Part shown: one piece after another, positions 1 to 46,054 of the stretch
Layout: every line of letters begins with the position of its first letter
Numbering within the stretch: the first letter of the stretch is position 1
Origin: a virus
Direction: 5' to 3' (one strand)
DNA length: 46,054 nt
Virus record (IMG/VR): IMGVR_UViG_3300047510_002615
Location: 1-46,054 of that record
Translations under genes and position numbers: made by a program
The notes under the pieces: generated by a model
What the model was told of the DNA's origin: nothing
Database searches by the model: none
Seen by the model: only the letters and a program-made list of their open reading frames with translations

Positions 1-1
1 C

Positions 2-778
2 TATTTCAGATATATTCCAGATTTTGAATACATCTCAAGAGGTCCAGGCAAAATAGGTTCCTCAGACTTCATCAAAGTTAAAAATTTTTTCGTGAGGGGA
101 AGCATAAGAGAAGATTTGTTTAATAACCTCACAGTATTTGATCGTTATATTATTGAAGGCGATGATAGACCAGATAATGTTGCATATAAAGTTTATGAAG
201 ATCAAAATCTTGACTGGGTTATTTTACTATCAAATAATATTATTGACATATATTCTGAATGGCCATTATCTCAATTAAATTTTGAAGCATATCTAATGGA
301 AAAATATGGCAATTTTCAAGAATTATATTCACCAAGATATTATGAAACTTTAGAAATAAAAGATAGTCAAGGAGTTGTCATAGTTCCAGCTGGACTTCAA
401 GTTTCAAATCAATACATTGATTTTGAACAAACTATTATAGAAAAGCAAGAAGTATTTGATCCTAGAACTGAAATAACTACGATTGTTGACGTAGAAGTTC
501 CAAACACAAATTATTTGAAACTTAAACCAACATACTTTCAATTTTTTGACTATGGAACTGGTAAAGATGTTCTCTACAATAGTGTGATAAAAGAAGTATC
601 AAATTATGAGTATGAATTAAAAATTAACGAAGAAAAAAGACAGATCTTTGTTTTAAAGAGAGAATATTTGGGAATTCTTATAGATCAAATGGAAGAAAAT
701 CTTGAATACAAAAAAGGTTCCAAACAGTATGTGTCTGGAACCTTGAAAAGAGGATCTACTGTAGATTTTGAAGATTAA
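2..778 (+). CDS. 53: Baseplate wedge subunit gp53 (5' end outside window)
   Basis: The reading frame is open from the first bases of the window, so the true start lies upstream; the GTG at 92 is internal. About 258 residues are visible. The stretch GDDRPDNVAYKVYED followed by LDWVILLSNN is the signature of T4 gp53 and its cyanophage relatives. In T4, gp53 joins the baseplate wedge and is needed for wedges to assemble around the hub. It is one of the few plus-strand genes here, and its stop codon directly abuts the stop of gene 32, which is read the other way. Identification is firm; only the N-terminus is missing. Confidence 0.93.
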   Translation, partial: YFRYIPDFEYISRGPGKIGSSDFIKVKNFFVRGSIREDLFNNLTVFDRYIIEGDDRPDNVAYKVYEDQNLDWVILLSNNIIDIYSEWPLSQLNFEAYLMEKYGNFQELYSPRYYETLEIKDSQGVVIVPAGLQVSNQYIDFEQTIIEKQEVFDPRTEITTIVDVEVPNTNYLKLKPTYFQFFDYGTGKDVLYNSVIKEVSNYEYELKINEEKRQIFVLKREYLGILIDQMEENLEYKKGSKQYVSGTLKRGSTVDFED

Positions 779-1726
779 TCAATCATCAAGAAGACCTTGG
801 AACTTGCGAAGATAATCGTCTTCATCATCATTTTCTTCTAGATCAGTTTGTTTTGCAGGAGCAACATCCTTACTCTTCTTGTAAGAATTTTCAAGTTCCC
901 TCAGAACATCTTCCTCACTAGTTTTCTTAGGAGCATAAGATTCATACTCTTCCTCTTCATCGTGAGTAGATGCTTTGGGAGCAACACGATTGATGCCAAG
1001 GACATAATTCATGCGCTTCTCAAGTTCTTCATAGGACTTGAATTGATCAGGAGCAAGGATTGCAGAAAGAGAATACTCTTTCTTCCAGATTGCTTCCAGT
1101 GCTTCATCGTCTTCAAGAAGAGGACCAGCAGTATCAAATTCAGATTTGTCGTAGTTCCAGTAACCTTCCACCTTACGAATCTTCAGACGGAAGTTTGCTC
1201 CTGCCCAAAAATCAAAAGGATTGATGGGTTCTTCGTCTTCAAACTCTGGTTGCATTGCATTCAGGATCTTATCAAAGATCTTTTTACCATACTTGAAGAG
1301 AAATACTTTACCTTCATTCTGAGGATTTGCGGGATCCTTTACAACGTAGATGTTGCTGTAGTAGGACAGTTTACGCTTTTGCTTACGGACTGTTTCCTGA
1401 TCTTTAGGATCACCAGTGTTCCAAAGACCACGATTCAGTTTTGCAACGGGATCTTCTTTGCTAATTGTGGTGAGAGAATTTTCGATGTACCATCCACCAG
1501 GACCTTGGAATCCATGAGAATACATCTTCACCCAAGGAAGATCTTCATCGGGAGGGGCAGGCAGGAATCGGATAACGGCAGAACCAACACCGTCCTTACC
1601 CATTGCAGGTTTCCAGAGACGATCATCAGTGCCATTTCCACTATTCAGTTTTTCAACTTCTTTCACCAGTTTTTCGGTGAGAGAACCAAGAGAGGATTGC
1701 TTTTTGAGTTTAGAAAAATCAGACAT
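779..1726 (-). CDS. 32: Single-stranded DNA-binding protein gp32
   Basis: This 315-residue protein has the layout of T4 gp32: a basic N-terminal segment (KKQSSLGSLTEKL, residues 8-20, resembling the LAST cooperativity motif), a central OB-fold core, and an acidic C-terminal tail ending LRKFQGLLDD that would recruit replication partners. It coats ssDNA in replication, recombination and repair. There is no cysteine anywhere in the protein, so the Cys3His zinc module of T4 gp32 is absent. Gene 59 (helicase loader) and gene 33 lie upstream, as in T4, but an FkbM methyltransferase gene intervenes. A sigma70-like promoter lies 45 bp upstream. Confidence 0.95.
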   Translation of the reverse strand: MSDFSKLKKQSSLGSLTEKLVKEVEKLNSGNGTDDRLWKPAMGKDGVGSAVIRFLPAPPDEDLPWVKMYSHGFQGPGGWYIENSLTTISKEDPVAKLNRGLWNTGDPKDQETVRKQKRKLSYYSNIYVVKDPANPQNEGKVFLFKYGKKIFDKILNAMQPEFEDEEPINPFDFWAGANFRLKIRKVEGYWNYDKSEFDTAGPLLEDDEALEAIWKKEYSLSAILAPDQFKSYEELEKRMNYVLGINRVAPKASTHDEEEEYESYAPKKTSEEDVLRELENSYKKSKDVAPAKQTDLEENDDEDDYLRKFQGLLDD

Positions 1727-1770
1727 GTGTTTTACGGATTGTTTGAGATTTGGCCTTTACGACGACTTTA

Positions 1771-1799
1771 TCCTACCAGTGGCAAGAAGGGATGTCAAG
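1771..1799 (-). promoter_or_regulatory. Promoter of gene 32 (sigma70-like, composite type)
   Basis: On the minus strand TTGACA (1794-1799) is followed after exactly 17 bp by TAGGAT (1771-1776). The -10 runs into GATAAAG, a near match to the late element GATAAATA, giving the same arrangement as at psbA, psbD and the porin gene. It lies inside the last codons of the FkbM gene, so gene 32 can be transcribed independently. Confidence 0.7.
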
Positions 1800-2501
1800 C
1801 CCTGTATCTAAAAATATAGTGTTTATATCATCTTTATATATTTCTTTATATCCATGAGAAATTATTTTTTTTCTTATCAATTTACATTCTTCTATGTAAT
1901 CCAAAAAGTTTTGATATTTTTCATTTAATTCTTTTAATTCTATTATAATCATTTTTGGTTTCCAAAAATCAATAGAAAAAGATTTCATAACATCGTACTC
2001 ATTCCCTTCAACATCAACTACTAAGATATCAAAATTTTTTGGTACATTGTGTTCTTTTAAAATTACTTCCAGTCTATATTGAGGAACCTTTACAATATCA
2101 TAAGATATATGACTCATCCATTCTATGTCTGGAGTTCTTAAAACTTCAGACATATCTGATGTTGAATATTGATAATATAAACAATCTTGACTATCTTTGT
2201 CCATTGATCTACTGTAAGAGTTATAGAAATTTATTTCTCCCTCAACAGACCCAATAGAACAACGAATTACTTCGGCTTTGTTATAATAATGCCTATTATA
2301 ACAAAGTTCATACGACCTTTGAATTGGTTCTATGTATAATCCATTCCACCCAAAATCAGAAAGTCCACTTGTATTGGAGCAGAATTCTCCGTCATAAGCT
2401 CCAACTTCAACAAAAAACCCCTCATAAGGAAATCCAAAAACATGCTCATAGATATTTGAAAGATTTTCTATTTGACATGTATTACTTATATTATACGTCA
2501 T
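1773..2501 (-). CDS. FkbM-family SAM-dependent methyltransferase
   Basis: The 242-residue protein has the FkbM pattern: the SAM-binding motif FVEVGAYDGEF (residues 30-40), an acidic LYIEP strand end (55-59), and the late motif DILVVDVEGNE (158-168). FkbM enzymes usually O-methylate sugars or polyketides, so a glycan target is likely, consistent with the large glycan cluster elsewhere in the window. Its position is odd: it separates the DUF1825 gene from gene 32 in an otherwise T4-like replication block. Its last residues (DIPSCHW) are encoded by the gene 32 promoter, which suggests an inserted gene whose ORF now runs into older regulatory DNA. Confidence 0.8.
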   Translation of the reverse strand: MTYNISNTCQIENLSNIYEHVFGFPYEGFFVEVGAYDGEFCSNTSGLSDFGWNGLYIEPIQRSYELCYNRHYYNKAEVIRCSIGSVEGEINFYNSYSRSMDKDSQDCLYYQYSTSDMSEVLRTPDIEWMSHISYDIVKVPQYRLEVILKEHNVPKNFDILVVDVEGNEYDVMKSFSIDFWKPKMIIIELKELNEKYQNFLDYIEECKLIRKKIISHGYKEIYKDDINTIFLDTGLDIPSCHW

Positions 2502-2509
2502 AATTTATT

Positions 2510-2836
2510 TTATGATAAAACATCTTTCATGACTTTAATCATGGATTCCATATTATTAAAAATCACACCAATATCTATATTCTCTTGCATTCCCATCATC
2601 ACTGCTTGCCTTTGAATTTTTTCTTTAAATTCAATTGCTTCTGGGTCATCAGAAAGAGATAATCTGGTATATAAAATCCTTTGCTTTTCAAGAAGTTTTT
2701 CAAGTAACCCAACATGAAACTTCTTTTCATCTAAATTCATTGTTGGAAATTTAAAAATATTTTTATAGATATCTTCCTGGAGAATTGTAATCTCAGTCAT
2801 TTCTGCTCGTACAATTTCAGAATTAAAAAAACTCAC
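2510..2836 (-). CDS. DUF1825-like protein
   Basis: 108 residues, beginning MSFFNSEIV and carrying LLEKQRILYTRLSLSDDPEA near residues 47-66, which resembles the cyanobacterial DUF1825 family and its cyanophage relatives. The molecular role is unknown. The start is GTG, overlapping the gene 59 stop as GTGA, so translation is probably coupled. It occupies the place where T4 has dsbA between 33/59 and 32 but is not similar to DsbA. The protein is probably helical and cytoplasmic. Confidence 0.75.
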   Translation of the reverse strand: MSFFNSEIVRAEMTEITILQEDIYKNIFKFPTMNLDEKKFHVGLLEKLLEKQRILYTRLSLSDDPEAIEFKEKIQRQAVMMGMQENIDIGVIFNNMESMIKVMKDVLS

Positions 2837-3429
2837 TTGATAAACTCCTTAATTATATTTTTGTACTTATCCATGTCAATATGTATAAAAGGAGAATACT
2901 TTTCTATCTTCATGGAAGTAAATTCCCATATTGGATCGATAAGATTCTTGTCATAATTTGATTTGTATTTTAAAACCCTGTTGAGAATAACAAGAGTTTC
3001 TAATGAAACTTTTCCAGATAGATAAAGTTTAATTATACGTGGGTGTTTAGATCCAATGACTTTGAAGTTGGAAACAAAATCTCCATCAGAAAATATAACA
3101 TCCAATTCTTCTTTGAAGATATAAGTTAAAGATTGAAGTTTCTTTTGCCAGTTCTTATAGTTCTGCTCTCCATTCTTAATGATTTCCCCAATCCATAAGG
3201 TCTGGGGATCATCACAAGATGCAAAATTGGCAACAAAAAAGTTTTTAATTTCTTCTTCAGTTTTTGTTCTGGACATTTTTTCAAACCAGAACCTGTCTTT
3301 TCGATTGTAAAAAGATTGCAAAGAAGCTTTCACTTTACCATTGTATTTGTGAAAATCATATTTTTTCTGAGTAAAGTGATTCTTAATTGCAATATAAGTC
3401 CTATAACATTCTAACGGATTAAGATTCAA
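2833..3429 (-). CDS. 59: Helicase loader gp59
   Basis: The 198-residue protein resembles T4 gp59: an N-terminal HMG-like region with YIAIKNHF and KYDFHKYN (T4 has LMIKQHM and KYDVIKYN), then RRKD-like NRKDRFWFEKMS, and a C-terminal helical half. gp59 binds forked DNA and gp32 and loads the gp41 helicase. No in-frame ATG exists at the expected start; the gene begins with TTG, overlapping the gene 33 stop as TTGA, so it is probably translated by reinitiation. Order 33-59-32 matches T4. Confidence 0.88.
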   Translation of the reverse strand: MNLNPLECYRTYIAIKNHFTQKKYDFHKYNGKVKASLQSFYNRKDRFWFEKMSRTKTEEEIKNFFVANFASCDDPQTLWIGEIIKNGEQNYKNWQKKLQSLTYIFKEELDVIFSDGDFVSNFKVIGSKHPRIIKLYLSGKVSLETLVILNRVLKYKSNYDKNLIDPIWEFTSMKIEKYSPFIHIDMDKYKNIIKEFIK

Positions 3430-3737
3430 AATACCAATCGTGCTTTAGAGGTTTTCTTTAGAAAATTAAGATGAATTGCTTCGCATTTAATCTTTTCTTT
3501 CAATGGTTTTGAAAGAAGTTTTGGAACTGATTCCAAATCAATTTTATTTCTATCGCAGAAATAAATGATAGCATCAATGTAAGAAACTTTTTCTTCTTGA
3601 ACAACTTTCTCAATTTCTTGAGCAAACCTGGACGGACAATAAAATTTTTCCTGTAGGACTTTTTTAATTTCCTGTTTATATTCTTTATCCATTGTATTTT
3701 CTAAATTTAAATCTATGAAATTGTCAAATACACTCAT
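3426..3737 (-). CDS. 33: Late transcription coactivator gp33
   Basis: 103 residues. The middle part EIEKVVQEEKVSYIDAIIYF aligns with T4 gp33 IEKMVEEFGMSYLEATTAFL, and the C-terminus ARLVF corresponds to the hydrophobic sliding-clamp-binding tail (LDFLL in T4). gp33 bridges RNA polymerase and the gp45 clamp and works with the late sigma gp55 at TATAAATA promoters, several of which occur in this window. It overlaps the upstream nuclease gene by 14 bp and the downstream gene 59 by 3 bp. Confidence 0.88.
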   Translation of the reverse strand: MSVFDNFIDLNLENTMDKEYKQEIKKVLQEKFYCPSRFAQEIEKVVQEEKVSYIDAIIYFCDRNKIDLESVPKLLSKPLKEKIKCEAIHLNFLKKTSKARLVF

Positions 3738-4422
3738 AATCCATTACCTTATCATTAACAAATTTTTTGATATATTTAAGCAAGAGATTAAAATATTTTT
3801 TCTTATCGTACTCTTCATAAACACGGAGTTCGCCATCTCGGCAACCCATGATAATAACAAATTTTTTAACAGAAAGACCTGTTAATTCATGAAGCATACA
3901 TGCATACGCACAACATTGGACGAAATAATCTTCAATCCATTTTCTTGGTTTTGGATACTTTGAGGTTTTGAAGTCAATTATTGCTAATTCTGGTATTCCA
4001 TTATCTCCAGTATATTCTCCGATACAATCGGTAGTTCCAGCAATCCCGAGAGATGAGCTATAAAGGGAACCTTCAAGTGCGTGAATATTATTTATGTTGT
4101 TTAGGGCAGGAACCATAATCTGAAATAGCATTTCAGACATAGGAAGAACATCAGAATTGCAATCAAGATTTTTAAGATATTGTTCAGTAAGTGTATGAGT
4201 ATCTGTTCCAATAGAAGTAGATTCTTTACAGATACGATTTGCTTCTTTTTCTCCTACCTTTTCTCTCCATTCAGAAAATTTTTCTTTATTATAATGGCTG
4301 GTGACTGAAGTAATCGACACCAGCCTTTGGAGATTTTCTTGTCCTGGGATTTTATAATATCGAATTCCATCTATAGTTTCCCTTTTAAGATTGGGAAGAT
4401 TCAAATCAACATGTGTAAACAT
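3724..4422 (-). CDS. PD-(D/E)XK exonuclease (RecB/Cas4/MGME1-like)
   Basis: 232 residues with the parts of a PD-(D/E)XK nuclease: His76 in HTLTEQYL, Glu117, Asp132 in TTDCIGEY, the core IIDFKTSK (D150, K152), and a QxxxY motif (Q169-Y173) as in RecB-type and mitochondrial MGME1-type exonucleases. It probably degrades DNA ends during phage recombination, repair or host DNA turnover. It sits directly upstream of 33-59-32 and overlaps phoH by one base (TAATG) and gene 33 by 14 bp. Confidence 0.8.
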   Translation of the reverse strand: MFTHVDLNLPNLKRETIDGIRYYKIPGQENLQRLVSITSVTSHYNKEKFSEWREKVGEKEANRICKESTSIGTDTHTLTEQYLKNLDCNSDVLPMSEMLFQIMVPALNNINNIHALEGSLYSSSLGIAGTTDCIGEYTGDNGIPELAIIDFKTSKYPKPRKWIEDYFVQCCAYACMLHELTGLSVKKFVIIMGCRDGELRVYEEYDKKKYFNLLLKYIKKFVNDKVMDYECI

Positions 4423-5180
4423 TAAAGATCAAGCTCCGTTTTTTTAGTAAGGTATTCTTTAACAAGTCCAGATCTTACAATGTCATCAACTTCAAAATGA
4501 ATCATTTCAAAGGAAGGCATTTGCTGCAAGATCCTCATAAAATCAACAACTCCAGATCGTTCGTATTGTTTTGTGAGATCACTTTGCCTTGTGTCTCCAC
4601 AGAACATGATCTTAGAGTTTTCTCCAACTCTTGTAATTATACTATCAAGCTCATGAAAGTTCAAGTTTTGAAATTCATCAACAATAATAATCGCATTTTC
4701 AAATGTCGTTCCACGAATAAATGAAGTTGACCAAAAACTAATAGTTCCTTGTGTCTTCAGATTTGCATAGAGCATCTCTTCTGCAGCTTCATCATACACA
4801 TCAAACATTGCTTTTACCATGTTTTTATATGGGATCTGATAAAGATCTGCTTTGTCATCATGAGATCCTGGAAGAAATCCAATTTCCCTTGTGGGAACTA
4901 GTGACCTTACCAAATAAATCTTTTCGTATGGTGATCTTTCATCCAAAACATCACATAAAGAATTATAGAGTGTGATAAATGTTTTTCCAGTTCCTGCTGC
5001 GCCATATGCAACTAAATGTTTATTTTCTTCATAGGCATTGAATAATCGTTCTTGATTATCTGTTAAGGGGGTAATATCTTTTAAAAGATCTACATTGATT
5101 GGTTTTTTTCTTCTTAATTGTTTCGGTGTCAACCCAACACCAACTTGATTTTCGGTCGGTCCCCTTCTTTTTCTTGCCAT
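4422..5180 (-). CDS. phoH: PhoH-like ATPase
   Basis: 252 residues with Walker A GAAGTGKT (60-67) and Walker B IIIVDE (164-169) followed by FQNL and the GDTRQSDL sensor region, the typical PhoH core with a short basic N-terminus. PhoH-like proteins are common in marine phages; a role in RNA metabolism or phosphate stress has been proposed but not settled. It shares an operon with the nuclease and the late-transcription genes downstream. Confidence 0.92.
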   Translation of the reverse strand: MARKRRGPTENQVGVGLTPKQLRRKKPINVDLLKDITPLTDNQERLFNAYEENKHLVAYGAAGTGKTFITLYNSLCDVLDERSPYEKIYLVRSLVPTREIGFLPGSHDDKADLYQIPYKNMVKAMFDVYDEAAEEMLYANLKTQGTISFWSTSFIRGTTFENAIIIVDEFQNLNFHELDSIITRVGENSKIMFCGDTRQSDLTKQYERSGVVDFMRILQQMPSFEMIHFEVDDIVRSGLVKEYLTKKTELDL

Positions 5181-5188
5181 AGAATTTC

Positions 5189-5440
5189 TTACCTTCTAAT
5201 TTGATTTTTGGATCCAGCAGATTTTGCAGCTTTATCTAAAACTTCTTTCCAACCAGAATGTTTATTTTCAAGTTTATCACGCCATTCACCAACTTCCCCT
5301 GCTGAAGGGCAAGTTGATGGATCAGACCAATCCCGTGTCCATTCTGGGTTATCTTTTTTCCATTGATCCCAATCATGGATACTCATTTCCACTTCTTTTT
5401 GTTCACCAGTTGTAATGTGAATAACAGGATATGTTGCCAT
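5189..5440 (-). CDS. Conserved-looking cyanophage protein of unknown function
   Basis: 83 residues, rich in Trp (five) and acidic residues, with MATYPVIHITTGEQKEVEMS at the start. This opening resembles the beta-hairpin of FmdB-type zinc-ribbon proteins, but the cysteine pairs are missing; only one Cys is present. The C-terminus (GWKEVLDKAAKS) is basic and helical. It lies 8 bp upstream of phoH, presumably co-transcribed. No function can be assigned. Confidence 0.7.
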   Translation of the reverse strand: MATYPVIHITTGEQKEVEMSIHDWDQWKKDNPEWTRDWSDPSTCPSAGEVGEWRDKLENKHSGWKEVLDKAAKSAGSKNQIRR

Positions 5441-5459
5441 TTTCTAATAATAATGTGTA

Positions 5460-6134
5460 TCAGTATTTATTATGTGTATTCCACTCCAATGCTTCTGCAA
5501 CATTGGGAAATTGTCCAGCAAAAATACACTGACATTCTTTAGCAATATCCATATGCTCCTGCTGTGTTCCATTTTCAGAACGAAGTTGAATATAATGAAT
5601 CCAAGAACGACAAGAACCAGTCATGTAAATTCGTGTAGGAGTTGCAAGAGGAAGAATGAATCTAGCACATTCTTTAGCAATACCATCATTCAACATTTGC
5701 TTATAAAGATCCATTCCTCTTTTGAAATAATCTTGATTCAACATTTCATACTTTTGAAGAACGAAAGGATCTACATCATCAATACTATTCTGACGATTCT
5801 TGGTGTCCTGACGACGAAGTTCAGGAACGGGAATATTCCCAAGCAAAGAGCTATCAGCATACCTCTGTGAGAACTCCTGGAAGGTGAATGAACGATGCCT
5901 GAGGATCTGGGCAGCAATGCCCCTGGTAGTGTTGATCTCCAGGGTCATAAAGGCATGTTCAAAGATGCTCCAGTGCTCATGCTTGATACAATACCGAAGC
6001 AATCCAGCAGCAGTATCAAAGTTGAGTTGATTGTTTGGGTTGCTGACACGGGCAATGTAAGAGATTACCTCTTGAGCATTCTGTTCAATCAGATCACCAG
6101 CACCCTGAGTGATAGCAATTAGTTTTGTATTCAT
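5460..6134 (-). CDS. thyX: Flavin-dependent thymidylate synthase ThyX
   Basis: 224 residues. The diagnostic ThyX motif RHRx7S is present as RHRSFTFQEFS (R79-S89), and TGSCRSWIHYIQLRSENG matches the conserved substrate and flavin-binding region. ThyX makes dTMP from dUMP using FAD, NADPH and methylene-tetrahydrofolate, supplying thymidine for phage DNA. It sits between phoH and a run of small genes. Confidence 0.95.
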   Translation of the reverse strand: MNTKLIAITQGAGDLIEQNAQEVISYIARVSNPNNQLNFDTAAGLLRYCIKHEHWSIFEHAFMTLEINTTRGIAAQILRHRSFTFQEFSQRYADSSLLGNIPVPELRRQDTKNRQNSIDDVDPFVLQKYEMLNQDYFKRGMDLYKQMLNDGIAKECARFILPLATPTRIYMTGSCRSWIHYIQLRSENGTQQEHMDIAKECQCIFAGQFPNVAEALEWNTHNKY

Positions 6135-6319
6135 TCTTCAATCTCCCAACTATCTTTTTCTTTTTTACGAAGTTTTTTGAGTTCCTTCATCATATCTTTA
6201 ATCTCCTGATATGCAACTTCGGGAGACATTTTATCAGATACTTCAAGTCCAACAATATATTGAACTTTATCTCCAAATCGAGCAAGTGCTCTTTCAAATT
6301 CAGTTAATGTTTCGTACAT
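6131..6319 (-). CDS. Small helical protein of unknown function
   Basis: 62 residues, starting MYETLTEFERALARFGDKV and ending in a highly charged helix (KELKKLRKKEKDSWEIEE). Overlaps the thyX start by 4 bp (ATGA), so it is translationally coupled to thyX. No domain recognised. Confidence 0.65.
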   Translation of the reverse strand: MYETLTEFERALARFGDKVQYIVGLEVSDKMSPEVAYQEIKDMMKELKKLRKKEKDSWEIEE

Positions 6320-6321
6320 TT

Positions 6322-6471
6322 TTAATCCTCCTCGTAGTATTCAATGTCATCATCAAGATCTGGTGGAAGAAAAGTTTGAAAATCATTTGATTCGGTTTTA
6401 ACTTCTTCTTTAAGCATGGAAATAAGAATTTCCATGTTTTCTATTATCCACGAAACCTTTTCTTTATCCAT
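6322..6471 (-). CDS. Small acidic protein
   Basis: 49 residues, starting MDKEKVSWIIENMEILISML and ending with an acidic tail (PPDLDDDIEYYEED). It fits exactly between the neighbours, with 2 bp to the next gene, and its codon use looks like theirs. Function unknown. Confidence 0.55.
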   Translation of the reverse strand: MDKEKVSWIIENMEILISMLKEEVKTESNDFQTFLPPDLDDDIEYYEED

Positions 6472-6504
6472 GAAATATATTTGTTCGACATGTACATTTT
6501 ACAC

Positions 6505-6534
6505 AAAAAAAGAGAGGGAGTCAAGTCCCTCTCT
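6505..6534 (-). terminator. Rho-independent terminator after the 35-aa gene
   Basis: A 9-bp perfect stem (AGAGAGGGA with TCCCTCTCT, loop of 6) followed on the minus strand by seven T residues. It ends transcripts arriving from the DUF4278-like/35-aa gene pair. Confidence 0.85.
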
Positions 6535-6540
6535 AATTTA

Positions 6541-6648
6541 TTAAGCAACTTGTGGTTGCTTTGCCATATTCAATTGTGCTTCTTTAAGTTTTTCGTCTTT
6601 TTCTTTTTTATCTTTAATAATCTGAAGAGGATTTAATTTGACAATCAT
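6541..6648 (-). CDS. Small basic protein (35 aa)
   Basis: 35 residues: MIVKLNPLQIIKDKKEKDEK, then a short tail ending QPQVA. It overlaps the upstream gene by 4 bp (ATGA) and is followed 6 bp downstream by a strong terminator, which supports it as the real last gene of its operon. Function unknown; probably one charged helix. Confidence 0.6.
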   Translation of the reverse strand: MIVKLNPLQIIKDKKEKDEKLKEAQLNMAKQPQVA

Positions 6649-6803
6649 TTTGCCACCTCCCCATTATTGCAAGGACGATAGGGAATTCCACGGTATGTAT
6701 TTTGTGGATGTGCTGGTGCATGTGTTTTAGAATACCACTTACGATATTCTTCTTTAGGTGTGTCGGTATTATACTGACAACCCCTATAAGTTGCTTGTGA
6801 CAT
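6645..6803 (-). CDS. DUF4278-like small protein with two TYRG motifs
   Basis: 52 residues, with the motif TYRGCQYN near the start (residues 5-12) and TYRGIPYRP near the end (37-45). Paired TYRG-type motifs are typical of DUF4278, a small cyanobacterial family of unknown function. A strong Shine-Dalgarno (AAGGAG) precedes the ATG by 8 bp. Coupled to the 35-aa gene. Confidence 0.65.
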   Translation of the reverse strand: MSQATYRGCQYNTDTPKEEYRKWYSKTHAPAHPQNTYRGIPYRPCNNGEVAK

Positions 6804-6835
6804 TAGGTTTTCTCCTTAGTTTTTAGGTTAAAGAG

Positions 6836-7024
6836 CGTTCCTTCAGTCGGCTTTTGCGTCTATTTTGCACTCCTTCGGAGATATTTGCTTCACCTCCCAA
6901 ATCAAATCATTTCGGATCTGCTTTGGCAATGAGTATGCATTAACCCGAGAAACAATCAATTGTGCTTGTAAACAAGTTAGAATGAGTGCTTCCATAGATG
7001 AACGATCCGTTCCGAGTCGGCTTA
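6836..7024. repeat. Imperfect direct repeat flanking the 50-aa ORF
   Basis: On the plus strand CGTTCC-TTC-AGTCGGCTT (6836-6853) recurs as CGTTCC-G-AGTCGGCTT (7008-7023), i.e. 15 matching bases around a 2-bp length difference, about 170 bp apart. The copies lie at the stop codon and just before the start codon of the 50-aa ORF. Confidence 0.6.
6843..6995 (-). CDS. Unrecognised 50-aa protein
   Basis: Begins MEALILTCLQAQLIVSRVNA and ends with KECKIDAKAD. The ATG is preceded by in-frame codons reading SRLGTDRSS, back to a TAG inside the 22-bp palindrome at 7031-7052. The sigma70 promoter at 7066-7094 would start a transcript about 60 bases before the ATG. No family recognised. Protein-like composition and promoter support it, but the leader could instead be a functional RNA. 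Confidence 0.5.
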   Translation of the reverse strand: MEALILTCLQAQLIVSRVNAYSLPKQIRNDLIWEVKQISPKECKIDAKAD

Positions 7025-7030
7025 CTTCCG

Positions 7031-7052
7031 TTTGCTATTTGCAAATAGCAAA
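7031..7052. repeat. Perfect 22-bp palindrome
   Basis: The half-site TTTGCTATTTG is followed at once by its exact reverse complement, with no spacer. It lies just downstream of the predicted start point of the 7066-7094 promoter, so it could be an operator or a hairpin at the 5' end of the RNA. Confidence 0.85.
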
Positions 7053-7065
7053 TGAACGTAGAGGC

Positions 7066-7094
7066 ATTCTAATCCTCATTATTTATGTAGTCAA
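7066..7094 (-). promoter_or_regulatory. Sigma70-like promoter for the 50-aa/52-aa/35-aa gene group
   Basis: On the minus strand TTGACT (7089-7094), 17-bp spacer, TAGAAT (7066-7071). It is placed between the speD stop and the 50-aa ORF and is flanked on both sides by palindromes (7031-7052 and 7101-7118). Confidence 0.7.
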
Positions 7095-7100
7095 GTCAGT

Positions 7101-7118
7101 TTGTAACACTTGTTACAA
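7101..7118. promoter_or_regulatory. Operator-like dyad TTGTAACA-2-TGTTACAA
   Basis: Perfect 8-bp arms around two bases, starting right after the speD stop and 6 bp upstream of the -35 of the next promoter. There is no T-tract after it, so it is not an intrinsic terminator. A related TTGTAA-4-TTACAA dyad overlaps the start of the hli promoter at 20490-20505. Confidence 0.6.
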
Positions 7119-7445
7119 TTACCTTTCAATATAACTCAATGTATGATTGGTTGCGTAGAGTTGTTGAATGATTATATCACATCCAATTTTTGGTTGACAA
7201 TCACCACAAGTATAAACATCACATGCTGCCTTTCCTTCCTCTGGCCATGTATGAATACTAATATGACTTTCTGAAAGTAAACAAATTACCGTAACCCCTT
7301 GAGGATCAAACTTCTTATAAATCGTTTGACATACAGTTGCTCCACTTGCTGCCGCTGCATTTTCAAGTAGATCAATAAGAAAATGCTCATCGTTCAAAAG
7401 AACGAATGAGCATCCGTAGAGATTGAGTAAGTAATGCTTGCCCAT
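7119..7445 (-). CDS. speD: S-adenosylmethionine decarboxylase proenzyme SpeD
   Basis: 108 residues of the bacterial/archaeal short class. The motif LLSESHISIHTWPE contains the self-cleavage site Glu59-Ser60, where Ser60 becomes the pyruvoyl group; His65 and Cys80 sit at the positions of the processing and catalytic residues of the Thermotoga enzyme. It supplies decarboxylated SAM for polyamine synthesis and is a known cyanophage accessory gene. Overlaps the upstream 68-aa gene by one base. Confidence 0.95.
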   Translation of the reverse strand: MGKHYLLNLYGCSFVLLNDEHFLIDLLENAAAASGATVCQTIYKKFDPQGVTVICLLSESHISIHTWPEEGKAACDVYTCGDCQPKIGCDIIIQQLYATNHTLSYIER

Positions 7446-7651
7446 TATTCTGGATTATTCTCCATATATTCATTTACTAATTTTTGGACGATATCTTCTC
7501 TTCCGTCGAGTTTATTTATAGTATGGATATTAGATTTTTTAAATTTTCTAATTTTTTTATATCTTTTAATTAATTTAGTTACTTCTGCTTGATTGATAAT
7601 AGATTGAATTTTTCCAACCTCTTCTTCCTTTTTATCCGAGAATCCTTTCAT
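7445..7651 (-). CDS. Small basic protein of unknown function
   Basis: 68 residues, strongly charged (for example LIKRYKKIRKFKKSN), with no membrane segment or known motif. It shares one base with the speD start and overlaps the upstream gene by 4 bp (ATGA), so the three form a coupled unit. A nucleic-acid-binding role is possible from the charge but unproven. Confidence 0.6.
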   Translation of the reverse strand: MKGFSDKKEEEVGKIQSIINQAEVTKLIKRYKKIRKFKKSNIHTINKLDGREDIVQKLVNEYMENNPE

Positions 7652-7953
7652 TTCTTTTTATTTTTACTTTTTGATTGATACCCCCAAAGTTTTGGGTTAA
7701 CTTTTCCATATCCCCATCCAATGTCCCGAACAACTCCAGGACCAAACTTATCATAATATAAATCAAATATTTTTACTCTTGTACCTCTACAAAGGTCCAT
7801 AAAAATTTTATTTTCTATCTCATACTTTATAATGTATGCATCAAGAGGCCATGATGGATCTTTCAATTGTTCCATGGTTGCGTTTTCAACTAAAATAGTG
7901 CAACCATATTTTGGAGGCAGATTTTTCTTTTCTTCAGAAGACCAAGATTCCAT
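7648..7953 (-). CDS. Conserved-looking protein of unknown function
   Basis: I place the start at the ATG at 7953 (MESWSSEEKKNLPPKYGCTI), 101 residues, because GGAGGT lies 9 bp upstream; the longer frame would need a TTG inside the preceding gene. The protein has a globular, beta-rich look (CRGTRVKIFDLYYDKFG, DIGWGYGKVNPKLWGY) and a basic lysine-rich tail. No family recognised. Confidence 0.65.
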   Translation of the reverse strand: MESWSSEEKKNLPPKYGCTILVENATMEQLKDPSWPLDAYIIKYEIENKIFMDLCRGTRVKIFDLYYDKFGPGVVRDIGWGYGKVNPKLWGYQSKSKNKKK

Positions 7954-7979
7954 TTTTACGTCTACCTCCGTATTTACAT

Positions 7980-8564
7980 TCAAGACCTTCCTCCCCAAGT
8001 AATTTCAGGATAGGCTTGGGATATAATGTCCTTTGTTATTTTATATTTATTTTGCAACTTCTTATCTTTTACCAAAATCATAATTTCAGCTTCAAACGGA
8101 TGCAATCCAGAAAGCATGTTAATAAACATGGTTTCTTTTTTCATTTGAGTAATTTGATTATTGCCGTTTCTGCAATAAATATAAAAATTTTGATATTCAT
8201 TACGAATGGAAGTTTTGTTTTTTTCTTCTACAAAATCTTCAGTTCCATAATAACCACTGGTCTTTAAACCTTGATTCTTAGTTTTACTATTGACAAGATC
8301 ACTAAGGTTTCCGCCAACAGAAGTTTGCTCATCAACACCAGCATAAGGAACATCTCCCTCTGGCAAAATAGAGACAACACTCTCATCAAAATTCATAATA
8401 AGAATCGTAGTGAGAGCAGGATTTTTATATGCTTGGAGAGTCTCTACTTTTTGAGCTACTGTTCTTTGCTTAGAAACAGCTCCAAGAATTTCGTGCATGA
8501 ATGGATTTGGCTGAAGTTTTGGAACAGACCATTCAATCTTCGTCTTCGTCTTCGTTGTAGTCAT
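7980..8564 (-). CDS. DUF6433-like cyanophage protein
   Basis: 194 residues, with MHEILGAVSKQRTVAQKVET, NFDESVVSILPEGDVPY and a C-terminal block MLSGLHPFEAEIMILVKDKK ending YPEITWGGRS. I recall this pattern as the uncharacterised family DUF6433, widespread in T4-like phages. Function unknown; soluble, probably helical. It overlaps the upstream membrane-protein gene by 32 bp, unusually long here, and the overlap encodes a Thr-Lys repeat (TTTKTKTKI) in this gene and an Asp-Glu repeat in the other. Confidence 0.65.
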   Translation of the reverse strand: MTTTKTKTKIEWSVPKLQPNPFMHEILGAVSKQRTVAQKVETLQAYKNPALTTILIMNFDESVVSILPEGDVPYAGVDEQTSVGGNLSDLVNSKTKNQGLKTSGYYGTEDFVEEKNKTSIRNEYQNFYIYCRNGNNQITQMKKETMFINMLSGLHPFEAEIMILVKDKKLQNKYKITKDIISQAYPEITWGGRS

Positions 8565-8775
8565 AGTATGATTCAGGATAAAAATTAACAGCTATAGTTT
8601 GATCTGGCAATATATTGCCATTTTCGTCGAGCATTTCTGGATGTATGTTATGAGGCAACTTAAAGAATTTTTCATTTAAAAATTCTTTTGCTATCCAACC
8701 AACAACTCCCCCAAGAATAAAAAACATTACTGTGAATAAAACAGTAAAGGTTACAACAAAAGGCAGTACTTCCAT
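8533..8775 (-). CDS. Single-pass membrane protein with acidic tail
   Basis: 80 residues. One transmembrane helix at about residues 5-30 (FVVTFTVLFTVMFFILGGVV), then a soluble part ending YDYNEDEDED. The Shine-Dalgarno (AAGGAGG) is strong. Function unknown; likely an inner-membrane protein made early in infection. Confidence 0.65.
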   Translation of the reverse strand: MEVLPFVVTFTVLFTVMFFILGGVVGWIAKEFLNEKFFKLPHNIHPEMLDENGNILPDQTIAVNFYPESYYDYNEDEDED

Positions 8776-8795
8776 TGGTTTTCCTCCTTAGAGAG

Positions 8796-8999
8796 TTACT
8801 TTTTTTTAATATCAATTCCGAAATCAAAGTTTATTTGTATCTCTCTTTTTAGGAGAGATAATGTTTTTTCAAATCTAAAATTAAATGTTTTAGATTTGAA
8901 AACTTTTTTCCCTCCATGTTGCCGTAACATTAATTCAAACCCCCGATTTATGTGAGGTTCTTCTTTATTTAGATCTGTTTTATCATTGTTTTCTTGCAT
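8796..8999 (-). CDS. Small basic protein of unknown function
   Basis: 67 residues from the ATG at 8999, which overlaps the glutaredoxin stop as TGATG. Charged N-terminus (MQENNDKTDLNKEE), then a basic region FKSKTFNFRFEKTLSLLKRE and a DFGIDIKKK end. No motif recognised. Probably translated by coupling to the glutaredoxin gene. Confidence 0.6.
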   Translation of the reverse strand: MQENNDKTDLNKEEPHINRGFELMLRQHGGKKVFKSKTFNFRFEKTLSLLKREIQINFDFGIDIKKK

Positions 9000-9241
9000 C
9001 AACTTACTATTTTATTTTCTTTTAAAAATTTTACGGTTTCAATACATCCCCCCAGAGAAACATCATTATCTAAAATTACCTGAGGAAAGGAAGATTCACT
9101 TCCAAATTTTTCTAAAAATTCTTCTTTAGTAAAGTCTTCATCCAAATAATAAATCGTGTGATCAACATTTGTCAAACCCAATACCCTTTGAATTTTTTCA
9201 CAGTATGGGCATCCATTTTTTGAATATACAGTAAATTTCAT
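8999..9241 (-). CDS. Glutaredoxin
   Basis: 80 residues with the classical active site CPYC (Cys11, Cys14) near the N-terminus and the SFPQV cis-proline segment and GGCIET motif that bind glutathione. It can reduce ribonucleotide reductase and other disulfides. It has its own sigma70-like promoter (9265-9293). A second, divergent glutaredoxin is encoded at 42234-42470. Confidence 0.92.
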   Translation of the reverse strand: MKFTVYSKNGCPYCEKIQRVLGLTNVDHTIYYLDEDFTKEEFLEKFGSESSFPQVILDNDVSLGGCIETVKFLKENKIVS

Positions 9242-9264
9242 TTTAGTTTTAAGGTTGAGATGGA

Positions 9265-9293
9265 ATTATAGCACATAAAAAACAAATGATCAA
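9265..9293 (-). promoter_or_regulatory. Sigma70-like promoter for the glutaredoxin operon
   Basis: On the minus strand TTGATC (9288-9293), 17-bp spacer, TATAAT (9265-9270). It starts about 20 bp before the glutaredoxin ATG and overlaps the 3' end of the large glycosyltransferase gene. Confidence 0.65.
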
Positions 9294-11569
9294 ATGACTT
9301 TTAACTGGTCTATAGTTTTAAATTGTGCATTTGATCTCCACCATTCTAAGGAAATATTAAATGAATTTTGATGATGATGATCAGTTTCTCCAGTTCTTAT
9401 TCCAGTGGCATTAAAATAACTTGAAGGGCAATTTTGAATATCCTCAACAAATAATGGGAACGAATAAACTTTCCCAAAGTTTGAATATATTATAGTTTCA
9501 ATCACAGGTATTCTAGCCCATTCCTCTCTGGCAAACATATCCTGTCCAACATAATCTAGAGTAAAGGTATCATTTGGATAATATGTTTCTACCAATTTTC
9601 TTGCATGTTCTCTACTTATTAAGTAGGCACATCCAGACCAATCACACCAACATCTGTTTCTGAATCCAATGCTGAATCTGTGAAAATCTTCTCGCAATAA
9701 ACACAACTGAACACATTCCCAATCCTCTGGCAGAGAATTAAAAAATTCTTTCCATGTAAAGTTCCAATACTTTACAGTTTGAAATCCCAAGTCATCCTCA
9801 CAAATAAAAGTATACGGTTCATTGGTTTCATAATACCATTCTTTAATGGCCTTCAAATGGGAAGTAACTGGACCTCTACTTCCAATACTTAATCTGTGTA
9901 AAAGTTGAGATTCTATTTTATGTTCTTCATCATTATATCTTTTATATATTCTGGGAGTTACATTTTCAATCCCATATTCTTCAAATTTTTTATGTAAAAT
10001 ATTTCTTCTATCTTCCGTTTCTTCTATGCTTATATAATTTACAGATGGAAATCCTTCAAACTTTATCTTATTATCATCAATTACATTATGAATAAAACAG
10101 AGTTCACTAATATCAAAATCTTTGATCGTTTCATTAACTGCTTGTTTTACCCCAGGAAACCAATCATATCTTCCATCATCTGGATAATAATCATGTCCTG
10201 CCAATATTCCACCAGGCTTTACTTTTGAAATCCAATTTTGAATATCTCTTTTTACATCTTCATATTCATGAGAAGCATCCAAGAAAACAAATTTTAAAGA
10301 CTTATCTTTGAATTTTTTTGATGCTTCTTCGGATGTCATTTTTAGAGGAAAATAATATTTTTCAACTGGCTTCATATTTGCCATGAATGTTTCATAAAGA
10401 GTTGGCAAAGATTCTTTTTCCGAATTATTTAAATGCTCTATGCTACCTTCCCACGTATCAATAACGTATAAAGTAATATCTTTTTTGGAATTAGCAATTT
10501 CTACAGCAAGGCAGGAAGTTGATCTACCTTTCCATGCACCAACTTCAACAAAAATATCACCATCTTTCGCCAAATTAACTACGTTCTTATACAAATTTGG
10601 ATATGAAAACCAGTTTTCTCCAAAAATACTATCATCTTGCCAATAATGATCTAATGCTATTTCATCTTCAATATTTTCTAAATCTATTCTGTTTTCATTT
10701 AAAGAATTAGAAACCTTTTTATTAATTTTCATTATTCTATTATGCCACCATTTAAGAACTTCATTTTGAACTTCTTGTAATTTTTCCTCATCATGTAAAA
10801 GAAGTTTGCATTTATGAACTACTTCATCCCAACTTCTGCCCAAAATCCATGGAGGAGATTCTTCATATTTAAAAGTTTGCGATATTTCATTAACGGATCC
10901 AACTACGCATGGTATAGACCCACACATTGATGCTTCGTACAATCTATAGCAATCTAAAGTAGAATTTCCTCGTCCACAAGGAACAAATTTTGATTGAAGA
11001 TATCTTTCAATCATATCATCTTTTGAAGTATTAGTGGCATAGGTATGAGAATGTATTTGGGAAAATTTATCCAACATCTCCCATCTATCATTTTTCATAT
11101 CTCCCACCCATCCCCAATTATAAGATCTATTTTTTATTTTTGGTATTTTTTCAAATGAATCTGGGAAAAAATCCATAAAATCTAAACCAGCATCATTACA
11201 ATAACCCAAAGGGATATGAGCAGTATTTTCAAAATACTCATATCCTTCATGATGATATTGTCTGAGATAAAGATTACAATATTTTGATAATCTATTGTAA
11301 TGATTTAAATCTTCATTCTTATATTCATCGGATAATTGAATTATTATTTTGGGGTTTACTATGTTTACAATGTTTATGATTTCATTAAATGATTTCTTTC
11401 TACAATTAAAAACTAAAACATCAAACAATCCATGAACATTTTCTATTGTAGGTGAGAAGGTCAATTCTTTATTTTTGTCCGATGGCAATAAAGTATCTAC
11501 AATATAATCAGTTTCCCATACCTTTTCTTTATTTTCATCCAAAAACAAAACTCTAATATCTTCAATCAT
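9290..11569 (-). CDS. Three-domain glycosyltransferase-methyltransferase-GT25 fusion
   Basis: 759 residues from the ATG at 11569 (a GTG 12 bp earlier is possible). Domain 1 (about 1-300) ends with FVPCGRGNSTLDCYRLYEAS and GSIPCVVGSV, resembling the exostosin/RXYLT1-type glycosyltransferase end. Domain 2 (about 335-500) is a class I SAM methyltransferase (FVEVGAWKGRSTSCLA, LDASHEYEDV, GGILAGHDYY). Domain 3 (about 510-759) is GT25-like, with VTSHLKAIKEWY and FICEDDLG. Three activities in one chain imply successive sugar transfer and methylation on one glycan. The GT25 module is closely related to the C-terminal half of the protein at 23115-24539, 12 kb away. Confidence 0.75.
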   Translation of the reverse strand: MIEDIRVLFLDENKEKVWETDYIVDTLLPSDKNKELTFSPTIENVHGLFDVLVFNCRKKSFNEIINIVNIVNPKIIIQLSDEYKNEDLNHYNRLSKYCNLYLRQYHHEGYEYFENTAHIPLGYCNDAGLDFMDFFPDSFEKIPKIKNRSYNWGWVGDMKNDRWEMLDKFSQIHSHTYATNTSKDDMIERYLQSKFVPCGRGNSTLDCYRLYEASMCGSIPCVVGSVNEISQTFKYEESPPWILGRSWDEVVHKCKLLLHDEEKLQEVQNEVLKWWHNRIMKINKKVSNSLNENRIDLENIEDEIALDHYWQDDSIFGENWFSYPNLYKNVVNLAKDGDIFVEVGAWKGRSTSCLAVEIANSKKDITLYVIDTWEGSIEHLNNSEKESLPTLYETFMANMKPVEKYYFPLKMTSEEASKKFKDKSLKFVFLDASHEYEDVKRDIQNWISKVKPGGILAGHDYYPDDGRYDWFPGVKQAVNETIKDFDISELCFIHNVIDDNKIKFEGFPSVNYISIEETEDRRNILHKKFEEYGIENVTPRIYKRYNDEEHKIESQLLHRLSIGSRGPVTSHLKAIKEWYYETNEPYTFICEDDLGFQTVKYWNFTWKEFFNSLPEDWECVQLCLLREDFHRFSIGFRNRCWCDWSGCAYLISREHARKLVETYYPNDTFTLDYVGQDMFAREEWARIPVIETIIYSNFGKVYSFPLFVEDIQNCPSSYFNATGIRTGETDHHHQNSFNISLEWWRSNAQFKTIDQLKVI

Positions 11570-11594
11570 TTTACAAATCACTTATTTTTTAACT

Positions 11595-11602
11595 TATTTA
11601 TT
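11595..11602 (-). promoter_or_regulatory. Possible late promoter for the three-domain gene
   Basis: AATAAATA on the minus strand, 26 bp before the ATG at 11569 and overlapping the stop of the RimK-like gene. One base from the T4 late consensus TATAAATA; such words are frequent by chance in AT-rich DNA. Confidence 0.3.
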
Positions 11603-12488
11603 CCTTTGATCTAAGCTTCGCATAATCAAAAATCTTTTGAGGAACATTGATCTCAAGTGCTTCTTCAAATCCTTTAAACCCTGGAGCAGAGTTTGCCTCA
11701 CAAATTTTATAACCATCCTCATGAAATAAAAGATCAACACCAGCAATATCAAGATCAAGAACCTTAGCAACTTGAATTGCCAAAAGTTCCATCTGATCAT
11801 CTACTTCAATACCTTCACCAACTCCACCTCTGGATATATTTGCTTTAAAAGATCCATCAACTGATTTCCTTTGCATCGCACCAATAACCCTACCACCTAC
11901 AACAATCACACGAATATCTCGTCCCTTCGATTGATCAATATATTCTTGAACAATCATGGAACTTTTAAAATCTATTGATGAAATAAGTTCTGAAAGATCT
12001 TCAAATTGCTTTGCATTTTCACAAAGATAAACTCCAGCACCGTGAGATCCCGTGACAACTTTCATAACGCAGGGAAAACCTACTTGCTTTTCAACTAAGT
12101 CACTATTACTTGGAAACCGAGTAAGCATTGTTTTGGGAATGGGAAGACCCGCCTGCCCAAAAATTTGCATAGCATACATCTTATCCTTTGCAGCTTCAAT
12201 CGAATTTGAATTGGGAAGTGTAGGGACATTCAACCTTTCAAACTGACGAAGCACGGAAAGATTATAATATCCAGTACTACTTCCAGTACGAGCAAGAACT
12301 ACATCAGGAAGAGCAACAGCATCATTAAGATATCGAATTGATTTACGATCATCCCGCGATACAATCAAATCCAATTCATCTGCATAAACTACAGAAAAAT
12401 CGATACCATATTTATTTGATTCTTCTATAAATCGATCTCTCTCATAAGTTTCCTTTGTGAGACGATTACATAACATCCAGAGTTTCAT
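11598..12488 (-). CDS. RimK-like ATP-grasp ligase
   Basis: 296 residues. ATP-grasp fold: a RimK-type pre-ATP domain (1-100), nucleotide-binding MKVVTGSHGAGVYL near 145-158, IVQEYI, and the metal-binding end LDIAGVDLLFHEDGYKICEAN. Members include RimK, which adds glutamate to ribosomal protein S6, and other alpha-L-glutamate or dipeptide ligases. In a phage it could modify the host ribosome or attach an amino acid to a small molecule; the substrate cannot be read from the sequence. Confidence 0.88.
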   Translation of the reverse strand: MKLWMLCNRLTKETYERDRFIEESNKYGIDFSVVYADELDLIVSRDDRKSIRYLNDAVALPDVVLARTGSSTGYYNLSVLRQFERLNVPTLPNSNSIEAAKDKMYAMQIFGQAGLPIPKTMLTRFPSNSDLVEKQVGFPCVMKVVTGSHGAGVYLCENAKQFEDLSELISSIDFKSSMIVQEYIDQSKGRDIRVIVVGGRVIGAMQRKSVDGSFKANISRGGVGEGIEVDDQMELLAIQVAKVLDLDIAGVDLLFHEDGYKICEANSAPGFKGFEEALEINVPQKIFDYAKLRSKE

Positions 12489-12517
12489 AAAAATATAAAA
12501 GTTTTACATAATTATAA

Positions 12518-12592
12518 TTATATGTCTTGTGCAATAGACAATACAAACATGAAAATCCCGAAAGCAATAAAAGTTGCGAGTATTAGAAGCAT
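12518..12592 (-). CDS. Possible 24-aa membrane peptide after psbD
   Basis: Reads MLLILATFIAFGIFMFVLSI then AQDI, i.e. one hydrophobic helix the size of the smallest photosystem subunits. Its ATG directly follows the T-tract of the psbD terminator and has no Shine-Dalgarno, so translation is doubtful. The parallel arrangement after psbA (a 40-aa membrane ORF also starting in the T-tract) is the reason to list it. Confidence 0.3.
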   Translation of the reverse strand: MLLILATFIAFGIFMFVLSIAQDI

Positions 12593-12620
12593 AAAAAAAA
12601 GGAGTTCTTGTGGAACTCCT
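12593..12620 (-). terminator. Rho-independent terminator of psbD
   Basis: Perfect 8-bp stem (AGGAGTTC/GAACTCCT, 5-base loop) followed by eight T residues on the minus strand, 9 bp after the psbD stop. Confidence 0.9.
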
Positions 12621-12629
12621 CTATTTATT

Positions 12630-13691
12630 TTAAAGTGCGTTACCTCTTGGTAGAACTTCCTCAGGGAACACAAAGTTCTCATGAGGTTGGTCTACTGGTG
12701 CCATCCAGGCACGAAGACCTTCATTGAGTAGAATATTCTTTGTGTAGAACGTTTCAAACTCAGGATCTTCTGCTGCACGAATCTCCTGACTCACAAAATC
12801 GTAAGCACGAAGATTAAGGGCAAGACCAATGATACCAATGCTGGAAGTCCAAAGACCCATGACAGGCACAAATAACATGAAGAAATGAAGCCAACGCTTA
12901 TTGCTAAAAGCAATACCGAAGATCTGACTCCAGAATCTGTTAGCCGTAACCATAGAATACGTCTCTTCCTCTTGAGTCGGTTCAAATGCCTTGAATGTGT
13001 TTGCTTGTTCACTGTCTTCAAATAGTGTGTTTTCTACAGTTGCTCCGTGAATAGCACAGAGCAGTGCTCCACCCAGTATACCAGCAACTCCCATCATATG
13101 GAAGGGGTTGAGGGTCCAGTTGTGGAAACCCTGAAGAAACAGAAGGAACCTGAAGATTGCTGCGACTCCAAAAGAGGGAGCAAAGAACCAACTGGATTGA
13201 CCCAGTGGATACATCAGGAACACAGAAACGAATACTGCAATAGGACCAGAGAATGCGATTGCATTGTAAGGACGAATGCCTACAAGACGGGCAATCTCAA
13301 ACTGACGAAGCATAAATCCAATTAGAGCGAAAGCCCCGTGGAGTGCCACAAAAGGCCAGAGTCCCCCAAGTTGGAACCACCTGACGATATCCCCTTGAGA
13401 CTCAGGACCCCAGAGAAGCATAAGAGAATGACCCATAGAATCTGCTGGAGTAGAAACTGCCGCAGTAAGAAAGTTTGCACCCTCCAGATAGGAACTTGCC
13501 AACCCGTGAGTATACCAACTCGTAACGAAAGTTGTCCCAGTAAGCCAACCACCAAGAGCAAGGTAAGCAGTGGGAAAAAGAAGAAGTCCAGACCAGCCAA
13601 CAAAAACGAAACGATCTCTTTTAAGCCAGTCATCGAGTACATCGAACCATCCTCTCTGTGAATTTGATTGTGTTAGTGCTGATGAAACCAT
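12630..13691 (-). CDS. psbD: Photosystem II D2 protein PsbD
   Basis: 353 residues, full length and intact. Redox-active Tyr161 (TyrD, 160 in host numbering), His198 (P680 ligand), His215 and His269 (non-haem iron ligands) and His190 are all present, each offset by one from standard numbering. D2 pairs with D1 in the PSII reaction centre in the thylakoid membrane. Expressing it during infection keeps photosynthesis running for phage production. It lies downstream of psbA but has its own composite promoter and its own terminator, so the two are separately transcribed. Confidence 0.97.
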
Positions 13692-13712
13692 ATCCTCCTC
13701 ATTTATTTACAG

Positions 13713-13746
13713 TATTTATCTTAACACTTCTTAACAAAGAAGTCAA
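13713..13746 (-). promoter_or_regulatory. Composite promoter of psbD
   Basis: On the minus strand TTGACT (13741-13746), 17-bp spacer, TAAGAT (13718-13723), whose end overlaps the late-type element GATAAATA (13713-13720). A host-type and a phage late promoter thus share the same bases about 20 bp upstream of the psbD start. Confidence 0.7.
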
Positions 13747-13759
13747 TGAGTATTAGTGC

Positions 13760-13882
13760 TCATCCCCAATAAATCTGACCGAGAGTGAACAGGACAAACA
13801 CAAGGATCGTAAATACCATCATACCTACTCCTGCCCAGATTACCCAGGGTTCCATAGGTTCGTGTTGAGGATTATGAGACAT
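13760..13882 (-). CDS. 40-aa single-pass membrane protein between psbA and psbD
   Basis: Short polar N-terminus (MSHNPQHEPMEPW) then one transmembrane helix (VGMMVFTILVFVLFTLGQIY). Size and shape resemble the one-helix photosystem subunits, but I cannot match it to a named Psb or Pet protein. The ATG begins immediately after the T-tract of the psbA terminator and no Shine-Dalgarno is visible, so expression would depend on terminator read-through or an unseen promoter. Confidence 0.6.
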   Translation of the reverse strand: MSHNPQHEPMEPWVIWAGVGMMVFTILVFVLFTLGQIYWG

Positions 13883-13909
13883 AAAAAAAGAGGGTTGTTA
13901 TACCCTCTT
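13883..13909 (-). terminator. Rho-independent terminator of psbA
   Basis: 8-bp stem (AAGAGGGT/ACCCTCTT, 6-base loop) followed by seven T residues on the minus strand, about 25 bp after the psbA stop and directly abutting the ATG of the 40-aa ORF. Confidence 0.88.
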
Positions 13910-13935
13910 AATTATATCAGTTATTCAGTTTTATA

Positions 13936-15015
13936 TCAACCAATGGCAGGAGCAGTCAGAGCAACAGGAGTTGACTCAGCAGCAGCAAGGTCCAGAGGGA
14001 AGTTGTGAGCATTGCGCTCGTGCATTACTTCCATTCCAAGTCCAGCACGGTTCAGAACATCTGCCCAAGTGTTGAGCACACGACCCTGACCATCAATGAT
14101 GCTCTGGTTGAAGTTGAAACCATTCAGGTTGAATGCCATGGTGCTAACACCAAGAGCAGTAAACCAGATGCCTACAACAGGCCAGGCAGCAAGGAAGAAG
14201 TGCAGTGAACGAGAGTTGTTGAACGAAGCATATTGGAAGATCAGACGACCGAAATACCCGTGAGCAGCAACAATGTTGTAGGTCTCTTCTTCTTGACCGA
14301 ACTTGTAACCATAGTTCTGAGATTCGGTTTCAGTAGTTTCACGAACCAGTGAAGAAGTCACCAGTGAACCGTGCATAGCACTGAAGAGTGAACCACCGAA
14401 CACACCAGCAACTCCAAGCATGTGGAAGGGGTGCATCAGGATATTGTGTTCTGCTTGGAAGACAAGCATGTAGTTAAACGTACCAGAGATACCCAAAGGC
14501 ATCGCATCAGAGAAAGAACCTTGACCGAAAGGATAGACCAGGAATACAGCAGATGCAGCAGCAACAGGAGCACTATAAGCAACGCAGATCCAAGGACGCA
14601 TACCCAGACGATAGGAGAGTTCCCATTCACGTCCCATGTAAGCATAGATGCCGATGAGGAAGTGAAATACAACAAGTTGGAAAGGTCCACCGTTATAAAG
14701 CCATTCATCAAGAGATGCAGCTTCCCAGATGGGGTAGAAGTGCAGACCAATCGCATTAGAAGAAGGAACAACGGCACCAGAGATGATGTTGTTTCCGTAC
14801 ATCAGAGAACCAGCAACTGGTTCACGAATTCCATCAATGTCCACAGGAGGAGCACCGATGAATGCGATAATGAAGCAAGTCGTAGCAGCAAGCAAGCAAG
14901 GGATCATAAGGACTCCAAACCAACCAACATAGATGCGGTTATCGGTGGAGGTGATCCAATTGCAGAACTGTTCCCAAGTATTCGATTGTCGTTGTTGTGA
15001 AATTGTAGCAGTCAT
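13936..15015 (-). CDS. psbA: Photosystem II D1 protein PsbA
   Basis: 359 residues from the ATG at 15015, whose product starts [10 protein letters not shown] as D1 should; the upstream in-frame ATG would add 11 residues that D1 lacks. No intron. TyrZ (Tyr161), Asp170, Glu189, His190, His198, Ser264, His332, Glu333, Asp342 and the processing site after Ala344 are all in place. Residue 130 is Glu (GREWEL), the form associated with the high-light D1:2 isoform of cyanobacteria. It replaces fast-decaying host D1 during infection. Promoter at 15172-15205 with a long, structured leader. Confidence 0.98.
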
Positions 15016-15171
15016 TGTTTTAAAAAGTAGTAAGACCATCAGGGACATGGTGGAGTTACTATGCTCCCCGCACCCTCAGCGGGGATATGAGAGACGTATT
15101 TACCCTCCCTTAGGTCTCGGTTAACGGGAGCACAATCTTTAAGAAACTTTACATTCCTTAACTTGTTGATG
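15016..15171 (-). promoter_or_regulatory. Structured 5' leader of psbA
   Basis: About 150 bases between the promoter and the psbA ATG. On the minus strand it contains CTCCC...GGGAG, then a GC-rich stem CCCCGC/GCGGGG with a 7-base loop (15064-15082), then ACCAT/ATGGT with a 7-base loop. No Shine-Dalgarno precedes the ATG. The GC-rich stem stands out in this AT-rich genome. A role in mRNA stability or light-dependent translation is inference. Confidence 0.6.
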
Positions 15172-15205
15172 TATTTATAATAACACTGTCAGCAATCCCT
15201 GTCAA
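15172..15205 (-). promoter_or_regulatory. Composite promoter of psbA
   Basis: On the minus strand TTGACA (15200-15205), 17-bp spacer, TATTAT (15177-15182), overlapping a perfect T4 late element TATAAATA (15172-15179). Both the host polymerase with sigma70 and the gp55/gp33-modified polymerase could use it. Confidence 0.78.
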
Positions 15206-15231
15206 TAGGTCCAATTGCCTAAGTGGCACAG

Positions 15232-15260
15232 TATAAATAGAAACCACCTTTTTATAAATA
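15232..15260 (+). promoter_or_regulatory. Two tandem T4-type late promoters (plus strand)
   Basis: TATAAATA occurs exactly at 15232-15239 and again at 15253-15260, 26 bp before the start of the small basic protein. No sigma70 -35 is correctly spaced, so these look purely late. They face away from the psbA promoter. Confidence 0.75.
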
Positions 15261-15285
15261 TTTGAGTGTTATTTGGAGCACCGCA

Positions 15286-15399
15286 GTGGCAAAATCTGCA
15301 AACAAGGGCAAAAAAGGTTCTGCTGGCGGAAAGCAGTCAAAACAAAATTCTGGCAATGCTACTGCCAAGAAAGCAAAGAATGGTGGGAAGAAAAAATAA
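15286..15399 (+). CDS. 37-aa highly basic protein
   Basis: GTG start with GGAG 8 bp upstream. The product (MAKSANKGKKGSAGGKQSKQ, then ...AKKAKNGGKKK) is about one third Lys, with Gly, Ser, Ala and Asn and no hydrophobic core; it must be unstructured unless bound to nucleic acid. Two late promoters directly upstream suggest a late, possibly abundant product, for example a DNA- or RNA-binding or packaged peptide. No family known to me. Confidence 0.7.
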   Translation: MAKSANKGKKGSAGGKQSKQNSGNATAKKAKNGGKKK

Positions 15400-15411
15400 T
15401 TTACTTTTAAT

Positions 15412-15705
15412 ATGAAATTTAAATATCCAACATTAGATAATATAGTTCCAATATTAGTTGCATTTGTTGCAGCATCTATTGTTGGAATGACATTTACTAA
15501 TTTTGTAATTTGCAATTTTAAAATAACTTATAGTATACAATATTTGTATTTAATAAAGGCATTTGATCGAAATGGAGCAACAAAGCCACCAAGTAAATGT
15601 GACGATAACACTTCAGAATCTATACAAACTTTAATGTCTTTGCTTGCTACTATTATTGCACTTAAAGCAGATCTTAAGAAAAAACCAGAAGAACATGATA
15701 ATTGA
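15412..15705 (+). CDS. Membrane protein of unknown function
   Basis: 97 residues. One strongly hydrophobic segment near the N-terminus (about residues 11-33, IVPILVAFVAASIVGMTF), then a mostly soluble part and a second weakly hydrophobic helix (SLLATIIALKADLKKK). Start 12 bp after the basic-peptide stop. Probably expressed late from 15232-15260. Function unknown. Confidence 0.65.
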   Translation: MKFKYPTLDNIVPILVAFVAASIVGMTFTNFVICNFKITYSIQYLYLIKAFDRNGATKPPSKCDDNTSESIQTLMSLLATIIALKADLKKKPEEHDN

Positions 15706-16114
15706 AACATTAGAAGCAATTGGTATTTTAATTTCTATAGGTTCTTCATTAAAAGATCTTAAAGACAAATTCTTCAATTCTAAAAGAAGAAAAGAAATTG
15801 CAGAATGGACTTATGATCTTGGCAGTATCGTAGAAGATATAGCAATTCATTTAAATAAAAATGAATATCCACACCAAACATGTGCAAGAATGGCATATAT
15901 TGCGGATATTTTTTCAGAAGTTGTGGGTGATGCGATCACTTCAAATGAAGAAAATCTTTTAAAAGAATTGTTACAATCTGCCATAAATATCGAAAGGACT
16001 TTTGGAGAATATAGTTCTCTTGAGGAATTTGATAAAACAAGTTACGTTCAAGAATTATATTCAATTTCTGGTTCTATTTTAGGTATTGCTGATTCATTAA
16101 AACATAAAAAATGA
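15695..16114 (+). CDS. Unknown helical protein
   Basis: 139 residues from the ATG at 15695, which overlaps the preceding gene by 11 bp; an upstream ATG at 15644 would overlap by 62 bp and is less likely. Begins MIIETLEAIGILISIGSSLK, an amphipathic or membrane-touching helix, then long helices (SNEENLLKELLQSAINIERT). No catalytic motif. Coupled by ATGA to the next gene. Confidence 0.65.
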   Translation: MIIETLEAIGILISIGSSLKDLKDKFFNSKRRKEIAEWTYDLGSIVEDIAIHLNKNEYPHQTCARMAYIADIFSEVVGDAITSNEENLLKELLQSAINIERTFGEYSSLEEFDKTSYVQELYSISGSILGIADSLKHKK

Positions 16115-16269
16115 ATGTACTCACTGGTGGAGATGTTGTCTGGTCTGTTATTATTCTTCTTTCAGTTGGTTTAGCTGGCACATCTTGGGTAATCTATAAA
16201 GTTCTTATCTGGGATAATGAGGAAACTAATTCTTCCGATCATAATCATCATTCGTCTTCTGACCAATGA
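16111..16269 (+). CDS. 52-aa single-pass membrane protein
   Basis: Begins MNVLTGGDVVWSVIILLSVG and has one transmembrane helix (about residues 10-33), then an acidic and His/Ser-rich tail (SSDHNHHSSSDQ). Overlaps the preceding stop by 4 bp (ATGA). Function unknown. Confidence 0.65.
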   Translation: MNVLTGGDVVWSVIILLSVGLAGTSWVIYKVLIWDNEETNSSDHNHHSSSDQ

Positions 16270-16384
16270 TGGTTTTTTTAATGAAAACAGAAACGTCAGG
16301 AGCAAACTTCAACCACCAGAAGTTCGTTCTTCAATTCGTAGAGTTTGGAAAAAAGGAGCAAAGAAATGTACGACTACAAAGTAA
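16217..16384 (+). CDS. Possible overlapping 55-aa secreted or membrane peptide
   Basis: Reads MRKLILPIIIIIRLLTNDGF, then PPEVRSSIRRVWKKGAKK and a short end. The second half looks protein-like and the first could be a signal anchor. It overlaps the 52-aa gene by 53 bp and the thermonuclease gene by 19 bp, which argues against it, but otherwise 16270-16365 would be unused, which is rare here. Confidence 0.3.
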   Translation: MRKLILPIIIIIRLLTNDGFFNENRNVRSKLQPPEVRSSIRRVWKKGAKKCTTTK

Positions 16385-16722
16385 AAAGCATTAAAAGAGT
16401 TATTGACGGTGATACTGTCGAAGTTGAAATCGATTTGGGGTTTCATTTGACTCTTTGTGATAAAGTTCGTTTAGCAGGAGTTAATACTCCAGAAACAAGA
16501 ACCACAGATCCAGAAGAAAAAGAAAAAGGTCTCAAATCCAAAGCATGGATGCAAGACCGTTTGAGTAATATTGAGGGTAAAGAGTTAATCGTAAAATTCG
16601 TAAAAGAAGAAAAGTACGGAAGATTACTGGGTTGGTTATATTTTGTTGGAGAACCTAATACCCTCAACGAACAATTAATTAATGAAGGGTTAGCAGAACC
16701 TTATATGACAGATCAACTGTAA
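16366..16722 (+). CDS. Thermonuclease-like (SNase) protein
   Basis: 118 residues from the ATG at 16366 with AAGGAG 8 bp upstream. Staphylococcal-nuclease fold motifs: VIDGDTVEVEIDLGFHL, VRLAGVNTPETR (calcium ligand, Arg and Glu of the active site), and KYGRLLGWLYF. A calcium-dependent phosphodiesterase cutting DNA or RNA. There is no signal peptide, so it would act inside the host, for example on host nucleic acid. Last gene of the plus-strand block; its end overlaps the end of the repeat-protein gene by 10 bp. Confidence 0.85.
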   Translation: MYDYKVKSIKRVIDGDTVEVEIDLGFHLTLCDKVRLAGVNTPETRTTDPEEKEKGLKSKAWMQDRLSNIEGKELIVKFVKEEKYGRLLGWLYFVGEPNTLNEQLINEGLAEPYMTDQL

Positions 16723-17954
16723 TCATGATGAAATGATGTATCATGATGATCATCATAAACCATTGGAATTTCATAATTATGTGATCCAAAATCATCAATA
16801 ACATCGTAAGAATTGTCGATGTGCTGATCCCCATGAAATTCATCGGGGATATTTTCATGCCAATTATTTCCTGGATGTTCTTCTACAAATCGATCAATAA
16901 CATCTGCAATTGAATTTCCATCATTTTCAGCGTTGTTATGAGGTCCCGAGTTACCTGGAGCATCCTGATCTCCATTTCCCCATCCATTATTTCCTCCTTT
17001 ACCTCCTCCATTATTAGGAGGATTTTCAGAATTATTATCTTGCCCTCCGTCATTTTTTGAATCACCTGGAGGTTGGTTTGATTCGGGGTCTTGTCCATCT
17101 TGATGATTGCCTTTGCCTGGATTGTCTGATGCTCCAGTTTCTCCATCCCAAGGTGAGTTTCCAACTTCTTTATCATTGCCAGGATTACCTCTGCCTGGAT
17201 CTTCTGGATCTTCGGGGTCTTCGGGATCCTCTGGGTCTTCTGGATCTTCTGGATCTTCGGGATCTTCTGGATCTTCTGGATCTTCGGGATCCTCTGGGTC
17301 TTCTGGATCTTCTGGATCTTCGGGATCTTCTGGATCTTCTGGATCTTCGGGATCTTCTGGGTCTTCTGGATCTTCTGGGTCTTCGGGATCTTCTGGATCT
17401 TCGGGATCTTCTGGATCTTCTGGATCTTCTGGATCTTCGGGATCCTCTGGGTCTTCTGGGTCTTCTGGATCTTCGGGGTCTTCGGGGTCTTCGGGATCTA
17501 CAGGAGGATCTACAGGAGGATCTACAGGAGGATTTACAGGCGGTTCTTGTTCTGGTAGATCGCCAACAACAATGCTGTCGTCAACATTATTCCCACCCCC
17601 AAAAGATATAGTATCAAGATTAAAAGAGATTCCATTTGTCTGAACTGGTGTGATATCTATTCCGTAAGCTTTAAATGCTTCTGCTGGAGTAATATTTCTT
17701 AGAACCACATTATCTCCAGAAGAACCATAAGATTCCAATGTAGGATTAAAAAGATCTGTATCTGTTGTAACTTCAACTGCACCAACATTACTTGATGGTG
17801 CAGTTTCTACTGGAGTGTTATCTACTCCCTCACCTACTGGTGTATATCCACCAGGAAAACGAGCAGCAGCAGTAGGATCATGTGGTATTTGATCCTGAGA
17901 TTGCTGACTCGTCTTGAGTGTTTCTTCGCCTTGTAATCCTAACTGATCTTCCAT
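16713..17954 (-). CDS. Late protein with 33 Glu-Asp-Pro repeats
   Basis: 413 residues in three parts: an N-terminal part (about 1-140) with AARFPGGYTPVGEGVDNTPV and ITPAEAFKAYGIDI; a proline-rich linker (PPVDPPVDP) leading into 33 tandem EDP units, a stiff, highly negative rod; then a Gly/Asn-rich and finally His-rich C-terminus (YDDHHDTSFHHDYS). No enzyme motif. A late-type element (17974-17981) lies 20 bp upstream. A spacer or fibre role on the virion is plausible; I recognise no family. Confidence 0.7.
   Translation of the reverse strand: MEDQLGLQGEETLKTSQQSQDQIPHDPTAAARFPGGYTPVGEGVDNTPVETAPSSNVGAVEVTTDTDLFNPTLESYGSSGDNVVLRNITPAEAFKAYGIDITPVQTNGISFNLDTISFGGGNNVDDSIVVGDLPEQEPPVNPPVDPPVDPPVDPEDPEDPEDPEDPEDPEDPEDPEDPEDPEDPEDPEDPEDPEDPEDPEDPEDPEDPEDPEDPEDPEDPEDPEDPEDPEDPEDPEDPEDPEDPEDPEDPEDPGRGNPGNDKEVGNSPWDGETGASDNPGKGNHQDGQDPESNQPPGDSKNDGGQDNNSENPPNNGGGKGGNNGWGNGDQDAPGNSGPHNNAENDGNSIADVIDRFVEEHPGNNWHENIPDEFHGDQHIDNSYDVIDDFGSHNYEIPMVYDDHHDTSFHHDYS
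17196..17495 (-). repeat. Tandem 9-bp repeat, 33 copies
   Basis: Units are variants of TGGATCTTC on the plus strand, each encoding Glu-Asp-Pro on the minus strand. Variation is at synonymous third positions only. Units 4-10 (17223-17285) and 11-17 (17286-17348) are an identical 63-bp block repeated back to back, so the array grew partly by duplicating a seven-unit block. Confidence 0.95.
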
Positions 17955-17972
17955 AATTTTTATGTTGTTTAG

Positions 17973-18605
17973 TTATTTATTTTTCATTCCCATTTCCCAG
18001 AGGTATCCCTCTGCTTTTCTACGTTTTGCCAATCCAGGTTCCACTGATGTACCTGGATTTCTGTACATATAAAGTACTTCTGGAACTTTATGCCATTGTT
18101 TATTTTTCAAAACAAATGAAATGGTTGCGAAGTTTTTATTCCCGTAGAAGTTAGGTCCCATATTATAACAAAAGGAAAGAAGTGCTCCTCTTTGATTATC
18201 AGTCATTTCATTCCAAAATGGAATCTTTTGCAATGCTGGAAGATATTCTTTTTTTAAAGTTTTAGCAAGAAGTTCATCTGCTTCTTGCTGCGTAATTCTA
18301 TCTCCAATTCTGAATGAAGTTCCATTCAATCTCTTCGTAGAACCCCACCCAATTGTAATGGGCAATCCACCACTCAAAGGATCATAATACGCCTTCAATT
18401 CACATCCTTCAAACTGCTTTATCAAATCAACGCCAGATTTTGGAAGATCTACAAGATAATTTACCTTTGGACCATCTCTATAAATTCTTGCAAATTCATC
18501 CAGGATTTCTTTATGAACTGACTTCTGCAAAAAATCCCATGCTTTCTTTTGATGTGGCAAACCTTTAAAATTTTCTGCCGCATCTTCAAATTCTATGGTT
18601 TCCAT
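17973..18605 (-). CDS. Lysozyme (GH24 endolysin)
   Basis: 210 residues: an N-terminal extension (about 1-55) and a GH24 muramidase domain with the catalytic triad Glu66, Asp75 and Thr84 (SGVDLIKQFEG, AYYDPLSGG, ITIGWGST), plus TDNQRGALLSFCYNMG and GLAKRRKAEGYLW. It hydrolyses the MurNAc-GlcNAc bond of peptidoglycan. No signal peptide is visible, so export would need a holin. Its start overlaps the C39-like peptidase by 13 bp, suggesting a two-enzyme lysis or entry unit. Confidence 0.9.
   Translation of the reverse strand: METIEFEDAAENFKGLPHQKKAWDFLQKSVHKEILDEFARIYRDGPKVNYLVDLPKSGVDLIKQFEGCELKAYYDPLSGGLPITIGWGSTKRLNGTSFRIGDRITQQEADELLAKTLKKEYLPALQKIPFWNEMTDNQRGALLSFCYNMGPNFYGNKNFATISFVLKNKQWHKVPEVLYMYRNPGTSVEPGLAKRRKAEGYLWEMGMKNK
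17974..17981 (-). promoter_or_regulatory. Late promoter for the EDP-repeat gene
   Basis: AATAAATA on the minus strand, 20 bp before the ATG at 17954, overlapping the lysozyme stop. No correctly spaced -35. Confidence 0.45.
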
Positions 18606-19270
18606 ACTCTACCCCATCCCGCATTCGGACCATCACATAACCAACGATACTTCAAGTCATTTACTTTGTAAACTGCACCTTTACCATTTGTAACTGGTCC
18701 AGTATAACGATCATTCCAAGATCCATAAGGATCATTTACAACATAATCGCCTTGAGGTGTTTTACCAATCACGACAACCATATGTCCACCAGTAGGATAT
18801 GACAATGATCCCCTATGCTTAACACCAATTACAACTGGTCTTTGTTCTTTCAATTCCCTATCAAGATCTGCAAATCCTAAGTTATTTCTAAATTCGGAAT
18901 TGAGACCAAAAGATTGAAGTGCTCTTGTTTGTGCTCCGTGATCTGTGGTGTCACCAAAAGAAAATAATTTTTTTAAGTAAGTATCATCTCCCTTTGGTCC
19001 CTTAAGAGTTCCTGGTTTAAAATATTCTAAGAACATTGCAGAACACGAAGAGTTGCATGTTCTATTTGGTTGAGTAAAGTTATCGGTTTGAGGAAACCAA
19101 GGAACATCTAATATTGCTTTTGCTATCTTTGTTCTAAAAATTCTAACCCAATTTGACTGATCATCCAAAAATTCTGCGGGCAACTTTGCCTCTAATTCAT
19201 CAATCGCAGCCTTATGTTTTGGATTCTCTTCATCGTAATGCACGAAAAAATCATGCAGATCTATTTTCAT
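18593..19270 (-). CDS. C39-like papain-fold peptidase
   Basis: 225 residues. Peptidase C39 pattern: LDVPWFPQTDN (Gln61, oxyanion hole), the nucleophile Cys72 with the CxxxxxxM spacing of this family (TCNSSCSAM), His163 in GGHMVVVIG, and Asn179/Asp180 in VNDPYGS. Such domains cleave peptides, including cell-wall cross-links in some phage proteins. Overlap with the lysozyme and the late promoter at 19296-19303 point to late expression and a joint role in cell-wall degradation. Confidence 0.8.
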   Translation of the reverse strand: MKIDLHDFFVHYDEENPKHKAAIDELEAKLPAEFLDDQSNWVRIFRTKIAKAILDVPWFPQTDNFTQPNRTCNSSCSAMFLEYFKPGTLKGPKGDDTYLKKLFSFGDTTDHGAQTRALQSFGLNSEFRNNLGFADLDRELKEQRPVVIGVKHRGSLSYPTGGHMVVVIGKTPQGDYVVNDPYGSWNDRYTGPVTNGKGAVYKVNDLKYRWLCDGPNAGWGRVWKP

Positions 19271-19295
19271 TTCTTATATCTCAACAACCTACCCG

Positions 19296-19303
19296 TATTT
19301 ATA
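19296..19303 (-). promoter_or_regulatory. T4-type late promoter for the peptidase-lysozyme pair
   Basis: Perfect TATAAATA on the minus strand, 26 bp before the peptidase ATG. It begins directly after the T-tract of the peroxiredoxin terminator, so one unit ends and a late one begins within a few bases. Confidence 0.75.
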
Positions 19304-19327
19304 AAAAAAGGAGGGATTAAACCCTCC
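19304..19327 (-). terminator. Rho-independent terminator of the hli-peroxiredoxin operon
   Basis: GGAGGG/CCCTCC stem with 6-base loop followed by seven T residues on the minus strand, 13 bp after the peroxiredoxin stop. Confidence 0.85.
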
Positions 19328-19340
19328 ATAGTTTTGTATT

Positions 19341-19859
19341 TCACACAGAAACTATTTGCCTCGACTTTACATATTCAAGGAGTTTGGTTGGTGTTGTTTC
19401 TTCGTAAGGATCTTCAATTGCATCATCACACTTTCCAGATTCGATGAACATTTTTTCAACTACCATATCATCGACAACCATCGCATAACGCCAAGACCTT
19501 TCACCAAAACCACAGTTATACTTTCCTACAAGCATACCCATGTAATCTGTGAAATCGGCATTTCCATCTGGAATCATCTTCACATTTTCAATTCCAAGTT
19601 CTTTTGCCCAAGCATTCATAACAAACCCATCATTTACAGAAATGCAAAAGATGTCATCAATACCTTGCTTTTTGAACTCATCATAAAGATCATCAAATCC
19701 AGGAAGTTGATAATTTGTACAGGTTGGAGTAAATGCACCAGGAAGGCTAAAAATAATTACTCTTTTTCCGCCAATAATATCCGAAGTTTTTTTAGTAATA
19801 AATTCTCCGTCTTCTCGGAAGACGAATTCATATTCGGCAAGACGCTTATTAGGTTCCAT
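19341..19859 (-). CDS. Peroxiredoxin (Prx5-type)
   Basis: 172 residues. The peroxidatic motif PGAFTPTCTNYQLPGF (Cys47 in TCT) is that of type II/Prx5 peroxiredoxins, and the FCISVNDGFVMNAWAKELG segment matches the fold. It reduces hydrogen peroxide and organic peroxides, probably with glutaredoxin or glutathione as partner; two glutaredoxins are encoded in this window. Last gene of an operon with two high-light-inducible proteins, so it likely protects the infected photosynthetic cell from light-driven oxidative stress. Confidence 0.9.
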   Translation of the reverse strand: MEPNKRLAEYEFVFREDGEFITKKTSDIIGGKRVIIFSLPGAFTPTCTNYQLPGFDDLYDEFKKQGIDDIFCISVNDGFVMNAWAKELGIENVKMIPDGNADFTDYMGMLVGKYNCGFGERSWRYAMVVDDMVVEKMFIESGKCDDAIEDPYEETTPTKLLEYVKSRQIVSV

Positions 19860-19876
19860 AAATTACTCTCCTAATT

Positions 19877-19996
19877 TCAGAAAATACCTGGAATAATCTG
19901 ACCAGTGGTGAGATATGTGCCTACAGCAACGACGAAACCGAGCATTGCCAGGCGAGCATTGAGGATCTCTGCCTCAGGGGTGAATCCGAATTTCAT
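19877..19996 (-). CDS. hli: High-light-inducible protein (39 aa)
   Basis: Contains AEILNARLAMLGFVVAVGTY, the single chlorophyll-binding helix of Hli/Scp proteins (ExxNxRxAMxGF). It would sit in the thylakoid membrane and dissipate excess energy or assist photosystem II repair. Overlaps the upstream gene by 4 bp (ATGA). Confidence 0.95.
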   Translation of the reverse strand: MKFGFTPEAEILNARLAMLGFVVAVGTYLTTGQIIPGIF

Positions 19997-20193
19997 TTTG
20001 TTTCTCCTCTTTTAGTAGTGTTTTGAATAACAATAAATTTGTCTTTTTTTAAGGTGCCTGCGATGCAAACTTTAAGTTCATCATCGCTAGACCAATCGCA
20101 TTCGTCTTGAAGTTGTTGAAGAGCAATTGTCAGATCTACTAACCAATTACTTTTAGACATTACATTTTCTTCTGGTTCAAGATTTCCAATCAT
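19993..20193 (-). CDS. Unknown 66-aa protein in the hli operon
   Basis: Begins MIGNLEPEENVMSKSNWLVD; contains LTIALQQLQDECDWSSDDEL, ending FIVIQNTTKRGETK. The ATG at 20193 overlaps the upstream stop as TGATG, favouring it; a start at Met12 is also possible. Soluble, no recognised domain. Coupled to hli genes on both sides. Confidence 0.6.
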   Translation of the reverse strand: MIGNLEPEENVMSKSNWLVDLTIALQQLQDECDWSSDDELKVCIAGTLKKDKFIVIQNTTKRGETK

Positions 20194-20279
20194 CAGTAAG
20201 TTTCAGCAAGGTTCTCCACAGCATAGCATAGAGTCACTAAAAAAGCAACCGAAGTCACTGTCCAAATAAGTTCAGTCAT
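20193..20279 (-). CDS. 28-aa membrane peptide in the hli operon
   Basis: MTELIWTVTSVAFLVTLCYA followed by VENLAETY: a single hydrophobic helix. Joined to genes on both sides by one-base TGATG overlaps, which supports it as a real, coupled gene despite its size. Possibly a thylakoid one-helix protein; function unknown. Confidence 0.55.
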   Translation of the reverse strand: MTELIWTVTSVAFLVTLCYAVENLAETY

Positions 20280-20482
20280 CAGAAGATTCCGAAGAAGAGT
20301 TTGCCAGTGCTGATATAAGAAATAGCACCAGCAATAATGCCGACCATTGCCCAACGTCCATTATACATCTCGGTAGTTTGCATAGGGGTCATAAGACCTT
20401 TGCGGTGATATTCTTGGTAAACCATTTCAGGTTCTTTGGCCCACATATTTTGTTGACCAAATTCATTCGTGGTTACTGTCAT
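20279..20482 (-). CDS. hli: High-light-inducible protein (67 aa)
   Basis: From the ATG at 20482, just after the promoter; the longer frame upstream overlaps the epimerase gene and is not used. After a soluble N-terminus (VTTNEFGQQNMWAKEPEMVY) comes TTEMYNGRWAMVGIIAGAIS, the chlorophyll-binding helix of the Hli/LHC superfamily. First gene of the operon ending with peroxiredoxin. Confidence 0.95.
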   Translation of the reverse strand: MTVTTNEFGQQNMWAKEPEMVYQEYHRKGLMTPMQTTEMYNGRWAMVGIIAGAISYISTGKLFFGIF

Positions 20483-20489
20483 TGTAGTT

Positions 20490-20538
20490 TTGTAACGATT
20501 TACAACAATAGTATATAGGTTTTGTAAAGTTTTGTCAA
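20490..20538 (-). promoter_or_regulatory. Sigma70 promoter with start-site dyad, hli operon
   Basis: On the minus strand TTGACA (20533-20538), 17-bp spacer, TATACT (20510-20515). The dyad TTGTAA-4-TTACAA (20490-20505) covers the expected transcription start, a good place for a repressor. The -35 lies inside the 3' end of the epimerase gene. Confidence 0.78.
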
Positions 20539-21455
20539 GAACCAATCTGTACGGGTTTCCTAACCTGTGTCTCGATCCAAGTATCAATTGATACCTTTGG
20601 AGACCATCCAAAGGTTTTTTTAATCCTATTATTATCTGCAAGAGTTTCTCTTGACTCCCCTGGTCTTGGAGAAATTTTGATTTGATTATCAGAAATCATG
20701 TTGGCAATTTCATTTATTGAATAATTTTTTCCAGTACCAACATTATAAATTCTACCAAATGCATTTGGTTCTAGATTAGAAATTGCAGCCATAATATTTG
20801 CATTTACAACATCAGATACGTGTGTAAAATCTCTACGTTGTTCACCATCACCCACAATTGTCAATGATTCTCCATTTTCTGCTTGTCTTAAGAACAATCC
20901 AATTACAGGAGCATAGTGTCCCTTAAGTGGTTGTCTTTCACCATAAACATTAAAATATCTGAATATGATCGTTTCCAATCCGTACAATTCATAATACATT
21001 TCACAAAGTTTTTCACCAGAAACTTTTGATACAGAATATGGATTCAAGCAATCTTCAATCATAGTTTCTACACATGGAGGAATGTTTCTTCCATATGCTG
21101 AGGATGTGGATGAATAAATGACTCTTTTAACTCCTGCTTCTCTTGCACATTGAAGAACCGTACAAGTCCCTACACAATTTGTTGCAACTGCAAGAATGGG
21201 ATTTTCAATCGCAGGTTGAATTCGTGATTCTGCGGCAAGGTGAAATACTACATCAACAGCATCGTAAAGAGACCGAGTATTAGTATAATCGGCAATATCA
21301 AATTTAGCATTAATCGCGCTTTCATTCCAATAAAACTCCTCGTTACATTCAGAACTCTCATTGTCAATTACGACAACTTCATGACCCATTTCCAAAAGTT
21401 TATCTACAAGATTGGAACCAATAAAACCAGCTCCACCAGTTACTAATGCTTTCAT
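20535..21455 (-). CDS. NAD-dependent sugar-nucleotide epimerase/dehydratase
   Basis: 306 residues, extended SDR fold: nucleotide motif TGGAGFIGSNL (residues 6-16), DVVFHLAAESR, and the catalytic Tyr140-xxx-Lys144 (YSVSK) with SSTSSAYG. Resembles UDP-glucose 4-epimerases and related sugar epimerases. It could make a sugar donor for the glycan cluster 3 kb away; the exact substrate cannot be read. It could also be the missing reductase/epimerase step after the ColD-like enzyme. Confidence 0.88.
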   Translation of the reverse strand: MKALVTGGAGFIGSNLVDKLLEMGHEVVVIDNESSECNEEFYWNESAINAKFDIADYTNTRSLYDAVDVVFHLAAESRIQPAIENPILAVATNCVGTCTVLQCAREAGVKRVIYSSTSSAYGRNIPPCVETMIEDCLNPYSVSKVSGEKLCEMYYELYGLETIIFRYFNVYGERQPLKGHYAPVIGLFLRQAENGESLTIVGDGEQRRDFTHVSDVVNANIMAAISNLEPNAFGRIYNVGTGKNYSINEIANMISDNQIKISPRPGESRETLADNNRIKKTFGWSPKVSIDTWIETQVRKPVQIGS

Positions 21456-21488
21456 ATATTAAAAAGTAATCTATTTTATGTAGTCAAT

Positions 21489-21515
21489 AAAAAACCACCC
21501 CAAGAAGAGGTGGTT
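21489..21515 (-). terminator. Rho-independent terminator of the porin gene
   Basis: AACCACC/GGTGGTT stem with 9-base loop followed by six T residues on the minus strand. A second small hairpin (CACTC/GAGTG, 21517-21533) lies between it and the porin stop. Confidence 0.85.
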
Positions 21516-21538
21516 CCACTCAGGTTATGAGTGATTTA

Positions 21539-23020
21539 TCAGAACGTGAACTTGGTCTGAATTACACCACCCCACTTGCTGCTGTCCTGGTAACGCTGAT
21601 TGTTGTCAACATAGAACAGAGCAGGAGTGATGCTGATGTTATCGGTAACTTGGAACTTGTAGAAGAACTCAAGCATCGTAGCATCAGATACGCCAGCGGT
21701 TTCAGCAGAAGGTGCTTGACCGACAGCAATACCAGCAGTATTACCAGCAACAAAAGCATCTGCCCACTGAAGACCAACGAACCAGGAATCCGAATCGGTA
21801 GCATCGGTAGCACCAGTAGTACCACTTACGAAGTTATATCCGTAACCAGCACTGATGGAGGGAACCCAACCAGATTCAGAAGGTTGCCAATATGCGTTAA
21901 GAGCAATGGCATTAGACTCCTGACCATCTACAAGAGCACCATTGGCACCCAGGAGACCATTGTAGGTGCGAGGACGGGTGCCCTCAGAACCATAACGATA
22001 ACCAGCACCAACACCCCAGTTAGATCCTTTGTAACCGAGTTGGGCAATGAAGTTCAGAGCACCTTCGGAATCAAAGACACCAGTGGAACTATCTTCACCA
22101 TTCTCGGCAACATAGTTCAGACCAGCAACGAATCCACCCTTGCCGACATACTGAGCACCAACACCAGCACCAGTTGCCTTGTTATAGACACCAGGAGCAC
22201 CAGCAACTTGGAAGAAGTCAAGGATTTCCGACTTATAAGCAGAAGGAACCCATGCCATCTCAGTGTTACGGACCTTAGGACCAGCAGTAATAGTCACACT
22301 ATCACCAACAGGGAACTGATAGTAGAGACGATCAAGAACAACATTGTCTCCAGTCAGAGCAGTAGTGTTGTCTGCCTTGTCCAGTTTGAACAGGGAAGAC
22401 GAAGAACCGAAAGGATCACTGCTGAAGTTAGCAGAACGCAGACGAGTGCGAAGGAGATCACGACCAGTGAACGAGGTGTCAAAGTTCAGACGGACATCAT
22501 AATTAAATGCGGTGTTGCCAACGTTTCCACCAGCATTAGTTTCAAGTCCAGGAACTCCACCCAGAACAAAGGTAGCTTCACCCTTCAGTTTGGTAGTGGT
22601 AGAGAACTGAGTTGCCTCAAGAACACCAACCTTTGCTTCCAAACCATCTACACGACCACGGAGAACAATCAGTTCTTCTTTGAATTCTGCCTGAAGTTTA
22701 CGAAGCTCATCGGTGACTTCAGTTACACGATCAAGGCAAGCATTCAGCAGTGCTGCTGCTTCGTAACGAGTCATTGCCTTACCACCACCGTAGGTGCCGT
22801 TAGGATAACCTGCTACGCAACCATAACGCTCAATAAGATTAGTGAGTGCTTGATATGCCCAGTCGGTAGGTTGAACATCAGAGAATTGAGTAACGCTCGT
22901 TACCTGTTCAACAGAAGAGTACTTGCTGACATCCTCAATATTGAGTTCTGCGGCAGTAGCAGCAGGAGCAACAAGACCCAAAGCAACAGGGACAAGCATC
23001 AGTTGTTTGAGAAAATTCAT
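21539..23020 (-). CDS. Cyanobacterial-type SLH/OprB outer-membrane porin
   Basis: 493 residues: a signal peptide (MNFLKQLMLVPVALGLVAPA, cleavage after ATA), an SLH domain (about 45-100, FSDVQPTDWAYQALTNLIER, NGTYGGGKAMTRYEAAALL), a coiled coil (about 100-140), and an OprB-like beta-barrel ending in aromatic Phe. This is the layout of the major porins (SomA type) of Synechococcus and Prochlorococcus. Codon use is more GC-rich than the neighbouring glycan genes, as in psbA, suggesting host origin and high expression. It may change uptake or phage-receptor properties of the infected cell. Confidence 0.93.
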   Translation of the reverse strand: MNFLKQLMLVPVALGLVAPAATAAELNIEDVSKYSSVEQVTSVTQFSDVQPTDWAYQALTNLIERYGCVAGYPNGTYGGGKAMTRYEAAALLNACLDRVTEVTDELRKLQAEFKEELIVLRGRVDGLEAKVGVLEATQFSTTTKLKGEATFVLGGVPGLETNAGGNVGNTAFNYDVRLNFDTSFTGRDLLRTRLRSANFSSDPFGSSSSLFKLDKADNTTALTGDNVVLDRLYYQFPVGDSVTITAGPKVRNTEMAWVPSAYKSEILDFFQVAGAPGVYNKATGAGVGAQYVGKGGFVAGLNYVAENGEDSSTGVFDSEGALNFIAQLGYKGSNWGVGAGYRYGSEGTRPRTYNGLLGANGALVDGQESNAIALNAYWQPSESGWVPSISAGYGYNFVSGTTGATDATDSDSWFVGLQWADAFVAGNTAGIAVGQAPSAETAGVSDATMLEFFYKFQVTDNISITPALFYVDNNQRYQDSSKWGGVIQTKFTF

Positions 23021-23052
23021 AATCGATTAGAAAATAATTTACTAAAGAAAAA

Positions 23053-23081
23053 CGAGTTAAGTTTTGTTACGACTCAACTCG
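23053..23081 (-). promoter_or_regulatory. Hairpin in the porin mRNA leader
   Basis: On the minus strand CGAGTTGAGT pairs with ACTTAACTCG (10 pairs, one G-U) around a 9-base loop, directly after the promoter. It would form at the 5' end of the transcript, where hairpins often protect mRNA. Confidence 0.55.
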
Positions 23082-23084
23082 ATG

Positions 23085-23118
23085 TATTTATCATACAGGG
23101 TGCTTTTGAAATTGTCAA
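23085..23118 (-). promoter_or_regulatory. Composite promoter of the porin gene
   Basis: On the minus strand TTGACA (23113-23118), 17-bp spacer, TATGAT (23090-23095), overlapping the late-type element GATAAATA (23085-23092). Same geometry as at psbA and psbD. Confidence 0.75.
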
Positions 23119-24539
23119 GGGGGTGCCTGTTTGGCACCAGATGGTTCGGTTATCCGACCTAAGAAGGGGTCGAAATTAGTAATCGCATCTAAAGTCATTT
23201 GAGCCCCATTTTGAGACCAGAAATTTAACAATCCATTATGAGAGTTTCTATGAAAGATATCAATGTGTTCTGGATGGATTGATGATCCTAATTCAATTTT
23301 ATATAAAAATAGTGGACATGCATAGGTACAACCAGAATTATAAATTAAATCATCAGCAACTGGTCTCGGTTTGACACCATTATCAAGTTTATATTTTTCA
23401 CCTCTGACATGATATTTCAATAGTTTTTCGGCATGATGTCGAGTAATTGCATAACAAGCCGTGGAAAAATCATTTACAAATCTAGTGTGAATGGGAACAT
23501 GAATATCTCCTGTGCAAATAATTGCCAATTGAATTACATCCCAGCAATAAGGAACTCTTGAGATAAAATCTTTCCAAGTAAAATTCCAAAACTTTGCTAT
23601 GTCAATATTACAATCATCTTCCATAATAATTGCATATGGACTATCAGAATTTTCATACCAATATTTGATTGCTTTGAGGTGGGAAGTAACGCATCCAATT
23701 TCACCAGAGGTCATTCCTTCAGGGTATCTACCAGAAAGAATATCACTCAAATCATCCTCTCTCCCATCATAAGCAGAAATTCGGGTGTAGTCAGTCAACT
23801 CCCAATGCTTGAATTGCTTTTCCATATAATTCCATCTTTCTGGCTGTCCATCCAGATTGATACAATAAATTGGACCAAAATTGTTTAACTTATAAACAGA
23901 CTTATTTTTATCCATTAGATGCGAATCGTCGTCTTTATCATACTTATATCCTTCAACATTATACATTATCAATTCAGTCATTGCAATTTTACCACCAGAT
24001 TCACCTACTGAAGAAATATATTTAAAATCTTCGGCGTTATCATTTATGAATTTGATTTCATTTTTGCTTACAAATTCTTTACTTACAAAGAAAGAAATTC
24101 CAACATTATTTTGAATAATTTGATTCATTCCTGGTGGAGGTATGATTTTCATTCCATGCCTATCATATCTCATCCTAAAGATACAAGCATCTATTTCAAC
24201 TTCACTTGTTATTTTTTCTACACTTTCAACATATTCTTTTTGAAGTGTGTCATCGTCATCTACAAATCCAATCCATTTTCTATTATTTTCAATACTTGAA
24301 ATAATAGAATTTCTAACAAGTCCAGCATTTCCATGATGACCAGAATTTCCCATCTTATCTTTAAAATAGATGTAATGTATTCTGTCATCATCAATGAGTA
24401 TATTTTTATCTACCTGATCTTCAGATAATCCATCAAAACCAACCCAACATTCCCAATCAGGATTCGTTTGATTAATAATAGACTCTAGAGTAAATTTTAA
24501 AGTTTCTCTACCAATACTTGGAATTACAAAATTAATCAT
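23115..24539 (-). CDS. GT2-GT25 bifunctional glycosyltransferase
   Basis: 474 residues. N-terminal half (1-210) is a GT2-type GT-A fold: VIPSIGRETLKFTLES, GNAGLVRN, FVDDDDTL (DxD). C-terminal half (220-474) is GT25-like: IYCINLDGQPERW, GCVTSHLKAIKYWY, IIMEDDCN. It would add two different sugars. The first half is a paralogue of the next gene upstream (24554-25177), the second of the C-terminal part of the fusion at 9290-11569. Last gene of the glycan cluster before the porin promoter. Confidence 0.82.
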   Translation of the reverse strand: MINFVIPSIGRETLKFTLESIINQTNPDWECWVGFDGLSEDQVDKNILIDDDRIHYIYFKDKMGNSGHHGNAGLVRNSIISSIENNRKWIGFVDDDDTLQKEYVESVEKITSEVEIDACIFRMRYDRHGMKIIPPPGMNQIIQNNVGISFFVSKEFVSKNEIKFINDNAEDFKYISSVGESGGKIAMTELIMYNVEGYKYDKDDDSHLMDKNKSVYKLNNFGPIYCINLDGQPERWNYMEKQFKHWELTDYTRISAYDGREDDLSDILSGRYPEGMTSGEIGCVTSHLKAIKYWYENSDSPYAIIMEDDCNIDIAKFWNFTWKDFISRVPYCWDVIQLAIICTGDIHVPIHTRFVNDFSTACYAITRHHAEKLLKYHVRGEKYKLDNGVKPRPVADDLIYNSGCTYACPLFLYKIELGSSIHPEHIDIFHRNSHNGLLNFWSQNGAQMTLDAITNFDPFLGRITEPSGAKQAPP

Positions 24540-24553
24540 TTAAATTTCCTCCT

Positions 24554-25177
24554 TCAAAATCCCACATTATAAGTAACATAATTAGATACCTTTATAGATG
24601 CACCAGATTCTTTTAAGTTCATTAAGAATTTATAATCTTCTCTAGAATCATTTACAAACTTAATTCCAGTTTTTTTAAGAAAACTCTTCCTAACACAAAA
24701 TGATATTCCAACTTTATCTTGTATTAGATTATTTTCACCTAAAGGAGGTAAGATTTTCTCTCCACCTGGATCAAATCTCATCCTAAAAACATAACAATCT
24801 ACAGGAGATTCGGAATTATTAATTTCCAAAAACAGACTGTCAACATAATAAGGTGTAACCGTATCATCATCATCTAGAAAAGCAACCCATTCATTTTGAG
24901 TATTTAAATGATTCATTATTTCATTTCTAACTAATCCAGCGTTCCCCATTCCCCATTCACCAACACACCCAATTTTTTGTTCAATAAAAATATATTTAAT
25001 TTTTTTATCATTTATTAAATTATCTTTATTGATATTTTTTTGTGGTATTCCATCAAATCCAACAAACGCATTCCATTCTTGCTCTCCCTTATAGAAAAGA
25101 TAATTTTGATCCAATAAAGATTTTAAAGATCTTATCAATGTTGGTCTAGCAACAGAAGGTATTACAAAATCAATCAT
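24554..25177 (-). CDS. GT2-family glycosyltransferase
   Basis: 207 residues, GT-A fold with VIPSVARPTLIRSLKSLL, GNAGLVRNEI and the metal-binding FLDDDDTV. Shares VGFDG, GNAGLVRN and GISF-type motifs with the N-terminal half of the neighbouring GT2-GT25 protein, so one arose by duplication and fusion to, or loss of, the GT25 half. Overlaps the upstream gene by 4 bp. Confidence 0.82.
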   Translation of the reverse strand: MIDFVIPSVARPTLIRSLKSLLDQNYLFYKGEQEWNAFVGFDGIPQKNINKDNLINDKKIKYIFIEQKIGCVGEWGMGNAGLVRNEIMNHLNTQNEWVAFLDDDDTVTPYYVDSLFLEINNSESPVDCYVFRMRFDPGGEKILPPLGENNLIQDKVGISFCVRKSFLKKTGIKFVNDSREDYKFLMNLKESGASIKVSNYVTYNVGF

Positions 25178-25878
25178 AATTCAACTCCATATTTATTTTT
25201 ACAATATATAGATTCCTTAGAAAAATCCTTTGGCGCATTATTTGAGATAGAGCAATCATTTGGAAATCTATTTGTAACTAGGATATCGTCTAAAAATATA
25301 GGATCTCCATAATCAAATCTCATTCCATAGAAAAAATCAATGTCCATAAAGTGAACAAGATTTTCATCAAATCTATTTTTAACTTCTTTTTTGAAGGTTA
25401 AAACAGATGGGGAACTTAAAGTGTTGGTCCCATCTAATAATTTATCATTGAATCTTGGATATAAATCCCAATAAAATGAGTTTCCATGATCAGCAGTGTG
25501 ATTGCATCCATTCAATAACCAAACCTTATCACTATTATACAACGCATTATAAATCTTTTCAAGTGCCTCATCATCATAAAAGAAATCGTCCTGGAACATG
25601 ACTTTTATCACATCCCCAGAACACATTTCAATTGCTTTGTTAGTATTTGCTGGACCATTTCCATGATCATTTTTATTTCGTTGATAACGAATTAGAAGTC
25701 TGTCTTTAAATTCTTCAACTTTATTAAGCACTTCATCATCTTTACTATGGTCAGAAATACAAACTTCATAGGAATGATGACCTTTTTGAATTTCAATGGT
25801 TCTCAATAAATCATCAAGAAATTCTGAACCTCTACCATAAGATTCCCAAGTTGGGATTGCTATAGAAATGTTAGTCAT
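25174..25878 (-). CDS. GT2-family glycosyltransferase
   Basis: 234 residues from the ATG at 25878 (overlapping the upstream stop as TGATG). GT-A fold: SIAIPTWESYGRGSEFLDDL, YEVCISDHSKDD, then IKVMFQDDFFYDD as the DxD-like metal site. Transfers a sugar from a nucleotide donor; acceptor unknown. Confidence 0.8.
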   Translation of the reverse strand: MTNISIAIPTWESYGRGSEFLDDLLRTIEIQKGHHSYEVCISDHSKDDEVLNKVEEFKDRLLIRYQRNKNDHGNGPANTNKAIEMCSGDVIKVMFQDDFFYDDEALEKIYNALYNSDKVWLLNGCNHTADHGNSFYWDLYPRFNDKLLDGTNTLSSPSVLTFKKEVKNRFDENLVHFMDIDFFYGMRFDYGDPIFLDDILVTNRFPNDCSISNNAPKDFSKESIYCKNKYGVEL

Positions 25879-26633
25879 CAAATACCGTCATATAATTTTA
25901 CAGGTTGTGAAATATAGTTTTCCCACCATTCTAACAATTCATCTTTACTCCACGATCCCCTCTCTCTCCAATGGCTACAAGTATAATCGGGATAAATGGA
26001 TAGATCCATTATTCTTTTTCCATTTCTCATTTTTTTAACGAATTGCTCAAAGCTCCTATATTGATAATGTTTAATGCCTATTATATTGTCTAAGACTTTC
26101 CCAGGATGACTCAAAACATCATGATTTCCTGCGGTTATTTTTGCCTGAGGACATCTGGTAAAAGCTACTGCAGGGAATGAATCGGAATTTTGTTTCGCAT
26201 AGATCATAGATTCAAATGGATTATCAGATTCTGGATCATTTTTTGTTGGAACAAAATCAGTAACATATGCTTTAAATACGTAATCACCATCGTATTCCTT
26301 TAACAATTGTCCTAAAGTTTTTCCTTCAATTTTAGAATACCATTTTTCATCCGAGTCTACCGCAACAATAATATCTGCTCCCATATCATAACACTGTGGG
26401 ATCCACCTATTCATTTTTTGATCTTGTGCGTATGCAAATTCTTTATCATCAATTACTGTCATATTTCCATATTTTTCAGACAATTCCAATAATATTTTTT
26501 TTGTATTATCTGTAGACAAATTATTTGCAATAAAAAAATGATCTATATCTTGAGTTTGTAGCCATTCAATATTGTGACCTATAATATCTTCTTCATCTTT
26601 AGTAATCATAACCACAAATACTTTCTTATTCAT
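25878..26633 (-). CDS. GT2-like glycosyltransferase
   Basis: 251 residues: VFVVMITKDEEDIIGHNIEW at the start, NNLSTDNTKKIL, and IVAVDSDEKWY with the DxD motif. This is the GT2_4/GT92-like group that begins from known inner residues of a glycan. The His and Trp-rich end (CSHWRERGSW, WWENYI) is shared with phage and bacterial relatives as far as I recall. Coupled to the downstream GT2. Confidence 0.78.
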   Translation of the reverse strand: MNKKVFVVMITKDEEDIIGHNIEWLQTQDIDHFFIANNLSTDNTKKILLELSEKYGNMTVIDDKEFAYAQDQKMNRWIPQCYDMGADIIVAVDSDEKWYSKIEGKTLGQLLKEYDGDYVFKAYVTDFVPTKNDPESDNPFESMIYAKQNSDSFPAVAFTRCPQAKITAGNHDVLSHPGKVLDNIIGIKHYQYRSFEQFVKKMRNGKRIMDLSIYPDYTCSHWRERGSWSKDELLEWWENYISQPVKLYDGI

Positions 26634-26642
26634 TTTAATTCC

Positions 26643-27395
26643 TCACTGCAATGTGTTCTTTTGATTATCATACATTTGTTTTTCCCAATCTGTCATTTTA
26701 TCTCTGACATCATTCCTATTTAACATTTGAGGTCCAAAAATCCTTCCTTGAAAAAATTCTTCATCCTTTTGCAAAAAAGGAGCATCTATAAAAAATCCCC
26801 TATTATCAGAATGACTGGCTCTTTGCCATGCTATATGAGGTCTTATAATATAACAATTAATTTCATTCTGAATTTTTGCAATAGCTTCATCTGCGGTCGT
26901 TCCATGTAAAGACTCTATTATTTTATCATAGATATTTTCTCTTATTGCATATGCATGTAAAGTGAGGCAATGAGTGACTCTAAAAATATTTTTTTTAACT
27001 TTTGATAAAGTCCCAATAGACCATGGATTATTTCCTATATGATTGCCACCCAAATAAAGCATATCCCAATCACTAGGAAGTTGTTTCATAATTTCAGATA
27101 ATTTTTCATTCAAATCATCCGAAAATTGAATATCATCTTCAAGAATTAAAGCATTTTTAAGATTTTTAGATTTTATTTTTTTAATTAATTCCCTATGAGA
27201 CATTAAACAACCAATTTGACTTGCGTTTAAATTAAGAATAGATTCATTGGGAAAATCATTCCCATTAAAGGCATTAAATCTATTAACATTTATATTATGC
27301 TTTTTAAATTCTTTTTGACATTCTTCCCATCTATCAGTTCTCTTATTTAAATTAATACAGTATATTTCGTCAAAATAATCATTTAAAGTTTTCAT
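26643..27395 (-). CDS. GT25-family glycosyltransferase
   Basis: 250 residues from the ATG at 27395 (ATGA overlap with the fucosyltransferase-like gene); a start 12 bp earlier is possible. GT25 (LPS glycosyltransferase) motifs: IYCINLNKRTDRWEECQKEF, ASQIGCLMSHRELIKKI, ALILEDDIQFSDDL with the EDD metal site, DWDMLYLGG. It normally adds hexoses to lipooligosaccharides. Confidence 0.85.
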   Translation of the reverse strand: MKTLNDYFDEIYCINLNKRTDRWEECQKEFKKHNINVNRFNAFNGNDFPNESILNLNASQIGCLMSHRELIKKIKSKNLKNALILEDDIQFSDDLNEKLSEIMKQLPSDWDMLYLGGNHIGNNPWSIGTLSKVKKNIFRVTHCLTLHAYAIRENIYDKIIESLHGTTADEAIAKIQNEINCYIIRPHIAWQRASHSDNRGFFIDAPFLQKDEEFFQGRIFGPQMLNRNDVRDKMTDWEKQMYDNQKNTLQ

Positions 27396-28198
27396 ATTAC
27401 TATCCATTTTTCTAAAATTCTATCTTCAATTTTCCATCCAGATAAAGCTGGACCAAACCATTTTTGGGGAGCAACTACTTTTTTACTTTTTGATAACCAA
27501 GCTCCCCACCAACTAAAAGAACTGTTTGCAATAATATGATAATCACAACATGTCATTAAACATAAATCAAAATCTACAGTATTTTCTTGAGAAATGATAA
27601 ATCTATCTCCATCAAAAAAACTTTGATCTTCGCACCATTTTTCATCATCCGTGAAAATAATCACTGGACATTCTTCAGGAAATAATAAAAGTGCTTTTTT
27701 ATAATATTCTATCGAACAAATTGGATGATGATCTGGAAAATCTGAGTAATCACTTCTGCGAATGTGTAAAGATATTACATCTTGTCCAGGATAAAATTCA
27801 GCAAGAAATCTATTTGCATCTATCAAAAGATTTTCATCAAATACAAAATCCTTTCGGATTTCATCTTCAATATGATTAAAATATTTTTCAGATTGAAAAT
27901 ATCCATCAATATCTACATTGTCAGGACATGTTTCAAATAAATCTTTATCAAAATTTATTGTAGATTCCTTTAATTTTACATTATTTGTTATATCAATAAT
28001 ATTATTTTTTTGTAGATCAAATACATCGTAAATATCACAATTAGCATTAAGAACTTTAGGATCTTTAGTTCCAAAAAAATCTTTTGGTGGGATGCAAAAA
28101 GAATACCCATGTTTTTTTGCTATGCCCTTTAACGAAGCATATTGAAACATTTGATTCCCAAGTCTTCCACAGTTTCCAATATTATTAAATGATATCAT
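27392..28198 (-). CDS. GT11 alpha-1,2-fucosyltransferase-like protein
   Basis: 268 residues with GRLGNQMFQYA (11-21), HIRRSDY (145-151, the GDP-fucose-binding motif of GT11) and ANSSFSWWGAWL. The donor GDP-L-fucose can be made by gmd and fcl in the same cluster. Second GT11 copy at 28997-29794; the two are clear paralogues. Overlaps the GT25 gene by 4 bp and the GT10-like gene upstream by 14 bp. Confidence 0.88.
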   Translation of the reverse strand: MISFNNIGNCGRLGNQMFQYASLKGIAKKHGYSFCIPPKDFFGTKDPKVLNANCDIYDVFDLQKNNIIDITNNVKLKESTINFDKDLFETCPDNVDIDGYFQSEKYFNHIEDEIRKDFVFDENLLIDANRFLAEFYPGQDVISLHIRRSDYSDFPDHHPICSIEYYKKALLLFPEECPVIIFTDDEKWCEDQSFFDGDRFIISQENTVDFDLCLMTCCDYHIIANSSFSWWGAWLSKSKKVVAPQKWFGPALSGWKIEDRILEKWIVI

Positions 28199-29000
28199 TT
28201 TTTAAAAAATAGTTTAAATAAATAAAATCTTCGCCAATAGGATATGTTTTTTGTACTTCAAAATTATCTCTAATTGCCTTCATTTTACTATAATATATAT
28301 CCTCAGAAACTTCAAATTCATCATTCAAAAATATTATACCATCGGTATTAAAATAATCTCCGATATTAGGTGCTCCTTTATAAACTGGTATAGTTCCAGT
28401 AGCAAAACAGTCTAATATTTTTTCAGTAAAGTATCCATCATAAAATCCATTTTCAATACAAACAGAAAACATATAATCACATAATCCTTCTTCTTTGAAG
28501 TCAATTTGATTAAATCCCCTTCCATACAAATCAACCTGATCTCCTATTTTTTCAACCCATTGAAGTCTTTCAAGATGTCCATATGTCATAGATTTATTTG
28601 AAGCAATCATGGAAATCATTTTAGATTTTTTATAAATTTTTGGCGATTGTATCCATGTTGATGCAGCTGGGCAGAATTTAAATCTTTCATCAATATCAAG
28701 TAAATCTTTACTATTAGTAAAAATTAAATCAAAAATTTCAAAATATTTTAAATAATGATTTTTAACATTTTCATATATTGAATTAGAAACAAATTTTGAT
28801 TCCAAAAGCCAACCATACTTTTTTTTATTATCTTTATGTTTAAATGCCAATGGAATAAATCCATCAATGTAAAAACTTATATTGGATGAATTATCAAAAA
28901 CCCATTCAATATATTTTGATTCTTTTCCATGAGTAGAGTATCCTTTATTTCCTCCCGTATTATGAGTAAAAGAATCTCCATATAAATTGCATTTTATCAT
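28185..29000 (-). CDS. GT10 alpha-1,3-fucosyltransferase-like protein
   Basis: 271 residues from the ATG at 29000 (coupled to the upstream GT11 by ATGA). The C-terminal half carries FSVCIENGFYDGYFTEKILD and ATGTIPVYKGAPNIGDYF, the conserved GT10 core. Transfers fucose or a related 6-deoxy sugar from a GDP donor. With two GT11 genes this suggests a multiply fucosylated or mixed 6-deoxyhexose glycan. Confidence 0.83.
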   Translation of the reverse strand: MIKCNLYGDSFTHNTGGNKGYSTHGKESKYIEWVFDNSSNISFYIDGFIPLAFKHKDNKKKYGWLLESKFVSNSIYENVKNHYLKYFEIFDLIFTNSKDLLDIDERFKFCPAASTWIQSPKIYKKSKMISMIASNKSMTYGHLERLQWVEKIGDQVDLYGRGFNQIDFKEEGLCDYMFSVCIENGFYDGYFTEKILDCFATGTIPVYKGAPNIGDYFNTDGIIFLNDEFEVSEDIYYSKMKAIRDNFEVQKTYPIGEDFIYLNYFLKNDII

Positions 29001-29794
29001 ATTAATATCCAATGTTTTAAATATAAATCTTTTGTATCATGATCCTTACAATCACCAGCAAACCAATTTTTAGGTGCTATAACATTTACACTATCTGCCA
29101 ACCAAGCTCCCCACCAACTAAACGTGCTATTACAAATAATGTGATGAGTGCATTGAGAAAGTAGATAAAGATCCATATAGGCATCTCCAATTTCAGAAAC
29201 AGAAAATCTATCTCCATCAAATATTTTTTGTTCCATACACCACTCTGGATCATCGGAAAAAACATATACAGGAAGATCATTATCAAACTCTGACAATGCC
29301 TTCTCATAGTATGAGTTTGGTTGCACAGGATGATTTGGATTTTTTAAGAAATCATTTCGTCTTATGTGTATTCCAATACAATCACTATTATGCATTTCCG
29401 ATACAATTGGCTCACATTCATTTTGAATTTCTCTTTTAAATTGAAAATCTTTATTTCTCAATTCGCCTTCAATATGCTTAAAATACTTTTCACTTTGAAA
29501 ATATCCAACATAATTAACATCATGTTCTGGTGGATTTTCAAATAAATCCTCATCAAAATGAAAAAACCTTTCAGTAACAGATGGGAACTCTGTCATTGAT
29601 CGGTCACAATCAATAATAAATGCATCATCAATGTTGCTGAAAAGATCTTGATAATAATACTTACCAAAGACATGATGAGGTGGAATGTAAAATCGTCTAT
29701 TGTGTTTTATAGACATTGATTTTGCAAATGCATATTGAAACATTTGATTCCCCAAATGCCCATTGTTACCTAGATGATTAATAGAAAAAGACAT
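28997..29794 (-). CDS. GT11 alpha-1,2-fucosyltransferase-like protein
   Basis: 265 residues with GHLGNQMFQYAFAK, HIRRNDF (143-149) and CNSTFSWWGAWLAD. Paralogue of the GT11 at 27392-28198 with the same layout (YFQSEKYFKHIE in both). Uses a GDP-sugar donor, probably GDP-fucose. Part of the overlapping GT11-GT10-GT11 block. Confidence 0.86.
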   Translation of the reverse strand: MSFSINHLGNNGHLGNQMFQYAFAKSMSIKHNRRFYIPPHHVFGKYYYQDLFSNIDDAFIIDCDRSMTEFPSVTERFFHFDEDLFENPPEHDVNYVGYFQSEKYFKHIEGELRNKDFQFKREIQNECEPIVSEMHNSDCIGIHIRRNDFLKNPNHPVQPNSYYEKALSEFDNDLPVYVFSDDPEWCMEQKIFDGDRFSVSEIGDAYMDLYLLSQCTHHIICNSTFSWWGAWLADSVNVIAPKNWFAGDCKDHDTKDLYLKHWILI

Positions 29795-29808
29795 TTTTAT
29801 TATAAAAG

Positions 29809-30546
29809 TTAAATTTCATATATTTCCCAGCCCTCAAAAAAGTTTTTTGAGAGATTTATTTTATTATAATTATAGATTACTTTTTTAGATTCTTCATTGC
29901 ATAAAAATTTTCCAAGAATGCTAAACAAATGACCTATTCCATAAAATTCTTTTGCGTTCTTAATTATATTAACATAAGAAAATAGGGGCAAATTAATAAC
30001 TTGTTGAGCAATTTCATAATATTCATCAGATTCCTTATAATGATTATAATTTGGATTTAAAATTAATCTATCATTTGGTATTATTTTTTTCAATTCATGA
30101 ATATGATTAGTGCCAGATGACTTTGCATTTACAAAAATATATTCAAATTCTTTTACTCTATTATAAACAGTATCATCTATAACTTCATCATCTATATTAA
30201 AATGAGTGCTAGAAACTTTTACTGGTATGTTTATTTGTTCATAAAAAATATCTGGCAATTTATATTTTCCCAAATCATCATTATTTTTATAAATTCCACA
30301 CTTATAAACTTCTTTTTCTTCTTTAAAGTTATCTATGAAGTAATTTATAGCGTAAATCGAATCTTCAATTTCAATTATAGAAAGATTATCAACATCATGA
30401 TATAACTTTAATGTATTTTCAAAATATTCGGATTTTGAAAATACATATACGTTTTCATATTTTTTACACAAATATCTTATTGCTGGACTTATACAAAATA
30501 CATCACCTAGTCCCAAATGATGAGCAACTATAAGGTTTTTAGTCAT
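29809..30546 (-). CDS. Probable GT-B glycosyltransferase (GT9-like)
   Basis: 245 residues. The opening NLIVAHHLGLGDVFCISPAI resembles the glycine loop of heptosyltransferases (GDxxxxxP), and NAKEFYGIGHLFSILGKFL near the end resembles the donor-binding half. Weak match only; it could be another kind of GT-B enzyme. Overlaps the ColD-like gene by 8 bp. Confidence 0.5.
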   Translation of the reverse strand: MTKNLIVAHHLGLGDVFCISPAIRYLCKKYENVYVFSKSEYFENTLKLYHDVDNLSIIEIEDSIYAINYFIDNFKEEKEVYKCGIYKNNDDLGKYKLPDIFYEQINIPVKVSSTHFNIDDEVIDDTVYNRVKEFEYIFVNAKSSGTNHIHELKKIIPNDRLILNPNYNHYKESDEYYEIAQQVINLPLFSYVNIIKNAKEFYGIGHLFSILGKFLCNEESKKVIYNYNKINLSKNFFEGWEIYEI

Positions 30547-31702
30547 TTAAATTATCAAGAATTGATTTTAACATATTCATTTCACGATTTCCCACAAAAT
30601 GATTATTCCCCAAGTATAATCCAAAATCATGGATATTGTCAACCCAATTATCTTTATTATTATCAATAGAATAGTGCTTTAAGTAGGGTTGCTTTAAAAG
30701 ATTTCCTCCTATAATTGGTCTGTATTCTATTCCATTTTTAACACACAATTTTTCAAAATTCTCTTTTGTATTTTTATTATAAAAAACTAAAGGAAAGCAA
30801 AAACTACTTATTCCGTCTGGAACAAATGGGACATGAACTTTATGGCAATATTGGGAGAGTATTTTAACAAATTTTTTATAGTTATTATTTCTTTTTTCGA
30901 TCATTCTATCTAATCTTTTCAATTGGGATAAACCCAATACTGCAGCCAATTCATGATTTCTAAAATTATATCCATCAGTTACGAAAAGAAATTCTTTATT
31001 TAATTCATTATAAGTTTCATAATAGACTTCTTTTTCATCAGATTCTCTTGCAAGACCATGACTTCTTTTAAGTCTCATCATATCATAGATTCTCCAATCG
31101 TTGGTGCAAATCATGCCACCTTCAATAGTGGACATGTGGTGTCCAAAATAAAAACTAAAAGTAGCACCAAGACTATCTGAACCTACCTTTGATCCATTAA
31201 AATTTTTAGCTCCATGAGATTCACAAACATCATCCAAAAATAAAGCATTCGGAAAAATTTCTCGATATCGTTCTACAGGAGAAGGAAATCCCATCAAATG
31301 AGTAGTAAACACTAATTTGATGTCTGGGTGCTTTTCAGCAATATACCTCAAATTATCTTCATTAAACGTAAACGAATTAATGTCAACATCACAAAAAATT
31401 GGTTGAAATCCCAATTGAAATACTGGATTAATATTAGTAACCCAAGTGCAAGCGGGAACAACTACCTTATCACCATTCTTTAATCCAAATACTTCTTTGA
31501 CTGCAGCAAGGAGCAAATAATTAGCAGTGCTTCCAGAAGACACATATAGAGCATATTCACTTCCTACCCATGCTGCCCATTCATCTTCAAATTCTCTGAC
31601 TTTAGATCCATTAGTAAATTTTCTAGAAGTCAAACAGAACTTTGCCATTCTAACCCTATCCTCAAGGGTCATATTATCTTTCATTAAAGGCCAGAAACTC
31701 AT
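30539..31702 (-). CDS. ColD-like PLP-dependent 3-dehydratase (His-type DegT)
   Basis: 387 residues of the DegT/AHBA family. At the usual PLP-lysine position the sequence is SFYFGHHMSTIEGGM: His188 replaces lysine (compare FFGNKTITAGEGG in the gene at 34841). His here marks the sugar 3-dehydratases ColD (GDP-colitose) and E1/RfbH, which remove the C3 hydroxyl instead of aminating. Length and His number agree with E. coli ColD (388 residues, His188). Substrate would be GDP-4-keto-6-deoxymannose made by Gmd nearby. No ferredoxin-type E3 partner is nearby, which favours ColD over E1. Confidence 0.8.
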   Translation of the reverse strand: MSFWPLMKDNMTLEDRVRMAKFCLTSRKFTNGSKVREFEDEWAAWVGSEYALYVSSGSTANYLLLAAVKEVFGLKNGDKVVVPACTWVTNINPVFQLGFQPIFCDVDINSFTFNEDNLRYIAEKHPDIKLVFTTHLMGFPSPVERYREIFPNALFLDDVCESHGAKNFNGSKVGSDSLGATFSFYFGHHMSTIEGGMICTNDWRIYDMMRLKRSHGLARESDEKEVYYETYNELNKEFLFVTDGYNFRNHELAAVLGLSQLKRLDRMIEKRNNNYKKFVKILSQYCHKVHVPFVPDGISSFCFPLVFYNKNTKENFEKLCVKNGIEYRPIIGGNLLKQPYLKHYSIDNNKDNWVDNIHDFGLYLGNNHFVGNREMNMLKSILDNLND

Positions 31703-31703
31703 A

Positions 31704-32576
31704 CTATCTCCTTAATTTTAAATCTTTAATAATAGTTACAATATCATGATCATTTAAACTTGATTTTGCATAATGGTATATTGGACCTTTACAAAAATGA
31801 ACGCACTTTCCACCAAGAACTGCATTTTTACTATTTAATTGAGCAACTAAATTAGTATCTAAAAGATGAATAGGAACTTCTGAACAAATGAGAGAAAGAA
31901 CTAAAGTTCCTGTTGATTGAGTTACTTGACCTATACATTTTTCTCTATCTTTTATCAAATACACAAAATCAACCAATTTATCTACATATTTGCATTGATG
32001 TTTCTCACAAAATTTTTCTGTTCCAAATCCAACAACAAATATATTTGAAGTGACTTCTTCTTTTATTTTCTCAATTATTTTATCATAAAAATCTATATAA
32101 TTGGTAAAGTTTTTTTGATCTGAATGATCTCTTGTCCTCAATCCAATAACAACATATTTTTCGGGTTTTTTAATACTCACATTTGAAAAATCAAACCCAT
32201 TAAATATTTCATCATAATCTTCTTCGTAATAAACATATTTTCCACTAGAATCTACAAAAGTTTCTTCATATAGAAAAGAAAAATAATTTCCCGAAGTTTT
32301 TGAAGATGTCCAATCATCAACAATATCTTCAAAAGTTACTACTTTTTGAAATTGATCGTAAGAAATAACATTTTCAAAAAATTTAGAATAAAAGAATATT
32401 CTATCATCAGTTGTAACAGCTACGCAATTACTTAGATTTTCCGTTTTTAATAATCTAATAAAGTCTATTCTACTTCCAACAACTTCCCACCCCAATTCAA
32501 AATAAGTAGACAAGTCTCCACTATCATTTCCAGAAACACCTTTTTTCAAGGATTTCCCCAAAATAATATACTTCAT
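31704..32576 (-). CDS. Unknown glycan-cluster protein
   Basis: 290 residues. Begins MKYIILGKSLKKGVSGNDSG; has VIGLRTRDHSDQKNF and, near the end, QVTQSTGTLVLSLICSEVPIHL, a late STG segment like donor-binding loops of GT-B enzymes. No firm family. Co-transcribed with the ColD-like gene and overlapping the FkbM gene by 4 bp (ATGA), so a sugar-related job is likely. Confidence 0.5.
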   Translation of the reverse strand: MKYIILGKSLKKGVSGNDSGDLSTYFELGWEVVGSRIDFIRLLKTENLSNCVAVTTDDRIFFYSKFFENVISYDQFQKVVTFEDIVDDWTSSKTSGNYFSFLYEETFVDSSGKYVYYEEDYDEIFNGFDFSNVSIKKPEKYVVIGLRTRDHSDQKNFTNYIDFYDKIIEKIKEEVTSNIFVVGFGTEKFCEKHQCKYVDKLVDFVYLIKDREKCIGQVTQSTGTLVLSLICSEVPIHLLDTNLVAQLNSKNAVLGGKCVHFCKGPIYHYAKSSLNDHDIVTIIKDLKLRR

Positions 32577-33256
32577 TGATTTACTTTTTCATTAACATAA
32601 ATTAATCGATCATTAAAACTCCAACTTTTATATAAATTATTAAATTCTGAAACTTTTTTTTCATTTACTTCAATATCACATTGATCAAGTCTAAAAAAAG
32701 CATTATTATAATAATAAAAATCTAAATTATATCCAAGATCCTTTACAAGGCTTTTTCTAACTTCCCATTCATATCCACATTCAATACAAAATATTTTTGG
32801 AAGATACTTCTTAGATATTCTTTTCATGTATCTCAAAATGTCATCTTCATATCCTTCAATATCAAGAATTAAAATATCAAAGTTAATTCCCAATTTATCT
32901 TGTATGCTATCGTATGTAATACATTGGACTTCAATTTCTTTTTTTGAATCGGCAAAAGACCTTTGATCTGGATTTAATTCAACATCAGATAAACAACTCC
33001 AACCATCAAGTTGCTCAAATACATAAAATTTAGATTTTCCATTGAAAGTAGATAGAGCAGATTCAATTAAATTTGTAGTCAAATCATCTTTAATTTTTTT
33101 TGCAAGCTTTGGTATTGGTTCCATTAACCAGCAATTTTTATTTTTAATCCAATCTGCAGTTTCAATATAAATCGTATCATTAGCTCCACATTCCAATGAT
33201 GAAAATTCTTTTGGCAGAATATATGCTTCTTCTATAACTTTTGATATAAGTTTCAT
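32573..33256 (-). CDS. FkbM-family methyltransferase
   Basis: 227 residues: SLECGANDTIY (20-30) is the SAM-binding loop, CWLMEPIPKL (42-51) follows, and FDILILDIEGYEDDI (126-140) is the late FkbM motif. Likely O-methylates a sugar of the glycan. Second FkbM protein of the window; the other (1773-2501) is far outside the cluster. Confidence 0.8.
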   Translation of the reverse strand: MKLISKVIEEAYILPKEFSSLECGANDTIYIETADWIKNKNCWLMEPIPKLAKKIKDDLTTNLIESALSTFNGKSKFYVFEQLDGWSCLSDVELNPDQRSFADSKKEIEVQCITYDSIQDKLGINFDILILDIEGYEDDILRYMKRISKKYLPKIFCIECGYEWEVRKSLVKDLGYNLDFYYYNNAFFRLDQCDIEVNEKKVSEFNNLYKSWSFNDRLIYVNEKVNQ

Positions 33257-33263
33257 TTTTTAT

Positions 33264-33572
33264 TTAATATGTTTTATGTTTTCTTTGAATAAACTTACCA
33301 GAATCTAAATCTTTCCCAGAGACTGCATCAGAAACAATTTCAACAATCTTTTCATCAACTTCATCGATTAATTGATTACGTTGAACATTAAGATCGCAAG
33401 CTCGTTTTAAACATTCCCAAAGTTTTTGAGCACCTTCTTCCGTATCAAAATATTTTGCTTTATACTCTTCAAAAGTCATTCTACGAATTTCATAAAGCAA
33501 CTCTTGATTATTCCACATTTTTAGATCAGCTGTGGTCAGTTTATCAATTAAAGATCCAAGTGTATCAGCCAT
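33264..33572 (-). CDS. DUF4254-like protein
   Basis: 102 residues, opening MADTLGSLIDKLTTADLKMW, and later CDLNVQRNQLIDEVDEKIVE. I recall this pattern as DUF4254, often found beside polysaccharide genes in bacteria; function unknown. All-helical. Its own sigma70-like promoter lies 26 bp upstream, so it starts a transcription unit inside the cluster. Confidence 0.7.
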   Translation of the reverse strand: MADTLGSLIDKLTTADLKMWNNQELLYEIRRMTFEEYKAKYFDTEEGAQKLWECLKRACDLNVQRNQLIDEVDEKIVEIVSDAVSGKDLDSGKFIQRKHKTY

Positions 33573-33597
33573 AAAATTTAAATACTAGCAAGAAAAT

Positions 33598-33626
33598 ATT
33601 ATACTATAATTTATTTAAAAACACAA
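33598..33626 (-). promoter_or_regulatory. Sigma70-like promoter inside the glycan cluster
   Basis: On the minus strand TTGTGT (33621-33626), 17-bp spacer, TATAAT (33598-33603), between the genes at 33640 and 33264. It would let the FkbM/ColD/fucosyltransferase half be transcribed without the gmd half. Confidence 0.5.
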
Positions 33627-33639
33627 GTTGTTGAATTTT

Positions 33640-34452
33640 CTACTTACATAAACATCTAAGTTTAGAAAAAAACAAATTTAAATCATCAGTAATAAATTTG
33701 TCATCTTTTTTATCCATCATATGATAAAAAAAAGATCCCTCAGAATTTCCATAATAATTGATTATGGAAGAAACGGACATTGCCATTGCTATATTTCCAC
33801 CAGTAGACAAACCTATTACATGCTTTGCTCTATTCATTATATTACAATCTTTAATAAAATTATTATAATTTGGAGATGATGTTCCAATTTCATCAACTGT
33901 CAAATCTGTATAATTTTCTAAATTGTTTACCAAATCATCATAAATTGAATATATAAATTTCGATCCACCCAAAAGACAATATTCTGGATTATCTCCAACA
34001 ACTTTTTCCCCCAACAATAAAATCTTATGTTTTTTTGAAATATCATTAAGTATAGTCAAATATTCGTCTTTAAATGATTCATAAGTATGGCTCCATATTC
34101 CTCTAATTTTTGTCAAAACTACTATATAATTTTCTTCTTCTTTTTTTTCTATGAAATATTTTTCCAAATATGGAATTTGAGGTCTTACATTATATTGTGA
34201 ACTAAAACTTATTCCAGATGTTCCCTCTGCATCTAAATCATCAACTAAATTATATGGACTCTCCGAAAATAATAAAGAAAATAATTTAGTTACAAAATCA
34301 TAGTATGAATCATAATCACACTTAAATTGTTTGATTACTTCAGTAGAAAATGTTATATTTATTTTTTCATATTTATTTTTGACCGTATCCAAAAGTTGCT
34401 TAAGATGAATTATGTCACCTATACCTACGTGAGTTTTTATATTTAATTCCAT
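33640..34452 (-). CDS. Possible GT-B glycosyltransferase
   Basis: 270 residues. The start THVGIGDIIHLKQLLDTVKN and the late segment AKHVIGLSTGGNIAMAMSVS resemble the glycine-rich loops of GT9-like or related GT-B enzymes. Weak evidence; placed among sugar-nucleotide genes, so a transferase role is reasonable. Confidence 0.5.
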   Translation of the reverse strand: MELNIKTHVGIGDIIHLKQLLDTVKNKYEKINITFSTEVIKQFKCDYDSYYDFVTKLFSLLFSESPYNLVDDLDAEGTSGISFSSQYNVRPQIPYLEKYFIEKKEEENYIVVLTKIRGIWSHTYESFKDEYLTILNDISKKHKILLLGEKVVGDNPEYCLLGGSKFIYSIYDDLVNNLENYTDLTVDEIGTSSPNYNNFIKDCNIMNRAKHVIGLSTGGNIAMAMSVSSIINYYGNSEGSFFYHMMDKKDDKFITDDLNLFFSKLRCLCK

Positions 34453-34455
34453 ATT

Positions 34456-34851
34456 TTATTTAAATAAACAATAAAAAATTTTTTCACTATTAGAATAAAT
34501 TTTAAATCCATTATTTAAATAAAGATTTATTGCTTTATAATTATCTTTATCTACAGTAAGATATAATGAATTTTCATTTCTATTATCTAAAAGATTTTTA
34601 AGTATTATCTTCCCATACCCATTTCCAACAAATGAATCAAATACGCACATTCCCAACCAAATTTTATTAAATTCATAATCCAAATGCCCATAACCAACAG
34701 GTTGAGGATCACATAGTATAAAATGATATAGATGATTCTTGAAACAACTTGCTTCTCTAGAAGAAAAATATCTAAAAGTTTTTTTCAACTTGCTATTTTG
34801 TTCAACTAAAGTTTTTATTTCATTGAATGAAAATTCTGTATTAAAATTCAT
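34456..34851 (-). CDS. GNAT-family acetyltransferase
   Basis: 131 residues with VGNGYGKIILKNLL, the acetyl-CoA pyrophosphate loop of GNAT enzymes, and LTVDKDNYKAINLYLNNGF, their conserved end. It overlaps by 11 bp the upstream aminotransferase gene; together they likely form an N-acetylated amino sugar (aminate, then acetylate). Confidence 0.82.
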   Translation of the reverse strand: MNFNTEFSFNEIKTLVEQNSKLKKTFRYFSSREASCFKNHLYHFILCDPQPVGYGHLDYEFNKIWLGMCVFDSFVGNGYGKIILKNLLDNRNENSLYLTVDKDNYKAINLYLNNGFKIYSNSEKIFYCLFK

Positions 34852-35929
34852 AGTTCAAAATATTACTACAAATATAATCTAATTGCTCTTCAGTTAGATC
34901 GGGATAACTAGGAATATTAAATCCTCTTCCACTAATGTTTTCTGCTATCCTGTGAGACTGATATTTATGAGAATACATCGGCATTGTATGAACTGGATAA
35001 AATAAAGGTCTAGTATCTATGCCCCTTTCACGCAAATATTCTCTAAATTTATCTCTTTGTTCTTGATTGCATTCAAAAATAACACTATTCATCCAATAAC
35101 TGTGAACAGTACCTGACTGTTCTTTATGCGTTTGAACATGAGTTCCATCAAATGCGTTATGATAGTATTCTGCTATTTTTCTTTTTTTTCCAATTAATTC
35201 ATCGGACCTTTCTAATTGAGCTTGTCCAATTGCACAAGCAATATTGGTCATTCGATAATTATATCCAACAACATCATGCCAATATTGACGATGTTCTGCA
35301 AGTCCTTGTCCCTTCAAATGGATTGATCTTCTATAAAGTGTTTCATTATTTGTAACGACCATTCCTCCTTCTCCCGCTGTTATAGTTTTATTTCCGAAAA
35401 AACTATAAGTAGAAATATCTCCAAAAGATCCTACATGTTTTCCTTTATAGTAAGTTCCAAATGCTTCTGCACAGTCTTCGACAAGAAACAATTCGTTTTC
35501 TTTTGCAATTTTACAAATATAATCCATATCACAAGATTGTCCATACAAATGAACGACCATAATTGCTTTTGTTCTTGAAGTTATTTTTTTTATAATGTCT
35601 TCTGGATCTACTTGCCAAGTTTTCTCCAAAGAATCCACAAATATTGGAGTCGCACCACAATAAACAATTGAATTTACCGAAGCAATATAAGTAAATGTTG
35701 GGACAATAACTTCATCTCCAGGTCCAATACCCAATGCAAGTAATGCTAAATGCAAAGCTACTGTCCCATTACATGTAGAAACAGAATAATCTATATTTGT
35801 TTTTTTGGCAAAAGATTCTTCAAAAAGATCTACATATTTTCCCTTTGAAGAAATCCAAGAACTATCTAAACATTCGTTGACATATTTTTTTTCAAGATCA
35901 GTTACTGATGGTTGATATACTGGGATCAT
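34841..35929 (-). CDS. DegT aminotransferase, GDP-perosamine synthase-like
   Basis: 362 residues. PLP lysine Lys181 in SFFGNKTITAGEGG, EDCAEAFG, SSWISSKGKYVDLFE at the start; overall closest in my reading to GDP-perosamine synthase (PerA/RfbE), which aminates GDP-4-keto-6-deoxymannose at C4. Unlike the ColD-like enzyme 3 kb downstream it keeps the lysine, so it is a true aminotransferase. It follows fcl by one base and precedes a GNAT gene. Confidence 0.85.
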   Translation of the reverse strand: MIPVYQPSVTDLEKKYVNECLDSSWISSKGKYVDLFEESFAKKTNIDYSVSTCNGTVALHLALLALGIGPGDEVIVPTFTYIASVNSIVYCGATPIFVDSLEKTWQVDPEDIIKKITSRTKAIMVVHLYGQSCDMDYICKIAKENELFLVEDCAEAFGTYYKGKHVGSFGDISTYSFFGNKTITAGEGGMVVTNNETLYRRSIHLKGQGLAEHRQYWHDVVGYNYRMTNIACAIGQAQLERSDELIGKKRKIAEYYHNAFDGTHVQTHKEQSGTVHSYWMNSVIFECNQEQRDKFREYLRERGIDTRPLFYPVHTMPMYSHKYQSHRIAENISGRGFNIPSYPDLTEEQLDYICSNILNYEF

Positions 35930-35930
35930 A

Positions 35931-36854
35931 TCATTTATTCTCCAAATACCATTCGTAAGTTTCTTTCAATCCCGTTTCAAAGTCAATAGAATGCTTCCAT
36001 CCAAGCTCTTGAAGTTTATCCACGTTCAATAATTTTCTTGGAGTTCCATTAGGTTTATTTGTGTCCCAAGCAATGTCCCCCTCATATCCAACAACCTTGG
36101 CAATAGTTTTTGCCAATTCTTTAATAGTAATATCTGTACCTGTTCCCACATTAATAATCTCTGGACTATCGTAATTTTCCATAAGAAAAAGACAAGCATT
36201 CGCAAGATCATTTACATGCAAAAATTCTCTATATGGTGATCCATCTCCCCACACAATAGGAATTTCACCAGTTTCCTTTGCCTTATGAAACTTAGTAATA
36301 AATCCAGGAAGAACGTGAGAGGTCTCTGGATTAAAGTTATCATTAGGCCCATAAAGATTAGTAGGCATTAATGAAATGGCATTAAATCCATATTGCTCAG
36401 CATATGCCTGACACATTTTAATTCCCGCAATCTTAGCAAGAGCATATCCATCATTTGTTGGTTCAAGAGGACCCGTCATCAACTGATCTTCAGTGATTGG
36501 TTGATTTGCAAATTTGGGATAGATACAAGAAGAACCAAGAAATAAAAGTTTTTTAACACCAAAATTATAAGAACTTTGGATAATATTGGTTTGGATTTGA
36601 AGATTCTCAGTTAAAAAATCTGCCTTATAGTTTTTATTTGCCATAATGCCGCCAACTCTAGCAGCAGCAAGAAAAACATATTCAGGTTCTTCTGAACAAA
36701 AATATCTTTCAGTTTCATCTTGATCCGTGAAATCCACATCATCCCGAGTTCCTTTGATGATGTTTATGTATCCACCTTCTTCAAGAGATCTCACAATTGC
36801 TCTACCAACCATTCCATAGGCACCAGCAACTAAAATCTTACTGTCAAGTTTCAT
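35931..36854 (-). CDS. fcl: GDP-L-fucose synthase
   Basis: 307 residues from the ATG at 36854 (11-bp overlap with gmd); a TTG 18 bp earlier is an alternative. SDR motifs AGAYGMVG (10-17) and Tyr137-xxx-Lys141 (YALAK), with [10 protein letters not shown] and [11 protein letters not shown] typical of GDP-4-keto-6-deoxymannose 3,5-epimerase/4-reductase. Converts the Gmd product to GDP-L-fucose for the GT11 and GT10 enzymes downstream. Confidence 0.94.
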
Positions 36855-37848
36855 TAATACACATTTCCTCAACTAATTGATCAAAAGAAATCTTAGGTTC
36901 CCAACCCAATTTCCGTTTTGCCTTAGTGGCATCACCTAATAAGGTCTCTACTTCAGCAGGTCGGAAGTATTTAGGATCAACAATTACACGCACTAAACCA
37001 GTGATCTTATCAATTCCAACTTCAGTGCCTTCATCAGTGAACTCCCATTTAATTTTCATTCCGAAGTAAGGTGCTACTCTTTCAACAAACTCACGAACTG
37101 AATACTGTTTTCCAGTAGCAATCACGAAGTCATCAGGTTCATCTTGTTGAAGCATTAACCACATTGCCTCAACATAATCTTTTGCATGTCCCCAATCACG
37201 AAGAGCATTCAAATTGCCCAGTTTAAGCACCGTTTGCTTACCCTCAGACATTGCCTTGAAACCTCTGGTAATCTTACGAGTAACAAATGTCTCACCACGG
37301 CGAGGAGATTCATGATTAAAAAGAATGCCCGTGCAAGCATACATTCCATATGCCTCACGATAGTTTTTGACAATCCAGTAACCATAGATCTTAGCAACAC
37401 CATAAGGACTCCTGGGATAGAAAGGAGTTGTTTCTGTTTGAGGAATCTCCTGAACCTTACCATAAAGTTCTGACGTAGATGCCTGATAGATACGAACATC
37501 ATTCTCCATTCCAAGAATACGAACTGCTTCAAGAATACGAAGAGTTCCAAGTGAATCAACTTGTCCAGTATATTCAGGTATTTCAAAAGATACCTTTACA
37601 TGACTCTGAGCACCAAGATTATAAATCTCATTCGGTTTAACTTTCTGAATTACCCTTATAAGATTGGTAGAATCAGTAAGGTCGCCGTAATGGAGATGAA
37701 TACGATTATAAATGTGGTCAATACGATGAGTGTTAATAAGGGATGCTCTTCGGATAATTCCATGAACCTCATAACCTTTTTCAAGTAGTAGTTCAGCGAG
37801 ATACGATCCATCTTGTCCTGTGATTCCTGTAATTAATGCCTTTTTCAT
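36844..37848 (-). CDS. gmd: GDP-mannose 4,6-dehydratase
   Basis: 334 residues, full length. [15 protein letters not shown] (7-21), Tyr149-xxx-Lys153 (YGVAK), [17 protein letters not shown] and [15 protein letters not shown] are typical of Gmd. It makes GDP-4-keto-6-deoxymannose, the common precursor for three branches encoded downstream (fcl, perosamine-type, ColD-type). No GDP-mannose-making gene is in the window, so that comes from the host or elsewhere in the phage. Codon use is more GC-rich than its neighbours. Confidence 0.96.
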
Positions 37849-38666
37849 ACTTCACAAAATCCAAATTGCTGTCTTCCACTTCTAGTAGCCCAAATTGGAA
37901 ATTCTTTTCCATAAGTATTCCAAATTCTAGACTGACCTTCAAATTCGTAGCAGAACGGTATATTATTCAATTGCCATATATTTTCATAAGTATCATCACT
38001 GTAAAAAGAAAAATCATATTCTTCGGAATATTTTTTTACAAGCAAGGATAATATAGATTGATCATGTCTATTTTCTACAAAAATATTATGATTTTTTAAC
38101 ACTGATGGACTATCATCTAAATATTTTCCGCCGTCTTCTATACAAATACCTTTCCAAGTATCAACAAAATCTCTAATAAATTGATTATTTTTTAGGAAAT
38201 ATATTCCACCAATAATCTGAGATGTCATAAAGTGTTTATCATCATTACTTAGTATTCTACGATACGTATCCATTTTTGTCCATTTTATTTCTGGATGATC
38301 AATATGAAAAAACAATCCATTATTTTTTATTGTTTCTTCATAATATTCAAATAGTTTATCTTTTCCTTGCTTATTTAATTCACATCCAGCATCAAGAAAC
38401 AATAAAACCTCATTTTCTGGAATATTTTTTAAAGCCTTTGAGACAAAATGAGGTTTACATGCATAATAACCATAAAATTTAGATGGTTGAGATAATCTTC
38501 TTTCCATCATTTTACTAGCATGATTAACCCAAAAATCATCAGTTAAATCATCTTCTCCAAATTCTTGAATACTTTTAAATACCGAAAAATTATTTGCTTG
38601 TTCTTTTAATCTTTGTTTTCCAAAAGAAAAACTATTGTCTCCAAAATAGGTTAAATGTAAATTCAT
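37845..38666 (-). CDS. Probable glycosyltransferase (GT-A-like), unknown family
   Basis: 273 residues. Begins [40 protein letters not shown] could be a metal-binding DxG site, and [20 protein letters not shown] and [13 protein letters not shown] resemble acceptor regions of GT-A enzymes that act on surface glycans. Overlaps gmd by 4 bp. Family uncertain. Confidence 0.55.
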
Positions 38667-38668
38667 TT

Positions 38669-38881
38669 TTAAATATATACCTTTTCCAGGTCTACAAATA
38701 AACAGTCGATTAAAATTTCATAATCATCCATTGGATCACCAGAAAAAACTACTCCCTCATTCTCATAAAATTTTCTGAGTTTTTTAAATAATTTTGGATT
38801 TTTAACATCCAAATAAAATTCGCCATTAACAGCAGCTTTAATTGTATTAATATCTTTTTTAAATTTTACAGTGACCGACAT
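38669..38881 (-). CDS. Small protein at the head of the glycan operon
   Basis: 70 residues from the ATG at 38881 (MSVTVKFKKDINTIKAAVNG). Ends with DDYEILIDCLFVDLEKVYI. No family recognised; compact alpha/beta look. First gene after the promoter at 38905-38933. Confidence 0.6.
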   Translation of the reverse strand: MSVTVKFKKDINTIKAAVNGEFYLDVKNPKLFKKLRKFYENEGVVFSGDPMDDYEILIDCLFVDLEKVYI

Positions 38882-38904
38882 TTTAATCAAGTAGGAACGA
38901 TGAA

Positions 38905-38933
38905 ATTATAGGGCAATTTGTGAAAAATGTAAA
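38905..38933 (-). promoter_or_regulatory. Sigma70-like promoter of the glycan operon
   Basis: On the minus strand TTTACA (38928-38933), 17-bp spacer, TATAAT (38905-38910), 24 bp before the first gene. The long run of overlapping or near-abutting genes down to 33640 would follow from here. Confidence 0.65.
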
Positions 38934-38937
38934 GCAC

Positions 38938-39438
38938 TCACAGCAATTGAACAGTGACTTCTCCACCTTTTTTCCATCCCACAGCATATTGTCCGTCATA
39001 ATCATAAAAAACGGTCCAATAATTTTGGTTTAAAGTTCTTGCAGCTCCCAGTAAAGTAGTCCAAACATTACCATCCTGAACTATTCTATTATAAAATGGA
39101 TCTGCAAACCACAAATCAAAGCTCTTTCCAGAAGTTGGATGCGATAATACTGTATTTGCAGATCTCCAAGACCAGTATTTTGGATCCCCCGCCCCAGGAG
39201 GAGGAGAAATATATTCTTGAAATTCCCAGTAAGCAAGTCCGACAGTATTTCCTGCTGAAGGACTATTATTATTACCAGGAGTAAAAGATGATAATAAGGT
39301 CAAATCTGTAGTCCTACATTCAATAGTGAGGGCTGGGGTGCTACTCATAACAAGATTAGATCCAGTTCCAGAGGTAGTCACATCAACTATAAAATCTGGA
39401 CCTTCGCCATTTTCAAAAGTAAATCTAAATACAGACAT
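38938..39438 (-). CDS. Unknown protein, possible structural component
   Basis: 166 residues, rich in Ser/Thr/Gly and aromatic residues (MSVFRFTFENGEGPDFIVDV, FTPGNNNSPSAGNTVGLAYW, YWTVFYDYDGQYAVGWKKGG), a beta-sandwich-like composition seen in phage fibre or decoration proteins. A late-type element lies 25 bp upstream. No family recognised, so a virion role is only suggested. Confidence 0.6.
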   Translation of the reverse strand: MSVFRFTFENGEGPDFIVDVTTSGTGSNLVMSSTPALTIECRTTDLTLLSSFTPGNNNSPSAGNTVGLAYWEFQEYISPPPGAGDPKYWSWRSANTVLSHPTSGKSFDLWFADPFYNRIVQDGNVWTTLLGAARTLNQNYWTVFYDYDGQYAVGWKKGGEVTVQLL

Positions 39439-39462
39439 TTTTTTTTCTATTTAATCTTTTTT

Positions 39463-39470
39463 TATTTATT
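39463..39470 (-). promoter_or_regulatory. Late-type promoter for the 166-aa protein
   Basis: AATAAATA on the minus strand, 24 bp before the ATG, in the short gap after the YkgJ-like gene. No spaced -35. Confidence 0.45.
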
Positions 39471-39476
39471 AGTCAG

Positions 39477-39815
39477 TTAAATTGAATTCAAATATTCTTG
39501 AAGTTGTTTACAAAAATAATTTTTACACATGGATGGTCTCGTATCATAAATTGAGCACCTTTGATTTTTTTGATCATACATTGTGCAATACTTAGTTTCT
39601 GGATCTTTTAGAAAAAAATATTTCCCTTCCCGTTTTTCAAAAAATAATTCTATTCCATGTTTTCTTAGATTGGGTTTTCTTTTCCATATATTTTCCATCA
39701 ATGTTTTAACTTCTTCCTCAGAAACCGAAACTTCATATTCTCTACAACAAGCACCATGATCAAATCTATCTTGAACTAGTTTGCAATTTTTACATATATT
39801 TAACCATTCATCCAT
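39477..39815 (-). CDS. YkgJ-family cysteine-cluster protein
   Basis: 112 residues with the Cys pattern CxxC (8, 11), the GACCREYEV pair, YCTMYDQKNQRCSIYDTRPS and CKNYFCKQ, the signature of the YkgJ/Fe-S-binding family (zinc or iron chelating). Function unknown; possibly redox or metal handling. Overlaps talC by 8 bp. Confidence 0.8.
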   Translation of the reverse strand: MDEWLNICKNCKLVQDRFDHGACCREYEVSVSEEEVKTLMENIWKRKPNLRKHGIELFFEKREGKYFFLKDPETKYCTMYDQKNQRCSIYDTRPSMCKNYFCKQLQEYLNSI

Positions 39816-40473
39816 TATTAACCTCTTTTAATACTTTTGCCCAATCGTCATTAAATTTCTCAATACCAGCATCGGTTAGAGCATGTTCATACATACTCCA
39901 GAAATACTCAACTGGCATTGTAATGACATCTGCCCCTGCCAATACACAATCTTCAACATGTGCTAATGATCTGATTGATGCCGCAAGAACTTTTGTTTTA
40001 TATCCATAACCTTTGATTGCATGAACAATGTCATGAATTCTATGAATACCCGATACCCCAGCATCATCCAATCTTCCTACAAATGGGGAAATATACGTTG
40101 CTCCTGCTTTTGCACAAAGAATTGCCTGAGATACGGAGAATACTAGAGTTAAGTTTGTAGTAACTCCGACATCAGTTAAAAACTTACATGCCTTCAGTCC
40201 TTCTGGGGTGCAAGGCAATTTAATTGTGATATTAGGTTTAATTGTATAATATTTTTGTGCTTGCGAAAGCATTTCATCGCAAGTATCAGCAACAACTTCA
40301 GCAGATATTGATTCTAAAGTTGGACATTTTTCAGCAATCTCTTCGATTACTTCTTTCAACTGTCTTCCACTCTTTAAAATTAAAGTTGGATTCGTGGTTA
40401 CTCCATCTACAAGTCCAGTGGAGTATGCTTTTTCAATTAAACTAAAATCAGCTGTGTCTAAAAAGATTTTCAT
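39808..40473 (-). CDS. talC: Transaldolase-like protein TalC
   Basis: 221 residues from the ATG at 40473 with AGGAG upstream. Short TalC/fructose-6-phosphate aldolase family: MKIFLDTADFSLIEKAYSTG, DGVTTNPTLILKSG, Schiff-base Lys85 in NITIKLPCTPEG, FVGRLDDAG, AASIRS. Known in cyanophages, where with gnd it is thought to push host carbon through the pentose phosphate pathway to NADPH and ribose for nucleotides. Located directly after gnd. Confidence 0.95.
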   Translation of the reverse strand: MKIFLDTADFSLIEKAYSTGLVDGVTTNPTLILKSGRQLKEVIEEIAEKCPTLESISAEVVADTCDEMLSQAQKYYTIKPNITIKLPCTPEGLKACKFLTDVGVTTNLTLVFSVSQAILCAKAGATYISPFVGRLDDAGVSGIHRIHDIVHAIKGYGYKTKVLAASIRSLAHVEDCVLAGADVITMPVEYFWSMYEHALTDAGIEKFNDDWAKVLKEVNNG

Positions 40474-40483
40474 TTGTTTTCTC

Positions 40484-41515
40484 CTATCTAACGTGATGAC
40501 CACCGAACATAAATCTCATACCGTTTAAAATCTTGGCAGCGAAAGTGCCCAGATTGCGTGAATTAAATCTTTCATAAAGAGCAGTTGTGATGACAGGAGC
40601 GGGAACCCCCAGATCCACAGCAGCATTAACCGTCCACCTACCTTCACCACTGTCGGATACCCCTCCAGAGAAGTTAGAAAGCTGTGGGCTGCTGCGTAGC
40701 ACAGAAGCAGTAAGATCAAGTAACCAAGAACCAACAACGCTACCACGACGCCATAACTCAGCAACCTCAGCAACGTCAATATCATAGCAGTAGGATTCTG
40801 GGTCTGCCATAGGGGCAACCTCTGCGTCTCCTTCTCTGACATACTGTGCTCCATTGTTGGCATTCTTGAGAATGTTGAATCCTTCTGCATATGCCTGCAT
40901 CATACCATACTCAATGCCGTTATGAACCATCTTCACAAAATGCCCAGCACCAGGACCACCACAATGCAACCAACCCCTCTCTGCGGAAGTTATGTCTGAG
41001 TCATGCTCAGTCCTGGGGGCAGAGTTGACTCCTGGGGCAAGGGCATTAAAAATGCGCGAACAAGTGGAGACTGCAGTATTTCCGCCCCCAACCATAAGAC
41101 AGTATCCACGATCCAGACCGTAAACACCCCCAGAAGTGCCACAATCAATATATTGGATACCCAACTTTGCCAGACGTTCTGCTCTTTTCCGACTGTCTTT
41201 AAAATTGCTATTGCCATGATCAATAATAATATCTCCTTCACCACAATATCGTAGTAACTCATTAATCGTTTCCTCTACTGTTTCAGCGGGAACTACCATC
41301 TGGAAAATTCCTGGTTGTTCTCCATTTTTATTTCGTTTAACTACCCTAACAAGAGTTTCAATATCGGCAGCATATCCAGAAATATAACCCCTTTCAAATG
41401 ATTCATTTGCCTTATCAAGATTTCTCCTATAACCCCAAACTTCAATATCTGCTTTCATCATGCGACGGGACATTCCTTCTCCCATCCTTCCCAATCCAAT
41501 TAATCCTACTTTCAT
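40484..41515 (-). CDS. gnd: 6-phosphogluconate dehydrogenase (short form)
   Basis: 343 residues, the short decarboxylating class. Rossmann motif GLIGLGRMGEGMSRRM (4-19), DHGNSNFKDS, DCGTSGGVYGL, and catalytic Lys195/Asn199/Glu202 in GAGHFVKMVHNGIEYG. Oxidises 6-phosphogluconate to ribulose-5-phosphate, making NADPH. Next to talC, so the phage encodes two steps of one pathway. Confidence 0.95.
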   Translation of the reverse strand: MKVGLIGLGRMGEGMSRRMMKADIEVWGYRRNLDKANESFERGYISGYAADIETLVRVVKRNKNGEQPGIFQMVVPAETVEETINELLRYCGEGDIIIDHGNSNFKDSRKRAERLAKLGIQYIDCGTSGGVYGLDRGYCLMVGGGNTAVSTCSRIFNALAPGVNSAPRTEHDSDITSAERGWLHCGGPGAGHFVKMVHNGIEYGMMQAYAEGFNILKNANNGAQYVREGDAEVAPMADPESYCYDIDVAEVAELWRRGSVVGSWLLDLTASVLRSSPQLSNFSGGVSDSGEGRWTVNAAVDLGVPAPVITTALYERFNSRNLGTFAAKILNGMRFMFGGHHVR

Positions 41516-41722
41516 CTATCCCTCCCAGGTTTCGTAAATATTTTTAAAATATGCATCAACTTTATTTAAATCATCTAAATGAATGTCACAAGTATAGTTA
41601 TGATCATCACACCACTGAAGTGCAATTTCATGAAATTTTTGTTCTGCCTTGCTTCTTTCAACTCCATATAATCTTGCAAATGAAGACATGACAAAATGCC
41701 AGCATTGATGTTTACCCTTCAT
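41516..41722 (-). CDS. Small protein of unknown function
   Basis: 68 residues (MKGKHQCWHFVMSSFARLYG), His/Trp/Cys-rich, mostly helical, ending YFKNIYETWEG. Abuts gnd and overlaps the upstream gene by 4 bp. No family recognised. Confidence 0.6.
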   Translation of the reverse strand: MKGKHQCWHFVMSSFARLYGVERSKAEQKFHEIALQWCDDHNYTCDIHLDDLNKVDAYFKNIYETWEG

Positions 41723-41871
41723 TGATTTTCTATATCTTTAAGATAATCAATCCACCATTGTGGATCTTTTTGCATTTTCCAATTTGGAACTTCTAATCCC
41801 CTCTCAAAATACCATTTCCAAATTGCCTCATCTATTATTTCAGAAACTTCAATCCGCTTCATTCTCTTCAT
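41719..41871 (-). CDS. Small Trp-rich protein
   Basis: 50 residues if started at the ATG at 41871 (MKRMKRIEVSEIIDEAIWKW), 6 bp after GGAG. The open frame runs to 41934, but that start would overlap the membrane-protein gene by 86 bp. Ends PQWWIDYLKDIENQ. Coupled to the next gene. Function unknown. Confidence 0.55.
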   Translation of the reverse strand: MKRMKRIEVSEIIDEAIWKWYFERGLEVPNWKMQKDPQWWIDYLKDIENQ

Positions 41872-42040
41872 CAACATCTCCATATGCGTTTTCCACATAG
41901 GGTCCGTGTGGTCGTTTGGCATCTTCTCTGACATAATTGACTTCGGATACGCTTGAGGATAACCATAAAGATACTTTCATAATTATGTAGATAATTGCAA
42001 GAGGCAAAAAACAAAGAGAAAGAATAAGTGCATGTTTCAT
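41849..42040 (-). CDS. Single-pass membrane protein
   Basis: 63 residues: helix at about 3-27 (HALILSLCFLPLAIIYIIMK) then REDAKRPHGPYVENAYGDVD and an acidic end. The tail looks conserved in style and cytoplasmic. Overlaps the upstream gene by 4 bp (ATGA). Confidence 0.62.
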   Translation of the reverse strand: MKHALILSLCFLPLAIIYIIMKVSLWLSSSVSEVNYVREDAKRPHGPYVENAYGDVDEENEAD

Positions 42041-42237
42041 TCTTCAACCTCCCAACATTTCTCAAATTTATATCTTAATTCATTAATCCTCATTTCTTCC
42101 ATATAAGTCAAAATATGTTGATTAATTTCCTTTTCCTCTTGTGTAAACTCTAACCTATATTTGTGCTTTACAGAAATTACTCTAGCCATATCATCGATAA
42201 AGCTAGTAGGCATATCTAAAAACTGCTCGTAGGTCAT
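42037..42237 (-). CDS. Small helical protein
   Basis: 66 residues (MTYEQFLDMPTSFIDDMARV), charged helices, ends YKFEKCWEVEE. Overlaps the glutaredoxin gene by 4 bp and the membrane-protein gene by 4 bp, so firmly in the operon. Unknown function. Confidence 0.6.
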   Translation of the reverse strand: MTYEQFLDMPTSFIDDMARVISVKHKYRLEFTQEEKEINQHILTYMEEMRINELRYKFEKCWEVEE

Positions 42238-42470
42238 ATAAGTTTTTGTTCCTTTAGATATTGAAGGGTTTCTTTAAGGCCACCAATATGTTTATATCCA
42301 ATTGCAACCTGAGGGAATGACACATTCATACCAAATTCAGATTCAAATTGCTTTTTATTAAAATCTTTTTGATATTTATATTCCAAATAAGAAATTTTAA
42401 CACTATCCAAGAGCATTCTTGCTCTTTCGCATTCTTGACAATTATCTTTGGAATACAGCACTGCTTGCAT
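42234..42470 (-). CDS. Glutaredoxin-like protein
   Basis: 78 residues from the ATG at 42470 (a start 15 bp earlier is possible). Active site NCQECERA (Cys11, Cys14), then VSFPQVAIGYKHIGGLKETL, the glutaredoxin cis-proline and glutathione region. Different from the CPYC glutaredoxin at 8999. May reduce nrd-type enzymes or peroxiredoxin. Confidence 0.82.
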   Translation of the reverse strand: MQAVLYSKDNCQECERARMLLDSVKISYLEYKYQKDFNKKQFESEFGMNVSFPQVAIGYKHIGGLKETLQYLKEQKLI

Positions 42471-42487
42471 TAAATTAGGTTCCATAC

Positions 42488-42622
42488 TTATTTGTGATTA
42501 TATCTCTCAGGATGTTTCATACTATCTATCATAAAATAAGTTAGTGGTGCAGTGATAAATCCACTAATAACAATCATAATATATGTGTGATTTGAAAGCC
42601 AATGTGCAAATACTTTAATCAT
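42488..42622 (-). CDS. 44-aa membrane protein
   Basis: Begins MIKVFAHWLSNHTYIMIVIS, one transmembrane helix followed by a short His/Tyr tail (MKHPERYNHK). Overlaps the upstream gene by 8 bp. Fills the gap between two good genes exactly. Confidence 0.55.
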   Translation of the reverse strand: MIKVFAHWLSNHTYIMIVISGFITAPLTYFMIDSMKHPERYNHK

Positions 42623-42845
42623 CTTTCGGAAAGTCGTTTTCTAAATCTTGTTGTCTTTTTGCCCATGTAGTTCCACCTTCTTGCCCTCTACATGGATTAA
42701 CACAGGTATCATCCCCAAGATTATTGCAGACAAGACCCGCAAGGTCTAATTCATTTCCAGGTTTTCCAGTTGCCCAAACGTGCTTCCCGTTCAACCAAAC
42801 AGCACCGCATTTAGGGCAACTTTTAGTGGTAAGTTCATTTTCCAT
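42615..42845 (-). CDS. Cys-rich putative zinc-binding protein
   Basis: 76 residues: SCPKCGAVWLNGKHVW at the start and three further Cys (LVCNN, DTCVNPC). A zinc-ribbon-like protein of unknown function. Overlaps the upstream gene by 11 bp. Confidence 0.62.
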   Translation of the reverse strand: MENELTTKSCPKCGAVWLNGKHVWATGKPGNELDLAGLVCNNLGDDTCVNPCRGQEGGTTWAKRQQDLENDFPKDD

Positions 42846-43053
42846 TGAATTCTTTCTCCCAATTTTTTTGAGGTAAATTTAAATCTCTTTGAAGTTTTCT
42901 TTGCATTCTTTTCATTTGAATCTTAATGAAAAAGTACCTCAATTGAAGATCGAGATAAGTAAATAACTTTAAAGTTTCATCGACTCCAGCATATGCAATT
43001 AATATTCCCAGAATAATCAATAGAAAATATAGACCTATAAAATTGTCGGGCAT
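42835..43053 (-). CDS. Membrane protein with basic tail
   Basis: 72 residues from the ATG at 43053, chosen because GGGGAG lies 7 bp before it; the longer frame starts at 43086. One helix (LYFLLIILGILIAYAGV), then a basic amphipathic tail (KIQMKRMQRKLQRDLN). Unknown function. Confidence 0.58.
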   Translation of the reverse strand: MPDNFIGLYFLLIILGILIAYAGVDETLKLFTYLDLQLRYFFIKIQMKRMQRKLQRDLNLPQKNWEKEFNGK

Positions 43054-43082
43054 AAAAAACTCCCCAGTTAAGTGTTCATGTA

Positions 43083-43367
43083 TCAAGTATCATCATCCAG
43101 TTCATCTTCATATGTAGATGGTTCTTCAAATAGTTCATCGAGTTTTTGCTTTTGAATTCTTTCTGAAAGTTCAGAATAATCTTCATCGGTAAATCTTACT
43201 ACCATTAGCAAATCTCCTTTTTTAACTCCTTTCATTTCTGGATGATTTTTAACTTTAGGATTCTGTTGATATCCATGAAGTTCTCTCATAATAATAACGC
43301 CATGAATAAACATTGATAGTATAATCAGTAACAAAACAAGAAAGGGCAAGTAATAACGGAAATCCAT
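43083..43367 (-). CDS. Membrane protein with acidic tail
   Basis: 94 residues: helix at about 6-27 (LPFLVLLLIILSMFIHGVII), a soluble domain, and an acidic end (DELDDDT). Ends just before 43053. Function unknown; part of the small-membrane-protein operon. Confidence 0.62.
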   Translation of the reverse strand: MDFRYYLPFLVLLLIILSMFIHGVIIMRELHGYQQNPKVKNHPEMKGVKKGDLLMVVRFTDEDYSELSERIQKQKLDELFEEPSTYEDELDDDT

Positions 43368-43372
43368 TATAC

Positions 43373-43522
43373 TTACCCAGAAATTCTATTTACGATACAA
43401 ACTACGCCATGGGCATAGAAGAAAAGAAGAACAGATCCTATACAGGCACTTATCAAAGTTGCAGTTTTATTATGCTTATCAATAGCCTTATCAATAAGTT
43501 TTTGAACTTCCGATTCGTTCAT
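43373..43522 (-). CDS. 49-aa membrane protein
   Basis: Soluble N-terminus MNESEVQKLIDKAIDKHNKT then one transmembrane helix (LISACIGSVLLFFYAHGVV). First gene after the promoter at 43552-43580. Unknown function. Confidence 0.55.
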   Translation of the reverse strand: MNESEVQKLIDKAIDKHNKTATLISACIGSVLLFFYAHGVVCIVNRISG

Positions 43523-43551
43523 TTAAACACTCAATAAACGTCATTATAATA

Positions 43552-43580
43552 GTTATAAAATATTTGACTTCAAAAGTCAA
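43552..43580 (-). promoter_or_regulatory. Sigma70-like promoter with -35 dyad
   Basis: On the minus strand TTGACT (43575-43580), 17-bp spacer, TATAAC (43552-43557). The -35 is one arm of a dyad TTGACTT-3-AAGTCAA (43564-43580), operator-like. Likely drives the small-membrane-protein genes and possibly grx-gnd-talC. Confidence 0.6.
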
Positions 43581-43621
43581 CTTTATGTGAATTTCAACAA
43601 CATGATTAAGAGATTATTAAA

Positions 43622-43706
43622 CGGAAGGGGTGGGATTTGAACCCACGGATGCTCGCACATCGCTGGTTTTCAAGACCAGTGCCATAAACCACTCGACCAC
43701 CCTTCC
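43622..43706 (-). tRNA. tRNA-Ser(TGA)
   Basis: Folds as a class II tRNA with acceptor GGAAGGG/CCCTTCC, long variable arm, T-loop GTTCAAATC, anticodon TGA in loop CTTGAAA. Reads UCA. No encoded CCA. One of six tRNAs whose anticodons mostly read A-ending codons. Confidence 0.95.
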
Positions 43707-43711
43707 AAGAT

Positions 43712-43963
43712 TTAACGAATTTCAAAATCCAATTTACGGACTTTTCGTGCTTTTCTTGCTTCTTGAAACGCAAGATCCTGATCAGATAATATTTTTTGCT
43801 CTTTTTTTGAGGTCTTTCCACCGTTAATCATAACAACTTGTGTTAAATCAACAGCAGAAACTTTGTCATCACGAACTTCCATTTTATTGGGACATCCGCA
43901 GACCTGTATTTTTGGTGAACCTATTATTTCTGTATTGCAGGACTTGCATCTAACGACTAACAT
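43712..43963 (-). CDS. Small zinc-ribbon-like protein
   Basis: 83 residues: CKSCNTEI and VCGCPNK form two Cys pairs (CxxC and CxC); the rest is basic, ending KARKVRKLDFEIR. Possibly binds nucleic acid. Lies inside the tRNA cluster. Confidence 0.6.
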   Translation of the reverse strand: MLVVRCKSCNTEIIGSPKIQVCGCPNKMEVRDDKVSAVDLTQVVMINGGKTSKKEQKILSDQDLAFQEARKARKVRKLDFEIR

Positions 43964-44004
43964 TTTACTAATATCTTAACGTTATATTCATATCTTATAT
44001 ATGA

Positions 44005-44076
44005 TGGGAAATGTCGGACTTGAACCAACGACTTACTGCGTGTAAAGCAGTCACTCTACCACTGAGTTAATCTCCC
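44005..44076 (-). tRNA. tRNA-Val(TAC)
   Basis: Cloverleaf with acceptor GGGAGAT/ATTTCCC (one G-U pair), anticodon loop TTTACAC (anticodon TAC), T-loop GTTCAAGTC. 72 nt, no encoded CCA. Confidence 0.93.
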
Positions 44077-44272
44077 GAACAGTGGTGAGTGTCCACCACT
44101 TGCACCAGACACTTGATGTGATTTTCACTGCATTAGAGGGCAGTGAATAAGAGAAAACACCAAACCTTATTTTCCCTGTTCTCAGGAAGGCACCCAAATG
44201 GAGTGGGAGTTGCCTCCAAAGTTTGTCCAGCATTTTCAATTTGAAAGAATCGAACATTTCCAATCCTTTCAA
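44077..44272. other. tRNA-cluster spacer with hairpins
   Basis: No gene is convincing here. Contains AGTGGTG/CACCACT (6-base loop, 44082-44101) and CACTGC/GCAGTG (8-base loop) hairpins between the Val and Asn tRNAs. These may be processing signals or a small RNA. The long ORF crossing this region runs through tRNA genes and is rejected. Confidence 0.4.
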
Positions 44273-44344
44273 CTCCCCTGCTTGGACTTGAACCAAGAAC
44301 CCCAGAGTTAACAGCTCCGTGCTCTGCCATTGAGCTACAAGGGA
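44273..44344 (-). tRNA. tRNA-Asn(GTT)
   Basis: Acceptor TCCCTTG/CAGGGGA (one G-T wobble), anticodon loop CTGTTAA with anticodon GTT, T-loop GTTCAAGTC. 72 nt. Confidence 0.93.
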
Positions 44345-44555
44345 ATGAGGGTAGTGAGATTCTGTCATACTCACAATCGGGAAGGTTACACTGACAACGT
44401 ATTTTCCCGACACTTAGATTCTTCGTGGTAGAAGTTCTATACCTTTGATTTCTCAACGATACAGCGGGCACCACCCCTAACCTAATACAATATCCCGTGA
44501 GTAACCACAAGGATTTTTCTGTCATACCCAGAAGAAACCCGTCGATTTCTTCAAG
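44345..44555. other. tRNA-cluster spacer with one long hairpin
   Basis: No convincing gene. TCGGGAA/TTCCCGA (44377-44410) forms a 7-bp stem with a 20-base loop. Might be a small RNA or a decayed tRNA; no cloverleaf can be drawn. Confidence 0.35.
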
Positions 44556-44626
44556 AGCGGGCAACGAGGATCGAACTCGTGACTGGAGCTTGGAAGGCTC
44601 AGATGTTACCGCTACACCATGCCCGC
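44556..44626 (-). tRNA. tRNA-Gly(TCC)
   Basis: Acceptor GCGGGCA/TGCCCGC perfect, anticodon loop CTTCCAA (anticodon TCC), T-loop GTTCGATCC. Reads GGA. 71 nt. Confidence 0.95.
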
Positions 44627-44650
44627 AAATAAGAAAAGCAGATGCATATT

Positions 44651-44667
44651 GTGAATTTAAAATTCAC
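44651..44667. repeat. 17-bp palindrome in the tRNA cluster
   Basis: GTGAATTT-1-AAATTCAC, perfect 8-bp arms, in the 154-bp gap between the Gly and Ala tRNA genes. Possible processing hairpin. Confidence 0.5.
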
Positions 44668-44780
44668 GGACTTCATACTTTTCTCTTTTTCAAGTAGGTT
44701 TACTGTTGCTTACCCTCAAAACCCACTACAAAATGGATAAGCAGAAGACAATCATATCACACATTGATAAGATTGTCAAG

Positions 44781-44853
44781 TGGAGAATAGGGGACTTGAA
44801 CCCCTCACCTTGGCCTTGCAAAGACCCTGCTCTACCAAATGAGCTAATTCCCC
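44781..44853 (-). tRNA. tRNA-Ala(TGC)
   Basis: Acceptor GGGGAAT/ATTCTCC (one G-U), D-arm TTAGCTCATTTGGTAGAGC, anticodon loop TTTGCAA, T-loop GTTCAAGTC. Reads GCA. 73 nt. Confidence 0.94.
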
Positions 44854-44856
44854 TGG

Positions 44857-44930
44857 CGTCTCGGACAGGACTTGAACCTGTGACCAACTGCTTAGAAGGC
44901 AGATGCTCTATCCAACTGAGCTACCGAGAC
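44857..44930 (-). tRNA. tRNA-Arg(TCT)
   Basis: Acceptor GTCTCGG/CCGAGAC perfect, anticodon loop CTTCTAA (anticodon TCT), T-loop GTTCAAGTC. Reads AGA, a codon used by the phage. First tRNA after the promoter at 44977-45005. Confidence 0.95.
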
Positions 44931-44976
44931 AGGAATGGTTTGATCGAGGTGGTGATCCCTCGTCAACCATGAGATA

Positions 44977-45005
44977 ATAATACCAGATTCTCCTGGTACT
45001 GTCAA
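44977..45005 (-). promoter_or_regulatory. Sigma70 promoter of the tRNA cluster
   Basis: On the minus strand TTGACA (45000-45005), 17-bp spacer, TATTAT (44977-44982). The spacer holds a dyad TACCAG-6-CTGGTA (44981-44998). Consensus-quality promoter 46 bp upstream of tRNA-Arg, with no ORF following closely, so it should make the tRNA transcript. Confidence 0.78.
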
Positions 45006-45595
45006 GGGTCCTCTTTGACCCAAGGTGCTCGTAATCTCATTTCTCCACCCAGAAGGTCTTGAGCACTGCTCCCATCTGGCGGTTTCTCTGAATATATAGG
45101 CTTCTTATCTGGAGGTTCTAATCCAAGTTTTTTAACTTCCTTATTATAATCAGATATTGCCATATCAACATCTCTTTTGACTTTATAATCAAGAAGTTCA
45201 GGAGTTTCTATAATTTTTTTGTTGATCTGGTATTTAATTTCATCAGTTACTGGGTTTTTTCTTACCCATTTTTTATTCAAAAGATCCTGACAGGCAGAAA
45301 ATAGTTTCCATAAGATAATTTTATTTTCCAAAAATTTTGGATTTTTAGTCAATTCTACGTCTACAGCATTCACAAATTCATCTATAAATTTATAGAATTG
45401 TTCTTCATCAATCTTTTCTGCAAATTTATTAATCTTTGATCTCTCAGCAAATCGATCAACTTCATAATAGAGTTGGTACAATTCAGTTTCAGTTACTTGA
45501 ACTCCATATCTTTTCAACCAAAGAATAATCCCATTTACAGCAGCAACCAAAATTGCCGAAGCAGCACTTTGTTTCCCTAAAAGATTAATTCTCAT
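45002..45595 (-). CDS. Unknown protein with N-terminal hydrophobic segment
   Basis: 197 residues from the ATG at 45595 (MRINLLGKQSAASAILVAAV), chosen because it overlaps the preceding stop by only 11 bp. Residues 10-27 could be a membrane or signal anchor; the rest is charged and helical (ELTKNPKFLENKIILWKLFS) with a Pro-rich end (EPPDKKPIYSEKPPDG). The gene's end overlaps the tRNA promoter. Function unknown. Confidence 0.6.
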   Translation of the reverse strand: MRINLLGKQSAASAILVAAVNGIILWLKRYGVQVTETELYQLYYEVDRFAERSKINKFAEKIDEEQFYKFIDEFVNAVDVELTKNPKFLENKIILWKLFSACQDLLNKKWVRKNPVTDEIKYQINKKIIETPELLDYKVKRDVDMAISDYNKEVKKLGLEPPDKKPIYSEKPPDGSSAQDLLGGEMRLRAPWVKEDP

Positions 45596-45905
45596 TTTTC
45601 TTTTTGTATTCTTCAAGTGCTTTATCAAGCACTCTCTTTATTCTATATTTAAGCAACTCAATGTCTTTAACAATATAATCATTCAAAAATTCAATATCCA
45701 ATGCTAATTGAAGTTGATCAATAAAATTGAATACTTTTTCTTCATTTAATCCAGGCACCCAAGCAATCAAGGCAATACTAGTTCGTAAAGCAACTCCAAG
45801 TTTTGCATAATGTTGAATATCTCTTTGTTCCTTTCCAAACTTAAAGTGAATGATATTAAACTTGGCAGTATCGTCAAATATTTTTATCTTGTCCTTCCAT
45901 CCCAT
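45585..45905 (-). CDS. Unknown protein
   Basis: 106 residues (MGWKDKIKIFDDTAKFNIIH), with a short hydrophobic stretch (LRTSIALIAWVPGL) and long charged helices (LLKYRIKRVLDKALEEYKKK). Overlaps the upstream partial gene by 32 bp and the downstream gene by 11 bp. It shares a helix-rich style with the downstream gene; paralogy is possible but not clear. Confidence 0.58.
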   Translation of the reverse strand: MGWKDKIKIFDDTAKFNIIHFKFGKEQRDIQHYAKLGVALRTSIALIAWVPGLNEEKVFNFIDQLQLALDIEFLNDYIVKDIELLKYRIKRVLDKALEEYKKKNEN

Positions 45906-46054
45906 TTAAATAGTCCTCCAACGCATTGTCCAAAGCTTGTTTTGGGTCTGTCCTGTTGATCACTGGTCTCATTTTTTTGCTATCAAAAGTTAAAGTTGGA
46001 GTTACTGACCCATCCGATTCCAATTTTAATTTTGCTCCGAACGGAGTTCCTTTT
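45874..46054 (-). CDS. Unknown protein, N-terminus outside window
   Basis: The visible 59 residues include GTPFGAKLKLESDGSVTPTL and later NRTDPKQALDNALEDYLNGM. The start lies beyond the window end. Conserved-looking and soluble; no family recognised. Confidence 0.55.
   Translation of the reverse strand, partial: KGTPFGAKLKLESDGSVTPTLTFDSKKMRPVINRTDPKQALDNALEDYLNGMEGQDKNI

Follow-up and report, generated by a model that had tools for sequence, protein, structure and literature searches.

What does a viral enzyme with the fold of an aminotransferase do when a histidine occupies the place of the PLP-binding lysine, and which sugar does it serve? The question is raised by an ORF of 387 aa (30539-31702, minus strand; its ATG start lies at 31702 and its stop codon ends at 30539) in the window, by which we mean the whole stretch of 46,054 nucleotides analysed here (IMG/VR record IMGVR_UViG_3300047510_002615). 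The host of this virus is predicted to be a cyanobacterium, because the window contains photosystem genes (13936-15048 and 12630-13691) and a transaldolase gene. Based on its best PDB match (2gms), fold and phylogeny, we annotate the ORF as a putative histidine-type, PMP-dependent, ColD-like GDP-sugar C3-dehydratase. We consider it likely that the enzyme dehydrates GDP-4-keto-6-deoxy-D-mannose at C3, with the product probably being finished by an Fcl-type enzyme as GDP-L-colitose.

A histidine replaces the PLP lysine

The active-site motif of the dehydratase, SFYFGHHMSTIEGG, spans residues 183-196 (31115-31156, minus strand) and contains the predicted catalytic His188 (codon 31139-31141), which stands in place of the PLP-binding lysine absent from this protein, followed by His189 (31136-31138). 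His188 shares an alignment column with His188 of ColD, a column fixed by the mutant chains 3b8x (H188N) and 2r0t (H188K), and the same column holds Lys181 of the neighboring aminotransferase ORF (34841-35929). These results confirm the sequence-only reading, which had set His188 against Lys181 of the neighbor. The column was invariably His in the alignment of 25 phage, 20 bacterial, 15 ColD-clade and 8 E1-clade sequences, while it was Lys in 5 of the 5 aminotransferases compared. The HH pair was present in all 80 viral relatives retrieved, that is, the best 80 of 391 stretches; since HH stood in 1 of the 6 search patterns, these relatives are not fully independent for the motif count. Homologues from S-CAM7 (53.5% identity) and ACG-2014f (52%), which were detected by pattern-free tblastn, likewise possess HH. 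The occurrence of His188 in the window enzyme is not due to chance.

The enzyme groups with C3-dehydratases and outside the ColD clade

When solved structures were searched with phmmer, the best match to the window dehydratase was E. coli ColD (2gms; E 3.5e-55, 34% identity). The predicted structure (pLDDT 92.8) adopts the aspartate-aminotransferase fold, and a fold search returned a TM score of 0.91 to ColD 2gms, compared to 0.82-0.85 for GDP-perosamine synthase. We built two trees, one of 89 sequences (SH-aLRT) and a more careful one of 47 (bootstrap/SH-aLRT). The window protein grouped with the dehydratases rather than the aminotransferases in the former (99 SH-aLRT), and all histidine enzymes split from the lysine aminotransferases in the latter (100/100). 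The phylogenetic check had been set beforehand; placement among aminotransferases did not occur, and the trees favor the dehydratase reading. In the 47-sequence tree the E1/RfbH group was separate (100/99), while the ColD group, including ColD of E. coli O55, closed at 100/100 without the window protein. The window protein instead fell into a third group (100/99), composed of a virus clade (100/100, and holding the window protein), bacterial relatives that are 37-44% identical to it and some cyanobacterial enzymes.

Residues invariant in the phage clade and common to the ColD clade comprise His188/His189, Ser183, Asp158, Cys160-Glu161, Asn61, Trp87, Arg219, Asn246 and Arg328, and among these Arg219 and Arg328, present in the window enzyme, are candidates for GDP binding. 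At several other positions the phage clade departs from the ColD-clade invariants (Ser187 to Gly, Met193 to Ile/Val, Trp217 to Leu/Met and Pro251 to Asn). Alignment with ColD and RfbH/E1 indicated that the His column is common to both, while the four-cysteine motif of E1 is incomplete in the window enzyme, which retains only Cys160, the one shared with ColD. Since the window protein lies in the virus clade of a third group, it is predicted to work like ColD, yet it is no ColD orthologue. The ColD-type assignment of the sequence-only reading thus holds for a histidine-type C3-dehydratase with ColD-like rather than E1-like chemistry and a GDP pathway, and fails as regards orthology.

These same data bear on the two names under which the family is filed. 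That the enzyme is an ordinary 4-aminotransferase, as phage database names have it (PHROG 3139, the phage family of its relatives, is labelled aminotransferase), draws on a fold common to both enzyme types; we regard it as very improbable given that there is no lysine to form the internal aldimine, that all relatives have His and that the tree separates the two at 100/100. Relatives in the GenBank records of S-CAM7 are instead named 'putative CDP-4-keto-6-deoxy-D-glucose-3-dehydrase', which would make the window protein an iron-sulfur dependent dehydratase of the E1/RfbH type acting on a CDP sugar. With three of the four [2Fe-2S] cysteines missing, a score of 149 bits against the cut-off of 423 for NF011936 (E1/RfbH), a position outside the E1 clade and a gmd gene in the module, this assignment is scarcely credible.

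A GDP-mannose based sugar module surrounds the dehydratase

The predicted supplier of the substrate is gmd (36844-37848, minus strand), encoding a GDP-mannose 4,6-dehydratase that yields GDP-4-keto-6-deoxymannose. The assignment is based on TIGR01472 (553 bits, cut-off 415) and on PDB matches, the best of which are nearly all named GDP-mannose dehydratase; identity to E. coli Gmd is 64-65%. A gmd gene was present in 75 of the 76 viral dehydratase loci with more than 3 kb of upstream sequence, and in the related viral loci gmd, Fcl-type SDR and dehydratase genes as a rule follow one another in this order. Directly upstream of the viral dehydratase lay an Fcl-type SDR in 65 of 83 loci and gmd in 11, while in 13 of the 83 a more distant SDR lay directly downstream. 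In S-CAM7 and ACG-2014f the gmd, Fcl-type SDR and dehydratase genes are adjacent, whereas in the window ~4.2 kb, containing genes for an aminotransferase, a GNAT protein, an FkbM methyltransferase and others, separate fcl from the dehydratase.

The aminotransferase in this gap (34841-35929, minus strand) is a lysine-type sugar aminotransferase (Lys181) closest to GDP-perosamine synthase (PDB 3bn1, E 5e-103), and it represents a competing second branch from the Gmd product. The GNAT acetyltransferase beside it (34456-34851, minus strand; PF00583) possibly N-acylates the amino sugar. Loci L078 and L084 encode aminotransferases 81% identical to the window copy. Because in L078 this gene and, after it, an ORF of 131 aa similar to the GNAT gene lie just downstream of the dehydratase, the module has been reshuffled between phages.

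On the other side of the dehydratase, and on the same minus strand, lies a series of transferase genes. The nearest encodes a GT11 protein (alpha-1,2-fucosyltransferase family; 28997-29794, PF01531 E 5e-29) that is 30% identical to its GT11 counterpart among the colitose genes of E. coli O55, and a GT11 gene directly adjoins the dehydratase in its nearest relatives (L007, L008 and L009). It is followed by a GT10-like protein (fucosyltransferase family 10; 28185-29012, PF00852 E 2e-8), a second GT11 transferase (27392-28198, PF01531 E 1e-23) and five more glycosyltransferases in a row (GT25 and GT2; 23115-27407).

Other genes of the window were also noted. A cyanobacterial-type outer-membrane porin with OprB porin and S-layer homology domains is encoded at 21539-23020 (minus strand), and 25 of 80 related viral loci have a relative of it close to their sugar module. 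A peroxiredoxin-like protein (Redoxin domain; 19341-19859, minus strand) has relatives in 8 of 80 such loci, and a 413 aa protein (16713-17954, minus strand) contains a long Pro-Glu-Asp repeat run.

The probable finishing reductase is Fcl-type

We compared the SDR of the module (35931-36872, minus strand; start probably at 36851) with references from the E. coli O55:H7 colitose cluster and, for Fcl and Gmd, from K-12. It shares 52% identity with Fcl of E. coli, against 40% with ColC, and an SDR tree placed the window enzyme with Fcl, apart from the ColC clade (99 SH-aLRT). Over 25 columns that mark ColC versus E. coli Fcl, the phage enzymes matched Fcl in 251 of 550 cells and ColC in 78 of 550. 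A ColC identity for the module SDR was rejected on these grounds, and the protein is annotated as an Fcl-type GDP-sugar C5(C3)-epimerase/C4-reductase. It retains Ser107, Cys109, Tyr136, Lys140 and His179, as does ColC; these are the known catalytic residues of GMER, numbered as in work on that enzyme. No ColC-clade enzyme was found in the 46 kb window, and as the IMG/VR record is perhaps a fragment, ColC could lie elsewhere in the phage.

The sequence-only reading had called the final reductase not obvious and had named both Fcl and the epimerase at 20535 as candidates. Of these, the Fcl-type enzyme gains support as the usual neighbor of the dehydratase and by its intact catalytic residues. 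The SDR at 20535-21455 (minus strand) is a GalE/WbpP-like NAD epimerase by NCBIfam and PDB matches, is 27% identical to ColC and lies 9 kb away, and it is not favored; its relatives are not constant neighbors of the dehydratase. Fcl normally catalyzes epimerization at C3 and C5 and reduction at C4. With a 3-deoxy substrate only the C5 and C4 steps matter, which is what ColC does, and the phage Fcl is predicted to accept the 3-deoxy sugar.

The lineage is common in viruses

Although a pathway of this kind had been thought unusual in a cyanophage, a scan of viral contigs returned 391 stretches encoding relatives of the window dehydratase, and tblastn matched it to 74 phage records, 54 of them from Synechococcus phages. 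The viral loci examined are the best-scoring 80 of the 391 stretches, with near-copies included and ORFs called mechanically. Among the matches listed, no member of the virus clade came from a cellular genome, bar L087, a contig in a Crocinitomicaceae MAG that has the phage gene set (Gmd 81%, dehydratase 62% and Fcl 61% identity) and probably represents viral sequence binned in error. When an origin from Cyanobiaceae hosts was looked for, 19 of 300 sampled picocyanobacterial genomes contained a match, at no more than 41% identity.

Phage gmd and fcl genes have already been described in S-SCSM1 (PMC9602691). In the literature searched, with most subscription journals outside it, we found no paper on this dehydratase family in phages and none that joins colitose with cyanophages. 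Phages also encode 3-dehydratases of the E1/RfbH type with [2Fe-2S] cysteines (L006, 7842-9137; L074, 14883-16220; L005, 15553-16854; L026, 16636-17943; L027, 12023-13381; L069, 18830-20137), and several of the phages with such an enzyme encode a ColD-like one as well. No CDP-glucose genes were found among the scanned neighbors of the E1/RfbH-type gene of S-B43 (L006).

Substrate, product and proposed mechanism

That the window enzyme is a C3-dehydratase is, on the evidence of motif, fold and trees, highly probable. Its substrate is likely GDP-4-keto-6-deoxymannose, while colitose as the final product is a plausible but still tentative assignment. Counting against these views, the enzyme lies outside the ColD clade and ColD-clade invariants are altered in the phage clade; the window has no ColC-clade enzyme; and the sister clade is found mostly in GDP-heptose clusters, so that the substrate is possibly a heptose derivative supplied by the host.

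In that event the true substrate of the C3-dehydratase would be GDP-6-deoxy-4-keto-heptose, with the phage tapping the GDP-heptose of its host. There is precedent in C. jejuni, where C3-dehydratases of the ColD clade convert GDP-6-deoxy-4-keto-heptose, yielding GDP-3,6-dideoxyheptoses (PMC10440746). The nearest bacterial clade (L088-L166) comprises His-type dehydratases from Prochlorococcus, SAR11, SAR86, Nitrospinota and others, and of its 79 loci 51 contain an HddA-like, 41 an HddC-like and 25 a GmhA-like gene; it is a candidate source of 3,6-dideoxyheptoses, its heptose role being itself probable. In contrast, hddA-like genes were found in 7, gmhA-like in 1 and hddC-like in none of the 83 viral loci. 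Because heptose genes are nearly absent from the phage loci, almost all of which encode a true Gmd (in the window closely resembling that of E. coli), a hexose is the better guess and a heptose substrate is unlikely. Among lineages closer to the base of this group, L090, a bacterial locus outside the heptose group, has the dehydratase beside gmd, which counts against the heptose; L204 and L205 have it beside true ColC, and L203 beside an Fcl-type SDR. A further possibility, which we hold to be appreciable albeit the weaker one, is that the same dehydratase serves a GDP-3,6-dideoxyhexose other than L-colitose, with C5 left uninverted or another SDR at work, and that Fcl makes only GDP-L-fucose. 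The Fcl-type character of the window reductase is consistent with this, and where a locus has no Fcl, another SDR frequently adjoins the dehydratase, so the last step is not uniform across the clade. However, Fcl-type SDR and dehydratase are nearly constant neighbors, which suggests that they act jointly, and Fcl and ColC have the same catalytic residues.

In four loci of the Prochlorococcus family (L204, L205, L206 and L207), ColC adjoins ColD or a divergent ColD-like enzyme. L207 has the order gmd-colC-colD, so colitose is probably an endogenous product of some potential hosts.

In ColD, amination by glutamate produces the PMP form of the cofactor and the histidine abstracts a cofactor proton; once the C3 hydroxyl has departed, the enamine sugar is hydrolyzed and ammonia is lost (reviewed in PMC8987622). 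The mechanism proposed here draws on that review and on the GDP-heptose C3-dehydratases of C. jejuni (PMC10440746). For the window phage we infer the following reaction steps, finishing reductase and fate of the sugar. Gmd would convert GDP-mannose to GDP-4-keto-6-deoxy-D-mannose, the substrate of the dehydratase, in which glutamate would aminate PLP to PMP. Reaction of PMP with the C4 ketone would give a ketimine; His188, in the lysine's place, would then take the PMP proton as the C3 hydroxyl departs, and hydrolysis would release GDP-4-keto-3,6-dideoxymannose and ammonia. The Fcl-type enzyme of the module would most likely invert C5 and reduce C4 with NADPH, giving GDP-L-colitose, and the local transferases, GT11 first, would transfer colitose to a glycan on the virion or on the infected cell.

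Significance and comparison with known systems

A large phage family filed as 'aminotransferase' thus acquires a specific prediction, namely that these phages supply their own 3,6-dideoxy sugar. This bears on whether cyanophage sugar clusters serve to remodel host lipopolysaccharide (e.g. as a barrier to superinfection, which has been proposed for P-SSM2) or to decorate the virion. We propose, tentatively, that the phage enzymes form a virus-only C3-dehydratase lineage within a recombining module whose finishing reductase is swapped between Fcl-type and other SDRs; one Gmd could then feed fucose, perosamine and several 3,6-dideoxyhexoses, and a single Fcl-type enzyme might make both fucose and colitose without ColC.

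The closest viral counterparts, from S-CAM7 (MT586120, NC_031927) and the ACG-2014f 'aminotransferase' (PHROG 3139), share the clade, 52-54% identity and the order gmd, Fcl-type SDR, dehydratase, and differ in that no stretch like the ~4.2 kb of the window separates fcl from the dehydratase. The bacterial sister clade (Prochlorococcus MIT 9314, SAR11, SAR86 and others) has a motif of the HHM type, yet many of its members reside in GDP-D-glycero-D-manno-heptose clusters. The C. jejuni heptose enzymes are likewise PLP/glutamate C3-dehydratases acting on a GDP sugar, but at 62-67% identity to ColD they belong to the ColD clade and not to that of the window. E1 (RfbH/DdhC, 3bcx) also has His in place of Lys and performs the C3 deoxygenation predicted for the window enzyme; in contrast, it possesses [2Fe-2S] cysteines, acts on a CDP sugar and forms its own clade. 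ColD of E. coli O55 resembles the window enzyme in fold, length, His188-His189, Ser183 and the lack of a [2Fe-2S] motif, and its cluster, like the window, contains gmd and GT11. It differs in belonging to another clade at 34% identity, in having ColC rather than an Fcl-type enzyme as its partner SDR and Ser187 rather than Gly187, and the window enzyme, unlike ColD, is carried by a phage.
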